This document shows positions 1-42,379 of a DNA stretch of 42,379 bases, one piece after another. The stretch's first letter is position 1. Every line of letters starts with the position of its first letter. Source of the DNA: Cytophagales bacterium (lineage in GTDB: Bacteria > Bacteroidota > Bacteroidia > Cytophagales > Cyclobacteriaceae); NCBI GenBank assembly GCA_022360055.1, contig JAKSDO010000130.1, positions 1-42,379 on the forward strand, given 5' to 3'. Both the position numbers and the translations under genes were made by a program. The notes under the pieces are model-generated. The model ran no database searches. It worked only from the letters and a program-made list of their open reading frames with translations, and had not been told where the DNA came from.

Positions 1-382
1 ATCTCGACGTCAGGAGAGATCTGATTGCCTTATACACACGGACAAGCCGATTCCCCCTGTCTCAGCTTTTTTGCTGTCATTTCGTATTTCGAAGCGGAGA
101 AATCTGGCTTATTAGTGGTAACCCGATATTGATTAAACCGGATTTCTCACTCCGTTCGAAATGATACTTTAACCCTAGATCAGGTTGGGTTTCGAGGCCA
201 TGTCCGATTTAAATTCCGGTAAAAAAATATGAGATTTCCATCGTGTATCTCCATTCTCCGGCTTTTGAACACCATTACCTTTTTTTTGGAAGAAATTCCA
301 AACCGTATATTTTGTCACCCCGTAGCTTTGCGGAGGATCGTTCCTGATGGTCAGGGGAAAATTTTACATCTAACAGTTACGA
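1..382. other. Leading non-coding stretch before the first GH127 gene
   Basis: I see no convincing coding frame here. All short frames are interrupted and none resembles a known protein end. The stretch holds the inverted repeat at 76-166 and a T-rich run at about 280-288, followed by TATATTTTG at 306-314. That is one base off the Bacteroidota TAnnTTTG -7 box, with a TTTG at 285-288 in roughly the -33 position, so it could be a weak promoter for the gene at 383. The promoter reading is a guess. Confidence 0.5.
76..166. repeat. Imperfect inverted repeat, REP/MITE-like
   Basis: The left arm (76-110, beginning GTCATTTCG and ending AAATCTGGCTT) is an imperfect reverse complement of the right arm (135-166, AAACCGGATTTCTCAC followed by TCCGTTCGAAATGATA). 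The left arm carries an extra insertion near 84-90. The arms are about 24 bases apart. From memory, CATTTCGAAC...GAGAAATC elements are common dispersed intergenic repeats in Bacteroidota, but I could not check this here. A 13-base piece of the right arm (154-166) recurs at 16560-16572. It could form a hairpin or be a relic mobile element. Confidence 0.55.
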
Positions 383-2506
383 ATGAAACTTAATTTGCTT
401 AAAATCTCATTATTTCTGACATTGATTTCAGGCACCGGATGCAATAGCCAGGATATCGTAAGCGAAGTTGACATCATAGATGCCGACAAAAAAAACAGCT
501 ATTACATCGGAAACAGGGCGCCATTGCAGCCGAGCGTCTTTATCAAACTCCCGGTAGGTTCGGTGAAACCGGAAGGATGGCTAAAAGCATACCTTGAAAA
601 ACAACGGGATGGACTGACCGGCTATCTCGGAGAAATCAGCGCCTGGCTGCAAAAAGAGGACAATGCCTGGCTGTCGGAAGACGGTACCGGAAAATGGGGG
701 TGGGAAGAGGTCCCTTACTGGCTAAAAGGGTATGCCAACCTGGGGTACATCCTCGACGACAATAAAATGATCGATGAAGCTAAAATCTGGCTGGAAGCGG
801 TTATCCGGGGTCAGCGCGAAAATGGTAATTTCGGGCCAAAGCGTTTCAATAAAGACGGAAGTCAGGATTTCTGGGGAAATATGATTATGCTGTATTGCCT
901 GCAATCGTACTACGAGTATTCAGGCGATCAAAGAGTCATCGATCTGATGACAAAATATTTTGAGTATCAGCTTGAATTCCCGGAAGATAAATTCCTGACG
1001 TACTATTGGCAAAAGATAAGAGGCGGTGATAACCTGCACAGTGTGCTGTGGTTGTACAACCGCACCGGCGATAAGTTCTTGCTGGAGCTTGCCGAAAAAA
1101 TTCATCGCAATACAGCCGACTGGACGAGCCGCGGGCACAGCCTGGACGCCATCCACAGCCGTAAACACAAACGGGAAACACTGGAAAAATGGCCCGGGTG
1201 GTACGGCGATCAAATCGACTGGCACAACGTAAACCACGCCCAGTGTTTCCGTGAACCGGCGCAATACTATTTGCTTAGCGGAGATAAAAAACATCTGGAG
1301 GCTTCCTACGAAAACTTTGAAATTATTCGCAAGCATTTTGGACAGGTACCAGGCGGAATGTTTGGCTCCGACGAAAATTGCCGTCCGGGTTATGACGATC
1401 CGCGTCAGGGAATTGAAACCTGTGGGATTGTCGAGCAACTAAATTCCAACGAACATATGCTGAGGATAACCGGCGATCCGTTTTGGGCGGACCATGCGGA
1501 AGAAGTCGCTTTTAATACCTACCCGGCAGCAACCATGCCCGACTTTAAGTCGTTGCGCTACATCACCGCTCCAAACATGGTTTTATGCGATCGCGAAAAC
1601 CATCACCCGGGAATTGATAACAGCGGTCCGTTCCTGATGATGAATCCGTTTAGCTCTCGCTGCTGCCAGCATAACCACGCCCAGGGCTGGCCATACTATG
1701 TGGAAAACCTTTGGATGGCCACTCCCGATAACGGACTGGTAACCGCTTTGTATGGCGCGTGTAAGGTGACCGCCAAAGTGGGCGACGGAACGGAAGTTAC
1801 CATCAGAGAAGAGACCAATTATCCTTTTGAAGAAGAGATCAGGTTTACGGTCGAAAGTGAGAAAGCAGTTGATTTCCCGCTTTACATACGTATTCCGAAA
1901 TGGTGCGACAAACCGTCCGTCAAAGTAAACGGGAAATCAATTCCTCTCCAGGCCGCCGGAAGGAATTATGTCCGTATCCAACGCCGATGGGGCAAAGGCG
2001 ATAAAGTAGAACTTGGGCTGCCCATGGAACTGGGAGTAAAAACCTGGACGGAGAACCACAACAGCGTAAGCGTGTCGTATGGCCCCCTGACCTTTTCGTT
2101 AAAGATCGATGAGAATTACAAACGGATGGACAGCGAAAAAACTGCCATTGGCGATTCCAGGTGGCAAAACGGAGTGGATAAATCAAACTGGCCTTCCTGG
2201 GAGATATATCCGGCATCGGACTGGAATTATGGTTTGATCTACAATGCAAAAAAACCTGAAAAATTCTTTGAGGTCGTAAAAAACAAATGGCCCCCGGATG
2301 ATTTCCCTTTCACCCCGAAGTCGGTTCCGATTAAAATCAAGGCAAAGGGAAAGCGCATTCCGGAATGGAAATTGGACGAACATAAACTTTGCGGTGAGCT
2401 GATGGACAGCCCCGTTGCTTCGACCGAAAAGGAAGAGGAAATCGAATTGATCCCAATGGGAGCGGCACGCCTGAGGATAAGCGCATTCCCTGTGATTAAA
2501 CAATAG
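383..2506 (+). CDS. Secreted lipoprotein glycoside hydrolase, DUF1680/GH127-type (beta-L-arabinofuranosidase-like)
   Basis: This is a predicted lipoprotein of 707 residues with a type II signal peptide (lipobox SGTGC, Cys20), so it is probably anchored in an outer membrane facing the periplasm or surface. The body is a DUF1680-type (alpha/alpha)6 barrel followed by a beta-sandwich. The residues that form the zinc-thiolate active site in the GH127 enzyme HypBA1 appear conserved: Glu331 (GSDE, candidate acid/base), Glu345 and Cys347 (IETC), and the Cys427-Cys428 pair (SRCCQHN). In GH127 the second set of cysteines supplies the nucleophile. Family members release beta-L-arabinofuranose, but this subgroup (N-terminal VKPEGWL) is not the classic one, so the substrate is unproven. 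A paralogue follows 42 bases downstream. No SusC/D pair is visible in the window. Confidence 0.88.
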   Translation: MKLNLLKISLFLTLISGTGCNSQDIVSEVDIIDADKKNSYYIGNRAPLQPSVFIKLPVGSVKPEGWLKAYLEKQRDGLTGYLGEISAWLQKEDNAWLSEDGTGKWGWEEVPYWLKGYANLGYILDDNKMIDEAKIWLEAVIRGQRENGNFGPKRFNKDGSQDFWGNMIMLYCLQSYYEYSGDQRVIDLMTKYFEYQLEFPEDKFLTYYWQKIRGGDNLHSVLWLYNRTGDKFLLELAEKIHRNTADWTSRGHSLDAIHSRKHKRETLEKWPGWYGDQIDWHNVNHAQCFREPAQYYLLSGDKKHLEASYENFEIIRKHFGQVPGGMFGSDENCRPGYDDPRQGIETCGIVEQLNSNEHMLRITGDPFWADHAEEVAFNTYPAATMPDFKSLRYITAPNMVLCDRENHHPGIDNSGPFLMMNPFSSRCCQHNHAQGWPYYVENLWMATPDNGLVTALYGACKVTAKVGDGTEVTIREETNYPFEEEIRFTVESEKAVDFPLYIRIPKWCDKPSVKVNGKSIPLQAAGRNYVRIQRRWGKGDKVELGLPMELGVKTWTENHNSVSVSYGPLTFSLKIDENYKRMDSEKTAIGDSRWQNGVDKSNWPSWEIYPASDWNYGLIYNAKKPEKFFEVVKNKWPPDDFPFTPKSVPIKIKAKGKRIPEWKLDEHKLCGELMDSPVASTEKEEEIELIPMGAARLRISAFPVIKQ

Positions 2507-2548
2507 GCAGATATTTTACTCGTCTTTCATCAATTAGTGCATTAATAT

Positions 2549-4564
2549 ATGAAACAGATACCATTTTTTTTCATTGCCGTATTTATTTTAGGAACACTGT
2601 CGGCCAGGGATAACAGGAACCGACATTATATTACAAATCAGGCTCCTCTGGTACCACAGAAGTATACTGCATTACCGATTGGAACAATCCGGCCGGAAGG
2701 GATGCTGCTAAAAATGCTGGAGATTCAACGAGACGGATTAACAGGTAATATGGATAGCGTCTATAGTTTGGTCTGTGGCCCGAATAATGGTTGGCTGGGA
2801 GGAACCGGCGATGGCTGGGAGCGCGGACCATACTGGTTGGACGGTCTTGTGCCTCTGGCATATATCCTCGATGATGATGCTTTAAAAGCCAAAGCCCGGG
2901 AATGGATTGAATGGAGCCTGAACAATCCGTTGGAAAACGGCGACTTCGGCCCGCAACCTTTACCCGAAGGTTATGCAAGAATTGAAGGAACACAACAAGA
3001 GCCACGAGAAGACTGGTGGCCAAAAATGGTCATGCTGAAAGTGCTGCAACAATACTATTCGGCCACCGGCGATGACCGCGTCATCAAGCTCCTGACCAAC
3101 TATTTCCGTTATATGCTAAAAGAGCTGCCGGAAAGACCTTTAGGGCATTATACCTATTGGGGCAACCGCCGCGGGGCCGATAACCTCGCTGTGGTTTACT
3201 GGCTATACAACATCACAAAAGAAAAGTTCCTTCTGGAACTCGGTGAATTGATTCATGAACAAACCTTCGAATGGGAAGAGGTCTTTACCGGGAACCGTAT
3301 ACGCCGGCTGAACCCACTCCCGGGATTGCACTGTGTAAATGTGGCGCAAGGGCTTAAGGCTCCCGTTATTTACTACCAGCAAAACCGGGATAAAAAATAC
3401 CTGGAATCGACGAAGGAGGGGCTATTGGCTTTAAAAGAAGTTCACGGATTTGTAAATGGCATGTACGGTGGCGATGAAGCCCTTCATGGGAACAATCCGA
3501 CACAGGGATCGGAACTTTGTTCGGCGACTGAGATGATGTTCTCGTTCGAGAGCATGCTCCCGATTACAGGCGATGTATATTATGCCGATTACCTCGAAAA
3601 AATAGCTTACAACGTATTGCCGACCCAGCATACCGATGACTTTACGGGGAAGCAATATTTCCAGCAGGCAAACCAGGTACTGATCACCGATCAGTCCCGC
3701 AACTTTTTTAACGACCACAATGCCCGGTTGGTTTATGGGACGACCACGGGCTATCCCTGCTGCCTGACCAATATGCATCAGGGATGGCCCAAATTTGTTC
3801 AAAATCTGTGGTATGCCACCGGCGATAACGGACTTGCGGCACTTGTTTACGGCGCATCAAAGGTTAAGGCGAAAGTTGCCGGAGGTGTGGAAGTGGAATT
3901 TGAAGAAGAAACAAACTACCCCTTCTCCGATGAAATTGCATTTACCTATAAAACCGGCAAGTCCGTCGGATTTCCACTACATCTTCGGGTTCCTCTTTGG
4001 TGCGAAGCGCCTGAGCTGACGATAAACGGGGAAAAGGTCGACGTACAAATCCGGAACAATATAATCGTTTTGGACCGGACATGGAATACGAACGACAAAG
4101 TGGTCCTTACGCTTCCTATGGAGATCAGGCTTTCTACCTGGTACGAGGGCTCAAAGGGCATAGAACGGGGGCCGCTGGTATATGGATTAAAAATAGAAGA
4201 GCATTGGGTAAAGGTTGAAAAGGATCGCGGTTTCATAGGCAGGGCAGCTTATGAAGATCCGTTCTGGGAAGTTTATCCCAAGTCCGACTGGAACTATGCC
4301 TTGAGCCGAAAGGTCTCGCCAAAACATTTTGAGGTTGAAGTTAACGATAAGGTGGAGGACATGCCGTGGAACCTGAACCATGCTCCGATCACACTGCGCG
4401 TTAAAGCAAAAAAACTGGATAGCTGGGTAATCGAAAATAATTCTGCGGGCGACATTAAGGTGCCTACCCGTCCAACGCGTTATCCTTACGATAAGGAAGA
4501 GAAAATAGAATTAATACCATATGGATGTACTACGCTGCGGATATCACAATTCCCTGTCTGGTAA
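2549..4564 (+). CDS. Secreted glycoside hydrolase, DUF1680/GH127-type, second paralogue
   Basis: This is a 671-residue relative of the upstream protein with the same layout and the same start of the mature region (APLVPQKYTALPIG). It has a cleavable signal peptide (hydrophobic residues 4-16, cleavage near LSA-R) instead of a lipobox, so it is likely periplasmic. The GH127-type metal and nucleophile set is kept: Glu310 (GGDE), Glu322 and Cys324 (SELC), Cys404-Cys405 (YPCCLTN). The start ATG at 2549 gives the signal peptide directly. It is co-directional with its paralogue and probably co-transcribed. The two proteins have clearly diverged, so they may remove different sugars or attack different linkages of one glycan. 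The exact specificity cannot be read from the sequence. Confidence 0.87.
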   Translation: MKQIPFFFIAVFILGTLSARDNRNRHYITNQAPLVPQKYTALPIGTIRPEGMLLKMLEIQRDGLTGNMDSVYSLVCGPNNGWLGGTGDGWERGPYWLDGLVPLAYILDDDALKAKAREWIEWSLNNPLENGDFGPQPLPEGYARIEGTQQEPREDWWPKMVMLKVLQQYYSATGDDRVIKLLTNYFRYMLKELPERPLGHYTYWGNRRGADNLAVVYWLYNITKEKFLLELGELIHEQTFEWEEVFTGNRIRRLNPLPGLHCVNVAQGLKAPVIYYQQNRDKKYLESTKEGLLALKEVHGFVNGMYGGDEALHGNNPTQGSELCSATEMMFSFESMLPITGDVYYADYLEKIAYNVLPTQHTDDFTGKQYFQQANQVLITDQSRNFFNDHNARLVYGTTTGYPCCLTNMHQGWPKFVQNLWYATGDNGLAALVYGASKVKAKVAGGVEVEFEEETNYPFSDEIAFTYKTGKSVGFPLHLRVPLWCEAPELTINGEKVDVQIRNNIIVLDRTWNTNDKVVLTLPMEIRLSTWYEGSKGIERGPLVYGLKIEEHWVKVEKDRGFIGRAAYEDPFWEVYPKSDWNYALSRKVSPKHFEVEVNDKVEDMPWNLNHAPITLRVKAKKLDSWVIENNSAGDIKVPTRPTRYPYDKEEKIELIPYGCTTLRISQFPVW

Positions 4565-4824
4565 TTTATAACTACTTCTTCGACGGAATGATTAGTTCAG
4601 AACGATGCTGTTTTAAAGGTCAATACAACGTGGTTCATCCCGGAAGAGAAATAAGAAAATACGCATCAATATCACCCCGCAAAAAGATGATGCGATAGGG
4701 GATCTGATGTTTTAGTTGAAAAAGTAAAATAACGTGAAACCGGTAGGACCGGAGCAAATTCAGGACACACCCGAGCATGATTATATTTCTCTGTGTATCA
4801 ATAATTTAAAAAAAATATAAACGG
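4565..4824. other. 260-base spacer inside the glycan cluster
   Basis: The spacer is AT-rich toward its end. It contains a short uninterrupted frame from a GTG at 4734 with about 29 codons, starting KPVGPEQIQ, which I cannot assign and treat as chance. No strong terminator hairpin was seen. The spacing is much larger than between the other genes of the cluster, so a second promoter for the GH43-GH2-epimerase block is plausible. TATATTTC near 4780-4790 is only a near match to the -7 box. Confidence 0.4.
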
Positions 4825-5823
4825 ATGAAACAGTTGCTGACAATCTGCCTGGCTTTAAATTCAATCTTGCTTCCCGCGCAAAATAAGCCTGAAGCATTGA
4901 TTAAAACTTCCGATATCCGCATACGCGACCCGTTTATTTACGCGGATGGATCGACGGAGAAGTACTATATGTATGCCCAGATGGATAACCGGCTTGGCTT
5001 TCGCGGTCGGGAAGAGAAGCCTAAGGGTGTCGAAGTGTATGTAAGTTCCGACCTGGAAAATTGGGAACCGCCAAAAACAGTGCTTCTCCTGCCAAAGGAA
5101 TTTTGGGCGAGAAAAATGGTTTGGGCTCCGGAAATGCATCATTATAAGGGGAAGTATTATATGTTTGTAACACTTACTTCATCCGAATTGCTCAAACATT
5201 TAAAAAAGCCCGAAGGGCAAGATGACTGGCCGCCTTTTTATAAGCGGGGGACCCAGATTTTTGTTTCCGATTCACCACTGGGACCTTTTGAATCCTTCGA
5301 AAATAAACCTCATACACCTGAAAACTGGATGGCGCTTGATGGAACACTCTATGTTGAAGGCGGAGCGCCTTACATGGTCTTTTGTCATGAGTGGGTTGAA
5401 ATTGTGGATGGTTCAATGGATTACATGCGCTTGTCGTCCGACTTGTCGAAAACCGAAGGTACGCCACATAAAATGTTCCATGCTTCCGAAGCCAGATGGT
5501 CAACCGGCAAAACCAACAAAGTTACTGACGGCTGCTTTATGTACCGGACCAAATCCGGAAAACTGCTGATGATCTGGTCCAGCTTTGGAACCGATGGATA
5601 TGCGATCGGGATAGCCGAATCCGAATCCGGAAAATTAAAAGGCCCCTGGATACAACAGGAGAAGTTACTTTTCCAAAAGAATGGCGGGCACGGTATGCTG
5701 TTCAAGACCTTTGAGGATAAGCTGATGCTGGCACTGCATCAACCGAACGGACCAAGGGGAAAAGAACGCTTAAAGCTCTTTGAAATAATAGATACCGGCG
5801 AAACGCTGAAAGTTGCTAAATAA
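4825..5823 (+). CDS. Secreted glycoside hydrolase family 43 (GH43) protein
   Basis: This is a 332-residue protein with a signal peptide (hydrophobic residues 4-17, cleavage near PAQ) and a single five-bladed beta-propeller domain. The GH43 hallmarks are visible: Asp35 in IRDPFIY (general base), WAPE at 100-103, Asp172 in LDGTLY (pKa modulator) and Glu189 in CHEW (general acid). Family members are alpha-L-arabinofuranosidases, beta-xylosidases or exo-galactanases. Which one this is cannot be decided, although the neighbouring GH127-type proteins favour an arabinose-containing substrate. There is no accessory carbohydrate-binding module. It lies 20 bases upstream of a GH2 gene and is very likely in the same transcript. 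Confidence 0.87.
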   Translation: MKQLLTICLALNSILLPAQNKPEALIKTSDIRIRDPFIYADGSTEKYYMYAQMDNRLGFRGREEKPKGVEVYVSSDLENWEPPKTVLLLPKEFWARKMVWAPEMHHYKGKYYMFVTLTSSELLKHLKKPEGQDDWPPFYKRGTQIFVSDSPLGPFESFENKPHTPENWMALDGTLYVEGGAPYMVFCHEWVEIVDGSMDYMRLSSDLSKTEGTPHKMFHASEARWSTGKTNKVTDGCFMYRTKSGKLLMIWSSFGTDGYAIGIAESESGKLKGPWIQQEKLLFQKNGGHGMLFKTFEDKLMLALHQPNGPRGKERLKLFEIIDTGETLKVAK

Positions 5824-5843
5824 ATAACTATAATCAATTTATC

Positions 5844-8327
5844 ATGAACAGGATTTTTATTTTTTTTATAGCCGCGGTGCTGGTTTCGTGCCAGGCAAAT
5901 CATACACCGGGCTGGAAACCGGTCGAAGGCCATATCGTAACCCGGTGGGCTTCGGAAGTTGATCCGGCAAATCCATGGCCGGAATACCCGAGACCGCAGA
6001 TGGAGCGCAAAGAATGGGAAAGTCTGAACGGCCTGTGGAATTATGCGATTCAGTCCGAAGAAAACGGAAAACCGGAGAAATGGGAAGGCGAAATACTTGT
6101 TCCTTTCCCGGTGGAGTCGGCGCTCTCGGGAGTTAAAAGGAAAGTTGGTCCGCAAAACAAACTATGGTACCGGCGCACATTGGAAATTCCCAAATCCTGG
6201 AATGGAAAAGAGATTCTGCTTCATTTTGAGGCAGTTGACTGGGAATGTAAACTTTGGATCAACGGAAATGAAGCCGGAACACACCGAGGGGGTTACGATC
6301 CGTTTTATTTCAATATCACACCCTACCTGGGCAAAGGTAAAAATACCGTCGTCCTGAGTGTGTGGGACCCTACGGATCAGGGCTGGCAGCCCGTGGGCAA
6401 ACAGGTACTCGAACCGGGAGGTATTTTTTATACCTCCGTAACCGGTATATGGCAATCGGTTTGGATGGAAGCTGTAAGTAAAACGTCTTTTGAATCGTTT
6501 AAACTTATCCCCGATATTGATGATAGCCAACTGTACGTAAATGCAAAAATCCGGGGGCAGGAGCAGGGCGACAAGGTAATTGCCGAAGCCTATTATGAAG
6601 GGAAACCGGTGAGCAATATCGAAGCGGAAGCAGGGGATTCCCTGATCCTGCCGGTACCCGACGCGAAACTGTGGGATGCCGGACAACCGAACCTGTATGA
6701 CCTGACAATGAAGATCGTGCGCCGTGGCAAAGTAATCGATGAAGTAAAAAGTTACTTTGGTATGCGGAAAATAAGCCTCGGAAAAGACCGGGATGATTTT
6801 ACCAAAATCATGCTCAACGGCCGTTTCCTGTTTCAGAACGGCCCGCTTGACCAGGGGTTTTGGCCCGATGGAATTTATACGCCTCCAACAGAAGAAGCCA
6901 TGGTTTATGACTTGAAGAAAACCATGGAAATGGGATTTAACATGCTTCGCAAGCATGTGAAAATCGAATCGCGCCGTTTTTATTACTGGTGCGACAAAAT
7001 GGGTTTGCTGGTTTGGCAGGACATGCCGAACGGGGACAAGAAAATTGGTCCGCGCGACCCGGATATTACGCGGACCGAAGAATCGGCAAAACAGTTTGAG
7101 TTTGAACTGACCGGCCTGATTGAGAAGCACTACAACCATCCATCAATCATCATGTGGGTGCCGTTTAACGAAGGCTGGGGGCAGTATGAGACCTCACGCA
7201 TTGTCGACTTCGTGAAAGAGCTTGACCCCACCAGGCTTGTGAGCAATGCGAGCGGATGGACCGACCGCAATGTCGGAGATATCTATGATGTTCATACCTA
7301 CCCGAATCCTCGTACGCCACGGGCAGAGGAAAAACGGGCCATCGTAATTGGTGAATTTGGGGGCCTCGGACTAAAGGTCGACGGTCATATGTGGGAAGAG
7401 AAAAACTGGGGCTACCAGACGCTTAACTCAAGCGAGGAACTCCTGGCAAAGTATGAGGAGTATTATACGACCATCTGGAATGATGTTGCCACCAAAGGCC
7501 TAAGCGCGGTGATCTATACACAAACGACAGATGTGGAGACCGAAGCCAACGGTTTGATGACGTATGACCGTGCCCTGGTAAAAGCCGGCATAAATGCGTT
7601 AAGGGACATTAACACCAATAATTTTATTCCTGCTCCGAATATTAAACCGTTTGGCGGTGTTATCCGGAAAGGCGACAAGGTGAAATTAGCGACAAACGAG
7701 CCTGCAGACATCTATTACACCCTGGATGGCAGTGCGCCAACCATGGAATCAAAAAAGTACGATTCATTCGTTGTGATCGAAAGAGACGGGATATTAAAGA
7801 CAGTTGCATATCGGGATGAGCAAAAAAGCCGTATGGTCTCGACGGAGTTTAAAGTTACCTCGGCCCCTAAACCGCAGTATAAAACAAAGTATAGCGGCAA
7901 ATACACCGGTGGCGGAGATTATGCCCTGATCGATGGAAGGATTGGGACCGATAATCACGCCGATGGCATCTGGCAGGGATTTGAAGGAAACGACCTGGAA
8001 GTAGTGGTCGAGCTGCCGGAGGTTAGAACGGTCGATGCGATTAAAATCAATTTTCTTGAAAATACCGGGCACTGGATCTTCCTGCCAAAACTTGTAAAGA
8101 TTGAAACTTCAGCCGATGGGGAGAAATTTCGCCCGCCTGAAGAAAAAATATTTATTCAACCAAATCAAAACAGGGAAAAAAGGATTGAGACAGCAGATGC
8201 GACATACGATAAAGCGGAGGTAAAGTTTGTCAGATTAACCGTCCAAAACCTTGGAACATGCCCCGAATGGCACAGCGGTAAGGGCGAAAAATGCTGGTTT
8301 TTCATCGATGAAATTGTAATCGAATAA
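5844..8327 (+). CDS. Lipoprotein glycoside hydrolase family 2 (GH2) with C-terminal accessory domains
   Basis: This is an 827-residue lipoprotein (lipobox VLVSC, Cys16). The order is: sugar-binding jelly roll (about 55-210), immunoglobulin-like domain (about 215-305), and a TIM barrel (about 315-590) with acid/base Glu443 in FNEGWG and nucleophile Glu504 in IGEFGG. After these come a small chitobiase/HEX C-terminal-like beta-sandwich (about 605-672, YYTLDGSAPT) and a discoidin-like F5/8-type C-terminal domain (about 685-825). GH2 enzymes are exo-acting beta-galactosidases, beta-glucuronidases, beta-mannosidases or related. Specificity is not readable, although the company of a mutarotase suggests galactose or arabinose release. 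It is 20 bases after the GH43 gene and 40 bases before the epimerase gene. Confidence 0.9.
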   Translation: MNRIFIFFIAAVLVSCQANHTPGWKPVEGHIVTRWASEVDPANPWPEYPRPQMERKEWESLNGLWNYAIQSEENGKPEKWEGEILVPFPVESALSGVKRKVGPQNKLWYRRTLEIPKSWNGKEILLHFEAVDWECKLWINGNEAGTHRGGYDPFYFNITPYLGKGKNTVVLSVWDPTDQGWQPVGKQVLEPGGIFYTSVTGIWQSVWMEAVSKTSFESFKLIPDIDDSQLYVNAKIRGQEQGDKVIAEAYYEGKPVSNIEAEAGDSLILPVPDAKLWDAGQPNLYDLTMKIVRRGKVIDEVKSYFGMRKISLGKDRDDFTKIMLNGRFLFQNGPLDQGFWPDGIYTPPTEEAMVYDLKKTMEMGFNMLRKHVKIESRRFYYWCDKMGLLVWQDMPNGDKKIGPRDPDITRTEESAKQFEFELTGLIEKHYNHPSIIMWVPFNEGWGQYETSRIVDFVKELDPTRLVSNASGWTDRNVGDIYDVHTYPNPRTPRAEEKRAIVIGEFGGLGLKVDGHMWEEKNWGYQTLNSSEELLAKYEEYYTTIWNDVATKGLSAVIYTQTTDVETEANGLMTYDRALVKAGINALRDINTNNFIPAPNIKPFGGVIRKGDKVKLATNEPADIYYTLDGSAPTMESKKYDSFVVIERDGILKTVAYRDEQKSRMVSTEFKVTSAPKPQYKTKYSGKYTGGGDYALIDGRIGTDNHADGIWQGFEGNDLEVVVELPEVRTVDAIKINFLENTGHWIFLPKLVKIETSADGEKFRPPEEKIFIQPNQNREKRIETADATYDKAEVKFVRLTVQNLGTCPEWHSGKGEKCWFFIDEIVIE

Positions 8328-8367
8328 GGATTTGTTATAGCTAAACCAAAAAAACAACACGCATATT

Positions 8368-9492
8368 ATGAAAAGTATCTGGCTTGTACTAGGACTTCTG
8401 GCTACGGCAGTGTCGTGCAGTCCGAAGAAGAAGGAGGTAACGATTTTTCCGGAAAGTAATTTTGAAAAAAATCTGGATGGCAAACAGGTAAAACTATTCA
8501 CACTGAAAAATATCCATGGAATGGTGACGCAAATTACCAACTACGGCGGACGTGTGGTGACTCTATGGACTTCCGATAGGCACGGTAATATGGAAGATAT
8601 AGTTCTCGGCTATGAAAACATCGATGGTTATTTAAACAGTAATGAAATTTATTTCGGCGCACTCATCGGGCGATACGGAAACCGCATCGGCAAAGGTAGA
8701 TTTTATATTGATGACAGGGAATATACGCTTGCGACCAACAATGGCGTAAACCATCTGCACGGCGGTAAAAGGGGTTTCAACGATGTGATCTGGGATGCCC
8801 GGCAAACAGACGGGCAAACACTTGAACTGACCTATCTTTCGAAAGATATGGAAGAAGGTTATCCCGGCAATCTGGACGTAAAAGTAATTTATATGTTGAC
8901 CGACAACGACGAGTTGAAGGTGGAATATTGGGCGACCACCGATGCACCTACTGTTGTAAACCTCACTCACCATAGTTTCTTTAACCTCCACGGCGCCGGG
9001 AATGGAAGCATTAACGATCACGTATTGTACATCAATGCCGATAAATATACACCGGTTGATGCCGGTTTGATTCCTACCGGAAAAATTGCCTCTGTAGAAG
9101 GAACTCCGATGGACTTTACGAATGCAACGGCAATTGGTGATCGCGTCGACAATGATTTTGAGCAATTAAAATTTGGCATGGGATACGATCATAACTGGAT
9201 CTTAAATACCAACAATAATGTGGAACGGGTTGCGGCCAGGATTACCGAACCTACATCAGGAAGAGCAATTGAAGTTTATACCAGCGAACCCGGGATGCAG
9301 TTTTATGGCGGGAACTTTCTGAATGGCAGCGATAAAGGTAAGTACGGCAGACCTTATGAACACCGGACAGCGTTTTGCCTCGAAACCCAGCATTACCCCG
9401 ACAGTCCGAATCAACCTAATTTTCCGGCAACTCTGCTCAAGCCGGGTGAAACGTATCATTCGGTGTGTATTTATAAGTTCGGATATAAATAA
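8368..9492 (+). CDS. galM: Aldose 1-epimerase (mutarotase), lipoprotein
   Basis: This 374-residue protein interconverts the alpha and beta anomers of free aldoses such as galactose, glucose or arabinose. It has the GalM signatures NHLHGG (His131), NLTHHSFFNL (His202) and LETQHYPDSPN (Glu339), which correspond to the two catalytic histidines and the catalytic glutamate of the family. Unlike cytosolic GalM it starts with a type II signal peptide (lipobox AVSC, Cys17), so it acts on sugars released in the periplasm or at the cell surface. It sits 40 bases after the GH2 gene and 11 bases before a sulfatase remnant, which suggests one transcript. The family call is secure; the preferred sugar is inferred from context. 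Confidence 0.93.
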   Translation: MKSIWLVLGLLATAVSCSPKKKEVTIFPESNFEKNLDGKQVKLFTLKNIHGMVTQITNYGGRVVTLWTSDRHGNMEDIVLGYENIDGYLNSNEIYFGALIGRYGNRIGKGRFYIDDREYTLATNNGVNHLHGGKRGFNDVIWDARQTDGQTLELTYLSKDMEEGYPGNLDVKVIYMLTDNDELKVEYWATTDAPTVVNLTHHSFFNLHGAGNGSINDHVLYINADKYTPVDAGLIPTGKIASVEGTPMDFTNATAIGDRVDNDFEQLKFGMGYDHNWILNTNNNVERVAARITEPTSGRAIEVYTSEPGMQFYGGNFLNGSDKGKYGRPYEHRTAFCLETQHYPDSPNQPNFPATLLKPGETYHSVCIYKFGYK

Positions 9493-9503
9493 TTTAAAAA
9501 CGT

Positions 9504-9953
9504 ATGATGAACCGGATAAAAAGTCTATTGTTTTTACTCGGGGTTTTGTCTGTTACAGTTGCTTGTTCTCCGGTCCCGGACAAACATCCCAACATCATAA
9601 TGGTGTTTATCGATGATATGGGATGAACGGATTTGTCCTGTTTTGGAAACAGGGATGCGCAAACGCCAAATATTGACAGGTTGGCTTCCGAAGGGATTAT
9701 TTTTGAGCAATTCTATGTAAATTCTCCCATCTGTTCCCCTTCGCGGGTCGCTATATCAACCGGGCAGTATCCGCAGCGTTACCAAATCACGTCTTATCTT
9801 GGCTTCCGCGATCAAAATGCCTGAAGGGGGATAAAAAACTGGCTTGATCCAAAAGCACCTATATTGGCGCGTACTTTAAAAGAAGCAGGCTATGCCACCG
9901 GCCATTTCGGCAAATGGCACATGGTGAGGTTTCTGCAAATTTTAAAAAGATAA
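9504..9953 (+). pseudogene. Broken type I sulfatase (N-terminal remnant with two in-frame TGA codons)
   Basis: The frame starting at the ATG at 9504 encodes a lipoprotein-like signal peptide (TVAC lipobox) followed by clear sulfatase text: HPNIIMVFIDDMG, TPNIDRLASEGIIFEQFY, ICSPSRVAISTGQYPQRY and GYATGHFGKWHM. The CSPSR motif is the site of formylglycine formation. TGA codons interrupt the frame at 9624-9626 and 9822-9824, both where the family has tryptophan (MG-W-TDLSC and NA-W-RG), so single G-to-A changes explain them. After GKWHM the family sequence is lost and the frame stops at 9951. A full sulfatase is about 450-550 residues; only about 150 remain. It once completed the glycan cluster and is now inactive. 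Confidence 0.9.
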
Positions 9954-10133
9954 AAAATGATTGACCGGCTCTCAGGGAGAGCAACTTCAACAGACCAGTT
10001 TTGCCCGGAACGGAGATATGAGCAGTGTATATAGGCTACGGAGCGGCGATTCCGAAAGCTGGACGGTTACTGGATTACTGCGCATTTTTTACATGTCGCC
10101 GCCCGGTTTACGGAAATGGGAATAGAGCTATAA
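9954..10133. other. Degraded sequence between the sulfatase remnant and purL
   Basis: This stretch is relatively GC-rich compared with normal spacers. It contains an open plus-strand frame of about 55 codons (about 9959-10125, including the words SFARNGDMSSVYRL) that has no start codon and that I cannot assign. It is most likely residue from the deleted downstream part of the sulfatase or of another lost gene. No terminator for purL, whose stop is at 10134, is obvious. Confidence 0.4.
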
Positions 10134-13100
10134 TCAAATCTCCCGTTTCATTTTCTCCTCTATCCATGCTCTGGCATTTACAAATGCCTCCACCCACGGC
10201 GTAATCTCATCTCCAGGCCTGTCCGGATAATATGCCCAGTTCCATGGATAGGTCGCTCTTTCCAGGTGGGGCATCATCACGAGATGTCTTCCGTCTGCCG
10301 AGCACAGGGAAGCTGTGTCGAAATCCGATCCGTTCGGGTTGGCGGGATATGAAGATTTGGAATATTTCATGGGAATGTGGTAGGCCGCTTCTTCTTTGGG
10401 CAAATTAAATTTCCCTTCGCCATGAGCTACCCAGATTCCAAGTTTGCTGCCGCTCAGAGAACCGAGCATTACGGAATTATTTTCCAACACATCGACATTC
10501 AGGAATGCGGATTCGAATTTACCCGAATCGTTATGCAGCATTTTGGGCTTTTCGTCATGATCGGGAGTCACAACGCCAAGTTCGATCATAAGCTGGCAGC
10601 CGTTGCAAACTCCCAAACTTAAAGTGTCCTTTCGAGCGTAAAAGTTATCCAGTGCTTCTTTTGCCTTTGGATTGTAAATAAAAGCGCCGGCCCAACCCTT
10701 TGCCGAACCGAGAACATCGGAATTTGAGAATCCACCGACAAAAACAATCATGTTGATATCTTTGAGCGTTTCTCTTCCGGAGATCAAATCCGTCATATGC
10801 ACATCTTTTACGTCGAGTCCGGCCAAATGCATCGTCCAGGCCATCTCGCGATCGCCGTTCACGCCTTTTTCCCGGATGATGGCGGCCTTAATTCCGGTTG
10901 AGTTTTTTCTTGCGGGATCAATGTTGTATTCGGAAAACTTTCCGGTAAATTGTTGAGGGAATCGAAAATCCAGAGCATTCCGTTTGTAATGCTCATATCG
11001 TTCCCGGGCGAGCTCTTCTCCACTCTGTTTTTTGTCGAGCAAATAAGATGTCTTAAACCACAAATCTCTCATTTCTTCAATATCCAGCTCAAATTGGGTA
11101 TGAATGTCGATAATTCTCAATTCATGCTTTGAATGGAGCTTGCCGATTCTGTTAAACCTGATTCCCTCCTCCTCAAGAACCTTTATTGCCTTTCCGTTGC
11201 CTTCCACTTGAATGATAAGGCCCGGATTTTGGCTGAATAAAGTTTTTACGAGCACAGCTTCCTGTATGGAAGACAAATCCAGATCCAGGCCAAGCCCGGT
11301 TTGGGCGAAGGTCATTTCAAGAAGCGCGGTGATCATCCCTCCCGCGGAAATATCGTGTCCGGAAAGGATCAGATCTTCGCGAATCAATTTTTGAACAACT
11401 TCAAACACGTATTTAAAATAAGCCGGATCGCTTACATCAGGCGCTTCATTGCCCAATTTGTTAAATATCTGCCCGAAGCTTGAACCTCCAAGCTTAAATG
11501 AGTCTTTTGAGAGATCGATGTGAAGAATCACCGAATCCGGGACATCTTTGATGACCGGCTCAACCACTTTCTTAATGTCCGATACTTCGCCGGCGGCAGA
11601 AATGATTACTGTTCCGGGGGCGTAGACCACCTCGTCGTTCCCGTATTTTTGAGTCATGGAAAGTGAATCCTTACCGGTCGGAATGTTTATTCCAAGGGCC
11701 AGGGCAAAATCGGAGGCGGCCTGTACGGCCTCGTAGAGCCGGGCGTCTTCCCCCGGATTTTTACATGGCCACATCCAGTTGGCGCTCAACGAAACTCCGC
11801 TTAACCCACCTTCAATAGGCGCCCAAATGATATTCGTTAGTGATTCGGCAATGGAAAGCACGGATCCTTTTTTAGGATCGACCAGGGCTGCTGCCGGAGC
11901 ATGTCCTATAGCTGTAGCAAGCCCTTTTTTCCCCTGATAATCCAAGGCGCTGACACCAAGATTGTTCAACGGCAATTGCAGGGGGCCGGCGCATTGTTGT
12001 TTGGCTACTTTACCGGTTACGGACCGGTCAACTTTATTTGTAAGCCAGTCCTTGCAGGCAACCTCTTCCAGCAGGAGCACCTGCTTCACGTAATCCGGTA
12101 TCTTTGAGGCGTCACATTCGAGGTCTTCGTATTGGCGGTCGATTGACTGATCCCGAATTATTGTTTTTGGCGGATTTCCGAACATATCCTCAATTTTGAG
12201 ATCAATCGGTTTTGTTCTGCCGTCGCCGTGATCAAATGTAAACTGATGATCACCGGTGGTTTCGCCGATGATATACATCGGTGCGCGTTCCCTGTCGGAA
12301 ATGTCCCTGAGCAATTTGGTATCTTCTTCTTTTAGGATCAGTCCCATTCGCTCCTGGGATTCGTTGCCCACAATTTCTTTGTCGGAAAGGGTCGGATCCC
12401 CTATGGGCAATCGATCAATTAGAATTTTTCCGCCAATATTTTCCACAAGCTCGGAAAGGCAATTCAGATGTCCTCCGGCGCCGTGATCATGAATCGAAAT
12501 GATCGGATTTTCTTTCGATTCGGCAAGTGCCCGTATGGCATTGGATACTCTTTTTTGCATTTCAGGATTTGACCTTTGAACCGCATTCAATTCTATTGAA
12601 TTATCGTATTCGCCGGTAGCAACCGATGAAACGGCGCCACCCCCCATGCCAATTCGATAATTGTCGCCACCCATCAGCACAATTTTCTCACCTTTCTTTG
12701 GCTCACCCTTCAAACTGTCTTTTTTCTTGCCGTAACCTATTCCTCCGGCCAGCATGATCACCTTGTCATACCCATATTCTTTTCCGTCTTCAAAATGCTC
12801 GAAGGTAAGCAAGCTGCCACAAATAAGCGGTTGGCCAAATTTGTTGCCAAAGTCCGATGCTCCGTTTGAGGCCTTAATGAGTATCTCTCCGGGGGTCTGG
12901 TAAAGCCATTTTCTGGGTTTGATGTTTTTTTCCCATTTTCGTTCCCCGTCCAGCCTTGGATATGAAGTCATGTAAACGGCGGTTCCCGCAAGCGGCATAG
13001 CGGCTTTACCTCCGCCGATCCGGTCGCGGATCTCGCCGCCGCTTCCCGTCGCCGCCCCGTTAAACGGCTCTACGGTGGTGGGGAAATTATGCGTTTCGGC

Positions 13101-13832
13101 CTTTAGAGATAAGACAGATTCAAATGGTTCTGTCCTGAAATATTCGGGGACATCCTGGCGGATTGGGGCGAATTGCTCAATTGTGGGTCCCTGAATAAAA
13201 GCACAGTTATCTTTATACGCTGAGACAACCCTGTTGGGATTTGTATTTGTGGTCAGTTTAATGAGTTGAAAAAGAGAGGCCCCTTTTTCCTCATTGTCAA
13301 TTATAAAGGTGCCGTTAAAGATTTTGTGCCGGCAGTGCTCCGAATTTACCTGAGAAAACCCGAAAATCTCACTATCGGTCAATTGGCGATTGAGTTTTTT
13401 GCTCAACGTCTCCAGGTATTTGATTTCTTCTTCGCTCAGCGCCAGGCCTTCCTGTGTGTTGTAGGAAGCAATGTCATCTATGAACCGGACCGGTTCAGGT
13501 TGTTTGTTGATCGTAAATAGTTGCTGGTCAAGGTCCGTATAAACCTGTTGGAGCATCGGATCATATTCAGGATCGATATCTTCCGTAAGAGTAAATTCTT
13601 CAACGCGTTCAATGCCCTTGACGCCCATATTCTGTGCGATCTCAACCGCATTGGTGCTCCACGGGGTAATCATTTCCCTGCGCGGGCCAATGAAGGTCCC
13701 CTCCATGATATCGGTATCGATAAATTTAGCTTCGCTAAACAGCCATTTTAGCTTGTCGATGTCAATTTTATCGAGCTTCCGGTTTGTTTTAACAGCCAGA
13801 TAGGCCTTTGATGACCTGAAAAATAATACCAT
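10134..13832 (-). CDS. purL: Phosphoribosylformylglycinamidine synthase, large single-chain type
   Basis: This cytosolic enzyme makes formylglycinamidine ribonucleotide from FGAR, glutamine and ATP in de novo purine synthesis. The 1232-residue length is that of the fused proteobacterial/Bacteroidota PurL, which carries its own glutaminase, so no separate purS or purQ is needed. Visible signatures are the synthase motifs KAETHNFPTTVEPFNGAATG and HDHGAGGH, a second synthase half (SLSANWMWPCKN, PTGKDSLSM), and a C-terminal class I glutamine amidotransferase with Cys1076 in GVCNGCQ and HLERATYPWNW near the end. The ATG at 13832 gives MVLFFRSS, typical for the family. It stands alone on the minus strand with a -7 box match 35 bases upstream. 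Confidence 0.97.
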   Translation of the reverse strand: MVLFFRSSKAYLAVKTNRKLDKIDIDKLKWLFSEAKFIDTDIMEGTFIGPRREMITPWSTNAVEIAQNMGVKGIERVEEFTLTEDIDPEYDPMLQQVYTDLDQQLFTINKQPEPVRFIDDIASYNTQEGLALSEEEIKYLETLSKKLNRQLTDSEIFGFSQVNSEHCRHKIFNGTFIIDNEEKGASLFQLIKLTTNTNPNRVVSAYKDNCAFIQGPTIEQFAPIRQDVPEYFRTEPFESVLSLKAETHNFPTTVEPFNGAATGSGGEIRDRIGGGKAAMPLAGTAVYMTSYPRLDGERKWEKNIKPRKWLYQTPGEILIKASNGASDFGNKFGQPLICGSLLTFEHFEDGKEYGYDKVIMLAGGIGYGKKKDSLKGEPKKGEKIVLMGGDNYRIGMGGGAVSSVATGEYDNSIELNAVQRSNPEMQKRVSNAIRALAESKENPIISIHDHGAGGHLNCLSELVENIGGKILIDRLPIGDPTLSDKEIVGNESQERMGLILKEEDTKLLRDISDRERAPMYIIGETTGDHQFTFDHGDGRTKPIDLKIEDMFGNPPKTIIRDQSIDRQYEDLECDASKIPDYVKQVLLLEEVACKDWLTNKVDRSVTGKVAKQQCAGPLQLPLNNLGVSALDYQGKKGLATAIGHAPAAALVDPKKGSVLSIAESLTNIIWAPIEGGLSGVSLSANWMWPCKNPGEDARLYEAVQAASDFALALGINIPTGKDSLSMTQKYGNDEVVYAPGTVIISAAGEVSDIKKVVEPVIKDVPDSVILHIDLSKDSFKLGGSSFGQIFNKLGNEAPDVSDPAYFKYVFEVVQKLIREDLILSGHDISAGGMITALLEMTFAQTGLGLDLDLSSIQEAVLVKTLFSQNPGLIIQVEGNGKAIKVLEEEGIRFNRIGKLHSKHELRIIDIHTQFELDIEEMRDLWFKTSYLLDKKQSGEELARERYEHYKRNALDFRFPQQFTGKFSEYNIDPARKNSTGIKAAIIREKGVNGDREMAWTMHLAGLDVKDVHMTDLISGRETLKDINMIVFVGGFSNSDVLGSAKGWAGAFIYNPKAKEALDNFYARKDTLSLGVCNGCQLMIELGVVTPDHDEKPKMLHNDSGKFESAFLNVDVLENNSVMLGSLSGSKLGIWVAHGEGKFNLPKEEAAYHIPMKYSKSSYPANPNGSDFDTASLCSADGRHLVMMPHLERATYPWNWAYYPDRPGDEITPWVEAFVNARAWIEEKMKREI

Positions 13833-13866
13833 ACGGAAAGAAATTAAGCAGTTCTGAAATTCACCG

Positions 13867-13874
13867 CAAAAGTA
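13867..13874 (-). promoter_or_regulatory. Candidate -7 box for purL
   Basis: On the minus strand this reads TACTTTTG, an exact match to the Bacteroidota TAnnTTTG element. It lies 35 bases upstream of the purL ATG, giving a leader of roughly 25-30 bases. A TTTC about 17 bases further upstream is an imperfect -33 TTTG. The motif is short and would occur by chance, so this is support from position only. Confidence 0.4.
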
Positions 13875-14049
13875 AGAAAAGTATGGAGATGAAACCGTTT
13901 TGCCGATTAGATATTTTGTGTGGCTTTACGTTAAATTTCAATCTGCCGGGAAATATGCCGTGGACTGCCGGTCTATAACATGATTGATCCGGAGAATTGC
14001 TGCATTCCTGGCAAAAGATCCCGCACCACCGCTAAACCGGATTCTAAAG

Positions 14050-14081
14050 GCCGGCTTCTTTTGAGATCGGAAGAAGCCGGC
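14050..14081. repeat. Perfect 11-bp hairpin (GCCGGCTTCTT / AAGAAGCCGGC)
   Basis: GCCGGCTTCTT at 14050-14060 and AAGAAGCCGGC at 14071-14081 are exact reverse complements separated by a 10-base loop. No T-tract follows on either strand, so it is not a classic intrinsic terminator. Lying between divergent genes, it could be an operator, a processing site or the remains of a terminator from a lost gene. Confidence 0.65.
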
Positions 14082-14203
14082 GCCGAACCTTGCACAATAT
14101 GCGCGGCAGATAAAATTTTATGTATGAATGATTGGTTTGTTGAACATCAGTATTTTAATATTCAAAAAATAATCGTAACCTTAGTAAACAAACTTTTCAT
14201 ATT

Positions 14204-15358
14204 ATGCGCTTTCCAATAATATTCATTTTTGCGGTTATGCAATTTTTTTTTAGTGATCTTTTTGCCAGTACAAAAAACTTGGAGCATCCCAGAGAGCTAT
14301 TTTATATCGGAACTTTTTCTGAGAACGGCAGCCTGGGAATTTACGTTTATGATTACGATCGGAAAAATCATAGGTACGACCTTTTGCAGACGATAATATC
14401 GAAGGAAAGCCCCTCCTTCCTCGATGTAAGTCCCGATGGAAGGTTTTTGTTTTCAGCAAATAGGGGAAGTCTGGACGGAGAAGAAAGCTGGGGTTCAATT
14501 ACCTCTTTTGCGATTGATCGATCTTCAGGGAAACTTTCAATTGTCCAAAATCAATATTCATTCGGGGATAGCCCATGTCATGTAAGCGTCCATCCGTCGG
14601 GGAAGTATATTTTTGTGAGTCATTATATCAGCGGGAATTTTGTTGTGTTGCCGGTAGACCGGGAAGGGAAAATCGGTGCCCCAACGGCAAATATTCAGTT
14701 GGAGGGAAAAGGCACGATCATGCCCAGGCAGGAAAAGCCGCATACACATGCTGCAGTTCCCTCGCCCGACGGGAGGTACTTGTATGTCTCTGATCTGGGG
14801 TTGGATAAAATATTGATTTATAAGTTCGATGATAAAACGGGCGGCGTTTTACCTGCAGAGCAGCCTTTTATCAGGACCATGCCCGGTGCGGGCCCAAGAC
14901 ACTTCACATTTCATCCCGGGGGAGCGATTGCTTTTTCTGCAGAAGAAATATCCTCATCGATTTGCAGTTATGAAGTTAATCCGGAAACTGGCGGATTGAT
15001 ATTGATTCAAAGACTTCCGGCGCTTCCTCCGGCTTTCTTCGGCGATAATACGAGTGCCGATATACACACCAGCCCGGACGGCAAGTACGTGTACATTTCA
15101 AACAGAGGTTATAACGGTCTGGGCATGTTTAAGGTTAGCGGTAAGGGGAAAATGAAAAACATTGGATACATGCCGACAATCGGCCGGCGGCCGAGGAGCT
15201 TTTTACCGGATCCGAAGGGGGTGTTTATGCTTGTCGGGAACAGGGATTCAAATGAGGTAAATATATTTTTAATGGAAAAAGATGGCACGTTGACAGATAC
15301 AAGCGGTTACCTGTCCGTTCCTTCGCCGGTTTGTATTAAGTATTTGGAAATCAACTGA
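14204..15358 (+). CDS. Secreted lactonase-type seven-bladed beta-propeller (6-phosphogluconolactonase/YbhE-like)
   Basis: This 384-residue protein has an N-terminal signal peptide (hydrophobic residues 4-20, cleavage near LFA-S) and the repeat pattern of the lactonase propeller family. Blade signatures recur: SPSFLDVSPDGRFLFSANRG, SPCHVSVHPSGKYIFVSHY, THAAVPSPDGRYLYVSDLG, GPRHFTFHPGG, IHTSPDGKYVYISNRGYN and GRRPRSFLPDPKG. The SNRG and GPRH words are typical of the Pgl/YbhE branch. Cytosolic relatives hydrolyse 6-phosphogluconolactone; a secreted copy is more likely to act on another lactone or to have a different role, so I do not name it pgl. It is convergent with the outer-membrane protein gene, with only 9 bases between the stops. 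Confidence 0.85.
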   Translation: MRFPIIFIFAVMQFFFSDLFASTKNLEHPRELFYIGTFSENGSLGIYVYDYDRKNHRYDLLQTIISKESPSFLDVSPDGRFLFSANRGSLDGEESWGSITSFAIDRSSGKLSIVQNQYSFGDSPCHVSVHPSGKYIFVSHYISGNFVVLPVDREGKIGAPTANIQLEGKGTIMPRQEKPHTHAAVPSPDGRYLYVSDLGLDKILIYKFDDKTGGVLPAEQPFIRTMPGAGPRHFTFHPGGAIAFSAEEISSSICSYEVNPETGGLILIQRLPALPPAFFGDNTSADIHTSPDGKYVYISNRGYNGLGMFKVSGKGKMKNIGYMPTIGRRPRSFLPDPKGVFMLVGNRDSNEVNIFLMEKDGTLTDTSGYLSVPSPVCIKYLEIN

Positions 15359-15367
15359 GCGGTTCTT

Positions 15368-16378
15368 TTACTTGCCAAAGCTTTCGACCTGGTATCTCAA
15401 TTGGGTTGAGAAAACGGGGAAAGAGATTTTGGCAAGCGCGAAAAAGCCGCTTTTCTTGAGTCCGGGCCGATAACCGAGTTCAGCTCCGTAAGCCCAGCTA
15501 AATTGGCGATTGAATTTACCTTCCAGACCTGCACGGAATCCAAGGACGCTTTTTTGAATTGGTTCGGCCGAATATCTGGCCCCGTCGATATAGATATCAT
15601 CAACAGTAACCATGGGAGTAAAGTTGATATCAAAGAAGGTGGTAAATATCAGATCATTGACCAGGGTGCCGTAAATTTTATCCGGTTGAACGGCCACGTT
15701 TTTTATGAATGTCATCGATCCTCCGATATAGAAACCGACCGAAGACATATTCCCGTAAACGGATTCATCCGCGCCAATTTCTCCTCCTTCGTCGGCGACG
15801 AGGGTCACCTCCTGTTTTTCCATGATTCGGTTATAATCAACGGATGATTTATAGGCCATACCTCCAAATCGGGCGCCGTATATTCGTCTGGCTTTTGTCG
15901 GTATGATGGTGTGTAATGGTACAGTTGCAGCCCATTTATCCCCTTTGTACCTTTTGGAATATAAAATAAATTTTGTTTCGGTATCCCGCTCTTCGTCTTT
16001 TATGTGGTATGTCCCTAGCAATTCGCCATATAAAAACCCCCTGGCTTCATTGTCGACGGTGCTGTTTGTATAAGCCGCGTGCCTTGTAAGATCAAATGAC
16101 CTTCCATATGGCGTCCGTACGTGGGCCTCAAAATTGGCGAGATTTTTCAAATAGTATTGCGCTTTAATTCCCCAGCCAACCGTTGTATTTGTTGCAAATA
16201 ACTCACCGTACATGGGCTGTATGTGAACAAACAGCTTATTTATATCGTATGGAGTGTCGTACAATTCTTCATAAGTTAAGGTTTTTGCATCCTTGTTTAA
16301 GTTTACATTCTGCGCATATGACTTGCTTTGCAGGGCAAAAATTAAAAACAATGAAAAAATAGTAAGTATTCTTTTCAC
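15368..16378 (-). CDS. Putative outer-membrane beta-barrel protein, unassigned
   Basis: I do not recognise a named family. The protein has 336 residues with a clear signal peptide (hydrophobic residues 4-16, cleavage after SYAQ). The rest is built of alternating aromatic and polar strands (for example YGELFATNTTVGWGIKAQYYL, VGFYIGGSMTF) with charged turns, and ends with strand-like segments after AYGAELGYRPGL. Length and pattern fit a 12- to 14-stranded outer-membrane barrel of the kind common in Bacteroidota. No periplasmic plug or OmpA-like domain is seen. It is transcribed alone; a -7 box match lies 56 bases upstream of the ATG. Function is unknown. Confidence 0.7.
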   Translation of the reverse strand: MKRILTIFSLFLIFALQSKSYAQNVNLNKDAKTLTYEELYDTPYDINKLFVHIQPMYGELFATNTTVGWGIKAQYYLKNLANFEAHVRTPYGRSFDLTRHAAYTNSTVDNEARGFLYGELLGTYHIKDEERDTETKFILYSKRYKGDKWAATVPLHTIIPTKARRIYGARFGGMAYKSSVDYNRIMEKQEVTLVADEGGEIGADESVYGNMSSVGFYIGGSMTFIKNVAVQPDKIYGTLVNDLIFTTFFDINFTPMVTVDDIYIDGARYSAEPIQKSVLGFRAGLEGKFNRQFSWAYGAELGYRPGLKKSGFFALAKISFPVFSTQLRYQVESFGK

Positions 16379-16433
16379 CTTGAAAAAGATTTAATTAAGA
16401 GATAATGGCCGTTCGGGTCGCCGATGACCTAAA

Positions 16434-16441
16434 CAAATATA
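16434..16441 (-). promoter_or_regulatory. Candidate -7 box for the outer-membrane protein gene
   Basis: The minus strand reads TATATTTG, an exact TAnnTTTG match, 56 bases upstream of the ATG at 16378. No good TTTG is present at the -33 distance. The AT-rich surroundings raise the chance-match rate. Confidence 0.38.
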
Positions 16442-16632
16442 TCTATTAATTTATATGAAGGAAAAGGGCCTTCGTAACACCGTTGCGGGAAGGATGTAAG
16501 ATTTTAATTGAAAATTATGTTTACGAAAAGCGCTCTTACAAAAACAGCGAAAATCCCGAGTTCGAAATGATAAGCAAAACTTTAAATACGATTATCTTAG
16601 GTCTTGAGAATTAGTAGCTTGCAAGATGAATA

Positions 16633-17925
16633 TTACAGAATTGTATGTAGTGATTTCAGGTTTGATTCGACGATCTGATCAGCTATTGCTTCATCGATGG
16701 CGGTGGAAATAAATAAAGACTCAAATTGAGAGGGCGCCACGTAAACACCGCGTTCCAGCATGGCATTGAAATATCTCCCAAAAAGCTCCGCATCCGAAGT
16801 CTTCGCCGAATCAAAATCCGTCACATCTTTTTCGGTAAAAAACAGACTGATCATCGAGCCTATTCGATTTATCGTATAATCCTTACCGATGGATTTCAGG
16901 TTTGACCGGAATCCGTTTTCGATTTTTTTGGTCATTCTGTCGAGTTGGGCATACGTATCATCGTTGTCGTTTAAGTAGCTCAACATCGCCAGGCCTGCGC
17001 TCATTGCGATGGGATTTCCGCTAAGGGTTCCCGCCTGATATACAGGTCCTGCGGGGGAGACGCAATCCATAATTTCTTTGTTCCCGCCATAAGCGCCGAC
17101 AGGCATTCCGCCACCAATGATTTTACCCAGCGTCGTAAGGTCCGGATGTATGCCAAAAACTTCCTGTGCGCCTCCTTTGGCCAATCTGAATCCTGTCATT
17201 ACTTCATCGAAGATCAGAATGATTCCATGGTCGTCGCACAACTGTCTCAGCCCCGCCAGGAATCCTTCTTTTGGCAAAACGCAACCCATGTTTCCGGCAA
17301 CAGGTTCGATAATTATTGCCGCGACCTCACCTTCGTTTCTATCGATAAGCTTGCGCACGGATTCGAGGTCATTGTACGGAGCCGTCAGTGTATCATTGGC
17401 CGTACCTCTTGTTACGCCCGGGCTGTCCGGAGTGCCCATGGTCGCGACACCGCTGCCGGCAGCAATTAAAAATGAATCTCCATGACCGTGATAGCAGCCT
17501 TCGAATTTTATGATTTTATCTTTGCCTGTAAATCCTCTTGCCAACCGGATGGCAGACATTGTCGCTTCGGTACCGGAATTAACCATACGTACCTTTTCAA
17601 TGGAAGGGACCATGTGGATGATCAATTCCGCAATTCTTACTTCCGCAGCGGTAGGCCCGCCAAAAGAAGGTGATCTTTTTAGCGCTTTTACCACGGCTTC
17701 CTCGATCATTTCGTGGGCGTGACCGAGAATCATTGGTCCCCAGGAATTGATCAGTTCGATATACTTGTTGCCGTCCTCATCGAACATGTAGGGGCCCTTG
17801 GCCGAACGAATGAATAAAGGATCTCCTCCGACAGCTTTAAACGCCCGCACCGGTGAATTTACTCCGCCGGGAATAAGATTTATTGCTTGCTCAAACAGCG
17901 ATTTACTTTTGTCTTTTAACGGCAT
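16633..17925 (-). CDS. hemL: Glutamate-1-semialdehyde 2,1-aminomutase
   Basis: This cytosolic PLP enzyme converts glutamate-1-semialdehyde to 5-aminolevulinate in the C5 route of haem synthesis. The 430 residues match the family length. Signatures include [47 protein letters not shown]-type text, and Lys268 in [17 protein letters not shown] as the PLP-binding lysine. [13 protein letters not shown] follows, as is usual. The ATG at 17925 lies 8 bases after the stop of the upstream periplasmic-binding-fold gene, so it is in the guaA transcript unit. No other haem gene is in the window. Confidence 0.96.
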
Positions 17926-17933
17926 TGATATTT

Positions 17934-19721
17934 TTATCTTGGTTTTACTAGAACTAATTCCGACCGGTCAAATCGGATGATCGGAACAATTTGATTGCAA
18001 TTTTGACTGCCATACAGGGAGCCGGAAAACAATTCTCCGGCTATAAAATCATTTATGCCCGGATCAAATTGAAACAGGTTGCCCATATTGTTCATCATCT
18101 TGCCAACAGTCATCATTGCTTCATAGCCAATATAGAAATATCGGGAAGGATAGGCATTGAAGGCCTCCATATACATCGTATGGATTCCCTCAAATACCGG
18201 ATTTGATTTGTCAATATAAGTCGGGGCAACAAGCATGGTATTTAATCTGTCCAGACCACCGACGGAAATTACACGCTCGTCCAGCCAGCGTTCCGAACCG
18301 AGCAGGGCAATTGTATCTCCGCGTGTTTCCAGGCCTGTAATGGCGTTGGCAACCAGAGCGGGATCGTTTGAAGCAACGAATACATGACCGATGCTGTCTG
18401 GCCGGACCACGAGATAATCTTTTTCCGTAATCCTGAGGTTTCCTTCAATTTTATCATCGACGACAACCGAGTCAAATTCACTGGCGTCAAATTCGACGGT
18501 TACCGTATTGGTCAATATATCCAGGATTTTTTTTCCGTCTTCTCGGGCAATGCCTTTCATCAAACATACGTTGAATCCTCTGGCTTCGATTTCCCTTTTG
18601 TACGTATGGGCCAAGGTCGAGTCTCTGGAACTTTGTCCATGAAAAATAAAAGCATTCTTGTTTTCGAGCTGCGAGTCTATATATTTTGCAGATTCAATCG
18701 CCATTGTTTCCATTGAGGGCATATAGAGGAAGGCAAACGGATTGTTGCCTATGATTTCGGAATTGTTGGATAGCGGATTGATCATATTTATCTGACGATC
18801 AAAGGCAAATTCGGAAACAACCTTAACAGGCCCCGGATACAGAGGACCAATGATCAGGTCCATGTGATTGAGCTCTTCGAGCCGAACAATATTTGAAGTG
18901 ACGGTACTGTCTTTTCTGGTATCATAGAGATGAAGCGAAATCTTTATCCCACGGTTTCTCAATTCCGAAACAGCCATTAAAATCCCTTCGTACAATTCGA
19001 TCACAAATTCGTTGGACAAGTGCTTTGTGCTGCTTCTCAGCTCACTCAGCATAAAGGGAAGCAAGACGGCCACCTGGTACCTGTCTTTTTTTATGGACTT
19101 TAAAGTCTCTTCAATACGATATTTGGCCTTATCCAACTCATAAACGGAAACAATATTCTCAAGGTAATCTCTATCCTGACTGGTGATCGGTTGTTCGATG
19201 ATTTTATCCGCAAGATTTTCTGCAATTTCCCTGTCCGAAGGGTAGGCAATAAGCAGGCTGTCGAGAAACTTGTAAGACAGCGTGCTGAGCAAGCTTTTTT
19301 TCAATATGGAGGCCTCACTTTTTATGTCGGGATTTCTAATGAGCGAGGCGTAATTCAGACCGTTCTTAATGTCTCCTTCCCGAAGGTAAATATTAGAAAG
19401 CCATAGGTTTACTTCATCGAGTTTTTCCCACGTCGGGTATTTTTGAAGAATCTGGAGAAACATATCCCTGGCAACGTACTTTTGGCCGTCGTTATAAGCG
19501 GAAACCGCATAATAAAACGAAGATATTCTGGAGTATCTATTCCCTTCAAAAGCATTTGTCAGAGGCTCAAAGGCTTGCATCGCCAAGCCGTATTTGCCAA
19601 GATCCATTAACTCCCTGGCATTATTAAACCTTGCCTCTTCGGGATTATTCCTCTGGGCATGTGCCAGGCCGATTAAAGCAACAAGTACGAGGGTGATCGT
19701 CAATCGATTTAATATGGCCAT
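17934..19721 (-). CDS. Secreted TPR plus type I periplasmic-binding-fold protein (LpoA-like architecture)
   Basis: This 595-residue exported protein has a signal peptide ending near AHAQ. Residues about 28-205 are helical and TPR-like ([43 protein letters not shown]). Residues about 210-590 form a type I periplasmic-binding fold ([54 protein letters not shown]). The domain order resembles LpoA, the outer-membrane activator of penicillin-binding protein 1A. Bacteroidota copies are usually annotated as amino-acid ABC transporter binding proteins, but no permease or ATPase is nearby. There is no lipobox. It lies 12 bases after guaA and 8 bases before hemL, so it is expressed with housekeeping genes. 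A cell-wall or sensing role is more likely than transport, but this is inference. Confidence 0.75.
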
Positions 19722-19733
19722 TAGAATTACTTT

Positions 19734-21263
19734 TTATTCCCACTCAATTGTAGCCGGCGGTTTGGAACTGATATCATAAACAATCCTGTTTACCTCTTTC
19801 ACATTATTGATAATTTTGTTTGATATGTCCGCCAGAAAATCATACGGCAATTTGCTCCAATCTGCCGTCATTCCATCGACGCTACCGACAGCGCGCAATG
19901 CCACAACGTTTTCGTAAGTCCGTTCATCTCCCATGACGCCCACGGATTGAATTGGAAGGAGCACCGCAAGTGCCTGCCAGACTTCATTGTAGTGCCCTCT
20001 TTTCTTTAGGCCATCTATGAAAATAGCATCGACCTCCTGAAGTACTCGGACCTTCTCGGCGGTCACATCTCCGATAATTCGGATTCCCAAACCCGGTCCG
20101 GGGAAAGGATGCCTGCCCAGAATATTCTCAGATATTTCCAAGGCGCGCCCCACTTTTCTAACTTCATCTTTAAACAATGTATTGAGCGGCTCCACTACCT
20201 TGAGATTCATTTTTTCAGGCAATCCGCCGACATTATGATGTGATTTGATGGTGGCCGAGGGGCCTTTTACCGATACGGATTCAATTACGTCGGGATAGAT
20301 GGTTCCCTGCGCAAGCCATCTTACGTTCCGGATTTTATGCGCCTCTTCATCAAAGACATCTATGAACGTTTTTCCGATTGCCTTTCTTTTATCCTCCGGG
20401 TCGGTTAAACCTCCTAAGGATTCATAAAAACGCGCTTTTGCGTCCACTCCTTTGACATTCAATCCCATATCCTTGTAGGAATGAAGCACATCGTCAAACT
20501 CGTTTTTTCTCAGAAGACCATTATCTACAAAAATACAGTACAGGTTTTTCCCGATGGCACGGTGAATGAGCATCGCGGCCACCGAAGAATCGACCCCTCC
20601 CGATAGTCCCAAAACAACTTTATCGTCACCCAACGTCTCTTTCAGACGAGCGACTGTGCTCTCCACAAAAATGTCCGGGGTCCAATCCTGTTTGCATCCG
20701 CATATATGGACTACAAAATTCCTCAATAATATTTTGCCTTCTTCAGAGTGTGTGACTTCGGGATGAAACTGGATGCCGTAGGTATCTTCGTGTTCCAGTT
20801 TGAACGCTGCATGTTGTACGTCTTCGGTACTTGCAATATTTTTGAAATCCGGCGGCAAAGTTGCAATGGTATCACCATGGGACATCCAGATCTGATTGCC
20901 CAAAGTCATTTCTTTCAGAAGATCGTAATGCTGGTCCATTTTAAGGAGGCGGGCTCGTCCGTACTCCCGGATTTTTGATGGGACAATCTCGCCATTTTGT
21001 TGGTGCACCATCAACTGTGCTCCGTAGCATACGCCTAACACCGGCACTTTTCCGCGGAAGGCCGCCAAATCGATATCCGGCGCGTCCTTTTCCCGGACCG
21101 AGCATGGACTTCCGCTTAGTATAACGCCTTTGAGGTGATCTGTTGCTTTCGGTAAATGATTAAACGGGTGGATCTCACAATATACATTTAATTCGCGAAC
21201 TCTTCGGGCGATCAATTGCGTATATTGAGAACCAAAATCAATGATCAGTATTTGTTCGGACAT
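19734..21263 (-). CDS. guaA: GMP synthase (glutamine-hydrolysing)
   Basis: This cytosolic enzyme converts XMP to GMP with ATP and glutamine. All three domains are present in the 509 residues: a class I amidotransferase with Cys79 in GVCYGAQLM and His167/Glu169 in FHPEVTH; the ATP pyrophosphatase P-loop [12 protein letters not shown] at 219-230; and the C-terminal dimerisation domain ending in [13 protein letters not shown], the canonical GuaA terminus. It sits 57 bases after hisB and 12 bases before the TPR/periplasmic-fold gene, all on the minus strand. Histidine and GMP synthesis share purine-nucleotide currency, which makes the linkage sensible but is not proof of co-regulation. Confidence 0.98.
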
Positions 21264-21267
21264 GCTG

Positions 21268-21275
21268 CAAAAATA
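21268..21275 (-). promoter_or_regulatory. Possible -7 box directly in front of guaA
   Basis: The minus strand reads TATTTTTG, an exact TAnnTTTG match ending 5 bases before the ATG at 21263, with a TTTTG about 23 bases further upstream (near 21299). If real, the transcript would start at or just after the start codon, so either it is leaderless, the start is downstream, or the match is chance. It lies in the 57-base hisB-guaA gap. Confidence 0.22.
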
Positions 21276-21320
21276 ATATTTAACTTTTGTCGACGACTCA
21301 AAATCAAAAAATATTTCGGG

Positions 21321-22415
21321 TTATAACATTCCCTTGGTGCTCGGAAGTTTATCCAGTTCATCCGGACTTCGTTTTACTGCCATCTTGATACATTTTGCCA
21401 AAGCTTTAAAAATAGCCTCAATTTTATGGTGCTCGTTATCGCCTTCTACCTTAATATTTAAATTACATTTTGAAGCGTCTGCAAAGGATTTGAAAAAATG
21501 ATAAAACATTTCGGTAGGCAGATCCCCGATTTTTTCACGGCTGAATTCCGCATCCCAGACCAGCCATGGTCTTCCTCCGAAGTCAAGGGCTACCCGGGCC
21601 AGGGCATCGTCCATAGGCAATAAAAAGCCGTACCTGGAAATCCCCTTTTTATCTCCTAATGCGATCAGCATGGCATCTCCGAGCGCAATTGCAGTGTCCT
21701 CAATCGTATGGTGCTCATCGACGTACAGGTCGCCATCTACCTTAATGCGCAGATCGATACTCGCGTGCTTGCCGATCTGTTCCAGCATGTGATCAAAAAA
21801 ACCAAGACCGGTAAGGATTTCCGTCTTACCTGTTCCGTCAAGGTTCACTTCAATACTTATATCCGTCTCATTGGTTTTTCGCTTTACTTTTCCAATTCGG
21901 TCGGGTAATCGCAGGTAATTGTAAATGTCATCCCAGTTATTTGAGCTAAAGGAAGCCTCATTATGCTTTTGGCCAAGAAGAATTGATTTTGAGCCGATGT
22001 TTTTTGCGAGTTGAATATCCGTGATTCGGTCACCGATTACGAACGAGTTGTCCAAATCAAATTCGCCATTTAGATAATGGGTCAGCAAGCCTGTTCCGGG
22101 TTTCCGGGTCGGGAGATGATCCGCCTCGAACGATCTGTCGATCAGGATCTCATCAAACACAATTCCCTCTCCTTCGAGGGTTTTCAGCATTTTATTATGT
22201 GCCGGCCAGAAGGTCTCCTCCGGGAAGGAATCCGTTCCCAGGCCATCCTGGTTACTCACCATTACAAACAGGTAATCAAGCTGCTCCCGAATTTTTTTCA
22301 GGTTTGAAATAACTCCCGGGACAAACTCTAGTTTCTCAAGCGAGTCTACCTGAAGATCTTCCGGAGGCTCCTTGATAATTGTTCCATCCCTGTCTATGAA
22401 TAATATTTTTTGCAT
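21321..22415 (-). CDS. hisB: Bifunctional histidinol-phosphatase / imidazoleglycerol-phosphate dehydratase
   Basis: This catalyses two steps of histidine synthesis. Residues about 1-165 are a HAD phosphatase (DRDGT with Asp8 and Asp10; SNQDG; RKPGTG; GDRITD). Residues about 175-364 are the dehydratase, with [23 protein letters not shown] (233-242) and [11 protein letters not shown] (328-338) providing the metal-binding histidines and glutamates. The loop that binds zinc through cysteines in E. coli HisB is here [12 protein letters not shown], without cysteine, so the phosphatase half seems not to have that zinc site. Its ATG overlaps the hisC stop by one base (TGATG), indicating translational coupling. 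Confidence 0.97.
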
Positions 22416-23458
22416 CAGCAGAGTATTTTAAGCTGCTTTACGAGCTCGACGTTTTCTTTTTCCGTACCAACTGTTATTCTTAGGCAATCTTCGCAAAGAT
22501 CAACTTTTGATCGGTCTCTCACAATAACTTTTTTCTCGATTAATTGGAGATAGACGTTGTGCGCATTTTCGATCTTAACCAGCAGGAAATTCGCATCGCT
22601 CGGATAAATCTCTTGTACGGAAGGAATTTTGAGGAGCATACTTTTCAGTTCTTTTTTCTGCTTCAGAATTTCTTTTACCATCGATTTCATTTCCTTATGA
22701 TTTTGCAAGGCTTTCAAAGCCAGATCCTGGGTGGCACCGTTGACGTTGTAAGGAGGTTTGATCAGGTTGAGCACATCGATTATTTCCGGGTCGGCAAACG
22801 CCATTCCCAGTCTGAGTGCCGCCAGCCCCCAGGCCTTGCTGAAGGTCTGGAGAATCACCAGGTTTTTGTGCCCGGCCAACTGGGCAATCATGCTTTTTTG
22901 AGGAGCGAAATCAATATATGCTTCATCCAATACAATTAACCCCTGAAATTTGTCAATGATTTCGACGATTGAGTCCGGTTCGATGCAATTGCCGGTAGGG
23001 TTATTTGGCGAGCAGAGAAAAATTATTTTAATGCCGGGTTCAACGGCTTCAATGATCCGCTCTTTGTCAAGCGAGAAGTCGTTGTTTAATGGGACACCTA
23101 CAACGCCAACGTCATTTATTTCTGCACTTACTTTATACATGCCATAAGTGGGAGGGGCAATAACGATGCGGTCTTTTCCCGGATTGCAAAAGGCGCGGAT
23201 CAGCAGATCTATCGGTTCGTCACTTCCATTTCCCAGGAAAATATGCTCCGGCCCAATATTTTTGATCGCGCCAATGCTGTGCTTGAGTTGTTTTTGATAC
23301 GGATCGGGATATCTCCTGTATTTATCGGCAGCAGTCGATCCGAATGCATTTTCGTTCGCATCAAGATATACGTTGGCCGTTCCTTTGAACTCATCCCTTG
23401 CCGATGAATAAGGAGTGAAGTTGAGCAGATGAGGCCGTAGCAGATTTCTGATTTCCAT
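22415..23458 (-). CDS. hisC: Histidinol-phosphate aminotransferase
   Basis: This PLP enzyme transfers an amino group from glutamate to imidazole-acetol phosphate. The 347 residues match the family, with [10 protein letters not shown] near the N-terminus, CSPNNPTGN at 149-157, LDEAYIDF at 177-184, and Lys208 in [14 protein letters not shown] as the Schiff-base lysine. The gene begins one base after the hisD stop and ends in a TGATG overlap with hisB, so the four his genes are tightly coupled. Imidazole-type aminotransferases can also act on aromatic amino acids, but the operon context fixes this one to histidine synthesis. Confidence 0.97.
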
Positions 23459-23459
23459 A

Positions 23460-24746
23460 TCAATCCCGGAGGTGTTTCAAACGTACGGATACTGCCAGTT
23501 TGTGCGCAATAAGCCCTTCGGCATCCGCCATTGCTTCAACAGCCGGTCCGAGGTTTTTGATTCCTTCTTCACTCAGTTTCTGATACGTAACTTTTTTTAA
23601 AAAGCTATCCAGTGAAACACCGCTGTACGCGAGCGCTGCGCGGTTTGTCGGTAGGGTATGATTGGTTCCGGAAGCGTAATCCCCGGCAGATTCCGGCGAG
23701 TAATTTCCAAGAAATATCGAACCCGCATTGCTTATTTGTTCGGCGACCTGATCGGGATTTTTCACAGATAAAATCAGATGCTCTGCCGCATATTTGTTTA
23801 AGACCTTAATTGCTTCGTCTTCATTTTTCACAACAATCGCCACGCTTTCTTCCAGGGCTTTTTCGGCAATCTTCCTTCTTGGCAGGTCAACCAGGAATTT
23901 CCGGATGGATTCCAGTGTTTGCGCAACCACAGATTCGATGGTTGTCACCAGCACTACCTGGCTGTCGGCGCCGTGTTCTGCCTGGGACAAAAGATCGGTG
24001 GCAATAAAATCCGGATTTGCCGATTCATCTGCAAAAACTGCCACCTCCGAAGGACCGGCAGGGAGATCAATGGCAACACCTCTTTCCGAAACCATCTGCT
24101 TGGCAGCAGTGACATATTGATTCCCCGGGCCAAATATTTTATATACTTTTGGAACACTTTCGGTTCCGAATGCCAGCGCCGCAATGGCCTGGGCGCCCCC
24201 GACTTTTACGATCTTATCTATACCGGTAAGTTGGGCGGAAAACAATATGGCCGGATGGATCTTTCCACCTGTATTCGGAGGTGTACACAGCACCAGCTCC
24301 TTGCACCCAGCGATCTTGGCCGGGATGGCCAGCATCAGAACGGTGCTGAATAAGGGGGCGGTGCCACCAGGTACGTACAGACCGACCTTTTCGACCGGAA
24401 TGCTCCTTCGTTTACAGATTACTCCGGGCATGGTTTCCACGACCAGTTCAGGGCTGCTTTGAGCTTTGTGAAATTTTTCGATATTATCCTTCGCCGTGGT
24501 GATGGCATCCCTGAGTTTTTGGTCGATTTGCTCACATCCATGTCGTATTTCCTCCCGGTTGACAACCAGCTCGTTAAGCTGAACATGGTCGTATTCCAGA
24601 CTGTATTTGAGCAGTGCGCGATCACCTCTGGTTTTTACATTCTTCAAAATCGGTTTAACGATTTTCTTTATACTTCTGAGTTTTCTGACAGGCCTTTTTA
24701 GCGCTGACTTCAACTCGTCACCGGTCGGATGAACTAATACTTTCAT
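23460..24746 (-). CDS. hisD: Histidinol dehydrogenase
   Basis: This NAD-dependent, zinc-containing enzyme performs the last two oxidations, from L-histidinol to L-histidine. Recognisable blocks are VPGGTAPLFSTVLMLAIPA, KVGGAQAIAALAFGTESVP, IFGPGNQYVTAAK, DLPAGPSEVAVFAD, LLSQAEHGADSQ and YAAEHLIL, with GDYASGTNHTLPT near the C-terminus. I choose the ATG at 24746 (MKVLVHPTG), one base after the hisG stop. A TTG at 24755, overlapping the hisG end, would add only three residues. The protein is about 428 residues, the usual size. Confidence 0.97.
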   Translation of the reverse strand: MKVLVHPTGDELKSALKRPVRKLRSIKKIVKPILKNVKTRGDRALLKYSLEYDHVQLNELVVNREEIRHGCEQIDQKLRDAITTAKDNIEKFHKAQSSPELVVETMPGVICKRRSIPVEKVGLYVPGGTAPLFSTVLMLAIPAKIAGCKELVLCTPPNTGGKIHPAILFSAQLTGIDKIVKVGGAQAIAALAFGTESVPKVYKIFGPGNQYVTAAKQMVSERGVAIDLPAGPSEVAVFADESANPDFIATDLLSQAEHGADSQVVLVTTIESVVAQTLESIRKFLVDLPRRKIAEKALEESVAIVVKNEDEAIKVLNKYAAEHLILSVKNPDQVAEQISNAGSIFLGNYSPESAGDYASGTNHTLPTNRAALAYSGVSLDSFLKKVTYQKLSEEGIKNLGPAVEAMADAEGLIAHKLAVSVRLKHLRD

Positions 24747-24747
24747 T

Positions 24748-25614
24748 TTAAACAATCATTTTTTCGATCGGTACGACCAGTATCCCTTCTGCTCCGGCAT
24801 CTCTCAACTTTTCAATTACCTCCCAGAATTCATCTTCATTTACCACCGAATGAATCGAACTCCATTTTTTGTCGGCCAACGGAACAACCGTAGGGCTTCT
24901 CATCCCCGGGAGTAATTCGATGATCTCTTCGATCTTATCATTCGGGGCATTGAGCAGGATGTATTTATTGTTTTTGCCTTTCTGGACAGATTCAATACGG
25001 AAGAGCAGCTTGTCAAGGATAATTTTCTTTTCCTCAGCCATCCTTTGGTTCCCAATGATAATAGCTTCCGAGTTGAGAATGGTTTCCACTTCCTTCAAGC
25101 CGTTACTTAGCAGGGTGCTTCCGGAGCTTACAATATCGCAGACGCCGCTGGCCAAACCTATGCTTGGCGCAATTTCCACAGAGCCGGAAATTTCATGTAT
25201 ATCGGCTGAAACAGCCTTTTTGTCCAGGTAATCCTGAAGAATTTTTGGATACGATGTCGCGATGCTCGCCCCTTCGAAATAACCGACACCCGTGTATTCG
25301 ATTTCTTTGGGAATTGCCAAACTTAATCTGCATTTGGAAAATCCAAGTTTTTTGACTACGTCTATATTTTTTCCCTTTTCAATGGCCACGTTCTCTCCGA
25401 CAATACCAATATCCGCAACCCCGTCGGCAACATAATCAGGGATATCGTCGTCCCTGAGAAATAGAAATTCCATGGGAAAGTTTCTGGCTTTTGATTTGAG
25501 TTTTCCAGTGCCTGAACTGAACTTGATTCCGCTTTCTTTTATTAGAAGCAGGGAATCTTCACTCAGTCGTCCTTTCCGTTGAATCGCAAGTCTTAATACC
25601 GTATTATTAGTCAT
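24748..25614 (-). CDS. hisG: ATP phosphoribosyltransferase, long form
   Basis: This is the first and usually feedback-regulated step of histidine synthesis: ATP plus PRPP gives phosphoribosyl-ATP. The 288-residue length and the C-terminal regulatory domain (about 210-288, LLNAPNDKIEEIIELLPGMR, SPTVVPLAD) identify the long, self-sufficient form, which does not need HisZ. LRLAIQRKGRLSEDS at the N-terminus and VCDIVSSGSTLLSNGL at about 158-173 are the PRPP-binding text. It is the first gene of the hisGDCB run. Only a weak imperfect inverted repeat (25656-25683) is visible upstream, and no leader peptide rich in histidine codons on this strand. Confidence 0.97.
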   Translation of the reverse strand: MTNNTVLRLAIQRKGRLSEDSLLLIKESGIKFSSGTGKLKSKARNFPMEFLFLRDDDIPDYVADGVADIGIVGENVAIEKGKNIDVVKKLGFSKCRLSLAIPKEIEYTGVGYFEGASIATSYPKILQDYLDKKAVSADIHEISGSVEIAPSIGLASGVCDIVSSGSTLLSNGLKEVETILNSEAIIIGNQRMAEEKKIILDKLLFRIESVQKGKNNKYILLNAPNDKIEEIIELLPGMRSPTVVPLADKKWSSIHSVVNEDEFWEVIEKLRDAGAEGILVVPIEKMIV

Positions 25615-26247
25615 GTAATGTAAAATTTTAGTGGGGAAAAATAGTGAAAATCCATGGTTCCTATTTGGAACAATGATGGTGATTATGGAAATGTAAAAAA
25701 GAACCCACCGGATGCATTTTTTAAATTGAATTGCAAAAATAATTATATATCTTATTTAACAAAAGAAGATGGATTTTAAGTGATCCATTTTATCATCATC
25801 ACAGTGCTTTCGGGAAGTCCGGGGACAGTCCGAATTACGAGATTCGACCGGATCTCCAACCGCGCTACGGAATATTTTGTGCTGCGGCTCCGGGCGGCGC
25901 ATGGTCGGCAATTGAAAGGATAGAAAGAAATTGATTGTACTTTTCAGGTATACAATTGATATTTTGCAAGGAATTTTAGTACCTTGCCGGATGAAATGGT
26001 TTGACAAAAAGGGATGTCAAATTGCTTGATTTTTATGAGAGGGACGCACCTCAGTGTTTGAACCAATAGAGCGTTATTGTGAAATTCGAATTATTGGTAG
26101 TTGAACCACAACATCTTATGAATTTTCGTAATTGTTTACCGAGGAATAATCCATGGCAAAATAGCATATTTGTCAAGCCGGCAAATTATCTTTGTCAGAT
26201 TTTAATTCCGTTAATTCCAAGAATAAATTTCGAAGAAATTTGAGTCG
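25615..26247. other. 633-base divergent spacer with a GC-rich island
   Basis: The flanks are AT-rich and should hold the promoters of hisG (minus) and the heparinase-like gene (plus). The block at about 25786-25930 is visibly GC-richer. It is open in a plus-strand frame that runs to a stop at 25934 (words SDPFYHHHSAFGKSGDSPNY and FCAAAPGGAWSAIERIER) without a start codon. This looks like a piece of a former gene that I cannot name. A short imperfect inverted repeat (CCATGGTTCC ... GGAACAATG) lies at 25656-25683. Confidence 0.45.
26169..26194 (+). promoter_or_regulatory. Candidate promoter for the heparinase-like gene
   Basis: TATCTTTG at 26187-26194 is an exact Bacteroidota -7 box (TAnnTTTG), 53 bases before the ATG at 26248. 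A TTTG at 26169-26172 lies upstream, but the 14-base gap is shorter than the usual 19-21, so only the -7 element is well supported. Confidence 0.4.
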
Positions 26248-28191
26248 ATGAGCGCAGGAAATCTATCATGGGTTATATCACTTTTCCTAAAATCGATTAT
26301 GGGATTTTTTCCCGTGCGAGCAGCCTTTGTCGCTTTCGGCACTTTTTGTTTAAGTACTGGCATTTATGCGCAGAAAGATCCGTATGAAATGAAGATCGGG
26401 CATCCCAGGATCATCATGACCAAATACGATGAATTGGCGTTGCGTTTTATTATAATGGAAGATCCGTTAGCAGAAAAGCTGAAAAACGAGCTGAAGAAGG
26501 ATGCGGATAAATTATTGACGAGCAAGGATATTAAGTTTAAGCTGGATCGGAGGAATACGATGCTGGACATAAGCAGGGAATATCTCAAAAGGATAATAAC
26601 CCTTTCTATGGCATATAGAATATTTGAGGAAGATAAATACTCCGATAAAGCGATTGACCAGATGTTGCATGTATGCACCTATCCGGATTGGAATCCGGCG
26701 CATTTTTTGGACGTTGCCGAAATGACTACCGCGTTGGCCATCGGGTACGACTGGAACTTTTATCATATGAATTTGCGCGAGCGAGAAACCATTCGGAATA
26801 AAATTGTCGAGTACGGATTGCGGCCGGGGCTTGACGTGTATCAACATCCTGATGCCAAACCTCATGTTTGGTATAAGATGAAGAACAATTGGAATCAGGT
26901 TTGTGCCGGAGGTCTGATCATGGGAGCTCTGGCTGTGGGAGAGGATTTCCCGGAGCTTAAAAACAACGTGATCTATCATGCAATTAAGAATCTGATCCCG
27001 ACCTTGAGTTTATATGAACCGGATGGGGTATGGTACGAAGGTCCGGCTTATTGGGGATATGCCAATTCATACCTTGCGATGACTATGTCATCGCTGCTGA
27101 CAGCTCTGGAACATGATTTCGGTCTTTCCGAGCTGCCCGGCCTGGACAAGACCGCCGGGTTTTATGTAAACTCGGTGAGCCCTACCGGAGAACTCTTTAA
27201 TTTTGCCGACGCGGAGAGCTCAAAAAGATCGCTGAATCCGGCTTTGTTTTGGTTTGGTAAAACATTTCAATTGACAAATGTTTCGGCCTATTACAGAGCA
27301 TTATTGGAAAGCAATACCGCAACAGGATCTTCTGACTACGGATCGGACCGGGGGAGGTTATTTTATTTGGCTTTGCCCTGGTTTGACGATGGTGGTCCGG
27401 GAAAGGCGGATGTCCCGTACGCTCAAAAATTCAGGGGCTTGGTCGATTTGCTGATATTGCAGGGAAAAGAGGATGGGAAAAACGCCATATACTTAGCTGC
27501 GAAAGGAGGGAAAGGAACCTTAAATCACCAACAGCTTGATATAGGATCCTTTGTGATTGATGCGCAAGGAGCGCGTTGGGGAATGGATCTTGGCTCTGAA
27601 AACTATTTTCTGCCCGGTTTTTTTCAAAGAGAGGTCGGCGGGGGCAGGTGGGAATATTATAGAAACACAAATAAAAGCCATAGTACGCTGGTAATCGGGG
27701 ACAACGTTCAATATCCGGATGGGGAAAGTCGGATCATTGAATTTAATGATGCTTTGAATCAACCATTTGGAATTTTTGATATGTCCGCAGCTTATCCGGA
27801 AGCGGCAAAGGTAGAACGCGGATTTAAGCTCCTCAGCGAGGATCAGATATTGATCAGAGATGAGATCACTTTCGGGGGAGCGCCCAATACGATTCGATGG
27901 GGGATGATGACCGATGCCAAAATTGAATTGATGGCAGGGGACAAAGCTGTACTGACAAAAAACGGGAAAAAGTTCTTTCTCAAATCTTTTACCAGTCAGG
28001 ATGTGTCGTTCCGGACAGAGGAGGCCAAAGCCTATCACAAAGACGCCAAGGAAAATCCCGGTAAAAAGCTTTTATACATTTTGTTGAATGAAGATCTTGA
28101 TCAAAAGTATATTGAAATTTCAGTTGTTTTGGGCAATAACATGAACGGGTTATCAGATGTAATCGTCAACAGCAAGTTATCTTCCTGGTAA
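26248..28191 (+). CDS. Secreted heparinase II/III-like polysaccharide lyase
   Basis: This is a 647-residue exported protein with a signal peptide that ends near IYAQ. If the internal ATG at 26299 is used (MGFFPVRAAF), the signal peptide has a more standard length. Residues about 45-360 are an (alpha/alpha)-toroid of alginate-lyase/heparinase type (WNQVCAGGLIMGALAVGED, PDGVWYEGPAYWGYANSY). Residues about 400-640 are the heparinase II/III beta-sandwich (LNHQQLDIGSFVIDAQGARW, GWEYYRN-like and GDNVQYPDGESR text). Such enzymes cleave uronic-acid-containing glycans by beta-elimination. I cannot assign a PL family; the usual HxHLD word reads NHQQLD here. It stands next to decayed GH127 and sugar-acid dehydratase genes, which fits a former uronate/arabinose locus. 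Confidence 0.82.
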   Translation: MSAGNLSWVISLFLKSIMGFFPVRAAFVAFGTFCLSTGIYAQKDPYEMKIGHPRIIMTKYDELALRFIIMEDPLAEKLKNELKKDADKLLTSKDIKFKLDRRNTMLDISREYLKRIITLSMAYRIFEEDKYSDKAIDQMLHVCTYPDWNPAHFLDVAEMTTALAIGYDWNFYHMNLRERETIRNKIVEYGLRPGLDVYQHPDAKPHVWYKMKNNWNQVCAGGLIMGALAVGEDFPELKNNVIYHAIKNLIPTLSLYEPDGVWYEGPAYWGYANSYLAMTMSSLLTALEHDFGLSELPGLDKTAGFYVNSVSPTGELFNFADAESSKRSLNPALFWFGKTFQLTNVSAYYRALLESNTATGSSDYGSDRGRLFYLALPWFDDGGPGKADVPYAQKFRGLVDLLILQGKEDGKNAIYLAAKGGKGTLNHQQLDIGSFVIDAQGARWGMDLGSENYFLPGFFQREVGGGRWEYYRNTNKSHSTLVIGDNVQYPDGESRIIEFNDALNQPFGIFDMSAAYPEAAKVERGFKLLSEDQILIRDEITFGGAPNTIRWGMMTDAKIELMAGDKAVLTKNGKKFFLKSFTSQDVSFRTEEAKAYHKDAKENPGKKLLYILLNEDLDQKYIEISVVLGNNMNGLSDVIVNSKLSSW

Positions 28192-28281
28192 AGGACGTCG
28201 ATTTTAACCGGATGTTTTATTGTCAATCTTGATTAACTTGGTCATGGATGATTAAATTGTTTTTTAATAAACCAGTCCCGG

Positions 28282-28918
28282 ATGTCAATTAGACTGCTTT
28301 TTTCAATATGGCTTCTTCGATGTGCCCCGGTTTTTGGATTTGCACAAGAGGCAAATGATTGTCCGTTTACTCCGATTCCCTTCACGCAAGTAAAAATCGA
28401 TGGTGATTTTCCGGGAGCCAGGTTTGAGATAAGCGGGCAGACAACCATCCCCTTCGAAAAGTGCAGGGAGCTCAGGCGTATTCCGAACCTCGAAACCGCC
28501 GAGGGTTTAAAGCCGGGAGACTATTCTGGAATCGGGTTTAATGACGCGATGGAAGTACAGGCAGTTCAAAGCCATGAAAAGGCAAAAGATCATGGGGCAC
28601 GGGTTGTAATTGATTGCAGCGCAATTGTGCATTTTGCGGTGTGGAAGGATGATTTTGATGGGGCATTCGATTTTCTTTTGCCCGAATATGCAAAGGTAAC
28701 GATGCGGCGTGACGAGAATTTACCCGGTGGAATAGATATGATCAAATCAGACGTTTCATATTCTGTTGTACATGAAAATCAAGAGAAAATTAAATGAAAA
28801 GTCATAAATTGGTTTCGAAACCTTATTGTGCGTGGTCTCATCGGGAAGTTGGAGCGATGTCAGCCGGACCGTACAGTTGCACGAAGCGGCAGGAGATCAA
28901 TTATAAATTAGACAATTA
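28282..28918 (+). pseudogene. GH127 (DUF1680) remnant with a large internal deletion
   Basis: The frame at 28282-28797 begins with a signal peptide and an unmistakable DUF1680 N-terminus (PFTQVKIDGDFPGARFE, IPFEKCRELRRI, GLKPGDYSGIGFNDAMEVQA), up to about residue 95. It then joins directly to C-terminal family text (VHFAVWKDDFDGAFDFLLPE, DENLPGGIDMIKSDV). After the stop at 28797 the family continues in a shifted frame at 28795-28918 (SKPYCAWSHREVGAMSAG, matching the usual PYYAW.NRG.G.M). A normal gene of this class is about 600-800 residues; the catalytic centre with its Glu and Cys residues is missing. So it was cut internally and then frameshifted. It belongs to the classic DUF1680 branch, unlike the two intact paralogues at 383-4564. 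Confidence 0.82.
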
Positions 28919-28996
28919 AACTTTAATTATTAAATAATTTTTATTTCCTGATAAGATACGATTACTTGGAATATCAACTATTTAAATTTTTTTAAA

Positions 28997-29491
28997 ATGA
29001 ATAATCAACCTACTTTTTTAAACGAAATACTGATCAGACATTTAAAACCATCTTTTAAAATGATTGGTAAAATTATTGATTCCTGCCCGAAATCAATATG
29101 GGCGCAGCGCAACATCGACCCGCCAATCTGGCAACAGATCTATCACGTTTTATATGGCATTGATTATTGGTTTAGCGAGTCAAAAGAGTCATTTGTCGCT
29201 CCTGAATTTAAAGATGAAGTAAATTCGGTACTTGGCGAGGAATCAAAAGGATTTATCGAACAGGAAGATATGATTGGCTATTTGAATTTTGTAGAAAAAA
29301 AGTCGCAACAATTCATCAATTCTTTGGATGCATCTGAAATAACCTCTGCTTCGAAGATATATGGGAAATGGACCAACCTTGATGTAATTTTGGAGCAAGT
29401 AAGGCATCTGCAACATCACCTTGGTTATCTGAACCGGGTGCTTCTCAAATGCAAGATAAAGCCTGTGGAATGGGAGTTCTATGAAGACTAA
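28997..29491 (+). CDS. DinB-like four-helix-bundle protein
   Basis: This is a cytosolic 164-residue protein without a signal peptide. It has the helical pattern and spaced histidines of the DinB/YfiT-like superfamily: PPIWQQIYHVLYGIDYWFSE around residues 40-60, and QVRHLQHHLGYLNRVL around 135-150, where the HLQHH segment would supply metal ligands. Family members include bacillithiol- and mycothiol-dependent transferases and many uncharacterised proteins. No partner enzyme is nearby and the substrate is unknown. It is an intact gene between two decayed ones, suggesting it is kept by selection. The start ATG at 28997 follows an AT-rich leader. Confidence 0.75.
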   Translation: MNNQPTFLNEILIRHLKPSFKMIGKIIDSCPKSIWAQRNIDPPIWQQIYHVLYGIDYWFSESKESFVAPEFKDEVNSVLGEESKGFIEQEDMIGYLNFVEKKSQQFINSLDASEITSASKIYGKWTNLDVILEQVRHLQHHLGYLNRVLLKCKIKPVEWEFYED

Positions 29492-29520
29492 TTCTATGTT
29501 GTAAAAGAAAATCCCGGTAG

Positions 29521-29912
29521 GATCCGGAATTTGGACCTGCCGTAAGTATGATAATAAAGATTTTCGGGGAAGATCAGGCCAGCGACACAGGTCAATTCCG
29601 TAAAATTGATCAAACGAATGCCGTTGATCCTGTCCGGCAGGGTGTTCGTGATATTGGTAGGATTTCAGGAACACTGAGCGTTGCCATAGCAGCCCAAGCG
29701 TCCGGAAAGAGCCTGTGTCTTACGTCCTGCTTGTCCCCTGTATCCGAATGGCATATTATGCCTTCTGTTTACGATGCGGCGCATTGCTTAAATATTCAGT
29801 TGAGAAACTCCACGGAAAGACGGACTGTATAAAATCATATCCGAAAATTGAAGATGGCCGGACCGTATTGCCGGAAGAGCCGGGAGAAGGCGTATTGATC
29901 GATTGGAACTGA
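29521..29912 (+). pseudogene. C-terminal remnant of an enolase-superfamily sugar-acid dehydratase (frameshifted)
   Basis: One frame (about 29521-29800) reads like the barrel end of a mandelate-racemase/muconate-lactonising-type protein: FGEDQASDTGQFRKI, NAVDPVRQGVRDIGRISGTL, AIAAQASGKSL and SPVSEWHIM. A second frame (about 29770-29912) continues with the family's closing part: LLKYSVEKLHGK, SYPKIEDGRTVLPEEPGEG and VLIDWN. A -1 shift near 29770-29830 separates them. The N-terminal capping domain and most of the barrel are gone. The superfamily includes L-fuconate, L-arabinonate and galactonate dehydratases, which would suit the sugar context, but the member cannot be fixed. The two short frames here should not be called as separate genes. 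Confidence 0.7.
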
Positions 29913-30280
29913 CTAGGCAAATCCGGCGGTTTAAAGACCAAAAGCCGGTTTTATGATGCGGGTACGCGTTAATTGTTTCAGAGAATTCCGTGCTAAATTG
30001 TGATTTAAATTATTGAAAATCAGTTTATTTTGTAAATAAACTTTTAAGATCATTACCAGACCTCAATTATGTTGCAATTCTTAGTTAAAATTAATTATTT
30101 TACTACGTCAAATTGCAGTACTTGGGGGAATTGTAAAGAAGATTAGTATAGAAATTGCCAGATAATTTGACCTTGCAGAGATTTGAAGATTACTGCGATA
30201 ATTGTTCATCGTTCTTTTAGCGCTTCTTTCTGGTAATGTATTGCATGATCGCGTAACAATTCGACAAGAAAAGAAAGAGT
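29913..30280. other. AT-rich spacer before the TIR/STAND cluster
   Basis: This 368-base AT-rich stretch has no coding signal. A short hairpin-capable repeat (GTTTATT at 30023-30029 and AATAAAC at 30035-30041) is present but weak. No exact TAnnTTTG was found in a sensible position before the ATG at 30281. The base composition changes here from the GC-richer glycan and biosynthetic genes to a more AT-rich style that continues through the next genes. Confidence 0.5.
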
Positions 30281-31189
30281 ATGCAATCTAGTACAGGGAA
30301 AAAGGTATTCGTAGCTAAAGTCTCTGATGATATGTTGGAATACAAGGAGAACTTAGTGAAAGATTTGATGCATCACGGGTGCACCATTAGAGAGGCTGAT
30401 CCGACCAGGGAAAATCGCGAGCATATACGTGAAATTATTGAGCGCTGTGATGCTGCCTTACATATATTAAGCGACCGGGATTTTGACTTTGACGAATCCG
30501 GCAAAGGAGTAGAAGAGCAACAGATCAATTATGCCGTTCAATTTTATTTAAGTCAACAACTGGTTACAAATTCTTCGGAAAACGATTTTACCATCTATGC
30601 CTGGCACCCCAAATCCTCCACCGTAAATATCTTTGAGGAAGAGCATATCCCCGGACATCTTAAAAAAATTCAACAGTTTGAGGAGGTAGATCTTATCCGA
30701 ACAAATTTTGAAGATTTTAAGTACTATCTGCTTAAGAAAATTGAGTTTAATCCGTCCGAAAAGGCAAATGAATTTTACATCAAGGGCAGCGAGAATTTAA
30801 GTATATATCTTATGTACGATGCCATAGATGAAGATCATGTAAAAAAATATGCGGACTATTTGAAAAAAAGAGGGTTCAACTTGTTTACACCCGAATTTCA
30901 AGGTGAAATCCCCGAAATCAGACAAAGGCATGTAGATAGTCTGAAGAATTTCGATATAGCGATCGTATTTTCAAAAGAAAGCAGCATGAATTGGGTGAAT
31001 ATGAAAGTGATGGATATTTTAAAATCGCCGGGAATGGGAAGGGTGAAGAAGATTAAAGGAAAGGCTGTTTTTCTATCCGGGTCGGAGGAAATGTCACTTA
31101 CACCCATTGCACGAAGTTTTAAGATAATTTCTACCGCATCAGGTTCTCCGAAAGAACAATTGGAGGTTTTTTTGCAGGAATTGATTTGA
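30281..31189 (+). CDS. Protein with two tandem TIR-like modules
   Basis: This is a cytosolic protein of 302 residues without signal or membrane segments. Module 1 (about 7-150) resembles the TIR-like domain found next to nSTAND1 ATPases: KKVFVAKVSDD, NLVKDLMHHGCTI, IIERCDAALHILSD, EEQQINYAVQ. Module 2 (about 173-300) repeats the pattern: SIYLMYDAIDEDHVKKYADY, GFNLFTPEF, RQRHVDSLKNFDIAIVFSKE, NWVNMKVMDILKSPGMGR. The position of the catalytic glutamate of NAD-cleaving TIR domains appears to be Gln81 in module 1 and Lys242 in module 2, so NADase activity is doubtful. Module 2 is related to the last module of the protein at 34682-36163, including the (I/L)LKSxGxGR word. It is followed 126 bases later by the transporter gene. 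The role is probably signalling or adaptor. Confidence 0.72.
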   Translation: MQSSTGKKVFVAKVSDDMLEYKENLVKDLMHHGCTIREADPTRENREHIREIIERCDAALHILSDRDFDFDESGKGVEEQQINYAVQFYLSQQLVTNSSENDFTIYAWHPKSSTVNIFEEEHIPGHLKKIQQFEEVDLIRTNFEDFKYYLLKKIEFNPSEKANEFYIKGSENLSIYLMYDAIDEDHVKKYADYLKKRGFNLFTPEFQGEIPEIRQRHVDSLKNFDIAIVFSKESSMNWVNMKVMDILKSPGMGRVKKIKGKAVFLSGSEEMSLTPIARSFKIISTASGSPKEQLEVFLQELI

Positions 31190-31315
31190 TAACCTGGCAA
31201 AAAACGCAAATTTGGCACATTGCAGAATATTTTATTAGATAAACTAAATATTCAGGAAAGAATGCGATATTTTGGTATTTGATTTTGATGAATTCGCATA
31301 CTTTTTGCACAATCT

Positions 31316-34300
31316 ATGGTTAAAGCCCTCTTAAGTATTCTCAATGTCGTTGAAGGTGAGGAACGGCCGGTATTGATGATCCTGGGTTACGGCTTCTTTA
31401 TGGGCGTCTTTTTGGCCGCTTATAAAGTTGTCGCCACCACGCTTTTTCTAAATCAGTTAAGTGAGTATATCCGGGAAGCTTTTTTTGTTTCCGGATCGCT
31501 CGGTGTGCTTTCGACGTGGTTGTATGCGGTGGTTCAAAACAGATTTCACTACTCGAAATTGATCATTTTTAATATCGTCTCGATATTTATATTCATAGCG
31601 TCAGTCAAGTTGCTGTTTCTATATTTCGATTCAAAATGGCTGGTGTTTGTGTTATTTGTAATGCTCGGGCCGATTACCTCGCTTTTAGTGCTTGGCTTTT
31701 GGGGTATTTTCGGCCGGATGTTTGACTTGAGACAGTCAAAAAGAATTATTGGAGGTATCGATTCCGGACAGTTGACGGCCATTATAATTACTACATTCTC
31801 GATCCCGTTTTTAATCCCGTACATTACCGACATTACAAATATACTGATCATCGGGGAAATCGGACTTGCGATTTCAATTGTATACTTCCTTATAATCTCT
31901 GTCAGGTTTAAGCTTACCTCGTTTCACGAAAAACCCGCAGAGCACAAAAATGAGGCAAAATTTATAGTCATATTCAGGAACAAGTATATCGTATACCTAT
32001 CCATGTTTTTGTTCCTGTCAATGGCCGCCTTTGTCTTTGTTGATTATTCATTTATGAACGTTACGGAACAGCAATATCCGGACGAAAAACAATTGGCAAG
32101 TTTTCTGGGAGTATTTGAGGGCTCGATTATGGTATTGAGTTTATTAATTCAAACATTTGTCAATGATCGGATTTTGTCGATGTATGGAATCCGAACTTCC
32201 CTGCTGTTGTTACCCATAATTTTGTTTTTGTTTACCGGGCTTGCAATTGCTTCCGGTTATATATTCGGTTTTGACGTTTCGAGCCCGGAGTTCATATGGT
32301 TTTTTCTTTTTATTGCGCTTAGCAAGCTGTTTGTTACCACCCTGAGAGAAGCAACGGAAAACCCCGTGTTCAAGCTGTTTTTTATGCCTTTGGACAGTAA
32401 AATACGTTTTGATATTCAGACAAAGATCGAAGGTACCATTAATGAATTCTCAAGAGCCCTGAGCGGCGGAGTGATCCTGCTATTGGGATTTTTGCCATTT
32501 TTTAAGTTAATACACTATTCTTGGATTTTAGTTGCGATTGTCTTCGGCTGGGCCTATTTATTATATAAGATCTATCACCTGTATAAGGTTAATATCCGGT
32601 TGAAACTTGAAAGGCAAAAGGAAGAAGCCGATAAAGTGGAACAAAAGGGCAAAAATCTGCTGATCTCCAAATTGTTTGATTCAATCGAAAGCAATAATCC
32701 GAATCTAATGATCTTTGCCCTGAGGGCACTTTCAAAAGTCGCCCCGAAAATTTTCAGATCGAAGATTGAGGACATTAAAAACGATCATTCTCTGGGCCTC
32801 GCCGATAAAGTGCTTCAAACACTTGAAGGTGATTTTTCATTTATTCACATTGCTAATTTGAAAAAACTCGAGCAAAAAGATGCCCGGAAGCTTAAGTCGG
32901 AGAAACGAAAAGGGAAAACCGTTTTTGATGAAGAGATATCCGAAATGATTCGATCGCGCGATACGGCAGAGCGAAAACTGGCTGCCGAGTTAATAAGCGC
33001 AACGGAAATAGAGGAAAGTGTCAGCCTGCTGATCGAGCTTTTGAATGACTCGGATTCCGGAGTTATAAAGGCTGCGATGAATGCAGCGGCTGAATTGAAA
33101 AAAGAGGAATTGTTGCCATTTGTTCTCGAAAACCTCCAAAAGAAGAATTTTAAGGATATGGCTGCCGATGCTTTGGTAAAGTATGGAGAAGTGGCGTTTA
33201 ATAGCCTTGAAACCATATTTTACAATTCCGAGCAAAATGTTGATATCAAAGTGGAAATTGTTACGATCTACGGAAAATTGGGGGGTGAGCTTGCCGAAGA
33301 GCTGTTATGGACCAAAGTTGATTTCCCGGACAAACATGTCGTATCACAGGTTCTTATTTCTCTAAGCCACTGTGGGTTTGCGGCAAATGAAGATCAGGTA
33401 CCCCGAATCAAGCTTTTTATAGAGGAGGATATTGCCAATATTGTCTGGAACTTAAAAGCCATAGAGCAACTTCGAGAAGAAAATGAAGAAGAATTCAAGC
33501 CGATAATAGGATCGTTGCAAGAAGAAAATGATCACAGCTATGAACACATATACATGTTGCTTTCGATGATCTACGACCAGAAGTCCATTCAACTGGTAAA
33601 AGAAAATATTGAAACGCGGACGAATGAAGGTATTTCGTATGCCATTGAGCTTTTGGATGTTTTTCTTTCAGAGGACCTCAAGCAGAAAATTATCCCGATA
33701 TTGGATGATACTTCGGATATTGACATCATAAGGAGACTGCAGATGTTTTACCCGAACATTGAGATTTCCCTGGAAGAATTAATAAAACTGATTATAAACA
33801 GAGAGTATAACGCCATCAACAGGTGGACAAAGACAAGTATCATACAATACATCGGTGCAAAGAAAATATCGGAAGAGTTTAATATGGAGCTGATCGCTAA
33901 TCTCTTCAACCCTGATCAGTTATTAAGCGAGGTCTCCGCCTGGGCGATGTACCACCTGGATCAAAGGTTTTATGAGGAAAATATAAAAAGGTTGGATATG
34001 GATCAGAGAAACCATATTCAAAATCTGATGTTGGGTCAGAAATTTGGAAATACATCGGAACTTAGACCGCATCTGAAGTTTGAAATTGTAAACTTCTTGA
34101 AAAAGAAATCATTGCTTGCGGAATTACCAAGCTATATTCTGACCAGCATTGTTGATTTTATACATGAGATTTATATAGAGAACAAGACCATCATAAGTTC
34201 GGCAGAATGGCACAACGAGAGTTTTTACATCATCAAACATGGAGGCCTGGAAATAAAAGGCAATCAAGGGGAGTTAATGGCGCATTTCGGAGAAGGGGAT

Positions 34301-34492
34301 TTTCTGGGGGAACAGGTCAATATTGATTTGTTGGATGATCACATTTCATTTGGCGTAGTTGCGGACACGGTTTTACTGCAGATCGATAAAAATAAGTTTT
34401 TGGACCTCATTACCAACGAATATGAAGTAACACTTAAATTACTGGATTCCTTTAGTATTCAAGGTGAAATTACCGAGTTATCCGAAAATTAA
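31316..34492 (+). CDS. NTT/ATP:ADP-translocase-type transporter fused to HEAT repeats and a cNMP-binding-like domain
   Basis: This is a 1058-residue inner-membrane protein. Residues about 15-425 contain some ten to twelve hydrophobic segments in the style of the TLC/NTT nucleotide transporters or a related MFS-type fold (ILGYGFFMGVFLAAYKVVAT, LVLGFWGIFGRMFDLRQSKR, ATENPVFKLFFMPLDSKIRF). A charged linker leads to HEAT-like helical repeats (about 440-920, LAAELISATEIEESVSLLIE, LLNDSDSGVIKAAMNAAAEL). Residues about 930-1055 form a cyclic-nucleotide-binding-like beta-roll (FYIIKHGGLEIKG, FGEGDFLGEQ). The phosphate-binding cassette lacks its usual arginine after GEGDFLGE, so ligand binding may be lost or changed. 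NTT proteins exchange ATP, ADP or NAD; the substrate here is unknown. Lying between two TIR-like genes, it may couple transport to signalling. Confidence 0.75.
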   Translation: MVKALLSILNVVEGEERPVLMILGYGFFMGVFLAAYKVVATTLFLNQLSEYIREAFFVSGSLGVLSTWLYAVVQNRFHYSKLIIFNIVSIFIFIASVKLLFLYFDSKWLVFVLFVMLGPITSLLVLGFWGIFGRMFDLRQSKRIIGGIDSGQLTAIIITTFSIPFLIPYITDITNILIIGEIGLAISIVYFLIISVRFKLTSFHEKPAEHKNEAKFIVIFRNKYIVYLSMFLFLSMAAFVFVDYSFMNVTEQQYPDEKQLASFLGVFEGSIMVLSLLIQTFVNDRILSMYGIRTSLLLLPIILFLFTGLAIASGYIFGFDVSSPEFIWFFLFIALSKLFVTTLREATENPVFKLFFMPLDSKIRFDIQTKIEGTINEFSRALSGGVILLLGFLPFFKLIHYSWILVAIVFGWAYLLYKIYHLYKVNIRLKLERQKEEADKVEQKGKNLLISKLFDSIESNNPNLMIFALRALSKVAPKIFRSKIEDIKNDHSLGLADKVLQTLEGDFSFIHIANLKKLEQKDARKLKSEKRKGKTVFDEEISEMIRSRDTAERKLAAELISATEIEESVSLLIELLNDSDSGVIKAAMNAAAELKKEELLPFVLENLQKKNFKDMAADALVKYGEVAFNSLETIFYNSEQNVDIKVEIVTIYGKLGGELAEELLWTKVDFPDKHVVSQVLISLSHCGFAANEDQVPRIKLFIEEDIANIVWNLKAIEQLREENEEEFKPIIGSLQEENDHSYEHIYMLLSMIYDQKSIQLVKENIETRTNEGISYAIELLDVFLSEDLKQKIIPILDDTSDIDIIRRLQMFYPNIEISLEELIKLIINREYNAINRWTKTSIIQYIGAKKISEEFNMELIANLFNPDQLLSEVSAWAMYHLDQRFYEENIKRLDMDQRNHIQNLMLGQKFGNTSELRPHLKFEIVNFLKKKSLLAELPSYILTSIVDFIHEIYIENKTIISSAEWHNESFYIIKHGGLEIKGNQGELMAHFGEGDFLGEQVNIDLLDDHISFGVVADTVLLQIDKNKFLDLITNEYEVTLKLLDSFSIQGEITELSEN

Positions 34493-34681
34493 TTCCTATG
34501 TAAGGTTTTGTATAAAATACTGTGAAAGAGAGATATAAAGACTTTTGCTTTAATCTATTATTTATATACATTTAGCTCGAGAATATTTTAAAGCAAAAAT
34601 TGTTTTTTGGTTTACATTTAAATTATTGATACTTTTCCATTTATCTAACTGTAATCTATAAAGGAAATTGATACTGACCAT
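34493..34681. other. AT-rich spacer between transporter and triple TIR-like gene
   Basis: This 189-base spacer is very AT-rich, with no coding frame. It could hold a promoter for the second half of the cluster, but I see no exact -7 box and no clear hairpin. Confidence 0.4.
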
Positions 34682-36163
34682 ATGAGTTTTGGCCAACACA
34701 TATATATAGTAAAATCTGAGGAAGAAGAGCAAGACCAGATCACGCACGATTGGATCTCCAGCTTTCACCGGTTTTTAGAGCTGTTGCTCAAACGCTTATC
34801 CGGGGAACAAGTTTCAATAAATGTAATAAATCATAAGGAGTTGGACGTTGAATCAATGTATTCTCCGTTTATGCTGCTCATTCCTGTTGTTTCGCAAGAA
34901 TTATTAAATTCTCCCACGTTTAAGGAGGACCTGAAAGTCTTTCATGAAAAGGCAATTAACAAAAGCAAGAATAACATTTCGTGGAATTCAAGAATATTTA
35001 AAATTGTCAGGGAACCTCAGAAAGGTCATTTTTTGCTGGATTATTTGAGCAATTCAGTGAGCTACGATTTTTTTCATTTTGATACAAGTACGGATGAGCT
35101 GGTAGTTTATGATGATTTTACCGGCCCTACCAGCGAGAAGACTTTCTGGATGAGATTATACGACCTTGCTTATGACATTTTTAAAGTTATGGATGGATTA
35201 AAATCCATTGAAAATGAAATAGCTCAAATAAGTACCGAGATAAATACCATTGCGATCTATCTGGCCGAAGTGGGGGCAGATCTTATCTCAAAAAGAGATT
35301 CCATCAAAAGGGAGTTGATAAGAAATGGGTACAAAGTGCTTCCGGAAAAAAATATGCCCATCGATCTTGAATCGATTATGAAGCAAGTGAAAAAAGATCT
35401 TGCTACTTGTAATATGTCCGTTCATCTTGTAGGATCGGACTATGGCAAAATCCAAGGCTCCAATGTTTCAATAATCGACCTGCAAAACAGAATGGCGGCA
35501 GAGCACTTTAACGAACTCGAGAAGCTGGATTCAGACAGTGAATTAAATCTTGGAAGGGTAATCTGGGTCGCACCGGAATTAACAAACATAAGTGTAAAGC
35601 AGAGACTATTTATAGAAAACTTGAAAAAGGATTCGGATTCGATGCTAAGAGCCGATCTTCTTGAAACAACCATTGAAGAGCTCAAGACATTTGTAATAAA
35701 TAAAATCCATGAGGAGCTCAACAAGCGAAGGCAACTGACCGGCAGCGGGGATAAAGAGAGGAATAAAATTATTTATCTGATCTACGATAAATCCGAAGCG
35801 CACAAGTGTAAAAAAATAGAAAACTACCTCCTCTCAAATGGTTATGAAGTTATTTCATCGAACTTCTCCGGCAATCCTGATGAAATCAGAACTAAACACA
35901 ATGAGTACCTTCGCAAATGCGATGCCGCACTCATATATTATGGAAATGAAAATGAAGAGTGGATGAAAAGCAAGCAGAAAGATCTGCTGAAATCATTGGG
36001 CTTGGGAAGAAAAAAGCCGATAAATCCACAAGCAATATTAATAGAAAACGAATCACAACTTGATGAAAGCTTGGGCCTGAATGAAAAGGCAATGATATTG
36101 CAGAGCCATAAAAGGTTTTCACCAAAAGTAATAGAACCTTTTTTAGCCCGGCTTGAGGAATAA
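34682..36163 (+). CDS. Protein with three TIR-like modules
   Basis: This is a 493-residue cytosolic protein without signal or membrane segments. Module 1 (about 1-170) has TIR-like strands HIYIVKSEE and SPFMLLIPVVSQELLNSPTF, then a variable region to RLYDLAYDIFKVM; an acidic pair, Glu82-Asp83, lies near the expected catalytic position. A helical linker (170-190) follows. Module 2 (about 190-345) has the STAND-associated TIR-like pattern IAIYLAEVGADLISKRDSIK, ELIRNGYKVLPEKNMP, LATCNMSVHLVGSDYG and IIDLQNRMAAEH, with Gln268 where glutamate is expected. Module 3 (about 362-493) reads IIYLIYDKSEAHK, RKCDAALIYYGNENEEWMK and DLLKSLGLGRKKP, with Lys431 at that position. The stop at 36161-36163 is one base from the ATG of the nSTAND1 gene, so the two are translationally coupled and likely form a complex. 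Confidence 0.75.
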   Translation: MSFGQHIYIVKSEEEEQDQITHDWISSFHRFLELLLKRLSGEQVSINVINHKELDVESMYSPFMLLIPVVSQELLNSPTFKEDLKVFHEKAINKSKNNISWNSRIFKIVREPQKGHFLLDYLSNSVSYDFFHFDTSTDELVVYDDFTGPTSEKTFWMRLYDLAYDIFKVMDGLKSIENEIAQISTEINTIAIYLAEVGADLISKRDSIKRELIRNGYKVLPEKNMPIDLESIMKQVKKDLATCNMSVHLVGSDYGKIQGSNVSIIDLQNRMAAEHFNELEKLDSDSELNLGRVIWVAPELTNISVKQRLFIENLKKDSDSMLRADLLETTIEELKTFVINKIHEELNKRRQLTGSGDKERNKIIYLIYDKSEAHKCKKIENYLLSNGYEVISSNFSGNPDEIRTKHNEYLRKCDAALIYYGNENEEWMKSKQKDLLKSLGLGRKKPINPQAILIENESQLDESLGLNEKAMILQSHKRFSPKVIEPFLARLEE

Positions 36164-36164
36164 A

Positions 36165-39100
36165 ATGAATCCTAAAGAATTTGACATTCTTGAATCTTAT
36201 AATCAGCGTGACCTTGAACTATTAAATCCATTCCCGGGTTTAAGGCCGTTTACCTTTGAAGAAAGCCACCTGTTCTTCGGCAGGGAAGGTCAAAGCGATG
36301 AAGTGCTTCTAAACCTGGCCAAACACAGGTTCGTAGCGGTCATCGGCGCCTCGGGAAGCGGTAAATCATCCTTGATGTATTGCGGTCTTATTCCCATACT
36401 GTTCGGAGGCTTTATGACGGAAGCCGGCTCCGACTGGACGGTGTTGGTGACAAGGCCGGGAATATCTCCCATTGAAAATCTCGCGGAATCGATATTGAGC
36501 AAGGAAGAGAGTCATATTACTGCTTCTGAAGAAGAAAAGAATATTGGCCGCCGGATGACTTCAACCATATTGAGAAGCAGTTCCATGGGATTGGTGGATT
36601 CGGTAAAGCAGCTTTCCATTTCTTTTACAAAAAATATTTTCCTGCTGGTAGATCAATTCGAAGAACTTTTCAGGTACATAAAGACGGAAAGGGATGAGGA
36701 TGCCATCAATGAAGCTTCGGCATATGTAAATCTACTCATCAAGTCCATATCGCAAACGGAAGTGCCTGTCTATGTGTCGTTCACGATGCGATCGGATTTT
36801 ATAGGGGATTGTTCGCAGTTTCCGGAACTGACGCACCTGATAAACAAAAGTCATTATTTGATTCCGCAAATGACCCGGGATCAGCAACGGCTTGCTATTG
36901 AAGGACCGGTAGCGGTAGGGGGCGGGAAAATCACAAAGCGATTGGTTCAGCAATTATTGAATGATGTGGGAAACAATCCGGACCAGCTACCGGTTATGCA
37001 GCATGCGCTTATGCGTACCTGGAACTACTGGGTAAACAACAGAGAAGAAGAAGAACCGATAGATCTGCGGCATTATATAGCCGTCGGTAAAATAAACGAA
37101 GCATTATCTCAGCACGCCAATGAAGCCTATTCGGAACTGGATAATAAAGAGAAAGAAGTGTGCGAAGTGCTCTTTAAGGCCTTAACGGAAAAGGGCACTG
37201 ATAATCACGGGATAAGAAGATCGGCAAAACTGGAAGAAATTGCCGATATATCCGGAGTTCACCAGGAGGACCTGATCAATGTAATCGAAAAGTTTCGGGA
37301 GCCCGGGAGATCTTTACTGATGCCGCCTTCAAATGTCCGGCTAAAGTCGAATTCGATTATCGAGATATCTCACGAGAGCTTGATGCGTATCTGGCAGCGA
37401 TTGAAGAACTGGGTAGATGAAGAGGCGGATTCCGCACAAATGTACAGAAGGTTGTCGGATGCGGCAGAGATGTACCAGGTCGGGAAAACAGGTCTTTGGA
37501 GGCCGCCGGACCTGCAACTGGCCTTGAACTGGCAGATGAAACAAAAGCCCACGAGAACCTGGGCAAGAAGGTATAATCCGTACTTTGAACGCGCGATCGT
37601 TTTTCTTGAAACCAGTAAAACGGCCTATGAAAGTGAACAGAAAAGTAAGGAGCTCCTTCAAAAAAGGATGCTCCAGCGCACCAAGATGGTTGCGATTATT
37701 TTGGGGATTGCATTTGTGATCGCCATCATATTCTTTGTCTTTGGGTGGATTAAAAAGATTGATGCGGATAATCAGCGAGAGATTGCCGAACAAAACAGGA
37801 TACAGGCCGAGCAGAATGCCGCTTTGGCAGAAGAGCGAAGAAAAGAGGCGGAAATCCAGACACAAATTGCCCTGGACAACGCAGAATTGGCTGAGCGCGA
37901 ACGAAAAAGAGCGGAAGATGAAGCGAGCAATGCCCTTTATCAAAAAGGGATTGCCGAAAGGCAAACGGAAGTTGCAAATACCCAAAGACAGCTCGCACTC
38001 GACCGCGAGCGAATTGCAGACTCGCTGCGTCGCGTAGCAAATGAACAAAGTTTGCTGGCCCTGGATGAGCGGGACAAAGCAAATCAATTGAGGATGATAT
38101 CTTTGGCGCAGTCCATGGCGGTTAAATCCTTAAATATCATTGATACGGACTTAAAGACCCTTTTGGCATATCAAGCTTATACGTACAATAAAGAGTATGG
38201 CGGTGTAGTTTATGATAATTACATCTACGACGGATTGTATTATGCGAAAAAGGATAAAATAAAGGAAAGCCAGGGAACCAATCTAAACCGGTATAAAGGG
38301 CACAGGGATATGATCCGGTCGATCGTCTACGATCCCAATGGCACTGATTTTTACACTACAGGAAGCGATGGCAAGATATTGAAATGGGAGAGCCAAGATT
38401 ACACTTTCAGAACATTGTATAACCCGGTCTCAAACTATATAAACTATGATATGAAAGTGAGCCCGGATGGGAAATGGCTTATCGTGGCCGGAGATGCTCC
38501 GCATATTCTGGTGATTAATCTGGCTACACTGAACCCTATAAAGATTGAGGGGCACAAAGGACCGGTCACCAAACTCATGTTCTTGCCAAATTCCGAGTAT
38601 TTTATTTCATATGGCATTGAGGATAGCACGCTGAGAATAAATGATTACGTAAACAGCAGCGAGCTTATGAAATTTGATAAGCGATATACATCGATTTCTT
38701 TAAGCCGGGATGGATCAACCCTGGTTGCCGGAGATGAAAAAGGGAATCTTGACATATGGGATACCGACAATATGGACCGGGTCGAGTCATTTCCAATTTC
38801 CGAAAGCCCCATATATTCTATAGAATTTAGCCCGGACAACAAAATCATTGCCATTGGCAATGAAGATGGAGTGGTACAGTTGGGCGACCTGGTAGGAAGT
38901 GATATATTCTGGACCAAAGAAATCTTAGGACAGAGATCGAGAGTAAACAGTATTAAATTCAGCCCCGACGGCTCTTTGCTGGCAACTGCCAGTCTGGAAG
39001 GCACAGTTCAGCTCTGGGTGATGGAACAAATGGATAAAATGTTGCCCGTAGCCTTTAAAGATCACGATGATTATGTATGGAGTATTGAATTTAATGCGGG

Positions 39101-39293
39101 AAGCGATTACCTTTTGGCTGGAACAAAAGATGGTGTCTTAAAGCTTTGGCCCACAAAACCGGATTTGATGGCCCAGGATATTTGCAAATACTTGTTTAGG
39201 AACATGACTAAAACAGAGTGGGACAGATACGTCGGGGAGGATATTAGTTATGTAAATACATGCGAAAAGGCTGGTATAATTCCGGTAGAGTGA
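36165..39293 (+). CDS. nSTAND1 ATPase with transmembrane segment, coiled coil and WD40 propeller
   Basis: This is a 1042-residue signalling ATPase. The start PFPGLRPF at 22-29 is the nSTAND1 entry motif. Walker A is GASGSGKSS (61-69) and Walker B is IFLLVDQFEELF (158-169). LPVMQHALMRTW (275-286) and EISHESLMRIW (400-410) belong to the helical and winged-helix part. One hydrophobic segment (about 508-527) precedes a long charged coiled coil rich in Ala, Glu and Gln (532-645). Residues about 710-1010 form WD40-like blades (GHRDMIRSIVYDPNG, IKFSPDGSLLATASLEGTVQ, DHDDYVWSIEFN). The ATPase should lie inside the cell and the propeller across the membrane. I choose the ATG at 36165; a TTG at 36153 would overlap the upstream gene. 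STAND proteins oligomerise on sensing a ligand; partners are probably the TIR-like proteins. Confidence 0.88.
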   Translation: MNPKEFDILESYNQRDLELLNPFPGLRPFTFEESHLFFGREGQSDEVLLNLAKHRFVAVIGASGSGKSSLMYCGLIPILFGGFMTEAGSDWTVLVTRPGISPIENLAESILSKEESHITASEEEKNIGRRMTSTILRSSSMGLVDSVKQLSISFTKNIFLLVDQFEELFRYIKTERDEDAINEASAYVNLLIKSISQTEVPVYVSFTMRSDFIGDCSQFPELTHLINKSHYLIPQMTRDQQRLAIEGPVAVGGGKITKRLVQQLLNDVGNNPDQLPVMQHALMRTWNYWVNNREEEEPIDLRHYIAVGKINEALSQHANEAYSELDNKEKEVCEVLFKALTEKGTDNHGIRRSAKLEEIADISGVHQEDLINVIEKFREPGRSLLMPPSNVRLKSNSIIEISHESLMRIWQRLKNWVDEEADSAQMYRRLSDAAEMYQVGKTGLWRPPDLQLALNWQMKQKPTRTWARRYNPYFERAIVFLETSKTAYESEQKSKELLQKRMLQRTKMVAIILGIAFVIAIIFFVFGWIKKIDADNQREIAEQNRIQAEQNAALAEERRKEAEIQTQIALDNAELAERERKRAEDEASNALYQKGIAERQTEVANTQRQLALDRERIADSLRRVANEQSLLALDERDKANQLRMISLAQSMAVKSLNIIDTDLKTLLAYQAYTYNKEYGGVVYDNYIYDGLYYAKKDKIKESQGTNLNRYKGHRDMIRSIVYDPNGTDFYTTGSDGKILKWESQDYTFRTLYNPVSNYINYDMKVSPDGKWLIVAGDAPHILVINLATLNPIKIEGHKGPVTKLMFLPNSEYFISYGIEDSTLRINDYVNSSELMKFDKRYTSISLSRDGSTLVAGDEKGNLDIWDTDNMDRVESFPISESPIYSIEFSPDNKIIAIGNEDGVVQLGDLVGSDIFWTKEILGQRSRVNSIKFSPDGSLLATASLEGTVQLWVMEQMDKMLPVAFKDHDDYVWSIEFNAGSDYLLAGTKDGVLKLWPTKPDLMAQDICKYLFRNMTKTEWDRYVGEDISYVNTCEKAGIIPVE

Positions 39294-39310
39294 TAAATCA
39301 GTGTAGTTGG

Positions 39311-40372
39311 ATGAGGAACTTTTTAATATTTTTTACATTATTTTTACTATGTTTAACGACTTCATTATTTGCGCAGGACCAGTGTGCAATAGCCTTGAAT
39401 GATGCCGAAGATCGATATGAGCAGGGCAAGCTTTATGAAATTCCCGGAATCATCCAGTCGTGTTTAATTGATGGATTCTCAAAAGAACAAAAAATCCGTG
39501 CATACAGATTGCTGACGTTAACTTACTTGTTTCTCAACTATTACAGGGAGGCTGATAGCTCTTACTTGCAGCTCTTAAAGCTCTCTCCCGAATATCGGAC
39601 AAACGATGAACTGGATCCGATGGAGATCATAAATCATCATGAAAGCTTTACAACCAGGCCCAAATATTATCTGACCATGGGAAAGCTTGGATTTAACTTC
39701 TCCTATGCCAACGTACTTTTGGATTATAGTCTGTCTCAATCATTTGATGGTTCGGATAAATATTCAACCGTTTTGGGCTTTCATGCCGGCTTTGGGGCTG
39801 AGATGGTCTTATTCCGGGATTTGCATTTATCCGGGGAGTTTTTTATATCAAGAAAAATCCTTCGCCTGTCAGATCGGCATTGGAATTTTTATTTGACAAA
39901 TATGGATATTTCCCATACGGAGATAGAATTACCAATAGCTCTGAAGTACAACTTCTTCAGAGGAAAGGTGAATCCGTTTGTTTTGGGGGGGATTAGTCCC
40001 GGATTTTTGCTCGAATCCAATGTTCAAAACATTGAAGGGGCCTACATCGATCCCGACGAAGGAGAAGAATTTCCCGTACAGCCCAGGCCGGAAATAGGTA
40101 CGGGCGAATTTAAAAACAGGTTTAATTATGCGCTCCTCTTCGGAGGCGGCATTAATTATAAGATCGGGCTGAACTATCTTGTATTTGAGGCAAGATACTC
40201 AATTGGAATGTTGAATGTGACAAATACGAAGAACAGATGGAAAGAAGATTTTTCGGAAGGTCGGGATTTGAAATTTCCGCTTGGACATGTCGACGATGAT
40301 TTTAAGATCAATAATCTGTCTTTTTTTATCGGATTTGTTAAACCGCTTTATAAACCGAGAAAGATTAAGTGA
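39311..40372 (+). CDS. Exported protein with helical N-terminal region and outer-membrane beta-barrel
   Basis: This is a 353-residue protein with a signal peptide (MRNFLIFFTLFLLCLTTSLF, cleavage near FAQ). I choose the ATG at 39311, because the upstream ATG at 39260 overlaps the STAND gene and puts 17 polar residues before the signal. Residues about 24-110 are helical and TPR-like (CAIALNDAEDRYEQGKLYEI, YRLLTLTYLFLNYYREADSS), including two cysteines. Residues about 125-353 form a PorT-like or OmpW-like barrel with alternating strands (YYLTMGKLGFNFSYANVL, FNYALLFGGGINYKIGLNYL). It starts 17 bases after the STAND gene and probably belongs to the same operon, placing an outer-membrane component next to the inner-membrane ATPase. 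The precise family is not known to me. Confidence 0.75.
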   Translation: MRNFLIFFTLFLLCLTTSLFAQDQCAIALNDAEDRYEQGKLYEIPGIIQSCLIDGFSKEQKIRAYRLLTLTYLFLNYYREADSSYLQLLKLSPEYRTNDELDPMEIINHHESFTTRPKYYLTMGKLGFNFSYANVLLDYSLSQSFDGSDKYSTVLGFHAGFGAEMVLFRDLHLSGEFFISRKILRLSDRHWNFYLTNMDISHTEIELPIALKYNFFRGKVNPFVLGGISPGFLLESNVQNIEGAYIDPDEGEEFPVQPRPEIGTGEFKNRFNYALLFGGGINYKIGLNYLVFEARYSIGMLNVTNTKNRWKEDFSEGRDLKFPLGHVDDDFKINNLSFFIGFVKPLYKPRKIK

Positions 40373-40407
40373 GATATTTCAGTATATGTAATAATCGTCG
40401 TGTTCCG

Positions 40408-41649
40408 ATGCACATCAAAAGTTTTGGTGTGGTTTTTTGTGCCTGTATCGCATTCTATTCCTGCGATACTCCCGGGCGTGTGAAACCTTACCAGGATCAA
40501 ATATTCATGAAGTTGTACGGAGGGAATGGCTCGGAAGAAGGTAAAGACTTGTTGTTGTTGCCCGACGGTGGATTTGTGCTGACAGGATCTTCCACCTCTA
40601 CTGAAAATGGTTCCAAAGATGTTTATGTAGTTCGCACGGATAATTTGGGAAATGTAGTTTGGGAGAACAGATACGATGGTCAACAAGGAGATGATATAGG
40701 AAACTCTGTAATATTATCCGGAAATAATATTTATGTATGCGGGGAGAGCCAGGATAGTACATCCGCTTTGGGTTTTCGGGATGTTTTTGTCCTCAATATA
40801 AATTTGGATAACGGATCGTTGGCCGGTGATCCGAAAAGATATGGGGAAGATATTCGCGATGAATACGGTACCGATATAATAAAAACTGACAATGGTTTTT
40901 TTATTACTTCCACGATGTTACATCCGGATACGTCGAAATATTTTTTGATCGAGACAGATCCGAATTTGGATACAATTCCTTCGAGGTCGAGGTATGTCGG
41001 AACACAAAAAGTAAATAATTATAGTACGCGTTCTTTCGAAAATGAGTCTGATCCAAATAATCCATTCACATGTTTCGGATCGACGATACGTGCCGAAAAT
41101 GCATCACCCACACCATGGTTTCATTCTTTTTTGTACAGATCGGACGGAAATGCAACCATATTGCCCGAATTTTACAGCAATGAAAATGTAAATGAGATTT
41201 GTACGGATGCCGCACGAATTACCGACGGTGGATTTATTCTCTCCGGCCTGGTTGAAGAAGCCGGAATAAACCAGGAAATGATCGTGAAAATTGGTCCGGA
41301 AAGAAGACAAATATGGAGGAAGACCTACTCGAATGATTTTGGCAGAAGTGTGCAGAAATGCGGTATTGCTCAAACACTGGACGGAGGATATATTGTTTCC
41401 TCAACAATCGAATTGAATGATCCCTTAAACGATGAAATCAGTTTGCTGAAGTTGAATTCGGAAGGTGAAGAAGAATGGAGGAAAACGTATGGCAGCAACG
41501 AAGATGATATCGGAGCAAAAGTAATCCAACTGAATGATGGAAGTTATGTTTTGATCGGAACCATAGGGTTTGGCATTAATCCGGATTCACGATCAAAGAT
41601 GTGCCTGATAAAAGTGAATTCCAATGGCGAACTTATACCTTTAAATTAG
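40408..41649 (+). CDS. Lipoprotein with beta-propeller-like repeats
   Basis: This is a lipoprotein of about 413 residues (lipobox-like FYSC, Cys19 from the chosen start). Repeats of the pattern DGG(F/Y)-hydrophobic-TG/S are visible: PDGGFVLTGSSTS, DNGFFITSTM, TDGGFILSGLVEE, LDGGYIVSSTIEL and NDGSYVLIGTIGF, each followed by a strand ending in an (V/L)(K/R)(T/L)(D/N)xxGxxxW word. This is the layout of secreted beta-propellers in Bacteroidota. I choose the ATG at 40408 because it gives a compact lipoprotein signal; a GTG at 40369 overlaps the previous stop (GTGA) and would add 13 residues. It follows the barrel gene closely, so it may be a surface or periplasmic partner of it. Ligand unknown. 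Confidence 0.75.
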   Translation: MHIKSFGVVFCACIAFYSCDTPGRVKPYQDQIFMKLYGGNGSEEGKDLLLLPDGGFVLTGSSTSTENGSKDVYVVRTDNLGNVVWENRYDGQQGDDIGNSVILSGNNIYVCGESQDSTSALGFRDVFVLNINLDNGSLAGDPKRYGEDIRDEYGTDIIKTDNGFFITSTMLHPDTSKYFLIETDPNLDTIPSRSRYVGTQKVNNYSTRSFENESDPNNPFTCFGSTIRAENASPTPWFHSFLYRSDGNATILPEFYSNENVNEICTDAARITDGGFILSGLVEEAGINQEMIVKIGPERRQIWRKTYSNDFGRSVQKCGIAQTLDGGYIVSSTIELNDPLNDEISLLKLNSEGEEEWRKTYGSNEDDIGAKVIQLNDGSYVLIGTIGFGINPDSRSKMCLIKVNSNGELIPLN

Positions 41650-41751
41650 TGGTTTACGATTTAATTTCTAACAGGTTACAATATTTGTTGAAAACCCATT
41701 TATAATCTAGGAGATGATGGTATGTGTGATTTTTACAATTTTTGATATTTA

Positions 41752-42379
41752 ATGAATTTTCCCTGCCGCACTTTATCGTTTGTATTGAGGAGATTGGTAA
41801 TGCTGCCTGTTTTCTTTTTTTCATTAAATTCCTATGCGCAGGTGAGCGTAACACCAACCTCCAACTCTTCTGATTTTTGTGTGACTGGCACTGCGATTAC
41901 ACTGGATAATATCCGAATAGACGAAAGTGCTACCGGTGACTTTTCCATAGGTTCTTACACCGTCCAGATCATTTTACCTGTCGAATTCGAATATCAATTA
42001 TCGAGCCCTGCCCCCTCTGTTACCTCTGGCGCAGGCGATATATTTCAGGCAACGGGTTTTTTTTTAACGAGTAAAGTATTTCAGATAGATGTTGTCTGTA
42101 TTGGTAATACCAGTATTGATTACCTGGAAGTAAGCGGATTGGTTGCTCAAGCAATCAGTTCGACCGCATCGTCGGACATAACTTTTGTTTCCGGAGGTAT
42201 GGTAAGTGGTTTGGATACTGAAACAATTGAGCTGACAAGTGACGCAGCGCCGACGGTGAGTGCTGCTGGTCCGGATCAGTCGGTGTGCATCACCGGCGGA
42301 GTTCCTGTGAGCCTTTCGGGGAATACACCGTTGGTCGGCACGGGAACGTGGAGCATCATCTCGGGATTGGGCGGAACAG
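41752..42379 (+). CDS. Start of a large secreted adhesin-like repeat protein (partial, runs off the window)
   Basis: An ATG at 41752 opens a frame that stays open for 209 codons to the window edge. It starts with a signal peptide (LPVFFFSLNSYAQ, with an upstream extension; the internal ATG at 41800 would give a shorter one). It continues with beta-rich text (FCVTGTAITLDNIRIDESAT, VQIILPVEFEYQLSS) and reaches AAGPDQSVCITGGVPVSLSG and GTGTWSIISGLGG. The latter is the repeat style of very long Bacteroidota surface adhesins and gliding or T9SS-secreted proteins. The T9SS sorting domain would be at the unseen C-terminus. It is in the same direction as the TIR/STAND cluster, 102 bases after the lipoprotein gene, and may be the surface end of the same locus or simply a neighbour. 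Confidence 0.75.
   Translation, partial: MNFPCRTLSFVLRRLVMLPVFFFSLNSYAQVSVTPTSNSSDFCVTGTAITLDNIRIDESATGDFSIGSYTVQIILPVEFEYQLSSPAPSVTSGAGDIFQATGFFLTSKVFQIDVVCIGNTSIDYLEVSGLVAQAISSTASSDITFVSGGMVSGLDTETIELTSDAAPTVSAAGPDQSVCITGGVPVSLSGNTPLVGTGTWSIISGLGGT

Follow-up and report, generated by a model that had tools for sequence, protein, structure and literature searches.

What task could bring TIR-like proteins, a nucleotide-transporter-like membrane protein, a STAND ATPase and exported proteins together in a single gene cluster? The question is posed by the window, which is one whole contig (G000:C240, 42,379 bases) in which six co-directional genes lie at 30281-41649. These genes are real, have the domains that the original prediction assigned to them and are part of a seven-gene co-directional unit. 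The seventh gene begins at 41752 and only 628 of its bases precede the 3' end of the contig. The features of the unit are as follows:

TIR1, 30281..31189, plus strand: DUF4062-like and TIR-like protein, a paralogue of TIR3 domains 2-3
NTT-HEAT-cNBD (NTT), 31316..34492, plus strand: NTT-fold membrane domain (about residues 1-430), then HEAT repeats and a cNMP-like domain at the C-terminus
TIR3, 34682..36163, plus strand: triple alpha/beta (TIR/NDT-like) protein, domains 2 and 3 without the catalytic Glu
STAND, 36165..39293, plus strand: nSTAND1 domain, one TM helix, Ala-heptad linker and WD40; a TTG at 36153 is an alternative start
STAND TM segment, 37689..37751, plus strand: single, predicted; residues 513-533 of the 1046-residue frame
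STAND linker, 37752..38108, plus strand: proline-free with Ala every seven residues; 119 residues long between the TM end and the AQSMAVKSL motif
OMB, 39311..40372, plus strand: exported (signal peptide called by eye); a Cys pair and a weak match to TPR in the N-terminal part, then an OMP_b-brl_2 beta-barrel
LIPO, 40408..41649, plus strand: propeller-type lipoprotein with weak family matches and a lipobox Cys; the frame opens with GTG at 40369, ATG at 40408
Giant secreted protein, N-terminus, 41752..42379, plus strand: cut by the contig end; contains the N-terminal domain A5 (41839-42261)

The answer we favor, with confidence a little short of even, is that the locus encodes a trans-envelope signaling unit built around a giant surface protein secreted by the type IX system. 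The proposal builds on features that come from the sequences: the composition, order and shared inheritance of the genes, the single hydrophobic helix and the linker length of STAND, the loss of TIR catalytic residues and the sorting domain of the giant.

Conservation and inheritance of the gene unit

A search of relatives for the same gene order bore out the adjacency of the genes; independent occurrence of the genes, which would have counted against the original prediction, was not the general pattern. Of 59 close relatives, 42 had a match to NTT and 36 a match to TIR3 (E 0.001), and an even sample of the order (242 genomes) gave TIR3 in 48 genomes (E 1e-10) and NTT in 98 (E 1e-40). In that sample NTT was present somewhere in all 48 TIR3 genomes and, among the NTT matches listed, lay within 4 kb of TIR3 at 40 of the 52 TIR3 loci. 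At the other 12 loci, nine of which belong to one genus, TIR3 lies apart from the NTT matches listed, and a weak NTT could adjoin such a "split" locus. In the one genome of that genus examined (L151 and L152), TIR3, STAND, OMB and LIPO remain together with a long downstream frame and NTT is found elsewhere. The 52 loci were counted from 59 matched places after exclusion of seven: the second half of a split gene, located on another contig (G122), the window's TIR1, and five matches that were both partial and weak, at 65-83 bits (G095, G109, G059, G023, and G228). In a sample of the class, TIR3 matched in 15 of 396 genomes. Strong matches outside the order were found in four genomes (G426, G526, G585, and G647), and G585 carries the whole operon (locus L150).

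The order NTT-TIR3-STAND-OMB-LIPO was intact in 28 of 80 fetched stretches, a proportion that is not a natural frequency because the stretches were picked for a match to NTT or TIR3. The STAND frame is split in two of these 28 loci (L069 and L158). Four further stretches have one extra gene between NTT and TIR3, which in each case encodes a HAMP-SpoIIE phosphatase, and TIR3 is absent from eight otherwise complete loci. The position of TIR1 upstream of NTT was seen in the genus of the window, and in two genomes (L072 and L090) NTT stands without the other operon genes at a shared chromosomal place.

With starts taken from the longest frames, the median gaps were 1 bp for TIR3-STAND (49 pairs), 3 bp for STAND-OMB (47 pairs), -4 bp for OMB-LIPO (43 pairs), 40 bp for NTT-TIR3 (32 pairs) and 60 bp from LIPO to the next frame (38 pairs). 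Gene trees were built from those sequences that fell within length and score limits (45 NTT, 33 TIR3, 44 STAND, 45 OMB and 41 LIPO). Their distances agreed for NTT-TIR3 (r 0.82), NTT-STAND and OMB-LIPO (0.74 each), STAND-OMB (0.67), TIR3-STAND (0.64), STAND-LIPO (0.62), NTT-LIPO (0.56), and NTT-OMB (0.41), and for these eight pairs none of 999 permutations reached the observed value. Agreement was weak for TIR3-OMB and TIR3-LIPO (r 0.18), where 41 and 81 of 999 permutations, respectively, were as high. G012, G017, G020, and G023 each have two operons, and the NTT tree divides the copies between two groups just as the STAND tree does; for G019 and G040, too, the second copies group alike. Because trees would also agree under vertical descent alone, the case for a unit rests more on the close packing of the genes and on how the paralogues sort. 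Mean pairwise identity over 26 common loci was 46.0% for STAND, 31.7% for NTT, 29.2% for TIR3, 28.5% for OMB and 22.8% for LIPO.

Twelve families of flanking genes recur, each at 3-10 of 39 loci, and the largest of them extends over ten genera. These shared flanks cover 16 of the 39 loci, and the genus of the window is not among them. TIR3 gave no match among 72,556 plasmid records. PADLOC found only weak repeat and P-loop matches in the six operon proteins and no match for the seven upstream ORFs scanned (of 18 with at least 100 residues in the window). We read the gaps, trees and flanks, together with the plasmid and PADLOC negatives, as pointing to mainly vertical inheritance of the operon.

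The STAND, NTT and TIR-like proteins

The window STAND protein contains an nSTAND1 domain (PF20703, E 3.6e-96), and its P-loop is generally preserved in the family, with a Walker A pattern in 37 and a Walker B pattern in 41 of 44 proteins. A single strong TM peak was present in all 39 STAND proteins, with four to eight K/R residues before the helix and zero to five after it. By the positive-inside rule these counts predict a cytoplasmic ATPase and a propeller on the far side of the inner membrane. The linker that runs from the helix to the propeller is 109-134 residues long and lacks proline in 44 of 44 proteins. Its length is 119/120, 126/127 or 133/134 residues in 38 of 44, which are steps of one heptad. 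A pattern of Ala at each seventh position continues for 99-120 residues in 39 of 44 proteins and for 29-78 residues in the other five. The original prediction had overlooked this linker of near-constant length, as well as the giant type IX cargo. If fully helical, 120 residues at 0.15 nm per residue would form a rod of about 18 nm, which is the scale of a periplasm. With a single TM helix followed by a proline-free linker of this length, the WD40 propeller should sit near the outer membrane.

The controls were nSTAND1 frames outside the operon. Eleven such frames matched STAND, and two that had no clear membrane peak (0.78 and 0.56) were dropped. Among the nine that remained, three of which have weak membrane peaks (1.4-1.8), seven have one or two such Ala heptads, one spans 57 residues and one 78 residues; the nine are not all independent, because L218 and L223 look like one type. 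The two longer spans indicate that partial coils also occur outside the operon. In 43 of 44 STAND proteins the propeller ends with a C-terminal Cys pair, which may predate the operon.

The NTT fold of the second gene is clear from sequence profile and structure. The expected place of the phosphate-binding Arg in its C-terminal cNMP-like domain, as given by the motif of such domains, falls in a poorly aligned loop where the six commonest residues (28 of 35 rows) do not include Arg. Thus the domain that the original prediction cast as a sensor is present, but a conserved phosphate-binding Arg was not seen in that poorly aligned loop, and classic cAMP control by way of this domain was set low on the same grounds. 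NTT transport has been tied to four charged residues of AtNTT1, K155, E245, E385, and K527 (PMC4256464). The numbering was assigned in this analysis by an offset of 84 from chain residues 71, 161, 301, and 443, which are K, E, E, and K. K155 falls outside the NTT alignment, the E245 position is Pro in 24 of 25 aligned proteins, the E385 position is acidic (D or E) in 21 of 25 and the K527 position basic (R or K) in 13 of 25. The invariant Lys353 aligns with a Glu of the solved NTT proteins, the Lys of which lies one place earlier. As one transport residue is replaced, ATP/ADP exchange by these proteins is doubtful. In view of this replacement and of the persistence of NTT alone at L072 and L090, the proposal that the STAND and TIR-like proteins act on a transporter to alter nucleotide balance does not find support in its original form.

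TIR1 matches Pfam DUF4062 (E 3.5e-4) and TIR_2 (E 1e-4), both below the curated cut-off, and a 22% similarity match relates it to residues 191-461 of TIR3. A DUF4062 family match and a TIR-like fold were both found. The two catalytic Glu positions of TIR1 hold Q and K in six of six proteins. In TIR3 the domain 2 position, fixed by alignment to L167, a DUF4062 protein that has Glu there, is Q in 24 of 26 proteins and E in two, and the domain 3 position, set by the W+4 rule, is K in all 26. The TIR3 domains resemble the nucleotide-binding NDT/DNPH1 proteins in a fold comparison with rows covering residues 188-348 and 360-493. Domain 1 lies outside those rows and resembles a plant TIR weakly in sequence (E 0.097), and Foldseek gave poor whole-chain matches for the whole TIR3 model. 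Because the catalytic Glu is replaced by Q or K, the TIR-like proteins are probably not enzymes. A TIR NADase effector was rejected on the same replacements in TIR1 and in domains 2-3 of TIR3.

The exported proteins and the giant type IX cargo

The window OMB protein has a PF13568 barrel and a signal peptide recognized by eye, and two Cys residues are invariant in 32 aligned OMB proteins. The lipobox Cys of LIPO is invariant in 31 of 31 aligned proteins. A coarser lipobox rule found a Cys in 41 of 41, although in the window copy it chose an earlier Cys.

Complete copies of the giant in relatives range from 1,530 to 5,125 residues among the copies listed. A PF18962 type IX secretion sorting domain is at the C-terminus of all five complete relatives scanned and TIGR04183 was found in all three giants scanned with NCBIfam; these calls come from relatives, the window copy being cut before its C-terminus. 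The sorting domain is thus of type A, and the families that NCBIfam listed for those three giants did not include type B (TIGR04131). The giants contain PKD or Ig-like repeats, and one has SprB repeats. A contig break lies in or right by the giant gene in all seven genomes of the genus, the window included, which fits what a repeat-rich gene would cause. Type IX dependence was also sought by co-occurrence. SprA was present in 48 of 48 TIR3 genomes versus 174 of 194 genomes without TIR3 (p 0.017), a difference given no weight because 19 of the 20 SprA-less genomes belong to one family with genomes of 0.7-2.7 Mb.

The N-terminal domain A5 is common to 20 of 39 "giants" defined by position as the next co-directional frame of at least 150 residues after the operon; the window copy is one of the 20. 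At least five of these 39 frames, which follow the lipoprotein or the barrel, are by eye other genes rather than giants (L095, L099, L108, L111, and L116). In 23 genomes the A5 model found 12 places, 11 in the giant of this operon and one in an orphan giant of G040. Eight of the 11 are rows of the model itself and three are new (G004, G012, and G013). A5 is nearly confined to this operon, the weight of that statement lying in its absence elsewhere in the 23 genomes.

A candidate trans-envelope link and its alternatives

The topology of the unit, the contacts between its parts, the direction of the signal and the output would be as follows. An outer module would comprise the giant protein, the beta-barrel with its periplasmic N-terminal part and the propeller-type lipoprotein, and an inner module would comprise the NTT-fold membrane protein with its HEAT and cNMP-like domains and the non-catalytic TIR/NDT-fold adaptor. 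STAND would be the bridge: its ATPase would lie in the cytoplasm and, past a single membrane helix, a helical rod some 120 residues long would place the WD40 propeller by the outer membrane. The state of the giant (bound, unbound or incompletely exported) would be read by the barrel and the lipoprotein and conveyed to the WD40 tip. The signal would then pass down the rod and switch the STAND ATPase, and STAND would act through the TIR adaptor on the HEAT/cNMP platform of the NTT protein. The output would be the transport or receptor state of the NTT protein, a step that we infer and that is the weakest of the model. The outside-in direction is preferred because the WD40 propeller is the sensing end in APAF-1-like STAND proteins, as stated for APAF-1 (PMC13174449, a preprint). 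Of the trans-envelope sensor in the original prediction, the conserved unit and the parts predicted to span the envelope are retained, and the part given to the TIR-like proteins, which are probably not enzymes, and the change in nucleotide balance are not supported in the form proposed. More specifically, the locus could encode an envelope machine in which the STAND rod crosses the periplasm and, by way of the barrel and the propeller lipoprotein, connects the giant with an adaptor of TIR/NDT fold that binds nucleotides without catalysis and with a receptor or transporter of NTT fold. Surface contact would then set the cell's nucleotide economy, or the influence would run the other way. This we regard as possible, at a confidence well below even.

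Several observations count against a trans-envelope unit. TIR3 is missing from eight loci, 12 of the 52 loci are split (among the NTT matches listed), A5 occurs in 20 of 39 downstream genes, NTT stands alone at L072 and L090, and at least five of 39 loci lack a giant next door. Moreover, TIR3-OMB and TIR3-LIPO distances hardly agree (r 0.18), and NTT distances also track those of the outer genes OMB (0.41) and LIPO (0.56).

Control might instead run from inside to outside, an arrangement that has a real if minor chance of being correct. Cytoplasmic STAND, TIR and NTT would sense a nucleotide or stress and, via the rod, set the export, holding or release of the giant, the N-terminal domain of which could be the held part. 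The LapA/LapD/LapG proteins provide envelope-crossing control of a giant adhesin, and the operon could work in a LapA/LapD-like manner with unrelated proteins. The likeness is by analogy, since we know of no protein family common to Lap control and this operon, and neither LapD nor LapG homologues are among the families listed for the window proteins (for STAND, the best 25 of 57 families in Pfam and the best 25 of 27 in NCBIfam). The anatomy would be identical to that of the outside-in model, and the Walker A and B patterns (37 and 41 of 44), the NDT/DNPH1 resemblance of TIR3, the near operon specificity of A5 and the HAMP-SpoIIE phosphatase at four loci are all consistent with inside-out control. 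However, A5 is present in just 20 of 39 downstream genes, and the families listed for the window proteins, within the same limits for STAND, include no protease. In Flavobacterium, PorV handles type A sorting domains (PMC12618676), so a dedicated barrel is not required for export. The SprB-type adhesins described in the same source resemble the present giants as giant type IX cargo, and one giant here has SprB repeats, but the sorting domain is of type A rather than type B and the unit includes inner-membrane STAND and NTT genes.

If the operon served phage defense or programmed death, STAND would sense phage and TIR or NTT would be a nucleotide-depleting effector. DUF4062 proteins are the TIR-like NADases of the Swarozyc antiphage system and of TEP1, which joins a STAND-type ATPase and WD40 in one chain (PMC13174449, a preprint). 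nSTAND1 proteins, some of them periplasmic or membrane forms, are named in putative conflict systems (PMC10907252), and STAND and propeller conflict systems are treated in general, without the name nSTAND1, in PMC7159879. The operon shares with Swarozyc and TEP1 the DUF4062 match of TIR3 and the link to a STAND-type ATPase with WD40, and with the nSTAND1 systems a STAND ATPase with a sensor part. In contrast to Swarozyc and TEP1, the catalytic Glu is Q or K and STAND is a separate membrane protein; in contrast to the nSTAND1 systems, there is a rod of near-constant length, there are outer-membrane partners and no effector enzyme was found. The propeller is predicted to be extracytoplasmic, and there is no sign of a defense setting: PADLOC gave weak matches for the six proteins and none for seven of the 18 upstream ORFs, TIR3 had no plasmid match and the flanks of 16 of 39 loci are common across genera. 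A mobile defense island was set low for these last reasons, the earlier hint of a conflict or phage role finds little support in them, and a defense role of the operon is unlikely.

We consider it very improbable that the operon serves nutrient uptake, in which the surface protein would bind nucleic acid or organic phosphate, the barrel and lipoprotein would pass the products and NTT would import nucleotides or phosphate compounds. The NTT fold is clear and the E385 place is acidic in 21 of 25 proteins, but E245 is replaced by Pro, the barrel matches OMP_b-brl_2 rather than a TonB-dependent receptor and no nuclease or phosphatase for export is among the families listed for the operon proteins. 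Uptake also leaves a STAND ATPase with a rod unexplained. Least probable of all is a mere neighborhood of separate surface-protein and NTT/TIR/STAND units, close by chance or shared expression: the 12 of 52 split loci (among the NTT matches listed), the loci with no giant next door and the weak TIR3-OMB and TIR3-LIPO tree agreement would fit it, but the 3 bp median STAND-OMB gap (47 pairs), the TIR3-STAND-OMB-LIPO genes and long downstream frame kept at L151 of the split genus and the agreement of the STAND trees with both inner and outer genes argue otherwise.

Each family of the operon is known, and the system appears to be new as a combination. NTT-HEAT and NTT-HEAT-cNBD fusions are widespread in bacteria and were reported with function unknown (Major et al. 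2017, PMC5381601). The second gene of the operon is like the latter in domain order, although its E245 is replaced and the consulted part of that paper describes no operon with STAND, TIR, a barrel or type IX cargo. Among the top matches in open-licence PMC, the titles and abstract beginnings held no description of the combination, the rod or the dead TIR sites in this setting.

If the trans-envelope model is true, a STAND switch of the type known from immunity and cell death would serve as a link across the envelope to a secreted surface protein, acting over a ruler of defined length. The NTT-HEAT-cNBD fusions, without a function in 2017, would gain a set of partners and an assay, and TIR/NDT folds would be seen to be used as adaptors with a conserved dead site. 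For the Bacteroidota, the unit would add an extra layer of control on type IX surface proteins.

Surroundings of the operon and the fate of the giant gene

Upstream of the operon, the window carries minus-strand genes that by eye look like histidine genes and those for GMP synthase and glutamate-semialdehyde aminotransferase.

Window 16636-25614, minus strand: genes upstream of the operon, housekeeping-enzyme-like by eye

At the other end lies the gene for the giant, predicted type IX-secreted surface protein (the giant gene). The window, which stops at 42379, and six fetched stretches of the same genus (L081-L086) are on contigs that end inside this gene or directly beside it, breaks that were probably caused by its repeats.

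In genome G040 a 4,114-aa orphan frame bears the operon's N-terminal domain (A5), and no operon genes were seen beside it within the stretch (L224, G040:C1:8866000-8885900). In one of the G040 operons, covered by L078 and L225, the lipoprotein gene (LIPO) and the next long frame are inverted and divergent from the barrel gene (OMB) at their side, yet remain neighbours despite the inversion. In L095, L099 and L108 the gene following the lipoprotein or barrel resembles a housekeeping enzyme by eye, and therefore the giant gene is either absent or located elsewhere.

Reduced and variant gene sets

Two loci (L072 and L090) have the NTT gene without the remaining operon genes, within flanks that they have in common with loci carrying NTT-STAND-OMB-LIPO plus a long downstream frame; the other genes seem to have been lost. 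A variant TIR3-STAND pair is found in L104, L105 and L149 together with a nearby NTT-like gene and a gene having TonB-dependent receptor domains (Pfam evidence for these domains is in L105 and L149 only, not L104), as if the barrel had been substituted by another outer-membrane partner. A distinct nSTAND1-WD40 gene pair was met repeatedly (L218, L219 and L223). In L223 it adjoins a 711-aa frame with DUF4062, the N-terminus of which, judged by eye, reads like a class III cyclase.

A phosphatase gene within the operon

In four loci (L080, L100, L159 and L150) a gene encoding a HAMP-SpoIIE (PP2C-type) phosphatase lies between NTT and TIR3, a hint that the operon's system has a branch for phospho-signalling.
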